A DNA stretch of 64,000 nt. Origin: Citrus sinensis. Its lineage: Eukaryota; Streptophyta; Magnoliopsida; Sapindales; Rutaceae. The notes beneath the pieces were generated by a model, which was not told the origin of the DNA, ran no database searches, and saw only the letters and a list, made by a program, of their open reading frames with translations. The position numbers and the translations under genes were made by a program. The stretch is taken from assembly GCF_022201045.2 (NCBI RefSeq), contig NC_068559.1, positions 29,558,501-29,622,500 of the forward strand. The letters are read 5' to 3'. Shown here piece by piece: positions 1 through 64,000 of this stretch. Every line of letters begins with the position of its first letter. Position 1 is the stretch's first letter.

Positions 1-99
1 GAGCTACAAATTAATTAATGAAATGAAATAAACAACGGATGCAACTATTTTTTTTTTTCCATTTCTCCTCATTCTCATTTAGTACAAGGAGAAGACACG

Positions 100-1692
100 T
101 CAGACACCCTTTCTGCCAGAGTCAGATTTGGTCAAAGATCTAAGCCTCACTAAGAAATTAGCTTTTGTCCCCTCTTTCCGCTTCTTACTTCTATTTCCAT
201 ACTTGCCCCCAGGCGATGAGTCCCAATTCTCCGGCGATCTCACTACCACCACACTCTCCGGCGATCTCGTTATCACCAGTTCATCGCACTCCATCACCTC
301 CCCGCCAGATAAGATTTTCGCTTGCATTGCTGATACCACCTCCTTCATTGCCAAATCAACGTTGCCTCTGTTTCTCAACAGAACCTCCCCAATTTGAGCT
401 GGCGTCAAGGCCCCACCTGCCCTTATGCAACTCTCGACCACATCAAATAGTGCATGATGAGACTCGATTCCAAGATAGTTCTTCGCTAAGACCTTGAACG
501 CATGTGGCCCGCAGGTGCCAAGACTAACATGCACGTCCATGCGCCCACACCTAATCAGTGCCGGATCCACACTATCCCTGTGATTTGTAGTAAACACTAT
601 GATCTTCTCCTCGCTACAGCACGACCACAGGCCATCAGTGAAGTTCAGTAGTCCTGACAGTGTCACCCTTCCGCTCTCTTCTCCGTTATTATTATTATTA
701 TTGCCACAAGTAGAAGAAGCAATCCGCGAGCCCATCTCCTTTATTGATGATGATCTTTTCGTTTTTGCAGTAGTACTAGTATTACTACTCTTTAACATTC
801 TGTCAGCTGTCAGATCAACTGAGCAGTCTATGTCTTCAATTACAATGATGGAACGGTTTGTAGTCTGCAGAAGCAATGCTCTGAGCTCTGAATTGTCCGT
901 AACTTTTGTGAGTTCAAGATCATATACGTCGTAGCAAAGATAGTTAGCCATGGCAGCAATCAAACTTGATTTGCCAGACCCTGGTGGCCCGTAAAGCAAG
1001 TAACCGCGTTTCCATGCACGTCCAACTCTGTGATAGAACTCTTTCCCATTAGCGAATGCCGTCAAATCCTCCGTTATTTGCTTCTTAAGTTGAGGCTCAA
1101 GTGCCAGAGTTTCGAAGGTGGAAGGGTGGCGAAATGGGACAGAAACCCAGCCTGAGTCGTACGAGCCGTGGCCGTTGTTAGTGAAGAGCCTTCTCTCACG
1201 AGAAACGCGCTCAAACTCTTCAGCACGTGAGGTGACGTGATCGAGGTAGGCTGATAAAAGGGTTTGGCGGTGTCGTTTTGGTAGCTTGAGAGTGAAGCTA
1301 CGTTTTTCCTCTACGGAGTCTTGCACAGTGTCAACATGGTGCGTCCAGGAGAGACTGTGACCACTGAAAGAGTCGTGGACAGTGTGGTTGGGTGCAACAG
1401 TGAAGGAAATCCGATTGGAGGATCTAGAACGAGATAGGGTGAGGCGGCGGCACGTGCTGGATCCTGCGGGGTTGACAGAGTTGAGATAGAGGTTGACGTG
1501 GCGGTAGAGGTCGTTGACGTCGACGCCGCAGTAGCCGTTGAACTCCGGGATCTCGAAGTAGGAGTAAGGACTGAAGAGGTCTTGGAGAGATTCATAGAAG
1601 GAGTGGAGGAGTGAAAGGAGCTGTGAGGGTAAAACGTTTTGGAGGACGGTGAGGAGACCCAAGAATGACCACATTTGTGATAATATCTCCAT
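100..1692 (-). CDS. BCS1-like AAA-ATPase (AAA-ATPase At4g25835/At5g57480 type)
   Basis: Single-exon 530-residue protein. The N-terminus has a hydrophobic segment (about residues 8-30), expected to anchor it in a membrane, followed by the plant AAA-ATP-assoc region (about 30-130). The AAA core shows Walker A GPPGSGKSS at 235-243, Walker B IIVIEDIDC at 282-290, sensor-1 Asn at about 370 (FTTNHRDSVDPALI) and an Arg-rich CGRMD motif at 382-386. A low-complexity Ser/Asn insert (300-340) separates Walker B from sensor 1, as is usual in this plant clade. Family members are mitochondrial or ER ATPases, often stress- or hormone-induced; the substrate is unknown. The C-terminal 60 residues are basic and Ser-rich. 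The start is the first ATG and the hydrophobic anchor follows at once. The lack of introns is normal for the clade. Identification is secure at family level; the exact orthologue is not determined. Confidence 0.93.
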   Translation of the reverse strand: MEILSQMWSFLGLLTVLQNVLPSQLLSLLHSFYESLQDLFSPYSYFEIPEFNGYCGVDVNDLYRHVNLYLNSVNPAGSSTCRRLTLSRSRSSNRISFTVAPNHTVHDSFSGHSLSWTHHVDTVQDSVEEKRSFTLKLPKRHRQTLLSAYLDHVTSRAEEFERVSRERRLFTNNGHGSYDSGWVSVPFRHPSTFETLALEPQLKKQITEDLTAFANGKEFYHRVGRAWKRGYLLYGPPGSGKSSLIAAMANYLCYDVYDLELTKVTDNSELRALLLQTTNRSIIVIEDIDCSVDLTADRMLKSSNTSTTAKTKRSSSIKEMGSRIASSTCGNNNNNNGEESGRVTLSGLLNFTDGLWSCCSEEKIIVFTTNHRDSVDPALIRCGRMDVHVSLGTCGPHAFKVLAKNYLGIESHHALFDVVESCIRAGGALTPAQIGEVLLRNRGNVDLAMKEVVSAMQAKILSGGEVMECDELVITRSPESVVVVRSPENWDSSPGGKYGNRSKKRKEGTKANFLVRLRSLTKSDSGRKGV

Positions 1693-2881
1693 CTTTAGTT
1701 AATATTTCCTTCGCTGCTCCGTTGGACGTTGAATTGTGTTTTTATCTTTGTTGAGGTATAATTTAATGTTTATATATATATTTCTATATATCTATATGTA
1801 GGGAATTTAATTAAGGGAAGATGACGGTGACAAAAGTGAAACGAGATATACAGTTTGGGATGTGATCTGATATTATGTTGTGAAGACTGAAGAGTGTGGA
1901 TACTACTAGCTATCAGCAATTAATACTGAAAAAAAAAAAAGTAAGGAGGTAAAGATACTGTTTAGGGCTTGAAAAAGAAGGACACAAACAAAAAAGATAA
2001 AGGCAGTTAAAGATGATGAAGATGACTACGTACTCTTCATCTTTTGCTTTTCTTTAATTTGCCTGTACCGCTAGCTTTTGTTTTTCATATTCACGCATTC
2101 AATCCCTATATATTGCGTGGAATACACATGCTTAATCTTCAATATATTAATTAAACATTTGATGAATCAATTTGTTTAAGCAATGTTAATAGCTAATTGC
2201 TGTTTTACGAAGGGAATTACAAGGCAAAGCATGCATGTATGCGCTCTAGTAGAGCATTTAATGGAGTGTGGGAAAGTTACTGAAAGCGGCTAAGAAAACG
2301 GCCGGCAACTGTTACTCGGAAATGAATGCAACTATAAGCACACGAGAGACATGGAGACCTTTTGCTTTATCATCATTAATTCGCTTTCATTTGTTTGCTT
2401 GCTTTATCTTTTTCTTGTAATTGCAGTTGAGGTTATCAAGAGGTCAAGAGAATGTTCTTGGAATAATTGTACTTAAATCATCTTTGTTACAGATTAACAG
2501 GGCATCTGTATCATTTCTTCAATCAGCCAAAGTGACCTTTAAAGTTGAAGATAAAGGACATAGATCTTTTAAATCCTTAAATATAATTTTAAATTTACAT
2601 GAAAGGAAATGGAAAATATTACGTTCTAAAAGATATGCATTTAAATGAGAAACATTCATCAACTTGCAATCACATATTCTATAGCTAAAGCACTGTGCCC
2701 AATTTTTATGGTAAATGGTATATGTTTTTTTTTTCTTTTTTATAAATAAAGTTGAGCCTCAAAGGAGGCGTTTATTGAATAAAAAAGATAAAAGTAACAG
2801 AGGGACCATAACATTCTTCACCGTAACAAGAACCAGCACTAAGCTAACAAGAAAGCAACAGAGCGCCAAAGGAGGAAGAAA

Positions 2882-2912
<31 letters not shown>

Positions 2913-3745
2913 GCAGCTCGTCTGAATTTATGTTTGAGAGAATGATTAGCATCAAAACAAAGAAATCTACAAATTTTGTAAGGGGATCTGGCCATTAAAT
3001 AATGGGATCACAGTGTACACTTAAATTTTAATTTCTAAATAACTGGTCGCATTATTATTCTCGCAATTTATAGGAGAGAATTAACTTAAAAGGACATGCA
3101 TTCGATCGACAAGAATAACTCACAATTTAATCGATAATATTAGGTGAAGTAATTAAGGCCCCATCTCATATTGAGATTGGACAGTTATAACATTTTATGT
3201 TACAGTAGTAAATTATTTGGTAAATACTAATTGTTGATGTTTGAAAATTAAGTTAATTTGATCCACCACTTATATTATGAAAAAAATTGAAATATTTTTA
3301 TTATTTTATTAAAATTATTATTTAAAATAGGAATTGAGACAAGAATGGGATATATTCGACTGTTGGGATATATTCGACTGTTGGAGTTCAGAATTCTTGT
3401 TTGTTGATAAAAGCAGCAGAATCGATTCTACTTTAATTTGGCTCAGCTACTCCTTTTTATGTCATAGAAATAAAAGGGAAAAAAAAAGTTCACTAAAGAA
3501 GCTTTAGACAAAGTCACTACTCTCTTATCTACTTGACTACTTGTATGGCAAATTACCCGGCTTTTTCAAACTCAGCTCCAAGTTCATAGTAGGGAAAGTA
3601 TAACGATTGAGCCCTGAGCCTGGGCCGAGCTCCGGCCATAAGGTTTTTACCTGCTTAGGGGCCTTGAGCTAAGTTTAACAATGAAGCCCAGCCTTTAAAG
3701 CTACACACTAAGGTCTGTTTGATATTTGGGGTCAGCAGATATAAC
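1693..3745. other. AT-rich intergenic region
   Basis: This is the upstream region of the AAA-ATPase, with a TATA-rich stretch near 1770-1800, and unassigned DNA. A (GA)n microsatellite lies at about 2882-2913. The direct repeat GGGATATATTCGACTGTT occurs twice near 3347-3385. Short open frames at 2421-2648 and 2715-2995 have no recognisable domain and look like chance. Nothing else is supported. Confidence 0.5.
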
Positions 3746-3841
3746 ATAAACTTATGAGTGGGACTATTAGCACCCTCTAAATATCTCTTAACACCCATTT
3801 TCTTAATCAATCTCATTAAAATATTTTTTAAAAGGCAAATG

Positions 3842-3937
3842 CTAAGTTACATGCATGTACCTTACAACCCTCTCACATGAATAGTAAATGAACACTATTT
3901 ATGTGAGAGGGTTGTAAGGTACATGCATGTAACTTAG
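3842..3937. repeat. Near-perfect 96-bp inverted repeat (hairpin)
   Basis: Left arm starts CTAAGTTACATGCATG and right arm ends CATGCATGTAACTTAG; the arms match over about 43 bp with a very short loop. Weaker symmetry continues outward, with TTTTTAAAAGG on both sides. Such structures are typical of small fold-back or MITE insertions and could be a small-RNA source. Confidence 0.8.
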
Positions 3938-4247
3938 AGGGATCCTTTTAAAAATTATAAAATTCTTTTAACACCTCCATCAATGACAAAAATATCCTTA
4001 ATTAAAATTTATTGTGTAAACCTCATTCTTTAATTTTTATTATTAAACTCTATTTCAACAATGAGATTTATTTCTTTTTTTTTTAAGAGTGCAAATTGCA
4101 AATTCACTAAGACAACTGCAAGGATCACATAGTTAAACCAAAGAAACATGTCACTTCAACTTGAGAAATCCAGTTCAACTGAGAAACGGTACGAAATGGA
4201 AAATAATAAACTAGACATGGCTATGTTATTTTGAGGCAGCAAATATC

Positions 4248-4906
4248 TTAGATTGTTGCTTCCAGGAAAGCTCTTCCTGGTTGACGATCAGCCAAAGGAC
4301 CATGACATCCGAAGAGCTTGGCATTCATACCATCTGGGACAATCCTGTTCTCTGAATTCCACCTTAGATAATCAGCACGGCTGAACTTGGTAAATCCCCA
4401 TTTCCTGCTGACAATAATCTTTTGACGAACAGGAAACTTGAACTTAGCACGGCGAAGGGCCTCCTGAGTAGGGTTGGCAATGGGACGGGATGGGATGGGA
4501 TTTACCAATCCCAGTCCCATCCCATATATGCAAATGGGATGAAAAAACATCCCAATCCCGTCCCTATATTTTTTTTGGGACAAAAATATGTCCCAATCCC
4601 GTCCCAAAAGAGATGGGATCCTGCGGGATCCCATCCCAATTGGAAAAATTTCCATTCTTAATCAGTAATGAGACGGGATGGAACGAAATTTTTCAATCCC
4701 ACTCCCATCCCGCATTTGTAATTGGGATAAAAAAAGGTCTCAATTCCGTCCTTAAATTTTTTTTATGGGACAAAAATATGTCCCAATCCTGTCCTAAATG
4801 GGATGGGATCCCGCAGGATCCCATCCTATCGGAAAAAATTGCCATCCCTACTCCTGAGCATGGTGGCTATTACTATCCTTGCAACAGACATAAAGCAATG
4901 GGATTT
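4248..4906 (-). pseudogene. RPL10: 60S ribosomal protein L10 C-terminal fragment, split by a MITE
   Basis: Minus-strand translation gives the uL16/RPL10 C-terminus: CCKDSNSHHAQE from 4859-4906, then [20 protein letters not shown] and [14 protein letters not shown], ending in [15 protein letters not shown] and a stop at 4248-4250. RPL10 is about 220 residues and only roughly the last 75-80 are here, so this is a fragment, not a gene. A 382-bp hAT-type MITE (4469-4850) interrupts it; removing the element and one copy of its target duplication rejoins the reading frame at the Gln-Glu of HAQEALRR. Homology stops abruptly near 4906, at an exon edge or capture junction. Several substitutions in the normally invariant family sequence (for example Ser-to-Tyr and Arg-to-Cys before the CKD) fit loss of constraint. 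Confidence 0.85.
4469..4850. mobile_element. Non-autonomous hAT-type MITE, 382 bp
   Basis: Terminal inverted repeats TAGGGTTGGCAAT (left) and TAGGGATGGCAAT (reverse complement of the right end) are flanked by a perfect 8-bp target duplication CTCCTGAG at 4461-4468 and 4851-4858. An 8-bp duplication plus TAGGG-type ends is diagnostic of the hAT superfamily. The interior is built from degenerate GGGATGGGAT and ATCCCATCCC blocks and has an imperfect two-fold internal duplication (4470-4650 versus 4670-4850). It has no transposase. The long frames through it are by-products of this repetition. Confidence 0.92.
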
Positions 4907-5195
4907 ATTTCATTTAAAAGAAAAAATAATAGATTTTCATTCTCTCTGTTATAGTTATCAGTGATAAATTTTTCACTTGAAAACTAGAGGAAAAGGCAAC
5001 CTTTCTAGTTTCTAAAATGTTAGATTTTTTAAGGAAAAATTATTTGACTTTTGAGTGGGGGTTTAATTAGAAATTATCCTATTATGTAATTTTAATAAAG
5101 GTTAAAATCGTAAACTAATTAAAGTGGTTTTAAGAGGCATTTGGAGGAATGCCAATAGTCCCACTCTAAACTTATAAATAGTGTGATATTTGATC

Positions 5196-6120
5196 AAGTG
5201 AGGCTATTGGCACCCCTCGAAAATTCTCATCAAACACCATTTTGCATTAATGAATCTGTATTTTTTTAGAATTAATTATATAAATTAATATAGGCGTAAA
5301 ACAACTGCCTTAATCATCTATTTATCACAAATTTTCAATATTTGGTGGTGAATGAGGATGGGTTTAGTGGTGATGAAGATAAGTGGTTGTGGTGATTTAG
5401 AGAGAGAATACAAGTGAGAAAGAAAGTAATTTGCAAAAAAATTACGATTAAACACTTAAATTTCAAATATCATCATCTTTGTAAGCCACACCTATTATAA
5501 TCTCTTCACAATTTTTTTTTTATTTGAAACCTTTATTTCACACAGTACTAGCAAATATATTACAGATTTGAAGACATTTTTCTTTTTTTGTAGATTTATA
5601 TCATCAATTTTGCAATTCATCTTCTTCCATTATTATGTTTTTCTTCCACTCACTAACGGTTTAGAACTCCAGATGGTTTTGTTAAACATAAATTGAATTC
5701 TTTAATAAAGATTTTTGAAATACTTGTGCTAAACTTGTGAATGTTTGTTTCCGTCTCTAATTTGGATAAAACTAAATAACAATCAGAAAAAAAGGATTTT
5801 TGAGTTGAAATCCATTAACAATAATAAAAGAAAATGAATACAAGCATGCATACATTCTGCTATATTTCCTTGTTCTTAATTAGTTAGAGTTTATCAACAG
5901 TAAATTAATTAGAATTTAAAAGTGAGAAAGATGTTTAAGATTTGTTGTTGAAGGAGATTTTATTTTATTTTTTTTAACAAAATAAGTCGGGACTTGTGTA
6001 GAAAAAAGAGTGGGATTCAAATCTTGTACATGTCCTTAAACATAATTTTATCTAGTGATTAAACTATAAATATAAAGGACGAGGTTTTATAAGGTTAGTG
6101 AGGGATGCCGATAGCTTTGC
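5196..6120. mobile_element. Second TIR-like element of the same end family
   Basis: The left end around GAGGCTATTGGCACCCCTC (about 5200-5218) is mirrored by an imperfect inverted end near 6098-6120 (GAGGGATGCCGATAGC). The interior is AT-rich with no coding capacity. It sits head to tail with the element at 3746-5175 and shares the TATTGGCACCC end core. Borders and superfamily are inferred only. Confidence 0.35.
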
Positions 6121-6479
6121 TCTATTTTGATAAAGTTTCTCTTATAATCTGACCATATTTAAACTTTAAAGGACTTTTTATCAAATTATTTCATCTCATT
6201 AATTACTTGTATTTAATTACAGTTGTGTTATCTGTGAAAAAATTCTTATTGGTTTACAACTAGCATCTCTTTTCCCCGTTATCCAATATTAATAAGAGAT
6301 TGAAAACATTAGGTATGAAAAATAGTAACCACGTTAAAGAAACATTAAATTAATGAAAAAACTTCTCCCTCCTTACCATCTCCGCAACTCCATCATTCAA
6401 AACTCCTTATCCTCCTCATCTTCTATCAAATAATCACTTTTCACAAAGAAATCAATTTTTTTCCAGTGGGTTCTAATGA

Positions 6480-8560
6480 ACCTTTGTTTACTGGTTGCAT
6501 TCCCAGTTTTATTATTTTTCGTATGACCGCAGCATTTGAATTTTGATCGTAAATAAGATGTCATTTATTTCATCAAACTATAGACAACACGCCGTCTATA
6601 CATTTTACAGGACCAATAGCACGTCATCTAATGAATTGAATTCCATGTGATTCTAATAAAAGTAAGAGATCATTAAATTTTTTACATGTTTGTTTTTTCC
6701 ATCATAGATTTGTATATTAGGTAAAATTAAGGAGAAAAATTTAACTTAATAACACTTAAGTATGAATATATGTATAGGAAAATGATCTTTTAGCATCTCA
6801 TTAGGCTCATTCTAAATTTAGTCCAGTAATGTAAAAATTGTACATCTTATATGTGATACATTTTATTTGAAATATTTTTTTAATATTAATATACGTGGGT
6901 AGAAAGACCGTTTATAATACTAAAATTAAAAAATTAAAAGACCATTAGCTAAACCAAAAGCCAAAAGTAGCGCATTTGTACTAAAATACTATTTTTAAAA
7001 ACAATATTAACTTGTACTTTACCAAAAAAAAATCATTTGTACTTTTCTATTTATTTGTTTTCAAAAACAACTGTTGTAAAATTTAACTTTAGGCATAACA
7101 AGCGTAACTAAACGACATGTTATCCATCTTAACAATAAAGGTGCGACATGAAATCCGTGTTATTTATATAAATGACAAGTATAAACAGTATGTGTTGGTG
7201 CATCATATAGATGACTTGTGGTTTTTAGTTTGCATAAAGAGGACGTGTCATTTTGCTGATGAGTCTTTTTATGACATGTCATCTTTATATTTTACTATTT
7301 CAACAACATGCTATCTATTTAGTTGAATTTCACATGATTTTAGTGAAAGTAAGATGTCATTTTTTTACAGTTAAATAAAATAATAAATTATTTCAATTAT
7401 TCATATATTTTTACATATTTGTTTTCTCGAACATTGAAAATACGTAATTTGTATTTTTGAAAAAAGTTAAGGAAAAAATTTAACTTGAAAACAAAGTTTA
7501 ATTACACACACTTCTAGCTTCATAGAGGGAAATAAACTTTAGCTTCTCATTAGGCTCATTGTAAATTTGCTCCAACAATGTAAAAATAGTATACTTTTTT
7601 TTCATAATATTAATATTTGTGTATAGAGAGGCCATTTATAAAATTAAATTACAAAATCAAAAGACCGTTAGCTAAACTAAAAGAAAAATTAAAGGTAGTC
7701 CATTTGTCCCGAAATATTTTTTATAAATAATTTATACTTAAAAAATTAAAAAAAATTAACTTTGCTTTCTTATTTTTCTATTTTGAGAAAATGACCACTT
7801 ATTTTTATGTTTTGAGAAAATGACCATTGTAAAATTTTACTTTAAACATGATAAGTTGTTTATTTTTCAATGACATTACATCCAATATTTCAAATTTCAA
7901 ACGGCAAGCAGGTCGTAGATGACACGTCGTTTGTCATTTTATCTATTAATGACATGTCATTCATGTCATAAAGAAAAATATATACGACATGGCATCTGTG
8001 GTATTTATAGATCATAGTAATGGTAAGCATAAATAGTATGTATCAACGGATAATGAAAATGACCCATCATTTGAATTTTGATTGTGAACAACATATCATT
8101 TGATTTATTGACGTGTAGATGTTATGACATCTATATATTTTATAGGACCAAGGACACATCATCTACTAAATTGAATTCCACATGATTTTAATGAAAGTAA
8201 GAGATCATTTGTTTTTTAATAGTTAAATAGAATAACAAGTTATTTCAATTATTCATATAGTTTTATATGTTTGTTTTCCCTAACACTGACAATTAGTTGT
8301 TTGTATATTTGGATAAAATTATGGAAAAAAATTAACTTGGAAATAACGCTTAAGTATGAATATATACAATGTTGAAAATATATTATGTTGAATACACACA
8401 CATGAATGTATACTATATTAAATATATACTATGTTGCGCGCGCACACACACACACACACAAAGACTGGGCTTTATATATGAAAATAATCTCTTGGCATCT
8501 CATTAATAAAGTAAGGAATCTCTTATTGGAATAAACTAAAATTCAAAAAAGAAAAAGAAA
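6480..8560. repeat. Degenerate tandem array, about three 0.7-0.85-kb units
   Basis: The same order of landmarks recurs three times. A block like GAATTCCACATGATTTTA, then GTAAGAGATCATTT, sits near 6636, 7325 and 8170. Each is followed by TTACATGTTTGTTTT-like sequence and, 150-200 bp later, by a block like GCATCTCATTAGGCTCATT near 6793, 7541 and 8485 (the third truncated). Units also carry ATGACATGTCATC-like palindromes. No protein is encoded; this is probably transposon-internal or satellite-like DNA. Confidence 0.65.
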
Positions 8561-8654
8561 AAGCACAAATTTCAATATATTATACATGACAAAACATACA
8601 CTATATTTAAGTGTGTATTTTTGTTATTTTTTAGATAAGTCTAGAGAATATATT

Positions 8655-8807
8655 TATCCATCCAGAATTTTAAAGTATAGGAAAATTTGAGAAAACATAT
8701 AAATTGTGCGGTTTAAGCGCTTTAAGTTTTAAACATTTAAAACTCCATGGTTTTAAAGTTTTCTCGAACTTTTCCTTCACTTTAAGATCCCAGACCGAAA
8801 AATTACT
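8655..8807. mobile_element. Fold-back MITE, diverged copy next to an (AC)n microsatellite
   Basis: Inverted blocks AATTTTAAAGTATAGG near 8664 and TTCACTTTAAGATCCC near 8776 surround a central GTGCGGTTT / CCATGGTTTTAAAG palindrome. The layout matches the two hairpin elements in the SOK intron (38262-38581). It is followed directly by an (AC)n tract at about 8808-8835. Confidence 0.5.
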
Positions 8808-8835
8808 ACACACACACACACACACACACACACAT

Positions 8836-9807
8836 ACTTGAATCGTGGGAATAAATGAGATGTAAGTTATAGATATCCCGATGGAGTGGAATAACTTGTA
8901 TTTTATCTTATATAATTATTAAGAGTAATGATATATACACAAATGATATGAATGTATATATTCCTTGAATGATTGATAATTTTTCACAAGTTTCAATAAA
9001 ATCAATTACATTATCTCGTTGAACCACCCATTGATTGAGTCGTTCTCACCTCCCTTCCTCAACTTTGAGGGAACGAGTTTAATTCTTTTATTTGTGGTAA
9101 AAATATGGCTCGATTTCTCCATTATTTAGAATAACTTCTTCCGATTTGGAAGTGGATTTTCGATGTGTAGTATTTACCGTTGTACTGATCAAGGTTGGTC
9201 TAGACATATTTTTAATTATAATATTAATATAATTATATGTGATATCTCAAATATTATATTACGTGATCAATCATTTAATGAATGTCATAATGTATAGAGT
9301 GAGGATTTGGAGTAACACTTGCTCAATTATTAATATTTGTGACCTGGGTTCATTCATTAGTTTGATGTCATCAAAACAGTGCATGATGTCATTGAGTTGC
9401 GAGACAAATTAACCAATCATCACGATCGCTCTTTTTGCGTTGGTGGGGTTGGTGAAGTGACGCACTTTGAGGCTTTGAGCTCCACTCTTAAATGTTTTGG
9501 TTCTTGATCGCCTAGAATAGTGACACTTGTGCTCTCTCTGTAATATGATGTTATATTATTTTATTCTTTACCCATCCAATTCCCATCGTCATCTTATCTG
9601 CCTTCCAAGTTCCAAATTAGTCTAGGCCTAGCGATCAAAACCATATCCTATATTATTTTTCTCCTTTCCGGCCCAAGCCAACTAGTTGTCTGCCACACAT
9701 TATTGCTAGCTAGGAGATGATAATGCTCAACAATATTCTCTTCAAAACAACAAAGTTAAAAAGTACCGTTGCATGCTGCTGCCCTGGCACTAAATCTTTG
9801 GCGGCTG
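8836..9807. other. Intergenic region, nothing recognised
   Basis: AT-rich sequence with no open frame of note, no inverted repeat and no gene similarity that I can recognise. It runs to the target site of the gypsy element; CTAAT at 9808-9812 is the left target duplication. Confidence 0.5.
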
Positions 9808-9812
9808 CTAAT

Positions 9813-9911
9813 TGTTGAGTGTTAGAAAATGCATATTTATAAAGGAGAAAACCGTCATTTTACATTCCAAGTCTTACTAACAACCCTTACTTTTATGTAT
9901 TTAACCTTCTT
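9813..9911 (+). repeat. 5' LTR remnant (99 bp)
   Basis: These 99 bp match 15302-15400 without a difference that I can see. Directly after AACCTTCTT the sequence switches from LTR to pol. The identity suggests recent insertion, but 99 bp is too short for dating. Confidence 0.93.
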
Positions 9912-11295
9912 TCGTCTCCATTTTGACACAATTACAGAATCATTACCATTGAATGAGTCATTTCCAGATGAACAATTAATGAATGTGGAAGTATTACCTT
10001 GGTATGCTGATATAGTTAATTATCTTGTTACAGGTAAACTTCCAGAGCATTGGACCAAGCAAGATAAGGCTAAATTCTTTGCAGAGATAAAGAATTTCTT
10101 TTGGGATGACCCGTATTTGTTCAAGTATTGTGCAGACCAAATTGTTAGACGATGTGTCCCAGAAAGTGAAATTCAGAATATCCTTTCATTCTGCCATGAA
10201 CAAGCTTGTGGAGGCCATTTCAGTGCTAAGAAAACAGCAACTAAAGTTTTACAATGTGGTTTTTATTGGCCAACTATATTTCGAGATGCTTACACTTTCT
10301 GTTCTTCATGTGATAGGTGTCAACGAATGGGGAGCATTACACGAAGGAACATGATGCCACTAAATCCAATTTTAGTGGTTGAGATTTTTGACGTATGGGG
10401 TATCGACTTCATGGGACCCTTTCCCCCGTCTTTTGGCCATCAATACATATTGGTTGCTGTTGACTACGTATCGAAATGGGTAGAAGCAATTCCATGTAGG
10501 ACCAATGATCACAAGGTGGTGATAGCATTTTTGAAAAGCAACATTGTTTCACGCTTTGGATTCCCTCGAGCGATAATCAGTGATGGTGGTGCCCACTTTT
10601 GTAACAAAGCATTCAAAGCTCTTTTGACAAAGTATTCAATCACACACAAAGTGGCAACTCCGTATCATCCGCAAACCAGTGGCCAAGTTGAGATCTCCAA
10701 TCGAGAAATAAAGCACATATTAGAAAAGACGGTGAGGCCGGACAGAAAAGATTGGTCATTAAGACTTGATGATGCCTTATGGGCATATAGAACGGCTTTC
10801 AAGACCCCGATTGGGATGTCACCCTACAGGCTAGTGTATGGAAAAGCTTGCCACCTACCTGTGGAACTCGAGCATCGTGCATATTGGGCCATCAAGAAAT
10901 TCAATTTTGACATGCAGCAAGCCAGCTCAAAAAGAAGATTACAGCTGGCAGAACTTGAAGAAATTCGCAATGATGCATACGAAAATGCCAAGATTTACAA
11001 GCAACGAATGAAAGTCTTCCATGATAAGCAAATTATGAGAAAATCGTTCACTCCAGGTCAGAAAGTGCTTTTATTCAATTCTCGCCTGCACCTATTCCCA
11101 GGTAAGTTACGCTCTCGTTGGTCTGGCCCATTTATTGTTCATACTGTTTTTTCACATGAGGCAATTGAAATTAAAGACCCAAAGAACGGTGTCACGTTTA
11201 AAGTTAATGGTCAAAGATTAAAGCCATATCTAGAGTACCAACCACATGAAGAAGACACCGAAATAAATTTGAGTGACCCACCAAATTTGAATTGA
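9829..11295 (+). CDS. LTR-pol fusion ORF: gypsy integrase with an LTR-derived N-terminus
   Basis: 488 codons without a stop. The first 28 residues (to YLTFF) are translated LTR; the rest is true pol, starting in the RNase H-integrase linker ([18 protein letters not shown]). The integrase zinc module HHCC is seen as HEQACGGHF then CSSCDRC. The DDE core shows D in [12 protein letters not shown] in [10 protein letters not shown] and E in [12 protein letters not shown]. The C-terminal GPF/Y-type module reads [12 protein letters not shown]. These are Athila/Tat-clade hallmarks. Integrase normally inserts the cDNA. Here it lacks its upstream polyprotein, and the ATG at 9829 is created by the deletion junction. 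The catalytic motifs are intact, but no promoter is evident because the U3 region of the 5' LTR is gone. Probably not functional. Confidence 0.9.
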
Positions 11296-11421
11296 TTTTT
11301 TTTCTTTTCGTTGATTTGATTTTTCTTTCTTTCTTTTTATTATTATTCTTTTGCTAATTGAAATTGTTTTTGCATAAGTGTGTTTATTTTACCATTAAGT
11401 TTTCTCTTATCATTTTTAATC

Positions 11422-11655
11422 ATGAGTCTCATACTTAGACCGTTCCTCCTGAACATTCTTAAACCACTTCAACGTGTCAAAACTCATCTCAAAAGGCAGA
11501 TTCAATTTTGTAAAACACAACGCATTTAGGCTCTACAACCACCAGAGTTAGTAGCCTATGTTGAGGGTTTAGAACGCCAACTCAGAGACATTGAGAGAAG
11601 TGTTTACGACATCCAGTTGGAGCTTGAGGTAAATTCAATAAGAGGACGATTTTAA
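11422..11655 (+). pseudogene. Small ORF after integrase, coiled-coil-like, one stop
   Basis: ATG at 11422 opens MSLILRPFLLNILKPLQRVK, followed by a basic stretch. It is interrupted by a TAG, then continues in the same frame with PPELVAYVEGLERQLRDIER and DIQLELE to a stop at 11653-11655. The second half has a heptad-like pattern. It lies between integrase and the Cys-rich ORF. I do not recognise a family. It could be the start of an env-position ORF of this retroelement lineage. Confidence 0.45.
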
Positions 11656-11796
11656 TTTTCTTTGTGTGTTTTAATTTGTTTTTCTGTTTGTGTGCTTTAG
11701 TTTGTTACCCCGGTGAAGTGGTGGATAACGGTACTCCATGACAATCAAGTCGGTTACTTCAGTTTCCCATAATAACTGATATTCTGAGGCGAAGGT

Positions 11797-12354
11797 ATGG
11801 ACAGAAACGAGATTCTAGCGAAGCTTCACAAGCGATTCCCTTCACTTCCTCAGAATGCCCTCCTTACGATCTATAAAGCTCGGTCCGAACGCATGCGATT
11901 ACTCATGAGGAATAACATACCTGCTGACATCCGTTGGTTAATCGAGGTTAAAGTACGATCGGCAGGTGAGTTACCTCCAAAATTTATTGCATACATGCCT
12001 GGTTGTGGTAAATGAAATTATGCAAGAAAACAACGAGCTCGAAGAATTTCTGTTGCTTGTCATAAGTGTGCCAGAATGAGTTGCCATAAAAACCCATGTT
12101 CTTTAGGAATGATGTCTGATAACAGGGAAGATAAGATTCAATTCATTAGGGATGGCTTGAATAAGGAGTCATTGGATGATATCCTTTTGTCTCTTGAAAC
12201 GCATCCCAGTGGATATGTGCAAGGAGCGATTCTCCAGTTATGGCCATTATTCCAGAAAGAGCATGCACGATATAGTCTCGGGAATCTGACTATAAACGAC
12301 CCTGTTTGCCAGTTTATAAGAAAACTGGATAGGAAGCCTATCCTCGACCCATAG
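11797..12354 (+). pseudogene. Cys-rich basic ORF in the gypsy element (virus nucleic-acid-binding-protein-like), one TGA
   Basis: The frame opens with MDRNEILAKLHKRFPSLPQN and runs to a TAG at 12352-12354, broken once by TGA at 12013-12015. Just after the TGA come a basic run RKQRARRIS and a Cys cluster CHKCARMSCHKNPC (pattern C-x2-C-x4-C-x4-C), then an acidic/hydrophobic tail (DNREDKIQFIRDGLN). A helical N-terminus, an Arg-rich stretch next to a short zinc-finger-like cluster and a short tail is the layout of cysteine-rich nucleic-acid-binding proteins of carla- and allexiviruses. Those proteins bind nucleic acid and can affect silencing or host transcription. The resemblance is from memory of the family pattern and is unproven. 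The frame continues past the TAG for 23 more codons to 12423. Confidence 0.45.
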
Positions 12355-12693
12355 AGGGCGTTCAAGCCGTTTCTGGACGTAAAACCAGAGGAAGATGTGA
12401 GCCACAGTCGCAACTACCTGTAAATATCCTTTTACTTTATTGTTATTTTATTTCACTATTGTCTTATTGTTTGCATTATTGTCTTTAATAATTTTATTAC
12501 TGTTTGCTTTTTCCTTATTACTGTTTGCTTTTTCCTTTTTACTGTTTTCTTTTTGACTCGCGAGCCACGTGCTTTACGCATTATTTGACATGGACATGTG
12601 ACCTCATACACAACTATGACCCACTATCACCAAGACTCTTAAATGTGATTTTCTTTGTCAATCACTCACAAATTATTTTTGCGAAGTATCACA

Positions 12694-13362
12694 ATGGCAG
12701 CTACTCCCAATAGACAATTCAAGAACATTTGTGTGCTTTCTGGATTTACATATGGCAAATATAAAGAGTTCGTTGAGGCAGCCATAGATCTTGGTCGAAG
12801 CATAGCAGCGAGAAAATTACACTTGGTGTATGGAGGAGGTAATCGAGGGTTATCAAAAATGGTCTCAGAAGCAGCTTTTATCAGAGGAAGTCAAGTGTTA
12901 GGCATCATCCCAAGAGTCTTAAAACCATTGGGCAGTTCGTCTGACTCATCAACTGGAGAAGAGTTAGTCGTCTCAGGTATGCAAGAAAGTATAACTAAAA
13001 TGCTTAATCATGCTGATGCTTTTATTTTCCTTCCAGGAGATCTTGCAACACTAGAGGCACTTATCACGCTAGCATCTTGGGCCCATCTGCACATCCACAA
13101 AAAACCCATCGGTTTGTTAAATGTCAATAACTTTTATGATGGCTTTATCGCATTTCTTAACCATGCAATAAAAAACTATTTCATTCCTGCTAATGTGAAA
13201 AAACTCTTTATTTGTGCTCACACTGCTACTGATCTACTTGATATGTTACAAGCTTATAAACCGGAGCCAGACCCCTGGACCTTTGTGTTGGAGCGACCAA
13301 ATAATGATGGTAACAGTAGCCGTAGTAAGAAGTACAAATTAGATTTAACTCTCCGCCTGTAA
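12694..13362 (+). CDS. LOG: LOG-like (cytokinin phosphoribohydrolase family) ORF captured by a gypsy element
   Basis: Intact intronless ORF of 222 residues. It shows the LOG order: FKNICVLSG (9-17), LVYGGGNRGLSKMVSEA (44-60), VLGIIPRVLKP (68-78), the helix GMQESITKMLNHADAFIFLPG (95-115), SWAHLHIHKKPIGLLNV (128-144), and a short basic tail. LOG enzymes release active cytokinin bases from riboside monophosphates in the cytosol. The signature PGGxGTxxE reads PGDLATLEA here (114-122), and the Arg of the conserved M-x-E-R-K helix is Ser (99), so the usual chemistry may be lost even though the Rossmann-like fold is kept. I chose the ATG at 12694 because LOG homology starts just after it; an in-frame ATG at 12655 adds 13 residues. 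Plant LOG genes have several introns, so capture was from mRNA or is ancient. The ORF lies between integrase and the 3' LTR, in sense orientation. Confidence 0.85.
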   Translation: MAATPNRQFKNICVLSGFTYGKYKEFVEAAIDLGRSIAARKLHLVYGGGNRGLSKMVSEAAFIRGSQVLGIIPRVLKPLGSSSDSSTGEELVVSGMQESITKMLNHADAFIFLPGDLATLEALITLASWAHLHIHKKPIGLLNVNNFYDGFIAFLNHAIKNYFIPANVKKLFICAHTATDLLDMLQAYKPEPDPWTFVLERPNNDGNSSRSKKYKLDLTLRL

Positions 13363-15301
13363 ATATTTTCTTCTGTGTTGCACCACCCAGGTGATGTCTT
13401 CTAAACTCTACTTCTTTCATTTCAAACATTGAGGACAATGTTTTGTTCTGGTTGGGGGGAGGGAATAGTCGACAATTGTGGAATTTTGGTTAAGTTTTTA
13501 CTAATTTTTTGTTGTAGAAACTAACTGTTGCTAACTTTTTGTGTTGAAGATGGCTGAATATGGAGTGTAGTTACTCTAGAAACGCATCTTCATTGTTTAA
13601 AAAAAAATTCAAAAAAAAAAATTCAAAAAAATAAAAATAAAAATTAGACATTTTCTTTTTCTTTATTAAGTTTTGATGTTTATTTTTCTTTTTTTTAATT
13701 TCTCCTCTATGAATATACATTTTCCAACTTTTGAGTCGAAGATGGTTGAATATGGAGTGTAGTGCCTCTAGAAACGCATCTTCTTAGTAAAAAAAAAAAA
13801 ACCATTTTCGTTTTCTATCATTTTAAGTGTAACTTTTCTAATTAGTTTTTTATGCATCATTTTCATATCTCTGCATACATATTTTCCTTTCATGTTTAGA
13901 ATAGGTTGGGGGGTAGAATGTTGTTTAAAAAAAAAAATTGTGTGATTTGTTTTAACATTGGATGACATGATTAATTTCAAATTTTAGTATTTGTATTATC
14001 TTTGATCTTAAGTGATGTTACGCTATGTTTGCTACTTTACATGTTGATGTCGGAGACTAATATGAGTTGCTTGAAGGAATGAACATGTTATAAATAAATG
14101 CCAAGTGAGTTGTTGAGCCTATCACTTTCTTGGAGAGTAACCTTTTTGCCCATTCTCTATACAGCTTAGCAGTTTATTATTTTATACATAATCTCTAAAT
14201 TTCTTTTGAGTTAAACCTAAAAAAATTAAAAAAAAAAAAATTATAAAATAAAAAAAAGAGAAAAAAAATGTGTTGCTACATTAGGAGGCCCATCTAACTA
14301 GTAGACATGGATAATTATTTAGAGCCCTAAAAGACGATGGAAAGGCCATCTTTGATCCGTTTGAGCCTTTCTAGCCATCCATTTTATTAAATATCCATAG
14401 TTACCAATTTTGAGCCTTTTAAAAATAAAAAAATAAAAACTTTTTCTTTGTCAACTTATCATCTTGACCCACTCCGATTTGGAGTATTACCCGATATCTT
14501 ATAAGTTCCATCACCTATTTATGTTTGAGAAAAATATAAATAATTATTTTGTTCAGTGAAGTTATGCCAAAAAAAAAAAAGAGAAAAAAAAACAAAAGTT
14601 GTTGTTTTAAAAGAATAAAAATAAAAATAATAGGTGAAATCCACCTTGCAACTTCAAAAAAAAAAAAAAAACAAATCTCTGCATTTTTCTCAAACATACA
14701 CTTTGTTTTCTTTATTTCCCTTCTTTGTTAGCCATGTCTCTAGCCTACGTTACGTCCTAATAAAAGTCCTTCTTGATTTTAGGGAACTATAGTTTGAAGT
14801 AGAAGCTAGTTATATGGGCTAAAAAGATGTAGTGATGCATAATTAAAAAAAAAAAGATAAATAAAGTGGGTTGACTAGCATTTTTGTTTGACTTGAGATC
14901 GTATTATTTCTAAGCTGAGGGCATATTTATTTCATTTTGGTGAGAGCATGTGATATCACTTTTTCATTATTTTCTCTCAATTACCATTCATTGGAGTGAC
15001 TATTTTTATTGGGTTTAATTTCTTTGTGAGAGTGTCACTACTTCCAGTGAGATTTTGGGGTTTGACATGTCATTCTTGAAAGTAGCTATAACAAAGTCTA
15101 CTGGGCTGATTCATGTGGATGGTTGATGTGGGTGTGATGTTACTTTAGACTGGAGATAATGCTTATACTTTTATTTGATTGCTATCATTAATCTGATTGA
15201 ATAAACACGAGTGTTTCTAAAAAAAAAAAAAAATCATTTTGAATTTGAATTTTGTTTTCGCTTTATTTGCTAGGGACTAGCAATAAGCTGGTTGGGAGGT
15301 G
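13363..15301 (+). other. 3' non-coding region of the gypsy element
   Basis: Contains a TTGAGGACAATG motif followed by GGTTGGGGGGAGGG (13430-13465), a recurrent feature of Athila/Tat internal DNA. A 50-bp direct repeat around GAATATGGAGTGTAGT occurs at about 13545-13593 and 13735-13784. There are many poly(A) and poly(T) runs. The polypurine tract (GGTTGGGAGGTG) at 15290-15301 ends exactly at the 3' LTR. No further ORF is credible. Confidence 0.7.
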
Positions 15302-16687
15302 TGTTGAGTGTTAGAAAATGCATATTTATAAAGGAGAAAACCGTCATTTTACATTCCAAGTCTTACTAACAACCCTTACTTTTATGTATTTAACCTTCTT
15401 GTGATTTAATTACATGTGTTTTATTTTAATTAAGTATTTTATGTATTTTAGGGGCATTATAGTCATTTCACAATAAAGGAGAAATCAGACGGCAAAACTG
15501 ACATCACTTTTGAACTCAGGACGGTAAAAAACCTTAGGAGGAGCATAAAAGGAAAAATGGCACTATTCACATGTACGGTACTATTCACGTGTATGGTACT
15601 GTATACGTTACTGTTCATGACACTGTTCACATAGACGGATGATGACGTGGCATTGACCGATGATGTGGCATTGACTGATGAGGTGTCACGATCCTGTTGA
15701 ACTAAAATTCTTATGTACTGTTGATGGTGACGTGGCAGCATATCAGTGGACGAAAAATATCGCGTACGGTGCATGCATCACACAGGATTATTTTCAACCA
15801 AACCGCGTTACTGTTCATCCGGGTCAAATCGCGTTACTGTTCAAAGTCGGGTCAAACCGTGTTACTGTTCATCCGCGTGGTCAAACCATGGACTGTTGAC
15901 TGATGACGTGGCGCAATCCTGAGCGTCCAAACTGTTTTTAATCCGATGGCCATGATTTACTCCATGTATCTATAAAAAGGGGGCCTCTCCCCCCTAATTT
16001 GATATCTCTGAATCTATTTTTGGGATCCATTTTCTGTAATTCCCTCTCCATCTTGTATTTTCTTCGTATTTTAATAAATTCCCATTTTGCCCCTAGTTCA
16101 ATTATGAGTGGCTAATTTTCTTTCAAGCTTGGGTTGAAGGTGAAGTCTCAACATGTGTCATGGGCTTAATTTGGTAAATTTATTTTCTCTTCCCCTCTAG
16201 TTTTTGTGGATGTTTTGACTTCTCGTCGACAAATAATACTAATCTTGTCTAGTACCGCCTTGGTTACACCGGCTCTCTAGTATAAGGTTATTATTATTTG
16301 GCACGATAAGCCCTTAACACCATATTGATTAGAGCGTGGTTCATGAGGTGTGGATTCCCCCCTCATGATTTAATTGGTATTAATAAGGAATATTTAGTCC
16401 ATGATGCATGTTAATACGGATCCAGATACCCAAGTACGTCAATTTAATAGATTTTCTCTTCAATTTATTCTCTCAATTGCAATTGCAATTTTAGAATTTA
16501 TTCTCGCCATTTTAATTTAATTATTAGCATATTCCAAATCATTTCCACCATAAATCCAACTACCCATTTACAAAATTAATTCTATATATAATTAAAATCC
16601 ACCTCCTCGTGGGATCGACACTCGTCACCATTAGTCTATACTACAATAGATTCGTGCGCTTGCGAGTACATTAAAATTTGCACAACA
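15302..16687 (+). repeat. 3' LTR of the gypsy element (1386 bp)
   Basis: Begins TGTTGAGTG and ends CACAACA. U3 carries a cluster of repeats of the type TACTGTTCA(C/T) and GTGACGTGGCA (about 15560-15910), which could act as enhancer modules. A TATA box TATAAAAAGG lies at 15971-15980 and a poly(A) signal AATAAA at 16073-16078, placing R near 16000-16100. The end block GTGGGATCGACACTCGTC and CGTGCGCTTGCGAGTA is characteristic of this gypsy group. The LTR promoter points to the right, toward the LTP gene at 16897. Confidence 0.93.
15971..15980 (+). promoter_or_regulatory. LTR TATA box
   Basis: TATAAAAAGG precedes a GGGGGCC/CCCCCC-rich leader, about 100 bp before the AATAAA signal. It is the expected start of retroelement transcription, and read-through would head into the LTP gene. 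Confidence 0.6.
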
Positions 16688-16896
16688 CTAATGTCTAATG
16701 TAATCATCAAAGAAAGAATATGCATGTAATGTGTAATGTATATAATATATATATATTCTCCCCATTGGCCATTTCCACTATCACCACCACCACAACTCTG
16801 ACCTCCCATTAGTTATATATAACTGCTATCTCCTTTAACTTCTAAGTTGCTAAAGCATAAATCCCTATCTCGATCTTGATTAAAGTTAGACTGGCA

Positions 16897-17751
16897 ATGG
16901 GCCTGCACAACTTATTAGTTACAATTATAATGCTGGTCATAGTATTAATGATGATAAGCAGTAGTGGAACAATGGCGGATAAAGCAAAAGACAGAGAGGA
17001 GTGCACAAATCAGCTGGTAGGGCTTTCTACATGTTTGCCTTATGTTGGGGGAGATGCGAAAGCTCCAACACCAGACTGTTGCAGTGGTCTCAAACAAGTC
17101 CTGAAGAATGACAAGAAGTGTTTGTGTGTTATTATTAGAGATATGAATGATCCAGAGCTTGGTCTTAATATTAATGTTACACTTACGTTAGGGCTGCCTT
17201 CGGTTTGCCATGCACCTGCCAACGTTTCTCAATGTCCTGGTTTGTAATTTTATATACGTTAATTTATATAATCTGTGCACTACTGTTGATGCCCGCCCAA
17301 TCTCTGATCTTTAACTTAAAATTAGTAATAATATACACGCAGATGCATATGGATGTTAATTTGATAAATTTAACCATATATGTGGATGATGCAGCACTTC
17401 TACACTTGGATCCAAATTCCCCAGAAGCTCAAGTATTCTATCAATTTGGTAGAAACCCCAGTAGTCCTCACACTGTAATTACAAGTACCCCAACTCCTAG
17501 TCCCACAGCCGCAGGTACAAATATATGTTAATGATAATAATTAGGATTAATTGTCGATCATCTTTTTCACTTCAGTTCTTATATCAGGTGGAGGAGGGAA
17601 GAACCCCATCAGTGCTGATTCTAGCAGCAACAATAGGGGAGCTCGTGTTCAAGGGACAAGTGACGGTTGTTGCATTGGAAATAGATGGTCAGGATTGGAG
17701 ATTGTTTCTGGGGTGGTGTTGTTTCATGTCTATTTATATAAAATTATATAA
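16897..17751 (+). CDS. GPI-anchored non-specific lipid-transfer-like protein (LTPG)
   Basis: Three exons, 16897-17239, 17395-17514 and 17588-17751, give a 208-residue protein. It has a signal peptide ([19 protein letters not shown]...), the eight-Cys LTP domain (C..C..CC..C.C..C..C, from EECTNQL to SQCP), a Pro/Ser/Thr-rich linker ([10 protein letters not shown]) and a hydrophobic tail ([18 protein letters not shown]) typical of GPI attachment. Introns have GT-AG borders and phases 1 and 1. LTPGs bind lipids at the outer plasma membrane or wall and help export cuticle or suberin precursors. A TATATA element near 16812 is only about 120 bp from the end of the gypsy LTR, so the native promoter has been cut off from its upstream DNA. 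The hydrophobic tail ends in a basic KII, slightly unusual. Confidence 0.85.
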
Positions 17752-19560
17752 TAATGCAATAATTAATCAATATAAAATGATCAGCTTAGCTGAGCGTCAG
17801 CTTGGTTCTTCTCCTCTCCTCTTGAATAAATTAGGTTGGGCTGTTTAGTGTTTGCTGCTGTAACCGTATGCCGATTTATTATATGTGTTAATTAATTAAT
17901 TAATTAATATTCTCTCCAGTCTACCTAGTAGTGGAATAGAAAAACATGTGTGGATGAGAGATTGCAAGATGAGCCTGAAAAAGGCATCGCAAATGCAATA
18001 GCATGTTAAAGCTTGCCAGTGCCTAACAAAAGTGTGTTAAAGCTAGCCTGGCCCTTTTTGAAGGACCAGTTTATGATTGAGTAGGGTTTTTGACACTCTT
18101 TAAAATTCCTTAATAAACCCCTTTTTAATTAAAATTACTTAAATCATCAAAGATAAATTTATTTATTTTTAATTTTTGAAAATGAACATTCAATTATAAA
18201 CTTAGTTAAATAAATTATTCTTTTAGCAAGTTTTTTAAACCCACTGTATTTCATAAATTTATATTTATATTTATATTTTAATTATTTTTTTTTTGAAAAA
18301 AATTATAAAATTTAGAGTAATGGAAATATACCCTACATAATAAGAAGAAAATAATTAAAGATTTTAGGATTTCAATATATTTTATAAATAAAAATTTAAA
18401 ATATATCTTTTGAGGGAGGAATTTTATGGGAAGATGATTAATTTTAATATATGAGTTTACATTTTAAGGGGGTATTTTAAGAAATAAAAAATTTTAAGTG
18501 GTGTTATAAAGATTTTAGATGGGTTAATTTTAGAAGACTTATGATACCATATGGTTCAGAATCCAAGAAACAAAATAATCTTTGATAAAGGAGTTTGAGC
18601 TTTTAACACCCCCATTAAAATTATAATGAAAGTCGTTTTTTTTTAATTAATCTTTTTTCATACCAAAAGCACCCTTATTCTATTAAACCTCATCTACTCT
18701 GTTTATTTTATCTTTTCAATTTTTTTTCAATCATTAAACAAATTGAACTCTGGGCATAAATCTTATAGTTTAACAGTATTCTATAAGTATGGGAATAATC
18801 AATATTTAAGAAAAAAAAAATATGGGAGTAATGCATTTGTAAGAAAAATAACAGAAACAAAGATTATTTCGACTCAACGATTGGATAGATGAAGGTCACA
18901 AATAGAAAAAGGAAAAGAAAACGACTTGCTGATGACTGATTCAAAGAATTTGCTGAAAAAATAAAATATAATATGTGGGTGTGTTAAAGTATTTATTAAA
19001 AGAGAGTTTCATTTAAAGAATTGCATTGGCTTTCAATTCTTTTGGACTACTTACAAATTAGGATCAGGATTTTCTCCTGATCTGATAATTTTCTGAGCAA
19101 ACCAATTAATTGCTGATTGGTTGTTAATAAATAAAAAAATAAAAGAAGTTAAATCTTACCCATACACTACCATTAAAAGACACATGACAGAAGATTTTTA
19201 AAAGATTAGTATAACTCAGATCAGGAGAGGATCATGTTTCTACAAATTAAGGCAAAGAAGTTTAGCCAAGCTTGATGGCACTGCGGCTTTGATTTAACTG
19301 TTAGGTGTCTTTTCATTAATGGAGGAGTCGGCAACTAAACTAAGAGGAATATATTTTACTAAACTAAGTCAAATCTCCATTTGAAAAATAAATAAATTAA
19401 TTAATTAATTAAATATAGAGATAAAATGTATGGATGGCAACGAGGAGGACTCGGGGCAGGGATCATGAACCTGAACCCAATCCGGAAGTAATTTTTGAAC
19501 TTGTCCCTACATTCAAAAATGAGTTCTACTATTTACCCTGAGTCAAATCCTGAAATTAAT
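17752..19560. other. Intergenic region with MITE-like debris
   Basis: Contains a TTAA microsatellite (about 17890-17907). A segment bounded by GACACTCTTTAAAATTCC (18093) and an inverted relative near 18475-18540 resembles the end family of the elements at 3746 and 5196. Near 19440-19500 there is a degenerate block around GGATGGCAACGAGG, reminiscent of decayed hAT ends. No genes are seen. Confidence 0.4.
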
Positions 19561-19561
19561 G

Positions 19562-19672
19562 CAAACGACGCCGTTTCATGCATTTTTTTTTGTTTTAATC
19601 AGCATCAAAACGACGCCATTTCGTGCATTTTTGTTTATTTTAATCAACATCAAAACGACGCTGTTTGCTGAG
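19562..19672. repeat. Three direct repeats around a palindromic AAACGACGCCGTTT motif
   Basis: Units of about 45 bp begin CAAACGACGCCGTTTCATGC, CAAAACGACGCCATTTCG and CAAAACGACGCTGTTTGC. The core is almost self-complementary. It lies about 1.9 kb before the start codon of the transporter gene; regulatory or repeat origin is undecided. Confidence 0.6.
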
Positions 19673-20221
19673 CTTCTCATCTCTGTATCATTTATTTCAC
19701 ACAAATCTTGAAAACTGAAAGCGATTCAGCATTCACTGAGAGTCTAATATACCAATTCCGTACAATACATCCTAAAACATATTACATTCTACAACTTGAG
19801 AGGAAAATCTGCTTTAAGAACGCTAGCACTAGAGCTCATTCCCGAAATAGACCGATTTTGTTTTTCAAGCTTTTACGGATCATACTTGCCTAAATTAGTT
19901 GAGGGCCTGCGGCTCGAAGGGCCGCAGTTATGGCTACCAGCCCTAAAAAAAGTTGTAGCACTACTCCTTAAGAAAGAGATATGGCCCAATCTCATTTACA
20001 ACTTTATTCCAGTCCAGTCCAAAATCTAAAAAATTGTGAAACTGAAAATCTGAATGAATAATAGCTGGACAGGGTTCGGAGAGTAGCTGCCAGTTGCCGG
20101 TTGCTAGTTGTGTTGAGAGACTTGTTGAGTTGAGAGAAAAGATGGATAAAGAAAGGGGAGGTGAACGCCAGCATCAGCTTGACTTGTAATGGTATTGACT
20201 GACTACTGAGGCATGCGAACC

Positions 20222-20240
20222 GTGTGTGTGTGTGTGTGTG
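20222..20240. repeat. (GT)n microsatellite
   Basis: A run of about nine GT units in the region upstream of the transporter gene. Confidence 0.9.
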
Positions 20241-21597
20241 GCGAGTCCTGACAGAGTCAGTCGCCTCTCCACATACGCAAACCAATGGAAATACCAAAAC
20301 AAACAAAACATAAGCCCATGAATAATAACTCCTCCAATCCTTTCCTTCCGTTACTGTTTTAACTGACATTATTGCCCAAGGCTGCCGGTCCATATTACAC
20401 GAGCAATATCGTCTTTTTGGGTTAAAGCTCCCCCATCATCCGTACCTCTGCAAACGCCATACTCCCAATAAATTTAAATTAGAAAAAAAAGAAAAAGAAA
20501 AAAAGAACAAATTCAGCCGCTTCGGATGACAAATGAACGTTTAGATTTCGTAGATTTCCCAGTTATCCAACATCCCACCATTCGCATGTGGATTCATATA
20601 TCTCTGTAAAGTCTATTAATAATAATGTTTTGTAAAAAAGTTTTTTTTTCTTTCATTATTATTATAAAAAAATAAAAAAATAAAAAAATAAAAACTTGTG
20701 TGTTACGCATCCAGCAAGACAGGAGCCTCTGCCCTATCCTTCTCCTTAGTTTGATTTTAATTTTGATTGTGATGGGCCGCGGCTGCTGTTTGTAGTTGTT
20801 TCTTCTCACACGTATCTATTCTATCCTCTACTTGCTTTTCTTTTCATTTTACTATTAACAAATTAGTGTTTCAGTTTCTAGTTCTCCATCATTTATGCTC
20901 TATTGCTTAGTTTCTTGCTTTTGTGAGTGCTTCAAATGTTCAATTCACTGCCTTGTCTCTTATTCGCTAATTGAATTCTACTTTCATTTTCTTCTTTGGT
21001 GCCAAATTATGTAATTTCTTTTCTGGAAAACTCTCAATTTATTTTAATTTCTGGATTAGGAGAATTTATAGATTTGGTTCGTTATATTGAATTATTTGGT
21101 TGACGGCTTCGATGGGAAATCTGTTCTTGGTTGAAATCCCAGTCATTTAATAACAACATATACAAATATTTAACTCCCCACCCCACCCAACAATGGAAAC
21201 TTTTCAGTCTTTTTGTCCTAAACAGACTCTGAGAGTCTTTTCACCAAGCTAATACACACACATATATACGCGCTAAACATTTTCCTGAAGCCCTAATGCT
21301 GAAGCCAATTAGTCATTTACTATCTGCACACTTTACTAATAGAATAATAGCTCCTTTAGCATCTTTGTGTGCCTACTCCTCTTCCGTGGATTGGGATTAG
21401 TAACAAGGGATTTTTTTTCATTTGCTACAGCATTTCATCGAAATTGTGATTCATGAGTATGGGAAAAACCAAGTTATTTCACTTTGTCTAGTTGGCATCC
21501 AATCTTTAGCCGTGCTAACTTCAATCAGTGTCCTGCAAGTTCTTTTTGAATTTTGATAACAAAAAGCACTGCAGGCATACCTTCAACTCTTTGAAAC

Positions 21598-24500
21598 ATG
21601 ACTTCTTCAACTGTAATGAATTACGATATCGAAAATGATGATTCATTCACTCAGCCTGTTGGAAGATGGTCTGTTTTATATTATGGCTCGGGCCACATGC
21701 TGAATGACATCACTGCTGCCTGTTGGTTTACTTACCTCTTATTGTTCTTGACAGATATCGGACTTTCCCCCAGGTAGCTATTTATGAGAATGCATTTGTA
21801 ATGTTAACCTTTCAATTTGAGCTCCACATATGTCTGTTGTTTTATTTATTATTTTGTATTTGAGAAAAGAATGTGTGTGGGTCTGCTAATGGAAAATTAA
21901 ACAGCTTGAGAGTGTAATCAATGGGAAGAAAATACGATAAGTGTGATATCTGACTGATTTGGGCATCTCTCTCCACTGGAAAATAAATAATGTCTCGGTG
22001 GACTACTTAAAGCATGTGGCTGGCCCTTTTACTTGATGTTATTTTTTATTTTTTGTGTTAGATAGTAGAACACAAAAAACAGTTGTCTTACATTTTGATC
22101 CCTTCATTTCCTTTTGATTGTATTATATTGTTGGTTGAACTTTGCAAAAATATTTTTCTTGTAGTGCATAGAATATTAGAATTTGCATATAGACGTAGGT
22201 TTCTTTCCCTTTTTTAACATTTTGAATTTTCTGACTTACCTTACTGTTTAACAGGGGTGCTGCTGCTGTTATGCTTTCTGGTCAGATAGCTGATGGATTT
22301 GCTACCATATTTATTGGTGAACTGGTAATTTGGGAAGAAATAATTTGTCTGTTTAAAATTGGCTGTCATCTGTACCTGTCCATTGTTTCTTTTGCATCTT
22401 TTGTAACATCTCTCTCCTCCCTCTGCTTCCTTTTTATTTCTTTCCCTTTTGCTTTCGCATTCTTTTCCCCATGCATCAAAATTTTAGTTTTTTGATGGAG
22501 AAACTCTCATCTAAAGTTATATAGAGCATGTGTAGTCACAATCAGTGTGCTAGAAAGTCTTGCTAATATAGAGGTTGACCAACATTTTTGTGGTGCAATT
22601 TTGCACAACATGTTTATGATACAATTTTACCCAAAACATTGTCAAAAGAAGGCCTTTTGTAAGAGACTCACTTGTGACTTATGGAGTTAAAAAGTTGAAC
22701 AGCCTTCTGACAATGTTTTGTGCAAAAAGATTGCCATCGGAAAAAGGTGAGGAGATCATGGAGCATGATTGGCATAGAGAAACAAGTTGTATTGATATAT
22801 TTCAAATGAGTGCTCATGCATGTTATTTTGACTGGAGCTCTTAGATATCCAGTATTCTGTGGTGTAATTTTAAGTACCGATCTCGACCGATCTCATCCAC
22901 TTGAAAATTCGTGTCAATTTAATCTCCTTTTGTTCTTTGCTGGAATAACCTTTTTCCTTTTTTTTTTTTTCTTTAATGTTTCTTTTTGTTTGTTTTAAAT
23001 TCTTTTACTTGACAGATAGATAGGTTTGGACATTTCAAGATATGGCATGGTGCAGGATCTGTTTTGGTTGCAGTCTCATTTTCTTCCGTTTTTGGTGGTT
23101 GCATGCCATGTAGAATCCTTTCTACCTCTACATTAAAAGTGGAGACTATCTCATACTGTGTGTTTGCTGCAATCTTTAATGTAGGCTGGGCTGCTACACA
23201 AGTTGCGCACATGTAATGATCTCTACAGCTTAATATTTGTTAGTTGAATGTGCATTCATAACTAATTCTTCTAAACATGATAAGCAGGAGCCTTTGAATT
23301 TCTGTATTAGGATTCTCTTGATTTAAACCACTCTTGATTGGAATGCCAACTCCTATCATGCTGTTGGAGACATCGGAGTAAATCATCCTCTTCAGGTTTC
23401 CTCTTACAGTGGTTTGCCTGCTTCTGTAACTGGATTGATCAAAAGAAATTCTTTTCTTCCTTTGAGACTGAATTTAAAGAGTTCTATACGGTTATAAAGG
23501 GTTGTGATAGAGTAACAATTTTTTGTTTATCGGATCATAGAGCTCTTGATCTCCTCTACTTTGGGGAAAAAAATAAGAAAAATGAATCATATTTACTTAG
23601 ATACCAATATGTATGAATTACTCTACTCTGAGTAATGATATTTTTTTTTTTTTGTGTCAAAGGTCGATGGTGAATTGCATCACATTAAATTCAACGAGCA
23701 GAGTTGTGCTGACAAGCTGCCGCAATGCTTTTACAATGGTCTTTTTCTCTTTATACACTAGTTCCAATAGTTTTTTGTCCAACTTTCAGCATCTTTAAAT
23801 GTCTTGTTCACTGTTGGTTTGATGTATATGCTTTCCAGGTTGCCAACCTCAGCCTGTACGCTATTGCTTTTATAGTGTTTAGTGTGAGTACAGCAAAAAC
23901 GCATGCTGATCTTGAAAATCAGGTTTGCAATGCTTGATTAAAGAACTCTTTTACTTTGGGCTGTCAAAAGATCTTCTAATGGGAGTGATTCTAAAATTGT
24001 TCCGCAATGAACAGTATCGATGGATTGCATACTCATCAATTTTTATTGGATGCTGCTTTGTGGGAATATTTCTTTCCAGAACTGAAGAACCAAGGTATGC
24101 TGAATATCTTAATCTTTTATTCCACTTCTTAAGGTGTGTTTTGGCTAGTTTTCATGCAGATCTTGTGATAGAAATGTAATTTTGTTCAATATGGAAGCTA
24201 AGGAACCATTAACATTTCGGTGATTGCTCAAGAATTCCCCAAGGCATAGATGTTGATGAAGTTGCAATAAAAGAAAGCTTTTACTTAATAATATTGCACG
24301 AATCCCAAACCAGTTTCAATGCACCATGTCATTCCACTAAGAATATTCATGTATATTTGATGGTTTGTGTAACCATATACTTCAAAATGATGATAAATAA
24401 CGTTTTTTTATGTAGATTAAAGATGGGTTTGCGAGGAAATAGTCATGCAAGGATTTCATGGGCTTACTGGTTCAAGAAAATTTTGTACTATCAAGTTGCT

Positions 24501-25738
24501 CTCGTCTACATGCTCACCAGACTAGTAGTTAATGTTTCACAGGTTACCAAAGGAAATTCCCTTTTTTTTTGTTGGGGGGGGTGGGGGGATATTACCAGCT
24601 GAAAATAATGAGCTATTGCTATATGATATTTCTGTTACTTACATCAAGTTGGTTTTCTTGGGCCCAGGCATATCTTGCATTTTATGTCATTAATGATTTG
24701 CGAATGGGTCAATCTGCTAAAGCATTGGTATGTGCCCAGACCTTGTCTACTTTGACCTTTTTGGCATTCTTACTGATTTAGGTTCAGAAGATAAATTCTT
24801 AGATTAATATATTATCCAATTGAATGGATAGGTTCCTGCCATCATCTACATATGCAGCTTCATAGTATCCATCCTTCTTCAGGTTATCTCTTTGAAACTT
24901 TATTCTATGCATACATAGTGCTTTTCTTGTATTTTAACCTTTAGACATCACTATTTAGGAAATGGCATGGACCGGCCAGCGCCTGAAGGCTTACTATTCT
25001 GCTGGAGGCGTTCTTTGGGTATTTTGTGGTGCAGGGATCCTTATCTTACCTATGAACATGAGTGCCTTCATGTATGTCTTAGCAATATTTGTTGGCATCG
25101 CAAATGCTTTAATGATGGTGTGTTGTAGCAATCCTCTGCTGTCCTTTCAAAATTCTTTTTAGCAGAGCATTGAAATTTAGCCTTATTTTCTTTTTTAATG
25201 TTTTGTCAGTTTTGCATTATAGTTTCATGGTTGCTGTCAGTTTTCATATGTTAATTATCATTGCAGGTTACTGGAATAAGCATGCAAAATGTGCTGATTG
25301 GCGAAGATCTGAGTGGCTGTGCATTTGTTTGCGGAACATTGAGCTTCTTGGACAAAATGTCATGTGGGATTGCCGTGTATGTTCTCCAGTCATATCAAAG
25401 TAAGTTATGCAGACTATGTTTTAAGAATACTCTATAAGGTGCCCAGTTTTCTCTCCTGCCTTTCCATCCCCATATTTAGTTTGCTGTGAAAAATTCTATG
25501 TGACCGCATAAGCTTTGATGCAGGTATGTCACCCACAGTCCTGGATAACAACTCCTCAATAACGTCACTTACAGTCCTGGATAACAACTCCTTAATAAGC
25601 ACTTCCTACATTTCTGTTACAAGATTTGGCTTGGGTCTTATTCCAGCAATTTGCTCACTTGTTTCGGTGGCTGTTACATTCACCATGAAACTGCACACGC
25701 CATATTCGAAACCTTTGGTGGAGCCACTTTTGCAATGA
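21598..25738 (+). CDS. MFSD12-like major facilitator transporter, 12 exons
   Basis: Exons 21598-21773, 22255-22324, 23016-23212, 23663-23738, 23839-23922, 24015-24094, 24416-24542, 24668-24727, 24832-24882, 24959-25117, 25267-25399 and 25524-25738 join in frame with GT-AG borders into 475 residues. The protein starts with a short acidic N-terminus, then GRWSVLYYGSGHMLNDITAA, the loop motif DRFGHFKIWHGAG and about 12 hydrophobic helices. It fits the plant homologues of MFSD12, a member of the GPH/MFS_2 group; animal MFSD12 imports cysteine into lysosomes and melanosomes. Substrate and membrane in plants are unknown. A 36-bp tandem duplication in exon 12 gives two TVLDNNS units in the last loop. 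An AG at about 21570, just before the ATG, could be the end of a 5'UTR intron. The downstream region to 26500 holds no gene. Confidence 0.88.
22629..22727. repeat. Imperfect inverted repeat in intron 2 of the transporter
   Basis: CCAAAACATTGTCAAAAGAA (22631) is mirrored by CTTCTGACAATGTTTTG (22704) with a loop of about 55 bp. Probably a small fold-back insertion. Confidence 0.55.
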
Positions 25739-26512
25739 TGTCCAAAACAAGCCAATACACCCTAGAAAACTGCAGCCTGTTGAAGTGTTTTGATCTCTGA
25801 TCATCTATCAAGAGATCAATATGATGGCCTAGCAATTCTGCACATGAAGGATCAAAATCTAGCGATATACGAGGCTTAACTGATTCAGATGATTCTTTAC
25901 CTGCTTTTCTTTGAAAGTCATTACTGCCATAATGGCTATTACGTAAATCATAGTATTCAATGTTGGTTTAGAAAGTCATTTATAACTGCTGAAATGTCAC
26001 TGGTTACAAATGTATGGATTCTCAATGTAAAGGAAGAGATCTTATTCTTATTCATCTACAAAATTATGACATATCGATTCGATTCAATTAATAGCTCCTT
26101 TGTGCACGTCTTAGCTAACAGGGACAAGTTTGAAAGAAAAAACCTCAGTTTTCGTGTTAGTAGGGCTCCATGTCACCTCATCAGGGAGATGAATTCTTTT
26201 TAAACTATCGGCGATGTCTAATTCTATATCTATCGATATGTATGGTATAATTATTGACAACATCGAATTGGTGAGAAGAATTTGGTGCAATTCCAATACT
26301 TAGATGGGAATTTAAGTATATGTATGTGCATGAACAGATACATGAAGATAGGAAAACCCTTGCAAATAGGAATATCATATAATAAGAGCGTGCCGGCAAG
26401 TGTAAATATTACTCCAAAGGAGGAGGAAGAGACCAATACGTAATACATTGTATTGATTAGCAGCAGATAGATGTAGAAGATGATGATGGCTTTAATTTGT
26501 TGTATTTGATTT

Positions 26513-26998
26513 CTACATCGTTAACCGAAGAGGAGGCATTTTGTTGCGGGATCCAATACGCCTGACCTTGATCAAATGGCTTAAGACTTTGACATAACGA
26601 TTAACCATACCTTTGAGCTTTACTCCTTGCATACTGTTTTGCTGTTGCTTATTGACCAGTTGATGTTGAAGCTGCTTCTCTTCTTCCGTGAAGTGTTCAC
26701 CAAGTGAATTCCTGCTGCCTCCTCTGCTCTCTTCACCTGTAGCTGTATTCACCTTTGGTAAATTCTCATTGCCATTGATGATTAGTTGCTTCAAACTCTT
26801 ATGATCAATATTAATATTCTCGTGTCCTCCATCAACTTCGCCTTTGCCTTGCTCATCAGAAGCATCTTTCACTTTGAGAGGAATATGATAGGAATCCTCC
26901 ACAAGTTCAAAGTTCAGCGGCTGCTTTCTTGTTCTTTTTGACATGGTAATATCAAAATGACGTTTCCTGGGACTGGGATCACTACTCTCACTTCCCAT
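26513..26998 (-). CDS. Small basic protein of unknown function, 161 aa
   Basis: ATG-started ORF, MGSESSDPSPRKRHFDITMS..., ending in LRLTM. The N-terminus is basic (SKRTRKQPLNFE), the centre is acidic and Asn/Gly-rich, and the C-terminal third (about 105-161) is a helical basic block with FTEEEKQLQ, LKGMVNRYVKVLSHLIKVRR and NKMPPLRL. This C-terminal pattern (RYxKVLxHLIKVxR ... LRLTM) reminds me of a small family of uncharacterised plant proteins, but I cannot name it with certainty. Being compact, AUG-started and free of repeats, it is probably a real single-exon gene; nuclear location is suggested by its basic composition. It is convergent with the transporter gene that ends at 25738. Confidence 0.6.
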   Translation of the reverse strand: MGSESSDPSPRKRHFDITMSKRTRKQPLNFELVEDSYHIPLKVKDASDEQGKGEVDGGHENINIDHKSLKQLIINGNENLPKVNTATGEESRGGSRNSLGEHFTEEEKQLQHQLVNKQQQNSMQGVKLKGMVNRYVKVLSHLIKVRRIGSRNKMPPLRLTM

Positions 26999-27713
26999 TA
27001 TGCATTGAAAAGGTTGGTTGATTGTATTTTAGTTTTACTAGCTAGGCCAGTAATATAAAACATGGTGAGAATAGAAAATATGATCACCTGCGAGAAAATT
27101 AATTTTAAGGCTACATTAAAAGGAATTTGCTTAGCAAACAATAAACAAATTAGGGGGTAGTTTAAAAGAGCTTTACAAAAGGTGAAATGTCAGGTTTTCT
27201 TCACTCTTGTTGTCAATCCCTTGCAACTAAAAAGAACAATCCTCCTATATAGATGACTAACGAGCAATATTAATGCAGTAGGTGAATTGGCGAAGTGGTA
27301 CCAAACATTGCCACCTACCAATAATACGTTGTCTGACTCTGCCGCATGATGATTGATGGATGCTGAGAAAAAAATGAACCCTATGCATAACACACGCGCA
27401 CACACAATTATTCTTTGGTGAGGCAAAATTAGATTTAGATTTTCTACCGTCATCAAATGTCTTTACAACATAATAAACTGCTGAAAAATCATTTTATAAA
27501 ATTGTGAAAGCATTTGACAATGATGTGAAACCCTAATTCTATATTAAAAAAAAATGCATGCATCCGTACTAAAGAAAAATTTTGTGAATATATATATGTG
27601 TGTATATATAGATTTTATCTAGTGTGTCGAATCACGCACGTGGCATGTACTCATCGAAGGCCCATAGCCCCCCAGTAGGAGCTCACCACGTGCGCAGTTA
27701 TGTACATAATATG

Positions 27714-29457
27714 TGTTAGGAAATATGTCTCATTTTTTAATAAGAATTTCTTAAGGTATTTTTCTTATTTTGAAAGATTCCTATTTAAGGAATAATGGGC
27801 TTACTTATTCAAGAAGGAAAACAATTTGTACGACGAAAGAAATATTTCTCCTATTAGAAATAATCACTATATATAAGGAGGTTGGGATCACTCGTTAATT
27901 ACTTAGTTTTCTCTTCAAGTAAACCGTTTGTAATATGATAGAAATGGTAGATCTATTGAGAGATTAGATGTTATTGGCTTAGTGCATGAGTTTATAATAC
28001 TAAAGTGATTATAAATTGGAATACAAAAGTGATTAAAAATAGTTTAGCGCATGAGAAAAATACTAAAGTGATTATAATAATTTTTTATACAATGAGTTTT
28101 TCTCTCGTTGACCATGGTGGCTTTGGGTTTTTTTTTTTAGTATGAGCTTTCCCCATAAATTCTTGTGTTGGGTGATTGTTTTTGTTCTTCATCTCTTTTT
28201 TATGTATTATTTGTTTGATCTTTTTACTTGTAAGATGTTGGGTGGATTAAAATTCTCTAACAAGTGGTATTGGAGCTTTAGTTGCAATGTAGAGCAAATA
28301 TATTAGCAATGAGGTTTCCAAACTTGTGAAGGTAGAAATAGAAAAGTTTGATAGGAGAATAAATTTGGTTTAAGGCATATTAAAGTCAAGGATATATGTT
28401 TGATCCAATCTATATTACACAAGAACAGTAAGGGTGACGTAAATCATGTTCCTACTGATGAAAACTTTTAAAGATGTGTGGACAATCAAGGCACCTTAAA
28501 GAAGATTGTCGTAATGGATAGGTTTAGCAAGTAGCTCTAAATCAATAGATGAAGGCAGTGATAACAAGTTAGTAGTGTGCCTCTTTTCTCCATGACAGAC
28601 TAGTTTATCTTTTTTGACATGCCATAGAAAAGAACGTGCTATTTTTAGCGGGTTCACAAGATTTGCACTCAAGGCATGATTTGACATTTATATAAAGTAT
28701 ATAGTGGAATTTTCATGTTGATTGCTGGGGACTCTCAGGGAAGCATATAAGAGTGAACATTTTCAATAAGGTGATCAACATGTGTTGGATACATGTACTC
28801 AAGATAAGTTGGAGTGCAATGATTCTCGATATAGAGAATCATAGCTGCTGGATAGAAGATAACATTTTACTTATGGAGAAATGATTCTCATAAGCTCTAT
28901 GTGAGTATGGTTTTGGTAAAGAAAAGAATGTGGAGACACATTGTTATATAGATATACAATGGATAATGTTTTATCACCCTATGTGAGGGTGGTTTTGGAG
29001 ATTGTTAGGAAATATGTGACATTTTTTCAATAAGGATTTCTTGGGATATTTTCTTATTTTGGAAGATCCATAAGAATAAGCAATTTCCCATTGGGACTTA
29101 GCTTATTCAAGGAAAAATACAATTTGTATGAATATTTCTCCTACTGGAAAAATCATTATGTTTAGAGAGATTAGGTTCACTTATTAATTATTTTTTTTTT
29201 TTGCAAGTAAACAATTTCTAGTGTGAAAGAAACGATATGTCTATTGAGGGGTTTTATACTAGAGTGATTATAATAATTTTTTACACAGTGAAATTTTCTC
29301 TCATCGTACTTAGCAATTGTAGTTTTTTTTGGTATAAGAGTTTTTCCCGTAAATTCTTATATTGTGTGATAATTTTTATTCTCTATCTATTTTCTATTTA
29401 TTGTTTGTTTAATATCTTTAATTACAAGATCTTGGGTGGGATTAGAATTTTCTAATA
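27714..29457 (+). mobile_element. Miniature Ty1/copia derivative with two LTRs
   Basis: LTRs at 27714-28262 and 29003-29457 both begin TGTTAGGAAATATGT; the first ends TTCTCTAACA and the second TTTTCTAATA. The 5-bp target duplication is ATATG (27709-27713 and 29458-29462). The primer site TGGTATTGGAGC lies 2 bp after the 5' LTR and fits initiator tRNA-Met, as in copia. A G-rich polypurine tract (GTGAGGGTGGTTTTGGAG) precedes the 3' LTR. The 740-bp interior retains only gag debris: a start like VEIEKFDRRINF near 28330 and a damaged zinc knuckle (MCGQSRHLKEDCRN, 28474-28515). No pol is left. LTR divergence and lost ORFs indicate an old insertion that needed help to move. Confidence 0.9.
28265..28276 (+). 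promoter_or_regulatory. Primer-binding site of the copia derivative
   Basis: TGGTATTGGAGC, 2 bp inside the 5' LTR, is a close variant of the common copia tRNA-iMet primer site. Confidence 0.8.
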
Positions 29458-29462
29458 ATATG

Positions 29463-31600
29463 ATTAAAAACAATAGCCATCTAAAATTTTCCTGTAACTG
29501 AAAGAATGAAAGATACTAACCTTGACAATGAGAAAAGGTTACATAATACTTCAGTAATTCATGTATAATTTTATTTTTAATGAGTTCTTTTTTAATGAGA
29601 ACATCCTCACTTTAATAAAGTGAAGATGCCCATATGCGTGCGTGTGTTTGTTGTGGGTACCTATATATGTATATGTATAAATTTATGGAAACGGTGGGAA
29701 GATTAGTGCAGTTGAACTTGAAGACAAGATTTAGAGCTATAAAATAGCTATAGAAGTATAATCGAAAATGATCAAACAAACATATACCATGCTTCATCCC
29801 TCTTGGTGCATAGGCCAAAATAAAGCAATTAAAGCTTGTCATCAATAGCTAATAATCGGTTTAGGAAAATATTGGAAGTAAGTTTCTACTTAACATTTAC
29901 CAAAGTAAAATGTGTTTAAAATGCTAATAATAATGGGTGGTAGAATGTGGATGATCTCATTAATTAACTTTTATATATAGACCGCTTGTAACAATCACAT
30001 TGATGGCTAATTTCTGACAGATATAAGGATTTGATACCATCTTATCGTTAAATTCCAATGTTAAATTAGAGATCATAAAAAATTATTTTTAAATTAATTA
30101 TAAATTATATGTATTGTAATTTAGTAGTTGCCTAAGTATATATCTATATATTGTGTGTTTATTCTTCCATGTATCCAACATCGATCTATCACTATAAAAA
30201 ATACAAAGTTTGTGTTTGATGTTGTAGGATCGATTGAAATTTTCATTTGTTTGCCCCAAAAGTTAAAAAAGTTGCCCAGCCCTTCACATTAGAGTTTGGA
30301 CAAAGGCCTTAAAAAAGAAGTTTGGGCCACGCCTGACCTTTTTTTAAAAATAAATTTATAAATTAAAATATAAAAAAATAGTAGAAAAAAAATTAAAATT
30401 TTAATCCATAAGTTAATAATGATTTAAAAAACCTAAAATTATAATATTAAATGCTCTTTTAAGCGTTAATTACTTAAGAAGTTGCTTAAATTAGAGATCC
30501 CAAAATTAAAAAAATTTTTTTAAGTTTTTATTTACTTTTTTTAAAATTATTTTTATTTTAAAATATTAATTTTTTATTAAAATAATTTATTGATTATTAA
30601 TTTATTTTAAATTTAAAATAATTTAAAATTTAAAAATAGTGAAAGCCCAACCCTGGCCCTTTTTGCTTCCTCTACAATAGGGCAAGCCCAGGCTCAAGTC
30701 CGCATTTTACCATTCCTCACCGTGATCCTGTTTGCACCCAGACATGAAATCAATCGGAATCATGATGATGAAATTCCGTCACTACCCTTAGCTTTCTTTT
30801 CAGTGCGCTCAAAGTTTGCCAGAATTTTGATTTTTTTCTTTAAATAAAAGAAGTCTTGAAGCCTGATTGTATTATGAAAAAAACTTTTCAAATTATTTTT
30901 ATCCATATATATCACTTTCCCTTGCCTCTCTGTTCTCTCAATATGTGTTCTACATGTCTGTATTTTAAAGTTCCTTTCTACATCGTGTCTACTTCTTTGC
31001 TTCTGCGCCAATATTAACATCGTGGTACCAGCAGATACGAACGCGACCTTGCCATGATTTATCTATCTGATTTCTTGAAAAGTAAAAGATAGTGAAAATC
31101 AAGAATGAGAAAGAAGAAGCTAACTTCAAGTTTGTACATTCATATTTTAACCCCACATTAATAATGCCGTTGCAACGTCGCTTTTGTTCTGTTAGCTTAT
31201 CTCCAGATGAGTGGGTGGGGTAACGGTGAGAAGGAGAGTTTCTTTCCTGCATACACATCAAAAGGTTGCATCCCATTATGTGGGTTCTTGAAAGTTTTTC
31301 AGATTTTCACTAGCATGAGGGGCAAATAAATCCTTTGGTCTGGCTTCATCTTTTAGTTATTTTGGCAACTTGATGTTTCCTGCATATGACCCCTGCCTCC
31401 AGTATCCTTCTAGGAGCTGACATCTGGGTACTACTGCAGGAATTGCTTCTGATAAGAAGGATTTTCTGAAGCATGTTTCTTCAATCAAGCGTACAAATAT
31501 CTTGGCAGTGACCAAAAAAATGATATCTTTTGTCCGAAATCAACCAGAATGCCTCTAGAAAAAGACTTTAAGTCATCAACGGAGAGATATGCGCCCTGCC
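29463..31600. other. AT-rich intergenic region
   Basis: Holds no convincing gene. A segment bounded by CCAGCCCTTCACATT (30276) and GGCAAGCCCAGGC (30681), rich in GGGCC/GGCCC words at its ends and very AT-rich inside, may be a decayed DNA element. Short minus-strand frames at 30760-31276 show no domain. Confidence 0.4.
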
Positions 31601-31929
31601 ATCTTGTTATGGTGCCCCTCAATTACAGTTCTTGTTCCAATCAGAGGAGTTCATTAGATTTGTTGTCAACTGCAGTTCACGACCTTGGGAAGGTATAAGA
31701 TTAAATCCTACTTTGTAATCTTCCATTCTATTTGATGCCTTTTGGAAAGTCCTTTTGATAATAAAAAAAGACTATTTGATGCCGAATTCTTAGTTTCTAT
31801 GCTCTTGATGCTTTCAGGAAAGCTTTGTGAAACAAGAATGCTGCTTTTCTGGCTGCCGCATATGCTGTAGAAGTAGCATCTGCTGGATAACTTCGTCAGT
31901 TGCTTGCAGTATGCACCTTGTGTTCCTCT

Positions 31930-33497
31930 GAATTTTGGTTTGTCTTAGGTAGCGTTTGTTTTTTTGTCTGAAATCTAAATGGGTCTAAATTTTTTTAAAG
32001 TCTGAATAGGTCTGAATACGAAAATCTAAATGACATGTTTGTTTTTTTTTTTTTAATATATGAATATATGTGACATCTTGTTTGTTTTTACAATAAAAAA
32101 CATCTTAAACTTGGTTATTTGACATTTATGTCCTTATAAATTAAAACAAAAAAAGAGGTTTAGATTTTATAGTTTAGGAAATAAGTTATTTTACAGAGAT
32201 ATTTTTGGAATATAATATTTACTTGTCATTCAGACATTTTTTCATTCAGATAAAAGTCACAAAAAATTACTTTTTCTATTCAAATGTAAAAGTCTAAAAA
32301 TCATACATAAGTTCCAAAAAAACAAACAAGTAAATTTTAGAAAATGTCTAAAATTAATAAAATTTCAGACTTAAGACATTTAACAAATAATCTTTTAGTT
32401 GCCGCACTATATATATATATGATGAATTTTTACTTATCCTTTTTCATTTCTCTTAGACCTGGACATAAAATGGTTTTTACTAAACATTAAGAACCATCTA
32501 CCAAAATTCTCATCTCATACAAACAACAATTGGATCTTCAAATGATTTCCAGTTTAGGAGACTTCTTTCCTTCAATGGCCATACTTAGTAATGACAACAT
32601 GTAACTGTACATTCTTCAAATGATGTTCAAGCTTCATACTTTTGCCACAAATGCAATGTTAGCACTCGAAATTGGATTTATATTGCATGATTCAAGTTGA
32701 AGTGAGAAGTAGCATCATTGTCTTCGCTTTTGCTAACTTTTCTCCCTTAAGTAAAATCCAACTAAAAGAGTTTGCTGCACTGTCCCATAATATCTAGAAT
32801 GCCTAAGTGCAAATACCAATTAAGCCTGAATGTGGACTCAGGGTGAAAACATCATGTAACTCTGTGTAAGGGAATAATGATATACATATGCTTTCTGGAA
32901 ATTGAGAAGTGAAAATAGTAGCTTAGAATTACCAAGTCAATGCTTTGGCATCGAAGCTCAATCTTTATTTGAAAAAAGAAAAGGCACCAATACGATTCAT
33001 GGACCTTATTTGGAATCAATGAATAAGTTTGGAAGCAGTAATTTTTAATTATATAAGAGTAAAATGTTTTAGAACATTTTGGATTTCTAGATCACAAAAA
33101 TTAAGTTGAAGTTCTGTGGCTCGTTGAATTCCTGACACCGACATTGTAATTTTAAAGTAATTGGAATTCATGGTCCTCTGACACTGCATGGTAATAGAAC
33201 TAGCTTCACAACTAGAAAATTAGCAGCTTCAGTAGATGCTGTGAGGGTGCAATAAATAGTAGAAAAAGGTGACCAGCTAGCTTTTCGAAGGCTTGATGCA
33301 TTCACTTAGGACTATGGATGCTTCAGTAAAATTATTTTTCCTAGAACATAATTTTGGTTTTGGTTGTTGTCTATAGTTTATGGCAAGTTAACCTAGTTAT
33401 CTGATGAGGAAGACCAAAGCTTTTGTGTACTTTTTGTTGGAGGTGCACCACTTAAGTTTTTAAACTGAAAATTCAGTAACTTGATGCAGCATTGTTT
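31930..33497. other. Non-coding insert in the DUF936 pseudogene
   Basis: About 31947-32395 has the look of a decayed hAT-type MITE: GGTAGCGTTTGTTTTTTTG at one side and AAAACAAACAAG inside the other, with repeated AAATCTAAATG / TTCAGAC words. The rest is unassigned. Confidence 0.3.
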
Positions 33498-33502
33498 GCA
33501 AC

Positions 33503-34183
33503 TGTTGGAGTTGTGAAGCTTAAATCTGAACTTGGGGATTTGTATGACATGTCAACTGTTTGTCATAAAGCATAACGACTTGTCATGCATTAGAGTTCAG
33601 AACAGCTGAATGGAATAAACGTTATGTCGGCTGGATGCATTAGTAATGCACGTGATGCATCACATGATTCACTAATTCAAACGGCAGCCACATTTGCGTT
33701 TTAGCTAGCAGATTGCATGAGCATTTGACAAGTGTCCCAGAGCAAATTCAAGAATTGGTTATTTCGGTTAGATCACGCGGGAGGCAGCTGATCATCATCT
33801 TGGCTGGAACCCAGGAGCGTGAGCTGACTTCTGGGGGCTCTTTGATCGGGTTCTGAGAGGAGTATAAAAGGTCATAGGCTCTGTTACTAAGGGCAATTCT
33901 ATTAAGTTGTATTCACTCTTCATACATGTAACGTGTTCTCTGAAAATCAGTAAAAGCTTGTTTCTCTTTTCACAGTGGATGTAGGTAAGAAATTGGCCGA
34001 ACCACTATAATCCTTGGTGCAAGTGTGTGATATGATTTTCTTTGATTGTGTGGTTGGTTTCAAGTGCTTATACGTGATTCTTGTCAAAGCTTAGTTTAAT
34101 GTTAATTCCGGATCAAGATCAAGTTTCATAGAGTGGGTCTTGGGGGTTCCAAGTTGATCTTGGAGATTGATTTGGTTTCAACA
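33503..34183 (+). mobile_element. Solo copia-type LTR (681 bp)
   Basis: Begins TGTTGGAGTTG and ends GGTTTCAACA, flanked by a perfect 5-bp duplication GCAAC (33498-33502 and 34184-34188). Inside are a TATA-like GTATAAAAGG (about 33861) and the block GTGGATGTAGGTAAGAAATT followed by GGCCGAACCAC, a common R/U5 motif of plant copia LTRs. There is no internal domain or second LTR, so it is a solo LTR from unequal recombination. Confidence 0.9.
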
Positions 34184-34326
34184 GCAACATTAACTAGACA
34201 ATTGTTGGGTGCATCACAATACAGTTCTTTCCTGAAAATTTTATAGTTGAAGTATTTTTCTTTTCTCAGTTATTTTTCTATTCCCAGAGCTTTTGTAGAA
34301 TTGCACGACTCCTCTTAGGAAGTATC

Positions 34327-35204
34327 TGTTGAGATATAATTAGTAATCTAGTAAATTGAGCAAGAAGTTTGAAGGGTTATTTTGGTTTTTCTTGTTGCTT
34401 TTATTCTGATATGAATTATTAATCGTTGATTGAAAAGCTTGCTCTGTAGGCTGACTTGAAGGTCGATTGATTCTTTGCTTATGAGACCGTAATGATCCTG
34501 ACAAATCTGAAAAAGTCATCTTGGACAAATCCCTCGATTCTTCAATGGTTGCTGATACATGATCAAACTTTGGAGGAAGACATCTCAGCACCTTTTCATT
34601 CACCTTCTTGTCTTCAATGGAGTCCCCGCAACCTTTAATCTGGTTCACAATCTCAGTAACTCTACTGCAAAAATCCTGAACTCCTTCACTGTCTTTCATT
34701 GATAAATTATCGAACTCTTTCCACAAAGTCTGTAACTTGATGGTGACTGCGTTTTCGGAACCTTGAAATTCTTGTTTTAGGATTTCCCAAGCATTTTTGG
34801 CCTTTTTGACACCAAATATTCTAGGGAAAATTGACTTACTAACACCTTGCTAGATATATCGAAGTGCCGTGGCATTTCTCTGTATGTTTTCTTTGTACTG
34901 CTGTTGATGTGCTGGAGTCCAATATGAAGAACTTGCAGATTCTGGTGGTTCAGCATATCCATCTTCAACAATATCCCATAAATTTTGAGAGAGGAAAAAG
35001 GTTTCCATTTGATTACTCCAATATTCATAATGTACCCCTTCAAATATTGGAACTTGACTGGGAGCATATGAAAATAATGTGGGTAGGGTATTTGATGTCA
35101 TTTTAAGGGTGCTGCTACATGATCAAACTTTGGAGGAAGGCATCTCAGCACCTTTTCATTCACCTTCTTGCTCAATTTACTAGATTTCTAATTATATCTC
35201 AACA
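34327..35204 (-). mobile_element. Copia gag fragment enclosed by long inverted ends
   Basis: Both ends are inverted copies of about 43 bp: TGTTGAGATATAATTAG, a 1-bp difference, then AATCTAGTAAATTGAG and CAAGAAG. Flanks are GTATC (left) and ATATC (right), a possible imperfect 5-bp target duplication. Next to the right arm a 50-bp gag piece (35115-35164) repeats 34555-34606. LTR ends of the form TGTTG...CAACA would explain the outer bases, so this is probably a rearranged copia element. The length of the arms and the repeated gag piece point to template switching. Confidence 0.6.
34340..35101 (-). pseudogene. Copia gag (UBN2-type) with one internal stop
   Basis: Starts MTSNTLPTLFSYAPSQVPIF and contains YEYWSNQMETFFLSQNLWDI, the usual gag_pre/UBN2 opening. 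A TAG near 34850 interrupts it, and it continues in the same frame with AKNAWEILKQEFQGSENA, VNEKVLRCLPPKFDHVSATI and a Gln/Asn-rich tail. It ends after NPSNFLLNLLDY, where the reading runs into the inverted end of the element, before any zinc knuckle. Gag would form the virus-like particle; this copy is truncated and broken. Confidence 0.85.
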
Positions 35205-36522
35205 ATATCTACTATGAAAAGGAGGTATATACTTGGAATGAAACCAAGTATATACTGTTTAATGAACCTTCCAAGTGCTTCAAGAACCATTGATTAGAAA
35301 CCAAGAGAAGTTTATTTGCTAAAATTGCTGCCTCCTTTAATCCACCTCCCTTAGTCTTTTCTTTTCTTTCAGGATTCGTATTTTTTGTGCTTGGAAGATA
35401 TGGCTTTGTTGGAGTGGGAGATGGCACCTGCAAGCAACTCTAATCTGATAAGAAGCTACCATAGTATCTAGAACTTGCCTTGCGTGAATGATTCCCAGAA
35501 TTTATTTCCTTTGCATTGGCTTTTTAAGCAGCTTAAAAGGGTGAATAAATGGTTGGATGACCTAGTTGGGGGTGGAATAGAGGCTGATGCAAGGATAGAT
35601 GAGATGAGAAAGAAGCTGTACAAGTTCGTACTTGAGCATGTTGATTCCACTGTCATTGCTGGTCAGTAGATGATATAATGAATTAAGTATCAGTGACTAA
35701 TTAAAGTTTAATGCATTCAGTATCGGTGACTAATTTCAGATTCGAGCAGCCATTGCCCATTGGCAGTTTAGGTTTTGATTGCAAAGAGGGTTCTGTTGGC
35801 CAGGAGTTATTTAGGCACGGCATGTACTCTTTTTACTGAGTATTTACTAATTTAGGAAAGTTGACCTGGAGGAAATTGCATTTTGTAACCCTTTTATCCT
35901 TCAAAGTCATGAAATGGATTATGTACAGTTATTTTGGTTATCTGGTGGCTTCATGTAATTAGGATTAGCTATAATTTTGGAATGCCTTTTTGTTTCATTA
36001 CTCGGGCAGCTAGCTAGCTAGCTAGCTATCCGCAGGAGTGCATAACCACCTATTGATGCATAAAATGTATGAAGAATGGTCTTAGTGTTCTCGATCTGAA
36101 AGATCTGAATAGCTGATAATAATTTTTAGGTTAGTCCCTTAAAACGGAATATTCCTCAACACCGAAGCATTAAGCTTGTAATAGAAATTGCTGTGAGGTT
36201 GGAGTTAGGTAATTAGTAGTGCACTGAGGGAAAATTAATGAAGGTTCCAATTCCAATGTTATTCTTCTTCTACACGTTCTTCGGTTAAGATTTAAGATAG
36301 GGAATTAGGGGGTGTCTTTTTCTGGATCTCAAGTTTCTTGCATGATTGTAAACAACTTGTGCACTAGTATATCCTTTCACTTTACATGAGTAAAATATTA
36401 AAAAAAGAAGAAGAAATATAAATAAAAAGGAAAATAAAAGAGTTAATTGTTCCCTCCCAATACTTAGTATATACTTGAAATGAAATTAATTAGTTCATAA
36501 ATATTCCCTTGCAATGGAAAAT

Positions 36523-38581
36523 TCAGTTGGTTAACAAGTAACTTGAAGAAGTTGACGGTTCCTGTCCAGAGGACTGAGGCTGAGGAGATAAATTCGTAGA
36601 TCTCAGACTCTGCGGTGGACCTGATGATGATGATGATGTCTTCTCAAAAGAAACTGGCTCTGCAGTAGAACTGGACTTTGATGATGCTTTCATTCCTTTG
36701 CACGACTTCATGTGTTTTTGCAATTTTTCTGGTTTGAATAGTTTGCCGCATTGCCTGCCACATTGTGAATTTAGGGTAGTGGGAGAGTAGGTAGGGATAA
36801 TATATATCTGCTAAGCAGTTGGACTAATAGTTAGCTAGTTACGAGCTACCTAAAACACATACATACATATGTAAGGTGATAATGATCTTACGAGCAAGTG
36901 GGTCCACCAACTGGCTTGTAATTGTAATGGTATGCAGAAGAAACAGGTTTTGGGCCAGCGAATCCGTCCTTGTTTTTATTATTGGAAGCAGTCGTACTCG
37001 TTGTGCCATCAAAGCTCTTCCTGAATGCAGCAGGCCAAATTGAATAATAATAATAATATTAAGACAGATGATGGTATATACATGGTGAGAGAGTACCTAC
37101 CGAGCTCCGTATAGTGGATGATGTTGATTATTCCAAGTAGAAGTAGTAGTGACAAAAAATCTAGCAGAGCCACCAAGTTGATGTTGATCTCCCCGACAAA
37201 TTAAATTCAAAGCCCCATCGTTATCTCCAGTAGTATCGAGGACTGCTGGAGGAAGGTTGACAGACTTGCTTAAACGAGTAGTATTAGGTTTGCTTTCAAC
37301 TACTGCTGCAGGAGGCCGGTTAACGTTGACTACAACACCATTCTTAGTATCAACGGCCCCACATTTCATCAAATTGCGCAAAATGTTAGAAGCTCCATTT
37401 GAGCAACTCTTGCTCTTTGCAAACTGCGCTGACGATGACGATGACGATAGTTTTTTATTGGATTTGGACGACGATGACGATAGTTTTTTATTGGATTTGG
37501 ACGACGATGAAGACGAAGATGAAGGCAATGTACCCTTTTTCTGAATTATGCTGTCTTTATTATTATTATAATAATAATTATTGTTCTCAGCTGTCTTTTT
37601 GCTATTTTTCTTATTCAACAAACCCGAATAAAATGAAGGGGAGGACGAGGTTGAGGAATAGGAATAGGAATAATCTAATAACTTAGACTTTTGTGTTAAC
37701 GATGCTGGCACTAATTTGTTGAGATTAATATGATTAATATTATAATTTGTGTCTTCTCTTTCATGCTTCATACTCATAGTATCGTCCGTCAAAGTTGACC
37801 TCTCTAAACAGGCCGAGCCATATGAATATGCATAGACAGGTGATGATTCTTGCTCTTGGACGTGTGACTGTGAGCGTGGGGTTTCCATTTTTGGATCTTC
37901 AAGTTGCTGAATTTCTTCTTCTTTGACTTCTGTGCGTGAGCAGGCTGGTTGCTTTTGCTGTTCAGCTGTTATTGCCTCTTCATCATTTCTTAACATGCCA
38001 ACTTTATTTTTTTCATCATCGTATAAATTACAGGTATCTGTATTATTAATTCATCGTTAATATATTATCTGTTCAGTTTATTATATATTTTATATGTTCT
38101 CCTATTAATTTATAGGATTCCCCTAAATTACGATTAACGTAACTTATGCCACACACAGCAACAGTTGCGGGTTCCACCAATGTGCTACTGTTGCTGTGTG
38201 TGGTGTAAGTTATATTAAACGTAACTTAGCATCCGCCTATTTTATATATATATATATATATAGTAGTTTTCTGGTTAGGGATTTTAAAGTGCGGGAAAGT
38301 CCGGGAAAGCTTTAAAACCACACGGCTTTAAAGGCTTACATTTTTAAGCCTTTAAAATCATGTGGTTTTAAAGGTTTCCCGCACTTTAAAATTCCTGATT
38401 GGAACATTTATATATATATATATATATATATATAGTAGTTTTCTGGTCAGGGAATTTAAAGTGCGGGAAAGTCTAAGAAAGCTAACCGCACGGTTTTAAA
38501 GGCTTACAGTTTTAAACCTTTAAAACCATGCGGTTTTAAAGGTTTCCCGTACTTTCCTGCACTTTAAAATTTCTGACTGGA

Positions 38582-38612
<31 letters not shown>

Positions 38613-39346
38613 AAATACTGCAATTACGCAGGCAGGTGCACGTACATACCAAAAGTAGTGGTACAGCAGGGAAGGTGAAGACTTTCGGATCCTTTGAGAA
38701 CGTATTCGTTGTCAGAGATTGGTGTAATGAGATCATCATTCAGTAAGTCTTGCCAAACGTATCCACTTTTGTATCTCCTGCAATCGCGCGCGCCAAGCCA
38801 CCATTAATTAGTTACAACACAAATTAATACCCACCAAAAAAAAAAAAACCCAAAAAAAGTTAATTAATTGCTTATATTTTAGCTACCTAAGTTAGCTGAA
38901 CTAATTAATTGGCAATCGATATTGATATATACAAACAACATACAATGAATGAAATTTACCTCTTGTAGGACCAAGAGAAAGCTTCAGGCATATCTTTACC
39001 TCGCACTTCTGCTAGCCATCTTTTAACATCTTAAGCGTTTGAAATTAAAAAAAAAAATCAGCAACCGTCGCTCGCTCATCAAAAACAGAATAAATCTCAT
39101 ATGTAAGCAAGTAATAACTAACAAAAAAGAAAGAGAAATAATTAACAAATATATAATAATTAATTAATACGTATTACCTCGCAGATAAACCCCGTTTCGA
39201 CTGAGATGATGAACGCGAATGAGATGGGGATGATCAACTTGACCCAGACGACTGAGGAAGTAAACGATGTGAATTCTCCTCACTTCTCCACCGTTATTTA
39301 TATTATTGTTAATAACTTTGCCTCCACCTCCTCCTCCTCCTTCCAT
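36523..39346 (-). CDS. SOK: SOSEKI (DUF966) polarity protein, six exons
   Basis: Exons (minus strand) 39346-39178, 39029-38960, 38777-38650, 38037-37101, 37020-36892 and 36754-36523 join in phase to 554 residues. The N-terminus, after MEGGGGGGG, holds the DIX-like SOSEKI domain: [20 protein letters not shown], then [34 protein letters not shown] and [11 protein letters not shown] long disordered Ser/Lys/Asn-rich middle follows, and then a C-terminal Cys motif [20 protein letters not shown] and a Ser-rich end. SOSEKI proteins polymerise through the DIX-like domain at cell edges and mark organ axes, recruiting partners such as ANGUSTIFOLIA. I prefer the ATG at 39346 to one 63 bp upstream because the Gly-rich start is followed directly by the domain. 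Exon 4 carries a small in-frame duplication ([11 protein letters not shown] twice). Intron 3 holds two fold-back MITEs. Confidence 0.92.
38130..38224. repeat. Inverted repeat in SOK intron 3
   Basis: GTAACTTATGCCACACACAG with CAACAG is mirrored by CTGTTGCTGTGTGTGGTG and TAAGTTA about 25 bp further on. Likely a small fold-back element. Confidence 0.7.
38262..38581. mobile_element. Two tandem fold-back MITEs between (TA)n tracts in SOK intron 3
   Basis: Copies at about 38262-38407 and 38435-38581 both start TAGTAGTTTTCTGGT(T/C)AGGG and end with an inverted counterpart (AAAATTCCTGATTGGAA and AAAATTTCTGACTGGAA). Each contains TTTAAAGTGCGGGAAA and its complement as inner arms plus a central ACGG(C/T)TTTAAAGGCTTACA palindrome. 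Each copy is flanked by (TA)n microsatellites (38243-38261, 38408-38434, 38582-38612). A diverged relative sits at 8655-8807 beside (AC)n. Confidence 0.8.
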
Positions 39347-40991
39347 TATTCTTTTTCTCCTTCTGCTACACAGTACCCGACCACTATATATATAGATATA
39401 TAAGTACAATATTAATTAAGCAAAGTAATTGTCATATATATATATTGTCAATGCCACGGGAAACTACGAAAGAGATCAGCTTTGTTTGTCTCTTGCCGGC
39501 CTGCTTACTCACTTAATGTTGAAAACAGTGCATATTATTAATTCTAATCTTTTTTAACTTTTTATTGATTAGTAAAAAATTATTAACGACATACAATTTA
39601 TTTATGCATGCAGGCCTGGCTCAGCCTGAGAACCAAACTAAAACGTTGTGTGTATAATGTATGCATGTGTAAAATAAATCAAATACTATTATATATTAAC
39701 AGAAATACAACTTTCTCGTTCTATTGTATAAGCGAAAAGATCCATATATATCAAATGGAGACAAATGTAATTATCCAACCTTTTATATCTGAGAAATGTG
39801 CTTGCCGGCCTGAATTGCCCCTTGCCCCTTAATTTTTATATAATATGTATATGTATGTATGTACTTGTATGTGTTGTGTTGTGTTAATACATTGTTAGCT
39901 TCTAGAGTATAGGTGTAAGTGTAACGATTGACTCAAGAACAAGTATGCAGCAGGTTTATATGGAGATGGGTGAGGACCTTTATCTGATTTCCCGGGATTT
40001 CATAATATTTATCATATAACTTCTTACGCAGCTTTGACTGGAATCTAGGTCTTTCATATCATTTATATCCTCACCCCTTTTTGTGTTGCTTTTGTTTCTT
40101 TTTGAAATGGTCAGGATATTAGAAAACAAATTAACTTGATCCTATTTTTGACTTAATGCCACAAATCCGATTTTACAAGGCCCCAGTCAACATCCCCTCA
40201 TTTAAAATGACTCCATAAATTTTTTAGACTATTGTATTTTAAGAAAGAAAAAAAAGGGCCAATGAGGAAAAAAGTAGTCAATCCACATAATTTATACACG
40301 GATCCAATAAAAGTTTGTGATATCAAAATCTATATCACATTTACAATTCAATATATGTGACAGAATTTTACTAAAGAACATATGGATAATGTGGTATTAA
40401 TTAACCATTATCACTAAGAAGGATTCTTTCTGAACAATAAACATGATATTCTATGAAAAAAAAAGAACGATATTTTAGTTGAGTTTGACTAATAGTATTT
40501 GACCTGTAGAGCTGGATATATGTATATATATACATCGCTATTCTCTCGCTTTAATAAAAACGTAAATTAGATCATAACGTTTGATTTTGGTGGCTGTCAA
40601 TCTTGATTTTCATTACCTTAAGACACACATATATATATATATGTAGTTATTATTTTTAGCGCCAAAGAGATTCAAGATATATAATAAATACAGTAGATGA
40701 TTTTATTTAGTAAGCCACTAAATATTGGAAACTTGGTGAGGTAAGGCTTTCAATTATTATCAACTAGGAAATAGAATTGCACTTCGCGCGGCTTTGAAAA
40801 AAAAATTAATATTATCATTTTTTTCTTATTATACTTTTAACTATTTATTCTATTCGATTAAGAGGTAAGACTTAAAAAAAAACATGAAAAAAATAAAGCA
40901 AAACTAAAACCAAAAAGACTTTTTTAATTATTTAAAATTGCATTAGTTAAATTAACACCACGGAAATAGAAGTGTCATAGATGCACCTTAT
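39347..40991. other. SOK upstream region and intergenic DNA
   Basis: TA-rich sequence with several ATATAT tracts (39386-39400, 39437-39445, 40526-40535). No gene, TIR pair or LTR was recognised. Confidence 0.4.
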
Positions 40992-41186
40992 CTAAGCCAA
41001 AACCTTGGAAACCTGAGGCTGATATATCACTACAAGGCCACATGGAGAAGGAGCAGGAGATGCATCACAGTAGCCTCTCAGTATGTTCCCTTTCTTCGGC
41101 AGTGAATTTGAGAGAGGTGAGCATTGCAGGCCAGCAATTACGGGTAATGATATCAATAGAACTATGTAATATTGTGTATTCATCAT
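40992..41186 (-). CDS. Possible small secreted peptide, 64 aa
   Basis: ATG-started ORF with a signal-peptide-like N-terminus (MMNTQYYIVLLISLPVIAGLQ), then CSPLSNSLPKKGNILRGYCD, PAPSPCGLVVIYQPQV and a stop. It has three Cys after the leader. I do not recognise a family and the neighbourhood is repeat-rich, so this could be chance. Confidence 0.25.
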   Translation of the reverse strand: MMNTQYYIVLLISLPVIAGLQCSPLSNSLPKKGNILRGYCDASPAPSPCGLVVIYQPQVSKVLA

Positions 41187-41762
41187 TGATAAATCCCTTT
41201 TCCAGTAGAGTAATCCTAGTTCAAGTTGGGTTGTAAAAAAGTTCTAAGCTGGCCACTATGTGGTTTTCAAATCACAAGAGAGTTTGACCACAACGTATTC
41301 ATTATTCCTAAGAGACAAACTATTGTTTAACTCACATAAAATCTTTACCTCCAGTTGGTTCTGTTTAAATCTGGTTCCTAGATATAAGTTGGAAATTTGT
41401 GTAGCTATAGTAACTACTTATTTCCTTGTGTTTTCATTGATAACAGAAATGCATATTGATGATACAAGGATTATAAGGGTTATTGAATCAGAGCATATGA
41501 GTGGAGATCATTCTGCAGGCATATCATCTATTTATCAAGGGGCTGATTTCATTTTGGTCGGTGGGAGGCTCATAATCATCACATTTTAACACCCCCAAAT
41601 TCTTAATTTCTCTCAAGGTCAGCGAATCGTTAATTTCTGGTCAGCGCTTCCAATATTGGGCATCAGTAGTTTTTATTTTGTTTTATGGTTATCAAGAAGT
41701 ACATACATTGAATGATCCACTCTCGTTGTAACACTGTTAGAACTTTACTGACATCATAAGGG

Positions 41763-42225
41763 TAAAATTATCATTTCACAACGACACAGTAATGGAAAAA
41801 TGCAAAATAATATAACCTCAAGTGGAGTTCAGCAAAAAAAAAAAAAAAATTAAGAATTGTGTATTTTTTTAAAAAATACGAAAAAATAGGTGGTCGGTGG
41901 ATAATTTATCTTTTACATTTGAGGGTAAAAAAGTCATTTATATAATTTTTCATTAGTTTTTTTAACGGTCTCTAAACGGAAGTGGAAAAATGAAAAGATA
42001 TGTAACTTCAGGTGGATTCCAGCAAAAAAAAAAAAAAGAATTGTGTATTTTTGAAAAAGTTAAAAAAAACAGGTGGACGGTGGATAATTTCATTCTTTTA
42101 ATGCAGAAATACTGTTAAGCCGTGTGGTTTTATTGAGTTAATTTTCGATACGCTATAAAACCGTGAGATTTAATAGTATTAAAATTGACTTTGTTAAACC
42201 GCATGGTTTAACATGTCTGCATGAA
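41763..42225. repeat. Duplicated block followed by a fold-back
   Basis: A block with AGTGGAGTTCAGC, poly(A), AAGAATTGTGTATTTTT and GGTGGTCGGTGGATAATTT (41763-41915) recurs at about 41985-42095 (AGGTGGATTCCAGC, AAGAATTGTGTATTTTTG, GGTGGACGGTGGATAATTT). Directly after it, 42102-42225 forms a hairpin with ATGCAGAAATACTGTTAAG at the left and TTAACATGTCTGCAT at the right, then (TA)n. Confidence 0.6.
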
Positions 42226-42467
42226 AAAGAAAGAGGACGCCCATATATATATATATATTTGTAATATTATAAAATAGTTTACAATATTATAAAGGCTTAA
42301 CAAATTTAAATCTTTAATTAATACGAGGAAATGATGGGCATTTTCATTTTAATAAAGAGATGATGTTACTAACAAATAAAATATAATATCTAATACCTTA
42401 AAATTTATAAGTTTTATATTTTTGTGCATCCTCACTTTAACTTTTAACAAAATGAAGATAAATAAAG

Positions 42468-42469
<2 letters not shown>

Positions 42470-42547
<78 letters not shown>

Positions 42548-42557
42548 ACACACACAC
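42470..42557. repeat. Compound microsatellite (CA)n(TA)n(TATG)n(CA)n
   Basis: Four adjoining simple-repeat blocks end about 12 bp before the stop codon of the DUF946 gene and so lie in its 3'UTR. Confidence 0.9.
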
Positions 42558-42569
42558 AGACAGCTTCGA

Positions 42570-44476
42570 TTAAACTTCATCTCCATTCCAATTGCTTTTG
42601 GCTTTGGGACCTGTCGGGCCTTCCTCTCCCAAGACTTCATTTGGTAGACTGTTGACAAACTTTTGAAAAGCAGGCTTCAGCTTTCCAGGCAATAATTTCT
42701 CAATCTCTTTTATCTCGTGGGAAATGTCATAACTAATTTTGGGACCCCACTCTCTAAAATAGTTGAGCCAAGGTGGCTCAGTGATAACGGAGGCAGAGCC
42801 CGATAAATAGTCAGCAGCAACAATTGAAAAATGACGTCCAGTATCCAGCAGCATCCTGCTCTTGGCTGTATCATTCCTAATTCCAATCCCGCCACTCCCT
42901 TGTAAAACTAGTCCAGGCTTTGCATACATGGCATGACCATTTAAGGACGCATAGGTCACAGGTTTGTTGCCACTTTGAAACTCAAGCTCTGATGCATTCA
43001 CCCAAGTACCTCCACTATGCTGCGACAAGAAGACCCTCCACAGTTCCCCATTGAAGTTGCTGATCCTTAATGTCACATGCTCCCAGTCACCAACATGTTC
43101 ACCTATCTTTCCCAATGGGATATTATTAATAAACTTAACTTTAGCTCTCGCAGGTCCATTAAAAGGGTAGAAGATCCATATTGCTATGTCAGTGTAGGTT
43201 GCTCCCAGCATGGGTTTAATGTGTAAATAAACCTGTGAGTTTTGTAGGTCTCCTTTCTTGACTCGCTCTTTGGCCTTGTCATTTACAGGAAGGTCCAACC
43301 AATAGGCACCATCATTGGAGCCTCCTTGTGGAAGATTCGAACCCATCGGCTCAATTGGGATTGGTTTAGACTCCTCTCCCTTTCTGTATAGTAATGCCCC
43401 GTTGTCAAAATACCAGCTTACAGAAGACGGAAGGTATTTTTCGTCAGGATGCAAGTAAATATAAGGAGAGTAAGCTTGAACCATCGTCTCAATTTGTTGC
43501 AGATTAGGCATGTAATTGTAGGATGATAAGTTGGACTTGGCCATAATATTCTTCAGACAAGCGAGAGTCGTCGACGTAGTAGGACTATTATCATTTCCAT
43601 TAATCTGGGCCGCAAACGTGCCTACACTAACACCCATTTCTTCGGTTCCTCTAACACTGGGCCTAACGGAAAAGACATTGAGCCCATACTTGTTTGCACC
43701 CCATATCCACGTGTCTGTCTGGCATTGATCAGTGAAGTCAGACCGAACGCAGCGCATCTTATCCAAGGCAGGCTTCTCAGGGAAGTTTGTAATGGCATGA
43801 CCAACGTTTTTGTACCCATCGGGGGGTGTGGGTAGCCAGACGTAGGCGACCCCATCTTGCTTGATCTTCAAAGACTCGCTGCTCCAAACAAGAGTGTAAT
43901 CAACAGGCTTCTTTAAGCTTAAACCACTGCTGTCTTTAGCAGCAAGAACCCATCCGAAAAGAGGGGTGTTGTTGGGTTGGGCGTAGCAGCCAAGCATAAA
44001 GAAACCTGGAGGGATATCTATGGTTGATGGTTCAAAAAATGTAGTGCCAGCATTATCTGGTCCACCTTCATGGGTGGCCCAAATTTTCTTGAAAGATGTT
44101 ATTTGACGCACTTGTAATCCACCAAGATCAATTGTTCCACTCCCAAACCCTTCACCTGCGACATGCTTGCATAAACACATATATACATATATCAATCATT
44201 ATTGAACAATATGTGTACAAACTGAAATCTAACTGAATATATATAAGGGCGGATTTACATTCAAGGGAGTGTGGGCAATTGATCCCACTTTAAAAAAAGT
44301 TCCTTTATAAACAAATTTTGATATAAATGGTTATGCAATGAAAGTTAAGTACCTGGCGGCCATGTTGGTATCGGAGCGGGAAGCTTAAACGTGGTTTCAA
44401 TTGGAAAACCCTTGCTCTTCTTCTTGGCGATATTTGTTGCAGGAGTACTGCAGTTGTTAAGGCAATTATTCCCCAT
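42570..44476 (-). CDS. DUF946/Vps62-domain protein
   Basis: Two exons (minus), 44476-44353 and 44155-42570, join through a phase-1 GT-AG intron into 569 residues. The start MGNNCLNNCSTPATNIAKKK carries a Met-Gly that could be myristoylated. Exon 2 begins at the family motif PPGEGFGSGTIDLG and continues with FFEPSTIDIPPGFFMLGCYA, AYVWLPTPPDGYKNVGHAIT, YSPYIYLHPDEKYLPSSVSW, FYPFNGPARAKV, GEHVGDWEHVTLRI and an aromatic-rich end. Length and order fit the plant DUF946 family (Pfam Vps62), which is about 550-570 residues. Its function is unknown; the yeast namesake acts in vacuolar sorting. I see no signal peptide. The 3' end abuts the compound microsatellite. Confidence 0.92.
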
Positions 44477-47100
44477 AATACGTATCTCTTAAATTCAAAG
44501 AAAGATATGTTGGGAAGAATAAAATTAAGCTAGAAGGAGAATGAATAATATTGCTAGCGAGCGAATTAAAAGTATATTAATTCTGAAAGGAATGCAAACA
44601 AATGAACCAACCGAAGGAATTGTCGTGCAAGCAAGCCAATGAAATTGTCTTCGATCGTATCTCTTCTTAGCAAATTTCACTTCTCTTACACACCAAGCTG
44701 TCTTTTTCCTTTTGCTTTTATACTAGCAGTTGCTTGTCTTTTCGGCGATTAATAATAAGGTCTAAGAAGATGAATGAGTTTCAGATAATTAATAATAACC
44801 GGGTGCGGGGATGCTTGGGTTTACCTTGCAATATTCAATTGCTCCCAAACCATCTCCATTTAACTATTAAAAGCGTTGTAAAATGTTTGATAAATCAAAC
44901 AATCGTAATATATTTGATAAAATACAAACGAATTTCTAAATATGACTTTTAAATTAAGGTGAACAATTGTTTAATAAAATATTTGTATTATTTTAACTAG
45001 TTCTGTCTAAAATATTATTTACAATCATATTTATTATACACAATAAACTTTTATTTTATATTTACAATATATATATATTTTTGGTAGCAGCTGTGGTTAC
45101 ACCTCAATACTAGATGGACTCTTAGGCTTCTCTAATTAATTGTTGCTCTATCATCAGGATCATGAATCCTAGGTTTCCTACAAAGAGTTGTCATTGAGGC
45201 ATCTCATCAATCACTCGAATGTTTTCTCAAACACTTTTGTCTTTTTAACTACCATTCAATGCTGCATTTGGTAATTAATTGGATCAATGTTCAAATTATT
45301 AGGATTAGTGATTGGGTATTTTATATTGACTAGAAAACATATATTTCCTTTTTAATGTCAAACGATGGCTTATTACATATATGTTGGATTAATACCTTTG
45401 TTTGTCATTATATTTTTTATACATGCTTTTTCTTTTCTTTTTTTTCCTTTTTTTAATGATTTTACACTTTTCTCATGATACTTTAATTTTCTCATGGGAT
45501 AAAGTTCATTATATACGTTCCTCTACTAATTGCATCCATTGTTTGATTTATTTTCATAAACTTTTTTCTTCAACCACCAAAGTTGAAGTTACCAGAAGCA
45601 CAAACGATAGAAAAAAATACAAAAAAAAAAAAAATGGAGATCGGTTATTAATTTACTTGTAATTAATAAATAAACAAACTACAAGGGAATCGTATATTAT
45701 AAGTTTTAAACAACGAATGTGGCGACTTTTTATTTGAGTATCTATACAGACAGAAGGGCCGGTTGGAAGTCAAAAGTTAGCTGAGGGGATCAAAGATTCA
45801 AAGTAGTTGCTGCCGAGAGTTGGAGACGATTGGCAAAGCTGGCATCATTTTTTTCTATCACATTATTCGTGAACTAGCTTATAAGCCTTGGGTTCTCTTA
45901 ACTAAATAGACGTGTTTTAGGTTGTAAAGACTAATAATAAAACCGTGACGGATTATATGCCTAAAGCGAACAATATTTATTTGCTTTTCAAGCTTGTACT
46001 ATTACAATTCTTTTCAATGACCCTCACTAAGACGCCAGGTCCTCAAGGGAAAAAGTATGTAACATCCTATATCAAAACCGTGAGCATAACTCTACCCCTT
46101 CAATGAAACAAAAGTGATTTATTTTAAATTTTCTTATGTTATAGATCCCAACAATCATTATTTTTATTATCGATTAATTTAAAAATGGATATATATGTAC
46201 AGAGAGAAAAATTTATAAATAAGGGATCCTTATTTTATTAAATTAAGCAATAAATTAAAATACAAGAATTTTTTTTTTAGTGTCTATGTCTAAATACGGA
46301 TTTCGTGCAAATTTACTATTAATTGAATAAAAATATTACAGTATATTAGTAAATTTGTATGAAATCCGTATTTTCCTGTTCACATGAGAGGATTATATAT
46401 TTGTGCGTGTATGAGATTTAAAAAAAAAAAGATATTAGATGAGTTTATAAATGTGGTAGTATGTTTAACTCATTTAAGACTCTCTCTTCATTTAAGCATA
46501 GGTCTAATAATAACTTGAGCCGTGATTTTTTTTTTTTTTTGAAAAAGTAAAATTTTACGGAAAATTTTACTGTTATAGTGTTTAAAAAAGGAAGCATAAA
46601 GGGGAAGATAGGAATAGGAAAGAGAAAATAAAATAATTATAGTGATAGACAAAAGAGATGTTTTTGCTCGAAACCACGCAGAAGATTCTTAGAAAGAAAC
46701 AAAATACTATTCGAACTGTTTTCTGTTGATACATATAATAGAAGAGCTGAACAGGAAAGCCGCCTAAAATGAACTTAATCGCATGGTTAAGTTGATTATG
46801 ATTAATCTTAGGTTAAGCTATAACTTTTAATTTAATTAATATAAGGGGATAAGGGGATTTAAGTAGTATCGGAGCAAGAAATCAAGTGCAAAACTCCAAA
46901 TGACCAACAAACAAAGCAAATAAAAACAAGTCTAGTTTCAAACAGCAGAAGAGCAACATAAATATTATTAATTCATCATCAAGTATTTGTTATTTGCTCA
47001 GACCTCACCCTTATTATAAATATAGTAATAGTCATAGAGAGATACGGCATGTAGACAGAGAGAAATATTGTAGACTGGCAGTAATAGTAGAAAAAATTCA
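44477..47100. other. Intergenic region
   Basis: Contains the divergent upstream regions of the DUF946 and hexosaminidase genes. No gene is seen. A hairpin lies at 46292-46373. Confidence 0.45.
46292..46373. repeat. 82-bp inverted repeat
   Basis: AAATACGGATTTCGTGCAAA with TTTACTA is mirrored by TAGTAAATTTGTATG and AAATCCGTATTT. Fold-back element or MITE. Confidence 0.75.
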
Positions 47101-48864
47101 ATGCCTCATGGTAGTGTTATTCCCGCAATCATATTGATCTTCTCACTGTTCATTTTGCAACTATGCATCGCATCAGTAGCGTCTGCCGGTGGAGGTGGGA
47201 ATGGGATAAACGTGTGGCCAAAACCAAGAATAATGTCATGGACGACACAACCACGGGCCAATCTCCTCTCCCCCAGCTTCGCCATCTCTTCACCTAAACA
47301 TTTTTATCTCTCATCCGCAGCGAATCGTTACCTAAAACTGATCAAGACTGAGCACCACCAACCTTTAGTTACCCCTTCATTAATCAACATCACCACTTCA
47401 TCGTCCTCTGCCTTGCACACCCTCTTTATCACTGTGGAAAGTCTTTTAACTCCGCTACAGCATGGGGTGAACGAGACATACACACTCAGCATCCCTGCTG
47501 ATGCCTCCATCGCAAACCTGACAGCGCACACAGTCTGGGGAGCCATGAGAGGTCTTGAGACATTCTCCCAGCTAGTTTGGGGGAAGCCTAATTTGCTGGT
47601 GGCATCCGGATTATACGTGTGGGACTCTCCACTTTTTGCTCACAGGGGGCTGATGGTTGATACATCCAGGAATTACTATGGAGTGGATGACATTCTCAGG
47701 ACCATCAAGACAATGAGTTTTAACAAAATGAATGTATTCCATTGGCACATTACCGACTCACATTCATTTCCATTGGTGCTACCATCTGAGCCTGATCTTG
47801 CTGCCAAGGGGTCTTACGGTCATGACATGCAGTATTCTCCTGATGACGTCAAAAAGATAGTTGAGTTTGGTTTGACACACGGTGTGAGGGTTCTTCCTGA
47901 AATTGATTCTCCGGGGCACACTGGATCTTGGGCAGAAGCATACCCAGAGATTGTGACATGTGCAAACAAGTTTTGGTGGCCAGCTGAAAGTAATTGGACA
48001 AACCGACTTGCATCAGAACCAGGAACTGGTCATCTAAACCCCTTAAATCCAAAAACGTACAAAATCCTGAAAAATGTAATCAATGATATAGTCAACTTAT
48101 TCCCAGAAGCATTCTACCATGCGGGAGCTGATGAAATCATCCCTGGTTGTTGGAAAGCCGATTCGACCATTCAGTCTTTCCTATCCAATGGTGGAACTCT
48201 TAGTCAACTTCTTGAGAAGTTTGTTGGCTCCACACTCCCTTACATTGTGTTCTTTAATCGCACAGTGGTGTATTGGGAGGATGTTTTGTTGGATGACAAT
48301 GTTAATGTACGCCCCTCATTTCTTCCCAAGGAACATACTATCTTACAAACATGGAACAATGGTCCCAATAACACCAAAAGGATTGTTGATGCCGGATACA
48401 GGGCCATTGTCTCGTCATCCGAGTTCTATTATTTGGATTGTGGTCATGGGGACTTTCTTGGGAACGATAGTCAGTATGATCAGCTTCAGCCTTCTTCATC
48501 TGCAAATAACGGTGGCTCATGGTGTGGACCCTTCAAAACATGGCAAACCATTTATGATTACGACATAACATATGGGCTCAGTGAGGAAGAGGCTAAAATG
48601 GTGATTGGTGGGGAGGTGGCATTATGGTCCGAGCAAGCTGACCCAAAAGTTCTAGATGTCCGCCTTTGGCCGAGAACTTCAGCAATGGCAGAGACGTTGT
48701 GGTCAGGTAATCGCGATGAGGAGACGGGCATCAAGAGATATGCACAAGCAACGGATCGGTTGAATGAATGGAGGTACCGAATGGTAAGCAGAGGGGTTGG
48801 AGCGGAGCCCATTCAGCCACTTTGGTGTTTGAGAAATCCAGGCATGTGCAACACGGCTCATTAA
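47101..48864 (+). CDS. HEXO2: Beta-N-acetylhexosaminidase, GH20 (HEXO2-like)
   Basis: Single exon, 587 residues. A signal peptide (1-29) leads into the N-terminal GH20b domain (about 35-165), then the catalytic barrel from [20 protein letters not shown] (179-198). Key motifs are [12 protein letters not shown] (214-225), [10 protein letters not shown] (266-275), the catalytic pair Asp344-Glu345 in YHAGADEI, and ALWSEQ near 505, all intact. The enzyme removes terminal GlcNAc or GalNAc from N-glycans in the secretory route or apoplast; plant HEXO activity shapes paucimannosidic glycans. Several N-x-S/T sites are present. The absence of introns matches Arabidopsis HEXO2 rather than the intron-rich HEXO1 and HEXO3. 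The first ATG is chosen because the hydrophobic leader follows. It is complete and appears functional. Confidence 0.94.
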
Positions 48865-49480
48865 TTGTCTGGTGTGGTGACCTATGATATGAAATCCTAT
48901 TTCGGTGCACATTTTAAACAATTAATTGTTGTGATTGTTTTAGAATACGTAACTAACAATTTAGCTTTCAATGCGATTATCAATGTTTAAGTCCTTCCCC
49001 TTCCTAGAAAGACTTCGAACAAGAGCATCGTGCAGACGTGGCAATTGATACCTGAGAATTAAAAAATAAAAGGTGGCAGTTGCTACATCAACTTCATCTA
49101 AATTTATATAATTCTTAATCTTTTATTCTTATACGTTATATAAGATTTTAAAATATTATTATATATAATTTTAAATTAATTAATTTAAGTTGAGCAGTCT
49201 AAGTAACCATAAAATTGCTGGACGGCAAGGCAAGATTGAAGCAACGCAAGCGTGTTTCTATTTCGTGTTTTAGTGTACAAGTTAAGGCGGTACACTTGCA
49301 TTGGCTTTTTCATAAATTTTTTGTAGACCCTGCTTGGTGATAGTCCTACCTAATGTCTAGAAAAACTAATGAATCATGATCACTGCTTTCTCTCTTTCTT
49401 GCACTCCAAAATTAAATCAAATGAGTGAAAAAGTTTACATAAATTTTCTGAAACTTACTCGTGAGCTTCGCTCCAATAAG
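48865..49480. other. Intergenic region
   Basis: 3'UTR of the hexosaminidase and upstream DNA of the nsLTP gene. Nothing else was recognised. Confidence 0.45.
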
Positions 49481-49485
49481 TTCTC

Positions 49486-49494
49486 TATAAAAAG
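49486..49494 (+). promoter_or_regulatory. TATA box of the nsLTP gene
   Basis: TATAAAAAG lies 45 bp before the ATG at 49531 but only 18 bp before the ATG at 49504, so transcription should start after the first ATG. This favours the second ATG. Confidence 0.7.
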
Positions 49495-49530
49495 TCAGAA
49501 CGAATGAAGAGCAAGCTTAAGTTAGTAACC

Positions 49531-49973
49531 ATGAACTCCTCAAGGGTAGTAGTCTCAGCCATTGCTGCTCTTATCATGTTTCTCTTTCTTACTCCTAAGT
49601 CAGAGGCTGCAATTTCTTGTAGTGATGTGTTGAAAGACCTGAGACCTTGTGTGAATTACCTTAAGAGTGGATCTGGGAAACCACCAGCTGCATGTTGCAG
49701 TGGAGCCTCAGCTCTTGCATCTACTGCAACAAGCACTGCTGATAAGAAAACCGCTTGTGGATGCATTAAGACAGCAGCCCAGAAAATGAATCCTAATTCC
49801 CAATTAGCCCAGGCACTCCCTACCAACTGCGGAATCACCTTGCCTGTTCCTGTTTCACCCAATGTCGATTGTTCCAAGTACTTTCTTTCACTCTTTTTTT
49901 TTTTTTTGTATTCTAGATTTCCCTATGCACATTAACCATTGTTCTTCTGTGTTTCTTTTGCAGGATTAATTGA
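49531..49973 (+). CDS. Type-1 non-specific lipid-transfer protein
   Basis: Exon 1 49531-49877 and exon 2 49964-49973 (a GT-AG intron near the end, as in most plant LTP1 genes) encode 118 residues. A signal peptide MNSSRVVVSAIAALIMFLFL...SEA precedes the mature AISCSDVLKDLRPCVNYL, then CCSGASAL, CGCIKTAAQ, NCGITLPVPV and DCSKIN, giving eight Cys in the C..C..CC..C.C..C..C order. The conserved PxxxS/T-like PTNCG region is near the end. LTP1 proteins carry fatty acids or phospholipids in the wall and serve in cuticle formation and defence. An upstream in-frame ATG at 49504 is rejected on TATA spacing and because the signal peptide fits the second start. The mature part is about 92 residues, normal for the family. 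Confidence 0.93.
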
Positions 49974-50099
49974 TAAAGAAGTGATCTATGCTATAGCTTG
50001 CCGGTGAATGGGAAAGCTTTACTTATTTCGTAATAAGCAGGAATCTGTTGTTGTCTTTTGGATTCCTGTAGTAAATAAATATTAAAATTCTATGTTTGT

Positions 50100-50970
50100 C
50101 TTTCACGGCTGTCGCTGGTGTTTATTTTTTATAAAACAAAATAATTTCTCAAACAATATTGAAACTGAAGACCTTGCTGCATTAGAAGAAAAAAAAAAAA
50201 AAGGCATAAATGCCGCGAGAAAGAAGGCCCATTTGTTTTCTTTAAAATGTTGGACATTGCTATAACGATATTCCTTTCCAGTTAACTTTCGCCAGCTAAA
50301 AAATAATACTAATGCTCTTTTCTGGAAATGAACTTTCCCACGTTGTTTTTGGTTTAAATCATCTTATTAAGTACTCGTACTCGACACAGAGGGGAAAAAA
50401 AATCACCACTGTAGAATTGGGTGATCAGTTGATTCATTGAAAGTATTTCTTCAACCAAACAATGCATATATATTCAAGTCCTTTGTCATTACAAGAGTAG
50501 AGAAAGATTTATTTATCTTTTTCTTTTTTAATAAAAGTTTAATTGTGCCTAACAACATTATGCACCAAGACTAACAAAGTTGGAAAACAGTGTTGCTTGA
50601 TCCTCTGTTACTATTACAATACTGAAGCACCAATGAAGCAGGCAAGCAGCTAGCCAAAAGGGAATAATCTTGAATTTGGATGGCCATTCCTTTCCGAATA
50701 TGACGGACTGATAGTCTAATATTCTCTAGTTTCAAGACTGAACAGTGTTGTCAAAGCTAATTCCTGGGGTCTGCTATTATTAATCATGCCAATATGTCCT
50801 CATAACAATAACACCCAATATTATTATAAACAGCGAACATGAGTTCATAGACCACAAGTGGTTTACCTCCTGCCCACTTGCAAAAGCGAATTCCAACATA
50901 TTGTCGAGAAAAGTCGAAAAGGAAAAACAATAATGAGAGAAACTAGAAAGTGGTTGGAAATTTCCACGGA
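50100..50970. other. Intergenic, last unique DNA before the satellite
   Basis: The nsLTP 3' flank has an AATAAA-like signal near 50077. Nothing gene-like is present up to the satellite. Confidence 0.45.
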
Positions 50971-50974
50971 CTAT

Positions 50975-53900
50975 CGTCTTTTTAGGTGTCATCGCCCGCG
51001 GGAGGGTGCGTTCAGAAGCCAATTTCAAATTTTCACGGCCGCCCGAGGGCGGCCCATGAAAAATGCCCAAAACCGGTGTGTTATTACTTTTGGCCTGAGT
51101 CATGAGGAGAGAAGTTGGGTTTCTCTAAAAAAGTAACACCGTTCTTCTCCCCTGGGACATTCCTTGGGCCGCCAGAGGTACTCCAAGGCGTTGCCCCACC
51201 GTCATCTGGGAGGCTCTCATAGTTTTTGATGAGATTATTCCAAAAATAGGCCGAAAAAATTGGTTTTTTTTTTTTTTGCAGAATTTTGGAATAAATTCCG
51301 CCAAAACTACTTTGGGGCTCCAAATGGACTCCAGACAGCTTTTTTGGCCTATTTTTGGAATAATGTCCTTAAAAACTATGAGAGCCTCCTAGGCGATGGT
51401 GGGGCAGGCCTTGGAGCACCCGCAGCGGCCCAAGAAATGTCCCAAGGGAGAAGAACGAGGTTGCTTTTGGAGAAAAACCCAAATTCTCTCCTTATGACCC
51501 AGGCCAAAGGCAATTGCACATCGGTTTTGGGTTGTTTTCATGGGCCGCCCTGGGGCTACAATGGAAATTTGAAACTAGCTTCTGAACGCACCTTCCCACG
51601 GGCAGCCACAGGGAGGCCAATGGAAAAGGCGCAAGACTGATGTACTTTAGCCTGGGTGCCCAAGGAGAGAAGTTGGGTTTCTCTACAAAATCTACCCCGT
51701 TCTTCTTTACAGGACATTCCATCAGCCACTGTGGGTGCTTCAATGCCTTTCTACATCGCCGTCTAGGAGGCTCTCATAGTTTTTGATGAGATTATTCCAA
51801 AAATAGACTGAAAATGCTAGTTTTTTTGGGTTAAATTTTTGAATAAATTCTGCCAAAACCACTCCGGGTCTCCAAACGGACTCCCACCTTTTTCATCGCG
51901 TTGCCTGCGAGAAGGTACCTTCAGAATATCGTTCCAAAATTCCAGGGCAGCCCCATAGAGGCCCATGAAAAAGGCCCAAAACCGGTGTGCTATAGCTTTT
52001 GGCTTGGGGGCTTGAGGAGAGAAATTTGGTTTCTTTAAAAAAGCAATCTTGTTCTTCTCCCTTGGGACTTTTTTTTGGGATGCTGGGGGTGCTCCAAGGC
52101 CTTGCCCCACCGTCGTCTGGGAGGCTCTTATAGTATTTAGGGAGTTTATTACAAAAATAAGCCAAAAAAGCCATTTTTTTGGCTGAATTTTAGAATAAAT
52201 TCTGTCAAAACCACTTTGGGGTTCCAAACAGACTCTCATATTTTCCTTGGGCATTACACTGCCTACTAAAAGGTGCATACAAAAGCTCATTAAAAAATTC
52301 TAGGGTAGCCACAAGGAGGCCCATGAAAAAGACCTAAAACTGGTGCGCTATAACCTTCGGCTTAGGTCCCAAAGAGAGAAGTTAGGTTTCTCTACAAAAG
52401 TAACCCCGTTCTTTTCCCCTGGGATGTTCCTTGCGCTGCCAAGGGTGCTTCAAGGCCTTGCCCCACCGCTGTTTGGAGGCTCCCACAGTTTTTGGGGAGT
52501 TAATTAAAAAAATAAGTAGAAAAAGCATGTTTTTTGTTGAACTGTAGAGTAAACTTCGCCCAGACCAATTCGGGGCTCCAAACGAACTCCTTTTTTTTTC
52601 TAGTGGCATCGTACCGTTCCTAGGAAGGTGCATGTAGAAGCGTTCCAAAATTATATGGAGGCTGATGAAAAAATCTTAAAACCAGTGTGCTATAGCCTTT
52701 GGCCTAGGGGGTGAGGGGAGAAGTTGGGTTCTCCCTCATGTGAACCCCGTTCTTTTATGTTAAGATGTTTCTTAGGTCGTTGAGGGTGCTTTAAAGACTA
52801 GCCGCACTGCCATTTAGGAGGCTCCTATAGTTGTTGAGGAGTTTGTTCCAAAAACAGGCCGAAAACGCTCCAAACGGACTCTCATATTTTCCTAAGGTAT
52901 CACGCCACCCACGAGAAGATGCGTGTAGGGCTCCGTTCCAAAATTCCAAGGCAACCCTACAAGGGCTGAAGGGCATGTGGTAAAAGGCCAAAAACCGGTG
53001 TGCTATAGCTTTTCGCCTGGAGGGGTGAGGAGAGAAGTTGGGTTCCCCCAATGTGAACCCCGTTATTCTCTTTTGAGATGTTCCTTGTGCCACCGGGGCT
53101 GCTGTAAGGCACTGCTCCACTGCTGTGAGAGGGGTCCCATAGTTGTTGGGGAGTTTCTTTCAAAAATAGGCTGAAAAAGCCCGTTTTCAGTTAAACCTTG
53201 GAGTGAAGTCCGCCTAAACCCCTTTAGGGCTCCAAACGGACTCCTGTATTTTGTTGGGGCAACAAACCGCCCGCAGAAAGATGCGTACAGAGGCTCGTTC
53301 TAAAATTCTAGGGCGGCTCTAGGGGGCATGTGGAAAAAGAACCAGAATAGGTGTCCTAGAGCCTTTGGCCCGAGGGAGAGGAGAGAAGTTGGGTTCCTAC
53401 TCATGTGAACCTCGTTATTCTCTACTGGAATATTCCTTGGGCTGCCAGGGATGTTGCAAGGCCTTGCCCCACCACCGTCTAGGCGGCTCCTATAGTTGTT
53501 GGGGAGTTTGTTCAAAAATAGGATGAAAAAGTCCGTTTTCGGTTGAACCTTGGAGTGAACTACGCCTAGACCCCTCTGGGGCACAAAATAGACTCTCTTA
53601 TTTTTCGGGAACATTATGCTGCCCGCAGGAAGGTGCGTACAGAGTATCGTTAAAAAATTCCAGAGCGGCCCTGGGGGGCGTGTGGAAAAATGCCAAAAAC
53701 CAGTGTACTCTAGCCCTTGGCTTGGGGGGTGAGGAGAGAAGTTGTGTTCCCCTCATATGAACCCTATTATTCTCCGTTGGGATATTCCTTGGGCCATTAG
53801 GGGTGCTGGAAGGCCCTGTCCCATTTGTGTCTGGGGGGCTTGCGTCGTTGTTGGGGAGTTTGTTCCAAAAGCAGGCTGAAAATTCCCTTTTCTATTGAAC

Positions 53901-55975
53901 GTTGGAGTGAACTCCGCCCAGACCCCTCCGGGGCTACAAATGGACTCCCGTCTTTTATAGAGTCATTGCACCACCCGTGGAAAGGTCTGTGCAGAGGTCC
54001 ATTCAAAATTCTAGGGCGGCCTCAGGGGGCATGTCGAAAAAGGCCTAAAACCTGTGTGCTATAGCCATTGGCCTGAGGGGTGAGGAAAGAAGTTGAGTCG
54101 CCCCTATGTGTACCCCATTCTTTTCTGCTGGGATGTTCCTTGGGCTACTGGGGGTACTGCACAGCACTGCCCCACCGCCGTCTGGGAGCTCCCATAGTTG
54201 TTGGGGAGTTTGTTCTAAAAACAAGTCGAAAAAGTCCGTTTTTGGTTGAACCTTGGAGTGAACTTCGCCAAGACCCCTCTGGGGCTCCAAACGAACTCCC
54301 ATCTTTTCCAGGAGAATTGCCCAATCTGCGGGAAGGTACGTGCAAAGGCTCGTTCCAAAATTCCAGGGCGGCCCCTGGGGGCATGCTAAAAAAAGGCACA
54401 AAACCGGTGTGCTAGAGCCTTTGGCCTTGAGGGGAGGAGAGAAGTTGGGTTCCCCCCCAAGTGAACCTCGTTCTTCTATATTAAGATGTTCTTTAGGCTG
54501 CCGGTGTTACTGCAAGGCCCGGCCCCACCATCGTCTGGAGGGCTCCCATAGTTGTTAGGGAGTTTGTTGAAAAAACAGGTCGAAAAAGCCCGTTATCAGT
54601 TTAACCCTGGAATGAACTCCGCCCAGACCCCTCCGGGGCTCCAAATGGACTCCCGTGTTTTCGAAGGCTATTACACTGACCAGAAGTAGGTGCGTACAGA
54701 GGCCTGTTCCAAAATTCCAGGGCGGCCCTAGGGGGCATTTCGAAAAAGGCCCAAAACGAGTGTGCTATAGCTTTTGGCATAGGGGGTGAGGAGAGAAGTT
54801 CGGTTCCCCCCAAATGAACACTGTTTTTCTCTGCTGGGACTTTCCTTAGGTCGTTAGGGGTGCTACACGGCCTTACCCACTGCCGTCTGGGGGCTCCCCA
54901 AGTTGTTAGGGAGTTTGTTCAAAAAAATAGTTGAAAAAGAGCGTTTTTAATAGAATCTAGGAGTGGACTATGCCAAGACCCCTTTGGGGCTCCAAATAGA
55001 CACCCATCACTTCCATGGGCATTGCACTGCCTGCGGGAAGGTGCGTGTAGAGTCCTGCTTGAAAATTCCACGGTAACCCCATGGGGCATGTTGAAAATGC
55101 CCAAAATCGGTGTGCTAGAGCCTTTGGCCTTCTAGGGGGAAGAGAAAAGTTGGGTTTCCCTTCATGTGAACCCCGTTATTTTCCACTGGGATGTTCCTTG
55201 GGCTACCGGAGGTGCTGCAAGGCCTTGCCCACCGCCGTCTGTGGGGCTCCCATAGTTGTTAGCGAGTTTGTTCAAAAAACATGTCAAAAAAGCATGTTTT
55301 CGATGGAACTCTGGAGTGAACTCCGCCTTGACCCCTTTGAGGCTCCAAATGGACTCCCATATTTTCCGGGGGCATCATACCAACCGTAAGTATGTGCTTG
55401 TAGAGGCCCGTTCCAAATTTTCAAGGTGGCCCCTGGGGGCATTTCGAAAAAGGCCCAAAACTAGTGTGCTATAGCCTTTGGCCTGCGGGGGTAAGGAGAG
55501 AAGTTGAATTCCCCAACATGTGAATCATGTTCTTCTCCACTAGGACATTCCTTGAACCAACAAGGATGTTGTACAACCCTGGCCCATCGTCGTCTGGGGG
55601 GCTCCCATAGTTGTTGGAGATTTTGTTATAAAAATAGGTCGAAAGTCATGTTTTCATTTGAACCTTGGAGTGAACTCCGCCCAGACCCCCCCCAAAACGG
55701 ACTCCTGTCTTTTTCGAGGGCATTATGCTACCCATGGGAAGGTACGTGCAGAGGCCCGTTCGAAAATTCCAGGGCAACCTTAGGGGGGCATGTGGAAAAA
55801 TGCCTGAAACTAGTGTACTATAGCCTTTGGCCTGAGGGGGTTTATGAACCCCGTTCTTCTCTACTGAGCCTTTCCTTGGACCACCAAGGGTGCTGCAAGG
55901 CCTTACTCGACCGCCATCTGGGAGGCTTCCATAGTTGTTTGGGAGTTTGTTAAAAAAACAAGCCAAAAAAGCCTA
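50975..55975 (+). repeat. Subtelomeric satellite array, about 350-bp unit, about 14 units
   Basis: The landmark GGGGCTCCAAA(C/T)GGACTC recurs near 51313, 51864, 52211, 52570, 52870, 53226, 53578, 53932, 54283, 54636, 54988, 55345 and 55693, so spacing from 53226 on is about 350-357 bp. Other fixed blocks in each unit are AAAACCGGTGTGCTATAGCC, GAGGAGAGAAGTTGGGTT, GGATGTTCCTTGGGC and CTCCCATAGTTGTTGGGGAG. Units differ at many sites; one (52570-52870) is shortened and one is inverted. Open frames inside are repeats of the unit, not genes. The array passes directly into TTTAGGG repeats at 55976. Confidence 0.92.
51335..51605 (-). repeat. Inverted satellite unit
   Basis: Within this segment the satellite reads on the other strand: GGCCTATTTTTGGAATAATG, AACTATGAGAGCCTCC and GATGGTGGGGCAGGCCTTGG are reverse complements of unit blocks at about 51180-51260. 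Forward orientation resumes near 51605 in mid-unit. Confidence 0.85.
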
Positions 55976-56133
55976 TTTAGGGTTTAGAGTTTAGGGTTTA
56001 GGGTTTTGGGTTCAGGGTTTTAGAGTTTAGGATTTTAGGGTTTAGGGTTTAGAGTTTAGGGTTTAGGGTTTTGGGTTCAGGGTTTTAGAGTTTAGGATTT
56101 TAGGGTTTAGGGTTTAGAGTTTTGGGTTTAGGG
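55976..56133 (+). repeat. Degenerate TTTAGGG telomere-type repeats, block 1
   Basis: TTTAGGG with variants TTTAGAG, TTTTGGG, TTCAGGG and TTTAGGA. A higher-order unit of about 70 bp (beginning TTTAGAGTTTAGGGTTTAGG) occurs twice. The G-rich strand reads left to right. Confidence 0.93.
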
Positions 56134-56286
56134 TTTTTTTTTGTTGAAACCACCAAAGAAAATGTGGGGGCTAGGCGGGATCCCTACCTGTCAAATAAAT
56201 CCGAAAAAGAAACAAATACAAAGGAGGGGGACATGAGCCAAAACCTCCAAGAGAAAATGAAATACATAATGAACCAGGAAAAAAAC

Positions 56287-57170
56287 CTATCGTCTCACAT
56301 GAGGGATCGACTGAGCGTCTGTGCGGAGAATACCCGATAAGCCTCTAGGCAGCTCCTGAAGAGAAAAGAAACGTCGACTAGACCGATGAGAGCACGCCCA
56401 GTTGGTCAGGAAGTCTGTTGCAAAAGTAGCCTCGCGAAGGACATGTCTCACGTGAACGGAAGCTGAGGAAATCAGGCGACACGCCCGACGCAGAGGATAA
56501 GAATAATCCCATCGAACTGGACCTTGAGAGTGAACCCATGACACTATCATAGCCGAATCCGACTCTACCTCAAGAACCGAATGGCCAAGCTGAGTGGCTA
56601 CCTCCAAACCCTCGCAAACTGCCATGAGCTCAACATATAAGATGGGCTTGTGGCCTAAGAAAAAATCAAATGCAGCTAAAGCTACGCCGTGGTGATCCCG
56701 GAGGATGCCCCCAGAAGCAGCCATCCCAGGATTGCCCCTCGAGCAACCATCCATAGTCAGCTTGACCACTCCAGGAGACGGTCTCGTCCAGGCAATTAAT
56801 TGAATCGGCCTCTTAGGGATAACCAAAACTCTCAATCCCTCCATAATCCGGGAATCCAAGACTCCCCTCAGTTGGGGAGGCTTGAAGCCAAAAGCAGAAA
56901 GCAGAACCAGCAAGTTTAAGGTCAGATCCAACCTGAAAGATAACTGCATCAGTAGAAAAAGACTGCGAGTGGAACCGGTAAGCATTTCGGGCCTTTCAAA
57001 CTTGCCACAAAATGAAGCAAGGCAGAAGGACCCGAAGATGATTCCGAGAATGGGCACGATGTCTCTGGATAAGAAGCAGCGCACGGGGAGACATGAAACT
57101 AAGCTCTGGCATCCCCAATATCCGCTGATAGTGGACCCAAATATGACAGGTATATGGCTGATAATTTCCT
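56287..57170 (-). pseudogene. LINE ORF2 C-terminus with RNase H domain
   Basis: Shows the plant LINE RNase H-like fold: GVVKLTMDGCSRGNPGMAAS (first Asp), GGILRDHHGVALAAF, YVELMAVCEGLEVA (Glu), EVESDSAMIVSWV (second Asp) and a C-terminal VRHVLREATFATDFL block. Upstream is a zf-RVT-like stretch. The frame is open but has lost its RT and endonuclease, and the upstream end is joined to a gypsy primer-site region at about 57176. Confidence 0.85.
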
Positions 57171-57178
57171 TTAGAAAA

Positions 57179-58318
57179 CTCCCCGGCAACGGCGCCAAAA
57201 ACTTGACACGACTCAAAAGTGTATTACTCTCAAGTATAAGAGTGTCTAGTTATAATATAACCCGGTGAGACCGGGGTCGAACCACATGGAGTTTTAAATC
57301 TAGTAAAACTAAGAAAATTAATTGCGGGGCAAAGAAATTATTTGAAATTGATTTAAAAATAAGCTAAGGTTTAGGATCCACTCTCTGTATTCAAACTATA
57401 ATTTTAATACTCTCTCATTTATATTTTGCCTCACTTTTACTAATTAATTATTATATCATTTAATTCTATGTGTGTGGATAAATATAGAATAAAGTACCTA
57501 ATGTGCCACATTATATTAATGTGTCGACATTATGTCAAAATACCATAAAATCCAGTGAGATTTATAAATTAACATGACTTAAAAATAATTAAAAAAGAAT
57601 TAAATAAACTTAAAAACTCATTTGAGAAAATAATAATAATTAATAGTTTAAAACATTGAGTTTCACCCTTCACCTCAGCTTAATAAAATTAGCTACTCAT
57701 ATTGAAAGAAAACACAACACTCTTTTTATTTGATAAACTTTTTGAAATATATTACAAAGAAAATTGATACAAACGGAAATAAGAAAAGAAAAGAAACAAA
57801 GAAAGAAAGAAAATCTTCAGTCTCGGCTTCAGCTCTCAATTTAGCTCTCTTGGCTTTTGAAAAATCAGCTCTAACTTCTTCCTCTCTCGCCTGCATCCCC
57901 TTGCCTTTTATAGGCAAGAGAATCGTCTTCTTTTCTTTTATTTTATTAATATTAATATTTTATTTTATTTTTATATATTATATATATATATTGAATTGTG
58001 TGATGGTCAGGAGGCGGGATGGCCTCCTGACCATCACCAACATGTTTTTGTTCTTATTTTATTTTATTTATTATTTAGTATTACATCTCTTCAGTTTTTG
58101 TTCCAGTAGTTCTTCTTTGTTCCCGCTTTCAATTCCAATTCCATCTTTATTCCTGAAAATATTTATAAGATAAAAATTAACACAAATTACGAATTAATTT
58201 AACATAAAATATATTTGGGGAGTATTAAAATAATTTATAAATAATGAACGCATTAATCGACATAATAAATGAAAAACTAATAATTGTATCATTATTAAAT
58301 GTACACTTTTTAGTGTCA
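57179..58318 (-). mobile_element. Gypsy LTR plus primer site nested in LINE copy 1
   Basis: The LTR spans 57204-58318 with ends TGACACTAAAAAGTG ... CACTTTTGAGTCGTGTCA (minus strand). It contains a TATA block (CCTATAAAAGGCAAGGGG near 57900-57920) and a GACCGGGGTCGAACCAC motif. Just inside is the primer site TGGCGCCGTTGCCGGGG (about 57180-57196), typical of Athila/Tat elements. The rest of the element and its second LTR are absent; a deletion joins the primer region to LINE ORF2. Insertion was into LINE ORF1. Confidence 0.85.
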
Positions 58319-58558
58319 ATCACCAGCTATGACGTTGATTTCTTCCTCTGTGAAAAATATGGCAGGTTCGCCTTTATGGGTGGAAGATTGCCTGAAGGCG
58401 ATGGCCGGATCAGAGCTTTGGGACCCGGCAGTGACATCCACAAAAGATTTGCGGGGTTGAACAGTAGGCGGTTTTGACGCCATTTGAGTAAATGACGGGA
58501 GTGGTGGGAACTCCAATGAAGTAGTCGGATGGCCCTCGGCTATAGCCGGAGAAGCCAT
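58319..58558 (-). pseudogene. LINE ORF1 N-terminus, cut by the gypsy LTR
   Basis: MASPAIAEGHPTTSLEFPPL then KSFVDVTAGSQS and GEPAIFFTEEEINVIAGD. This is the region that precedes the DUF4283 domain in plant LINE ORF1 proteins. It stops at the LTR junction. Confidence 0.75.
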
Positions 58559-58900
58559 TCGGGCCGAGTTGCGCAAAGGGAGCCCTCGGAAGACTAATGC
58601 AAAAATGCACCAAAAATTCAATTATGTGAATAGTAACCTGAAAATACTGTAGTCGAAATGGTTACTGTAATGATCAAAGATACAGTAGCAAACGATTACT
58701 GTAGCGATCAAAGGTATTGTAGCAATGAAGAATAGGAACTGTAGCAATTAAGAACAACACTGTAGCAGGAATAGTGAACTACAAATTCAAAAGAGCGTAG
58801 AGGCTTTAAATCACCACGAAATCTCTCACGGAAGGTAGGGAAACATAGATCGGTGAGAGGGGAACAATTTGATGGGGGTGGTGAGAGATCACTCGCCGGA

Positions 58901-58970
58901 AACCCTAAACCCTAAACCCTAAACCCCTAAACCCTAAAAACCCTAAACCCTAAACCCCCTAAACCCTAAA
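58901..58970 (-). repeat. CCCTAAA repeats (reverse orientation) at the 5' end of LINE copy 1
   Basis: About ten units of CCCTAAA on the + strand directly after the LINE 5' end; in the LINE's sense orientation this is (TTTAGGG)n in front of the element. The orientation flips at CTAAACGGTTTAGG (58966-58979). Confidence 0.92.
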
Positions 58971-59234
58971 CGGTTTAGGGTTTAAGGTTTAAGAGGTTTA
59001 AGGTTTTAGGGGTTTAGGGTTTAGTGTTTTAGGGTTTAAGGGTTTTAAGGTTTAGGGTTTATGATTTTTAGTGTTTTGGGTTTGGGGTTTGAGGTTTTGG
59101 GTTTTAAGGTTTTAGGGTTTTAGGGTTTAGGGTTTTAGGGTTTTAGGATTTTGGATTTTAGGGTTTAGGGTTTAGGGTTTAGGGTTTATGGTTAAGAGTT
59201 AAGGGTTAAGGGTTTAGGGTTTTAGGGTTTAAGG
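58971..59234 (+). repeat. Degenerate TTTAGGG repeats, block 2
   Basis: Variant telomere-type repeats (TTTAGGG, TTTTAGGG, TTTAAGG, TTTGGGG) in G-strand orientation between the flip point and the poly(T) of the SPIRAL1 retrocopy. Confidence 0.92.
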
Positions 59235-60043
59235 TTTTTTATTTTTTTTTTACGAAATGAAAAATCTCATTTGAGCATCTCTTATGGGAACCGAGAGAAT
59301 CATACTGTATGGCTCCGCTCTCGTATAAAAAAAACTATGGAAATGAAATGCAGGATTAATCATCTTTTGTTACATTGCCAATGGGATTGTGAAGCTGTTC
59401 ACACATGCCGAATTTTAAGTTTCAAAGTCTAAACTGTTCAGCATAACCCAACACATCCTCCAAGATAAAAGTATATTACACGATACAAATAAAATTATCT
59501 CTCATTATCTAACAGATTCAGAATTGTTTTGCCTCAACTTCAAAGGTCGCTAAAGCATCCGTCAGCAAAGGTTCCGACCTCAACCTAGGGCCTCATTTCT
59601 CATTACCGCCAAACAGGTAATCCAAGGAAGATCCTCCACCAGGGGCTGCATGCACCTTAGTTATAGGACGATCAGTGAGGAAATTGCCACAGTTCTGCCC
59701 ATCAGCGCGAAAATAGTTGTTGACATTGTTCCCTGGAACTCCAGCTGGAATCTGCTTATTGACTTCTGCAGGTGGTGCTGCTGCTGGTGCAGCTGTGGTA
59801 GCATTTTGAGAAGCTCCAGTGTTTGTAGGCTCAACTTGGCTCCGAGGAACTTCAGTAGTTTTCAGAGTGGGTTTTGCTAGAGAAGCCTCTCCGGTTCCAA
59901 AAAGGTACCCCAAAGAACTTTATCCTCCACCGCTGCTGACTCCACGACCCATAATCTCTCTCTTGAACTTTTATCTAACAAATCTTAGATCCCGATTCCT
60001 GCCTTGCGTGAGTATTGTGTGCTGCTTGGATAAGATCTGAAGC
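59235..60043 (-). pseudogene. SP1L: Processed SPIRAL1-like retrocopy with poly(A) joined to telomere repeat
   Basis: Minus strand: a 5'UTR starting at 60043, right against GGTTTAGGG; ATG at 59952-59950; 119 codons to a stop at 59593; then a 3'UTR of about 340 bp and an A-rich tail (poly(T) with one A at 59235-59251) joined to CCTTAAACCC. The protein shows MGRGVSSGGG, then a TAA instead of Gln at codon 11, SSLGYLFGTGEA, NNYFRADGQNCGNFLTDRP and KVHAAPGGGSSLDYLFGG, the two conserved ends of SPR1-like microtubule plus-end proteins. No introns, both UTRs and a tail make it an mRNA copy, made by LINE machinery. The premature stop near the N-terminus makes it a pseudogene, though the rest of the frame is open, so it is young. 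Confidence 0.92.
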
Positions 60044-60059
60044 GGTTTAGGGTTTAGGG
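60044..60059 (+). repeat. Two telomere units between two retro-insertions
   Basis: Only GGTTTAGGGTTTAGGG separates the 5' end of the SPIRAL1 retrocopy from the poly(T) of LINE copy 2. Confidence 0.93.
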
Positions 60060-61125
60060 TTTTTTTTATTAAAAACCACTAGTGCGGTAGGGGGTTAGGC
60101 AAGGACCCTTACCTGTAATATAAATCAGTCGATGAAAAAAAATACAAAGGAGGGGGACATAAACTAAAACCTCCTAGAAAAAGAGCAGAACAAGAAATGA
60201 GACAAATAAGGCAAAGCCTAATAACTGAATACAACAAAAATAAAACTAACTCAGCCTGACCGAAAATCACCTGCGGTATTTGCGGCCAGTGAGTAATCTG
60301 AATCCCTTCCTCGTGTGTCGCTGAGTAACACTATAGTCAGGTGCGTGATCTGGTCTCCGGTTGTCCTCAGGAGCGGACAAGAAATAACCATCATGCTTCG
60401 ATAGCTCATCAGAATTGCGATCATCCAAACTCTGGCTCTCGGAATGCTGGTGGGTCCCATGATACCCAAAATGCTGATCCTCTGCATTGCTGATCTCCAC
60501 ATAATAAGGAACATCGGTACAGTGGGTGTTAAATCCCACAGCCGTCATGTCGAGGTTATCCGAAAAAGATCAGAAATTTGTAGGGATATGATGGTCAGCG
60601 ATCTCTCCATTATCGCAGGGCAAACTAGCTCCTAAATCCGAAGCCCTAAAATCCTGAGAAACAGGGGTCAGGTCTGGAGCGGTTGCGGAGTCGGGGACAT
60701 CTGCCCCGACGGGGAATATCACAGTGATCGGAGACCCAGAATCCATGATCTGAATAGCCAAACTCGAGTGCTCTGGGGTCGGGTTTGGAGCACGAGGAGA
60801 AGAGCCTCCTGGAGGAAGAGGAGGAGGGGCCTCTCTTTCCTTACTCATGTGTGGGTTGGCCTGAGAAGCCCTATTGGACTGTTGGGGTCGAAGGCCAGGG
60901 TTAGCCACATAGCACGTCTCAGCGGCATGGCCAAGGTGCTTGTAGGAAGCACAATAAAGTGAGATTCTCTCATACACGACATTCTGCCAAAATCTGAAAT
61001 CGCCCACACGGATCCGAATCCGAGGTAACAGAAGATGGGTGACATCATGCTCTACTAAAACTCTGGCTACAGATTGTCGAGATAAAGACGTAGTGGCTTG
61101 GTCAATTCAGAGCGGCTTACCAATG
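60060..61125 (-). mobile_element. LINE copy 2: 5'-truncated, ORF1 only, poly(A) joined to telomere repeat
   Basis: Poly(T) at 60060-60067 follows TTTAGGG. Reading on the minus strand from 61125, the copy begins inside the DUF4283 domain, continues through ORF1 to its stop at 60267, and then has a 3'UTR of about 200 bp with the family block GGAGGGGGACATAAACT. There is no ORF2 between ORF1 and the 3'UTR. TTTAGGG repeats resume at 61126. Confidence 0.9.
60267..61121 (-). pseudogene. LINE ORF1 C-terminal part (copy 2), one stop
   Basis: Contains the end of DUF4283, a knuckle YCASYKHLGHAAETC (second Cys replaced by Tyr; copy 3 has CAACKHVGH), a Pro/Ser-rich linker and the basic end TRKGFRLLTGRKYRR. 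A TGA at 60570-60572 interrupts one continuous frame, and further upstream the frame is damaged. ORF1 proteins are nucleic-acid chaperones of LINE particles. Confidence 0.85.
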
Positions 61126-62437
61126 GTTTAGGGTTTAGGGATTTAGGATTTAGGGTTTAGGGTATTTAGGGTTTATGATTTAGGGTGTTTAGGGTTTAGG
61201 GTTTAGGTTTTTTAGGGTTTAGGGTTTAGGGGTTAGGGGCTTACGGGTTTAGGGTGTAGGGTTTAGGGTTTTTGCGGTTTTTAGGGTTTTTACGGTTTGG
61301 GGTTTGGGGTTTAGGGTTTAGGGTTAGGGTTTATGGGTTTTAGGATTTTAGGGTTTAGAGTTTCGGGTTCAGGATTTAGGGTTTAGGGTTTTTACGGTTT
61401 AGGATTTAGGGTGTTTAGGGTTTAGGGTTTAGGTTTTTTAGGGTTTAGGGTTTAGGGGTTAGGGGCTTACGGGTTTAGGGTGTAGGGTTTAGGGTTTTTG
61501 CGGTTTTTAGGGTTTTTACGGTTTGGGGTTTGGGGTTTAGGGTTTAGAGTTTAGGGTTCAGGATTTTAGTGTTTAGGGTTTAGGGTTTTTTTAGGGTTTT
61601 TAGGGTTTAGGGTTTTTAGGGTTTAGGGTTTAGGGTTTTAGGGTTTATGGTTTAGGGTTTTAGGGTTTAGGGTTTTGGATTTAGGGTTTTAGGGTTTAGG
61701 GTTTAGGGTTTAGGTTTTAGGGTTTGGGGTTTGGGGTTTGGGGTTTGGGGTTTGGGGTTTGGGGTTTGGGGTTTGGGGTTTGGGGTTTGGGGTTTAGGGG
61801 TTTAGGGTTTGGGGTTTAGGGTTTGGGGTTTTGGGGTTTAGGGGTTTGGGGGTTGGGGGTTTAGGGTTAGGGGTTTAGGGTTTTTAGGATTTAGGGTTTT
61901 TTAGGGTTTAGGGTTTAGGTTTTAGGGTTTTAGGGTTTAGGGTTTAGGGTTTAGGGTTTAGGGTTTTTTAGGGTTTAGGGTTTTTTAGGGTTTAGGGTTT
62001 AGGGTTTAGGGTTTAGGGTTTAGGGGGTTTGGGGTTTTTGGGGTTTAGGGTTTTTAGGGTTTAGGGTTTAGGGTTTAGGGTTTAGGGTTTAGGGTTTAGG
62101 GGTTTAGGGGTTTAGGGTTTAGGGTTTAGGGTTTAGGGTTTAGGGTTTAGGGTTTAAGGGTTTAGGGTTTAAGGGTTTAGGGTTTAGGGTTTTGGGTTTA
62201 GGGTTTAAGGGTTTTGGGTTTAGGGTTTAGGGTTTAGGGTTTAGGGTTTAGGGTTTAGGGTTTAGGGTTTAGGGTTTAGGGTTTTTAGGGTTTAGGGTTT
62301 AGGGTTTAGGGTTTAGGGTTTAGGGTTTAGGGTTTAGGGTTTTTAGGGTTTTAGGGTTTTTAGGGTTTTAGGGTTTTAGGGTTTTGGGTTTAGGGTTTTG
62401 GGTTTAGGGTTTAGGGTTTAGGGTTTAGGGTTTTGGG
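61126..62437 (+). repeat. Telomere-type repeat tract, block 3 (1.3 kb)
   Basis: Mostly TTTAGGG with many variants. A segment of about 145 bp (with GGGGTTAGGGGCTTACGGG and GGTGTAGGG) at about 61180-61325 is repeated at about 61407-61552. A block of about ten TTTGGGG units lies at 61722-61795. The distal part (about 62040-62340) is nearly pure TTTAGGG, with runs of up to about ten perfect units. Confidence 0.93.
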
Positions 62438-64000
62438 TTTTTTTTTTTATTGAAAACCACCCGGAGGTGGGGGGTTAGGCGGGACCCCTACCAGTAGATA
62501 AAACAAAAAACAAATTACAAATACTGGAGGGGGACATGAACCAAACCTCCAGAGAAAAATGAAAACAACAAACAGACAAAAAGAAAAGTACAATGAAAAT
62601 ATAAAATCAATATCGGCGGCGTCTTCTGTTCATCTTGAAGCCCTTCCGAGGAGTGACTTCAGTAAAACCCTCCGTAGAAGTGACAATTCTTTGCCCACCC
62701 AATTTCGCGATGACTGTCTCTTCCATAATCTCTGAGTCTGAAATGCCTATACGGACATCAACAGGAACGTCATCACTGGAGTTGCTGTAATCCTCGATCC
62801 GATGGCTCGTTCCAATTCTATCTTTTGAAGTGGTGGGTGCAGGAGATACCTCAGGGACATCAGTGGATTCGGTATTGAGAGTGCATATCGGCGCAGCATC
62901 ATATGGAGCATATGGGAGTGTCAAAACTTCTGTAGAAGTAATGTCTGGAAATGTATCACAAGAACTGACCGTCTGCCAAGATGAGCTGCGGTAAAATCGC
63001 CCTTGATGGCGATAAGGATCCCAAGCAGGCGTCGCACGATAAATGAGGTCACCGGCTGTCGTTCCCACACGAGCGGCATGATCACCACTCAACGGCAGAA
63101 GAGCTGCAAGAGGTGTAGGAGTAATGGCCGTAGAATCAGCACTAGTAACAGCAGGAACGAGGTCACTGCACATGGGCTCAGGAGAGGCACACACAACTGA
63201 AGGCAGAGTGACTGTGCTCGGGGGAGGGATCTCAGCAACAGCAGGAAGATCAGCAATGATAACTGGTGTTGCTTCAGTAGTAGTAACTTCATTTGGTGCT
63301 TCACTGGTTTCTGCACCGGTGGTAGGAACATTTTGAATAATCGGAGTAACAACTGCTGCCGCTTCTGTTGTTGCTGCATTCTGGTTTCTGTTATCGGCTT
63401 TCGGAACGTACCGAGTCTTCATAGGTTCCTTTGACTTGTTACCCTCTCCATCCGGAACAACATTTTGCCGAACTGGGCCGGAACGGTCTGATTTCCGCAA
63501 CTCGGGTTTGTTGATGTAGCAGGTGTCATCAGAGTGGCCCACATGCTTGCAGGCAGCACAATACCGAGGCACTTTTTCGAAGATGATATACTGCCAAAAC
63601 CCAGTGTCTTTTTCCCCAATCCATAACCTCTTCAATAAAGGCCTAGAAATGTCATACTCAATGAGGACTCTGGCAACAGTAGGCCTACTGACCGAGGCGG
63701 TGGCATGATCGATCCGAAGAGGTTTCCCGATGGCAGCAGCAATGGAATACAGAGCCTCTTTGCATCTCATGTAGTGGACCGGTAAAAACGGCAAGGAGAC
63801 CCATATCGGAACAATCGGCGACTCTTCCGAACAATGAAAAGTTGTGGACCATTTGAAGACCCTCATAGCTCGGCCATCAATAAACCAGGACTGGCGGAGC
63901 CAGATTCTCGTATAGTCCTCTTCCAGGTGCAGTTGGATAAGGATGTGTCGAGGATCCAATAATGAAATTTCAACATTTCCTTTCAAGCCAAGAGCCACAA
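62438..64000 (-). mobile_element. LINE copy 3: ORF1 only at its 3' end, poly(A) joined to telomere repeat; runs off the window
   Basis: Poly(T) (62438-62448) follows TTTTGGG. The 3'UTR (to 62606) carries GGAGGGGGACATGAACC, like copies 1 and 2, and ORF1 begins directly upstream of it in sense terms. There is no room for ORF2 between ORF1 and the 3' end. The 5' part lies beyond base 64000. Confidence 0.9.
62607..64000 (-). CDS. LINE ORF1 protein (DUF4283 plus zinc knuckle), open, 5' end outside the window
   Basis: At least 463 codons without a stop. The N-terminal part seen is the DUF4283 domain (VEISLLDPRHILIQL, WLRQSWFIDGRAMRVFKW, PIVPIWVSLPFLPVHYM, IGKPLRIDHATASVSRPTVA), followed by an intact knuckle CAACKHVGHSDDTC, a long Thr/Pro/Ala-rich low-complexity region and a basic end KGFKMNRRRRRY. 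It binds nucleic acid in plant L1 LINEs. Unlike copies 1 and 2 the frame is undamaged, so this is the youngest copy. No ORF2 follows. Whether the real start is present cannot be seen here. Confidence 0.88.
   Translation of the reverse strand, partial: VALGLKGNVEISLLDPRHILIQLHLEEDYTRIWLRQSWFIDGRAMRVFKWSTTFHCSEESPIVPIWVSLPFLPVHYMRCKEALYSIAAAIGKPLRIDHATASVSRPTVARVLIEYDISRPLLKRLWIGEKDTGFWQYIIFEKVPRYCAACKHVGHSDDTCYINKPELRKSDRSGPVRQNVVPDGEGNKSKEPMKTRYVPKADNRNQNAATTEAAAVVTPIIQNVPTTGAETSEAPNEVTTTEATPVIIADLPAVAEIPPPSTVTLPSVVCASPEPMCSDLVPAVTSADSTAITPTPLAALLPLSGDHAARVGTTAGDLIYRATPAWDPYRHQGRFYRSSSWQTVSSCDTFPDITSTEVLTLPYAPYDAAPICTLNTESTDVPEVSPAPTTSKDRIGTSHRIEDYSNSSDDVPVDVRIGISDSEIMEETVIAKLGGQRIVTSTEGFTEVTPRKGFKMNRRRRRY

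Follow-up and report, generated by a model that had tools for sequence, protein, structure and literature searches.

We found that LINE elements of the plant L1 type occupy telomere repeats at chromosome ends of Citrus sinensis. We put the probability at roughly 70% that these elements form a plant L1 lineage which targets telomeres and enters them at TTT^AGGG through target-primed reverse transcription. An earlier note on this DNA had proposed a telomere-targeting LINE system and the genome-wide data support this proposal. The insertions are distinct from each other and 13 of the 14 matches to the 5' ends of the two element types (LINE-A, 5/6; LINE-B, 8/8) are located within 45 kb of a contig end.

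Insertions at the end of contig C4

The window, which is the whole stretch of 64,000 nucleotides analysed, comprises the final 64 kb of contig C4 and its base 64000 is the contig end. Three LINE copies and one mRNA retrocopy with poly(T) right after TTTAGGG-type repeats, all in one orientation, had been described here. Direct reading of the window sequence confirmed both statements: G-strand repeats of the TTTAGGG type directly precede poly(T) at 56134, 59235, 60060 and 62438, and for all four insertions the G-strand and the poly(T) lie on the + strand. The window involves the following features:

55976..56136, + strand: degenerate TTTAGGG tract with the G-strand on +, target side of the first LINE (tandem-repeat search)
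56134..57151, - strand: LINE-A-type 3' part (poly(A), 3'UTR, ORF2 C-terminus with RNase H), 84% identical to LINE-A
58326..58902, - strand: LINE-B-type 5' part (ORF1 N-terminus), 80% identical to LINE-B positions 452-1017, 5' end joined to C-strand repeats
58903..59234, no single strand: telomere repeats, about 70 bp of C-strand (58903-58971) and then about 264 bp of G-strand, head to head
59235..60046, - strand: processed copy of a host mRNA whose poly(A) adjoins G-strand repeats
60045..60061, + strand: 16-bp GGTTTAGGGTTTAGGG, separating the 5' end of the mRNA copy from the next poly(T)
60060..61124, - strand: LINE-B-like element, 5'-truncated and decayed, 75% identical to the LINE-B 3' end
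61125..62440, + strand: TTTAGGG-type tract of about 1.3 kb (tandem-repeat search)
62438..64000, - strand: LINE-B, ORF1-only, 5' part lost at the contig end (alignment to the full-length C6 copy)
62607..63998, - strand: open LINE-B ORF1 with DUF4283, of which 463 aa can be read here (the C6 copy has an open frame of 580 codons)

At 56134 a LINE 3' end does follow the repeats, but the sequence described there as a LINE is not one simple element. It is a composite of a LINE-A-like 3' part, an unrelated insert (about 57180-58300) and a LINE-B-like 5' part, which reaches 58902 and adjoins the C-strand repeats. Its ORF2 piece matched Pfam RVT_3 and shared 79-81% of its amino acids with the ORF2 at contig end C5L. 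The LINE at 62438 is a real insertion but incomplete, since the contig end cuts it; over the visible part it is 99.55% identical (7 mismatches in 1554) to the full-length LINE-B at C6:26173953-26176606. Both at 60060 and at 62438 the LINE 3' end runs directly into ORF1, not into ORF2, and the former element extends from an ORF1 zinc-knuckle region (recognized by eye, without a Pfam match) via the 3'UTR to poly(A).

The parent of the mRNA copy, presumably a SPIRAL1-like gene, lies at C3:8312459-8314331, where it is split into three pieces that are 91-96% identical to the copy. Since these pieces are joined in the copy, it is a processed retrocopy. Altogether, telomere repeats received copies of three host-gene sequences in LINE fashion, two of them with joined exons.

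Two related elements and their location

LINE-A (6.95 kb, defined by searches of the own genome) carries ORF1 and an ORF2 with APE-type endonuclease, reverse transcriptase and RNase H, and judged from its sequence it is the autonomous member of the pair. The related LINE-B (full length 2,654 bp, about 2.65 kb) involves ORF1 only. Exo_endo_phos, RVT_1, zf-RVT and RVT_3 were found in ORF2 and DUF4283 in ORF1, which are domains of plant L1-type LINEs, and the poly(A) 3' ends and 5' truncation (as for the copy at C5:172-952) conform to this class. When compared with solved structures, the reverse transcriptase part best matched human L1 ORF2p (E 1.5e-47, in a list without any R1 element), and no meaningful match was obtained with the endonuclease part by itself. 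Between chromosome ends, dN/dS of ORF2 was 0.07-0.13. In three of three pairs, the endonuclease (0.03-0.09) was below the reverse transcriptase (0.07-0.12). For LINE-B ORF1, comparison with other LINE-B copies yielded mostly 0.2-0.5. Open frames were commoner among the outer copies.

The 5'-end matches near contig ends fall on six ends (C2R, C3L, C4R, C5L, C6R, C7L) in a zone that makes up 0.27% of the genome, and the only interior match was weak. At these ends, 15 of 15 poly(A) junctions follow G-strand telomere repeats, with G as the last base before the T-run. Among the 26 interior relatives examined, none (0/26) had such repeats at its junction. What these distant relatives have in common with the family is mainly the 3' tail, where identity is mostly 73-80%, and they are situated in ordinary sites. 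In the 3' region, interior relatives come near the telomeric copies: identity was 75-77% along 280-373 bp, 80% along about 115 bp and 94% in a single 50-bp piece, compared with 80% for the oldest telomeric copies. Thus, the concern that the family resides mostly in ordinary non-telomeric DNA applies to the distant relatives but not to the close family, whose location at chromosome ends and inside telomere repeats would place it in the functional class of telomere-specific LINEs; specific cutting of telomere repeats by the endonuclease, the other mark of this class, is predicted. In a tree of four telomeric and seven interior sequences (of 27 tried), the two groups were separated with modest support (86.8/78). 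Depending on where this tree is rooted, the telomeric side does or does not form a clade.

The G-strand/poly(T) junction is not a chance product. Its exact form, TTTAGGGTTTAGGG-T8, occurs eight times in the 300 Mb genome, always within 40 kb of a contig end, and the opposite-strand pattern CCCTAAACCCT N0-4 T8 (C-strand repeats followed by T8) occurs nowhere in the genome. False joining of LINE contigs to telomere repeats during assembly is the least probable of the explanations considered. The ends of C4 and C1 fall at multiples of 2,500 bases and an N run of 2,500 bases is located inside the C2R LINE-A, as might be expected from such an artefact. However, the arrangement is repeated at six ends, and deep in C5L, C3L and C4R the junctions recur in decayed copies, where both flanks carry mutations.

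TTTAGGG tracts are present at eight of the 18 contig ends. LINE-A or LINE-B is the first non-telomeric sequence at five of these eight; at C5R, C7R and C9R there is no LINE within the last 2 kb. The outermost assembled tract meets a LINE-A 5' end at C2R and C7L and a truncated LINE-B at C5L, and at C6R the order is telomere, full LINE-B, telomere, contig end. Three LINE-A copies have their 5' ends at outer tracts, with the 3' junction visible at C5L alone (at C2R it falls in the N run; the C7L copy lacks its 3' end). The outermost elements at C2R, C5L, C6R and C7L have the proposed polarity, poly(A) proximal and 5' end distal, but some deeper C5L copies are inverted relative to the chromosome end. 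Since some C5L copies sit in an inverted duplication, the copies are not all independent.

This duplication and the 99.55% identity between the LINE-B copies at C4R and C6R would fit a scenario in which ordinary L1s without targeting landed in telomere repeats on a few occasions and the resulting blocks were then spread among chromosomes by subtelomeric exchange. We regard this scenario as improbable. Among the LINE-A copies at C5L, C2R and C7L, identity is 90-97% for most of the length and 72-83% in parts of the 5' region, their 5' junctions differ, and 5' ends were matched in the interior just once. Moreover, the junction is common to elements of several divergences and truncations and to three unrelated host sequences. 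Spread from a single event was rejected for most copies because of different truncations, divergences and 5' junctions; for the window, two LINE types, a host mRNA and different truncations exclude segmental copying of one event, which the earlier note had considered.

Proposed insertion mechanism and 5' caps

To account for these data, we propose that one plant L1-type LINE lineage turned telomere-specific. LINE-A would supply the machinery through its two frames, ORF1 and the ORF2 that encodes the APE-like endonuclease, reverse transcriptase and RNase H. In the telomere repeats, this endonuclease would nick the G-strand at TTT^AGGG, and the ...GGGTTT-3' end freed in this way could pair with the poly(A) tail and prime reverse transcription, which would leave the poly(A) inward, the 5' end facing the chromosome end and telomere repeats beyond. 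LINE-B and occasional host mRNAs would be inserted in trans by the LINE-A machinery. Repeated rounds would yield stacks of elements with telomere tracts between them, and further in these stacks would later decay and be rearranged.

L1-type endonucleases prefer to cut at T-run/A. TTT^A exists on the G-strand only, so any endonuclease of this kind yields the fixed orientation, and orientation was ruled out as proof of priming by chromosome ends. Such end-priming would need no nick: reverse transcription of poly(A) RNA would start from the exposed 3' G-overhang of a telomere that is short or damaged, and telomerase would then cap the new end again. The pattern would in that case be a side effect of telomere erosion, comparable to HeT-A or to L1 insertion that is independent of endonuclease. 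We consider end-priming unlikely, yet a live rival to endonuclease insertion. Repeat tracts between stacked elements are as short as 16, 16, 23 and 37 bp (4/15 cases), which fits insertion at very short telomeres, although later contraction can produce short tracts. Element 5' ends adjoin the outermost assembled repeats at C2R, C5L, C6R and C7L, retained 5' ends bear telomere-like sequence, and host mRNAs are among the inserted sequences, all of which would be compatible with end-priming. On the other hand, the low dN/dS of the endonuclease indicates strong purifying selection and favours endonuclease insertion, and the 26 interior relatives have similar poly(A) tails yet sit elsewhere. In addition, a TPX2-type mRNA copy at 33 kb from the C5 end matches its parent with 98-100% identity. 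Although C5L is rearranged, recent insertion thus occurs in an inner tract too, which end-priming alone leaves unexplained. The same copy led us to drop a simple age gradient (youngest outermost) as a rule.

The 5' junctions often begin GG-TTTAGGG or GG-TTTTAGGG (C6R, C5L:172, window 61125, C3L:454), and those of the host-gene copies at window 60046 and C5:11769 do likewise. Because this start is missing at C5 35729, 41535 and 33620, we make no claim on insertion phase. Target-site duplications were sought at the junctions and were not discernible inside the repeats. A telomere-like cap, reading GGGTTTTTTGGTTTGG on the G-strand, is frequent among copies with a retained 5' end, although the exact motif is absent from those at C6R and C2R. 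Telomerase errors were dropped as origin of the degenerate repeats beside LINE-A 5' ends since these recur in LINE-A and LINE-B. This recurrence suggests an element-borne cap, which may help to rejoin or re-seed telomere repeats.

Known telomeric elements and implications

Plant L1s are usually regarded as dispersed, and the Zepp clade is L1-like. HeT-A/TART/TAHRE of Drosophila have their poly(A) inward and 5' ends outward, with a Gag-only element beside an RT-bearing one. This layout resembles that of ORF1-only LINE-B beside LINE-A, for which we infer trans-mobilisation. However, the Drosophila elements belong to the Jockey clade and lack telomerase repeats; here, copies are flanked by telomerase-type repeats, and with TTTAGGG tracts at eight of 18 contig ends the telomere does not consist of elements without short repeats. 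MoTeR elements have a telomere-like terminus, which we take to be at their 5' end.

This terminus is given as TTCGGG(TTTGGG)n (PMC7367193). As described there for Magnaporthe oryzae, MoTeR1 and MoTeR2 form an autonomous and an RT-less partner with common end sequences, have the 5' end nearest the chromosome end and occur in head-to-tail stacks with short telomere tracts, as do LINE-A and LINE-B. In contrast, MoTeR combines its reverse transcriptase with a restriction-like endonuclease, not an APE-type one, and MoTeR2 carries unrelated sequence where LINE-B retains ORF1. TRAS/SART of Bombyx mori are likewise described as LINEs in telomere repeats with fixed orientation, and the TT^AGG nick reported for the TRAS endonuclease (PMC7265360) matches TTT^AGGG. 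They are R1-clade elements, described from an insect with telomerase activity undetectable by TRAP; LINE-A, with its RNase H, appears to be an L1-type element and resides in a plant, and the system here adds an ORF1-only partner and host mRNA copies. FoTeRs of Fusarium oxysporum are described as chromosome-end LINEs with telomere repeats at both ends and undecidable target-site duplications (PMC12857005), which parallels our findings, but they are fungal and MoTeR-like. Telomere-associated retroelements are listed for insects, fungi, Giardia, rotifers, a lizard and a green alga, with Zepp of Chlorella vulgaris named for Viridiplantae (PMC10088271); Zepp resembles LINE-A and LINE-B by description in being telomere-associated, and its host is a green alga. 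Our limited literature search found no report of a telomere-colonising LINE in land plants. Taken together, this kind of element is already known (TRAS/SART, MoTeR, Zepp), and the land-plant case and the two-component layout appear to be new within the literature searched.

A more far-reaching scenario, which we put forward tentatively and do not expect to hold in full, is a two-component telomeric system in a telomerase-type plant. Here, autonomous L1 LINE-A and Gag-only LINE-B, both with telomere-like 5' caps, would repeatedly lengthen the chromosome ends by kilobases and help to maintain them. They would also carry spliced host mRNAs, among them a LINE-mRNA chimera, into telomeres, which would serve as a retrogene nursery.

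If the targeting lineage is real, plant L1s reached the telomere niche alongside telomerase-type repeats. This would provide a plant system for asking whether retrotransposons maintain or damage telomeres, and would raise the questions of what led an APE endonuclease to favour TTTAGGG and what allows a Gag-only partner to persist. Telomere tracts would become a landing site for retrogenes, and some interstitial telomere repeats would be explained as buried insertion sites.

Elements in the window and at full length

The window (G000:C4:29558501-29622500) runs to the base at which contig C4 stops. The earlier note had described four insertions here, all in one orientation and with poly(T) after telomere repeats, and direct reading bore this out: G-strand TTTAGGG-type repeats are followed by poly(T) at window positions 56134, 59235, 60060 and 62438. 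The LINE at 56134 carries an ORF2 end of RNase H type, and in those at 60060 and 62438 ORF1 directly adjoins the 3'UTR. The insertion at 59235-60046 is a processed mRNA copy, in which three separated pieces of the parent (C3:8312459-8314331) are joined; the two longer pieces are 94-96% identical and the short one 91%. Its protein, for which no Pfam match was obtained, presumably resembles SPIRAL1.

The composite LINE (56134-58902) contains an unrelated AT-rich insert (57180-58300, starting CTCCCCGGCAACGGCGCC), which we would guess is perhaps an LTR-type element. Beside a LINE 5' end, C-strand and G-strand telomere repeats stand head to head (58903-58972), like a fusion or fold-back point. A GC-rich tandem satellite (51936-55838, unit about 352-358 bp) lies directly proximal of the telomeric tract.

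Two element types were found in the genome searched (299.7 Mb, 11 contigs, nine of them chromosome-sized; L and R denote left and right contig ends).

Full-length elements
C5:1955-8904, LINE-A (autonomous, ORF1 and ORF2), 6,950 bp
C6:26173953-26176606, LINE-B (ORF1 its sole open reading frame), 2,654 bp

LINE-A ORF2 (1,367 amino acids, wholly open) carries Exo_endo_phos, RVT_1, zf-RVT and RVT_3 domains, and its top solved-structure match is human L1 ORF2p. LINE-A ORF1, with DUF4283 as seen in the C7L copy, occupies two frames in the C5 copy and is open for 898 codons at C2R and 937 at C7L. The 3' end of the C2R copy is hidden by a 2,500-base N run within the element, and the C7L copy lacks a 3' end and continues into GC-rich repeat-like sequence. 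LINE-B ORF1 (a 580-codon open frame, used for 566 codons from the first methionine; DUF4283) is flanked by a 5' leader and a 3'UTR, the latter 76% like that of LINE-A over 135 bp. Since three more copies have this ORF1-only layout (C5:33620-35695, C5:38979-41484 and the interrupted C3:8149-11829; mostly 76-85% identity), LINE-B is a family rather than the product of a single deletion.

At many retained 5' ends, G-strand GGGTTTTTTGGTTTGG or a near variant precedes the regular repeats. This form was seen in LINE-A at C5L and C7L and, near C5:10.6 kb, in two 5' pieces of LINE-B. Variants of it stand at C5:38.9 kb, C5:38.2 kb and C3L, and the 5' ends of the C2R and C6R copies differ from it. A comparable telomere-like terminus is described for MoTeR in the accessible part of PMC7367193. 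At C5:10.5-33 kb (loci L082, L083, L073, L072), LINE-A copies stand in an inverted arrangement, with one odd 5' junction recurring at 23586 and at 29482, and the whole resembles a palindrome. In the LINE-B at C5:36295-38877 (loci L077, L033), an inverted 5' part (36295-38164) is followed directly downstream by a 3' end in normal orientation with poly(A) (38573-38877). In L1, 5' inversions arise by twin priming, and this arrangement fits such an origin.

Distribution at chromosome ends

The large contigs have 18 arms, and eight of these end in telomere repeats (left C3, C5, C7; right C2, C5, C6, C7, C9). Judged by eye, GC-rich repeat-like sequence occupies the left ends of C1, C2, C4, C8 and C9 and the right end of C3; the left C6 end is N, the right C8 end is other sequence, and the right C1 and C4 ends are cut within LINE sequence. 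The C1 terminus falls within a 69-bp scrap of LINE-A ORF2. The sizes of C1, C4, C10 and C11 are multiples of 2,500, and the N run within LINE-A at C2R is itself 2,500 bases long; scaffolder cuts or withheld blocks may be the reason.

Telomere-bearing ends with LINE-A or LINE-B
C6R: about 950 bp of telomere repeats, then LINE-B, then a further 101 bp of repeats up to the contig end
C2R: telomere repeats, then the N run and LINE-A, then 1,151 bp of repeats
C5L, from the tip inward: 171 bp of repeats, a 5'-truncated LINE-B (781 bp), 1,000 bp of repeats, a full LINE-A, 1,314 bp of repeats, then older, partly inverted copies up to 42 kb
C7L: 76 bp telomere, then LINE-A without 3' end
C3L: about 450 bp telomere, then a LINE-A fragment

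Thus, LINE-A or LINE-B is the first non-telomeric sequence at five of the eight telomere-bearing ends, and it is neither of them at C5R, C7R and C9R. Open frames tend toward the outer copies and decay toward the inner ones, the exception being a TPX2-domain mRNA copy 33 kb inside C5.

A family lying mostly in non-telomeric DNA would have refuted the earlier note, and for the 5' ends we found the opposite. A LINE-A 5'-end query gave six matches, five of which are no more than 30 kb from a contig end (three at C5L, one each at C2R and C7L) and the sixth weak and interior (74%, C6:13.03 Mb). All eight LINE-B 5'-end matches lay within 45 kb of an end (C6R, five at C5L, C3L, C4R). Taken over 18 arms, the outermost 45 kb make up 0.27% of the genome. 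As the C5L copies lie partly within an inverted duplication and are not independent, enrichment was also counted per chromosome end, and with six ends it stays very large (0.0027 to the sixth power, or 4e-16). Unlike the 5'-end queries, those with 3' ends gave a graded picture. Among the 43 LINE-A matches listed (40 of 94 candidates scored), LINE-A-type copies at ends were 80-100% identical, the best interior ones 75-77% over 280-373 bp; some interior matches reached 80% in the conserved 115-bp tail, and one piece of 50 bp reached 94%. For LINE-B (40 of 67 candidates scored), the top eight matches and 11 among the 40 scored were at ends.

Poly(A) junctions and mode of insertion

Orientation and the base before poly(A) were tabulated, as the earlier note had proposed. 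All 15 poly(A) junctions read at contig ends (C4R 4, C6R 1, C5L 8, C3L 2) adjoin G-strand telomere repeats, the last base before the T-run being G, and a telomeric flank was seen in none of the 26 interior relatives examined (Fisher's test, run with 14 versus 26: 4e-11). Twelve junctions came from an automatic scan, with two further T-runs within telomere arrays dropped, and three were read by eye (window 59235, C5:41484 and C3:11829, of which only the last has a decayed T-run). The count leaves out the C2R 3' junction, which falls within the N run, as well as the match at C3:10326-10561 (locus L034), which has no junction of its own. The interior set comprised 19 loci, six closer ones and the interior locus L027; in four of the 19, the match starts past the poly(T) and the preceding 70 bases were judged. 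The exact junction TTTAGGGTTTAGGG-T8 occurs eight times genome-wide, always near ends, and C-strand repeats followed by T8 do not occur in the genome.

Host-gene copies outside the window
C5:11300-11769, 97% identical to C9:22367285-22367745 over query positions 15-470
C5:32120-33412, spliced TPX2-domain mRNA copy, six parental exons at C1:20091061-20093179, 98-100% identical

The first of these, which we take to resemble small acidic protein 1 (Pfam match sub-threshold only), is uninformative on splicing, since the matched part of its parent has no intron. The second is joined on its 5' side, at about C5:32002, to part of a LINE-A ORF1 (30756-32002), and this chimera (C5:30756-33412) is probably a template switch. 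Because poly(T) sits on G-strand telomere repeats in all three host-gene copies, the LINE machinery probably takes other poly(A) RNAs at times.

A nick at TTT^AGGG on the telomere G-strand would expose GGGTTT-3', which would pair with poly(A). Such a nick would give exactly the fixed orientation observed, since the C-strand has no T-run before an A. For TRAS, the accessible part of PMC7265360 gives TT^AGG as nick site. Alternatively, an exposed 3' telomere end might prime reverse transcription without any nick, and tracts of just 16-37 bp between some stacked elements speak for this. We consider it unlikely. The near identity of the TPX2-domain copy to its parent shows recent insertion 33 kb from the C5 end. 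Taken plainly, this copy favours insertion into inner tracts over end-priming, but given the rearrangements at C5L it may formerly have lain at the tip, and it did not change our weighting of the two modes.

Among the C5L, C2R and C7L copies, ORF2 has dN of 0.019-0.023 and dS of 0.14-0.31 (ratio 0.07-0.13; endonuclease alone 0.03-0.09, reverse transcriptase alone 0.07-0.12). The ratio is 0.61 for LINE-A ORF1 and mostly 0.2-0.5 for LINE-B ORF1 when compared with further LINE-B copies, of which some contain stops (one 80-codon piece 0.63). For LINE-B versus LINE-A ORF1, dS is mostly saturated, and the near-identical C4R/C6R LINE-B pair gives an uninformative 1.9 from very few changes. Eleven of 27 copies tried had sufficient coverage of the ORF2 C-terminus for a tree, in which one branch (support 86.8/78) separates four telomeric from seven interior copies. 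The telomeric copies likely form a clade, but this is not firm, and with midpoint rooting the interior locus L036 is placed on the telomeric side, as sister to the telomeric copies.

In its accessible part, PMC10088271 gives insects, Giardia, Chlorella, a blast fungus, a lizard and rotifers as sources of telomeric retroelements and names no land plant. Nor is such a land-plant case described in the accessible parts of a T2T paper on sweet orange (PMC11590112), of work on Citrus repeats (PMC6377768) and of reviews on interstitial repeats (PMC8621592) and on chromosome-end retrotransposons (PMC4700185). The literature searched held no land-plant case; most subscription papers fell outside its scope, so that absence from print is not established. 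The strong constraint on the endonuclease is an argument that the elements require it in order to spread. We put at roughly 70% the probability that these elements are a telomere-targeted L1 lineage, inserting via a TTT^AGGG nick.
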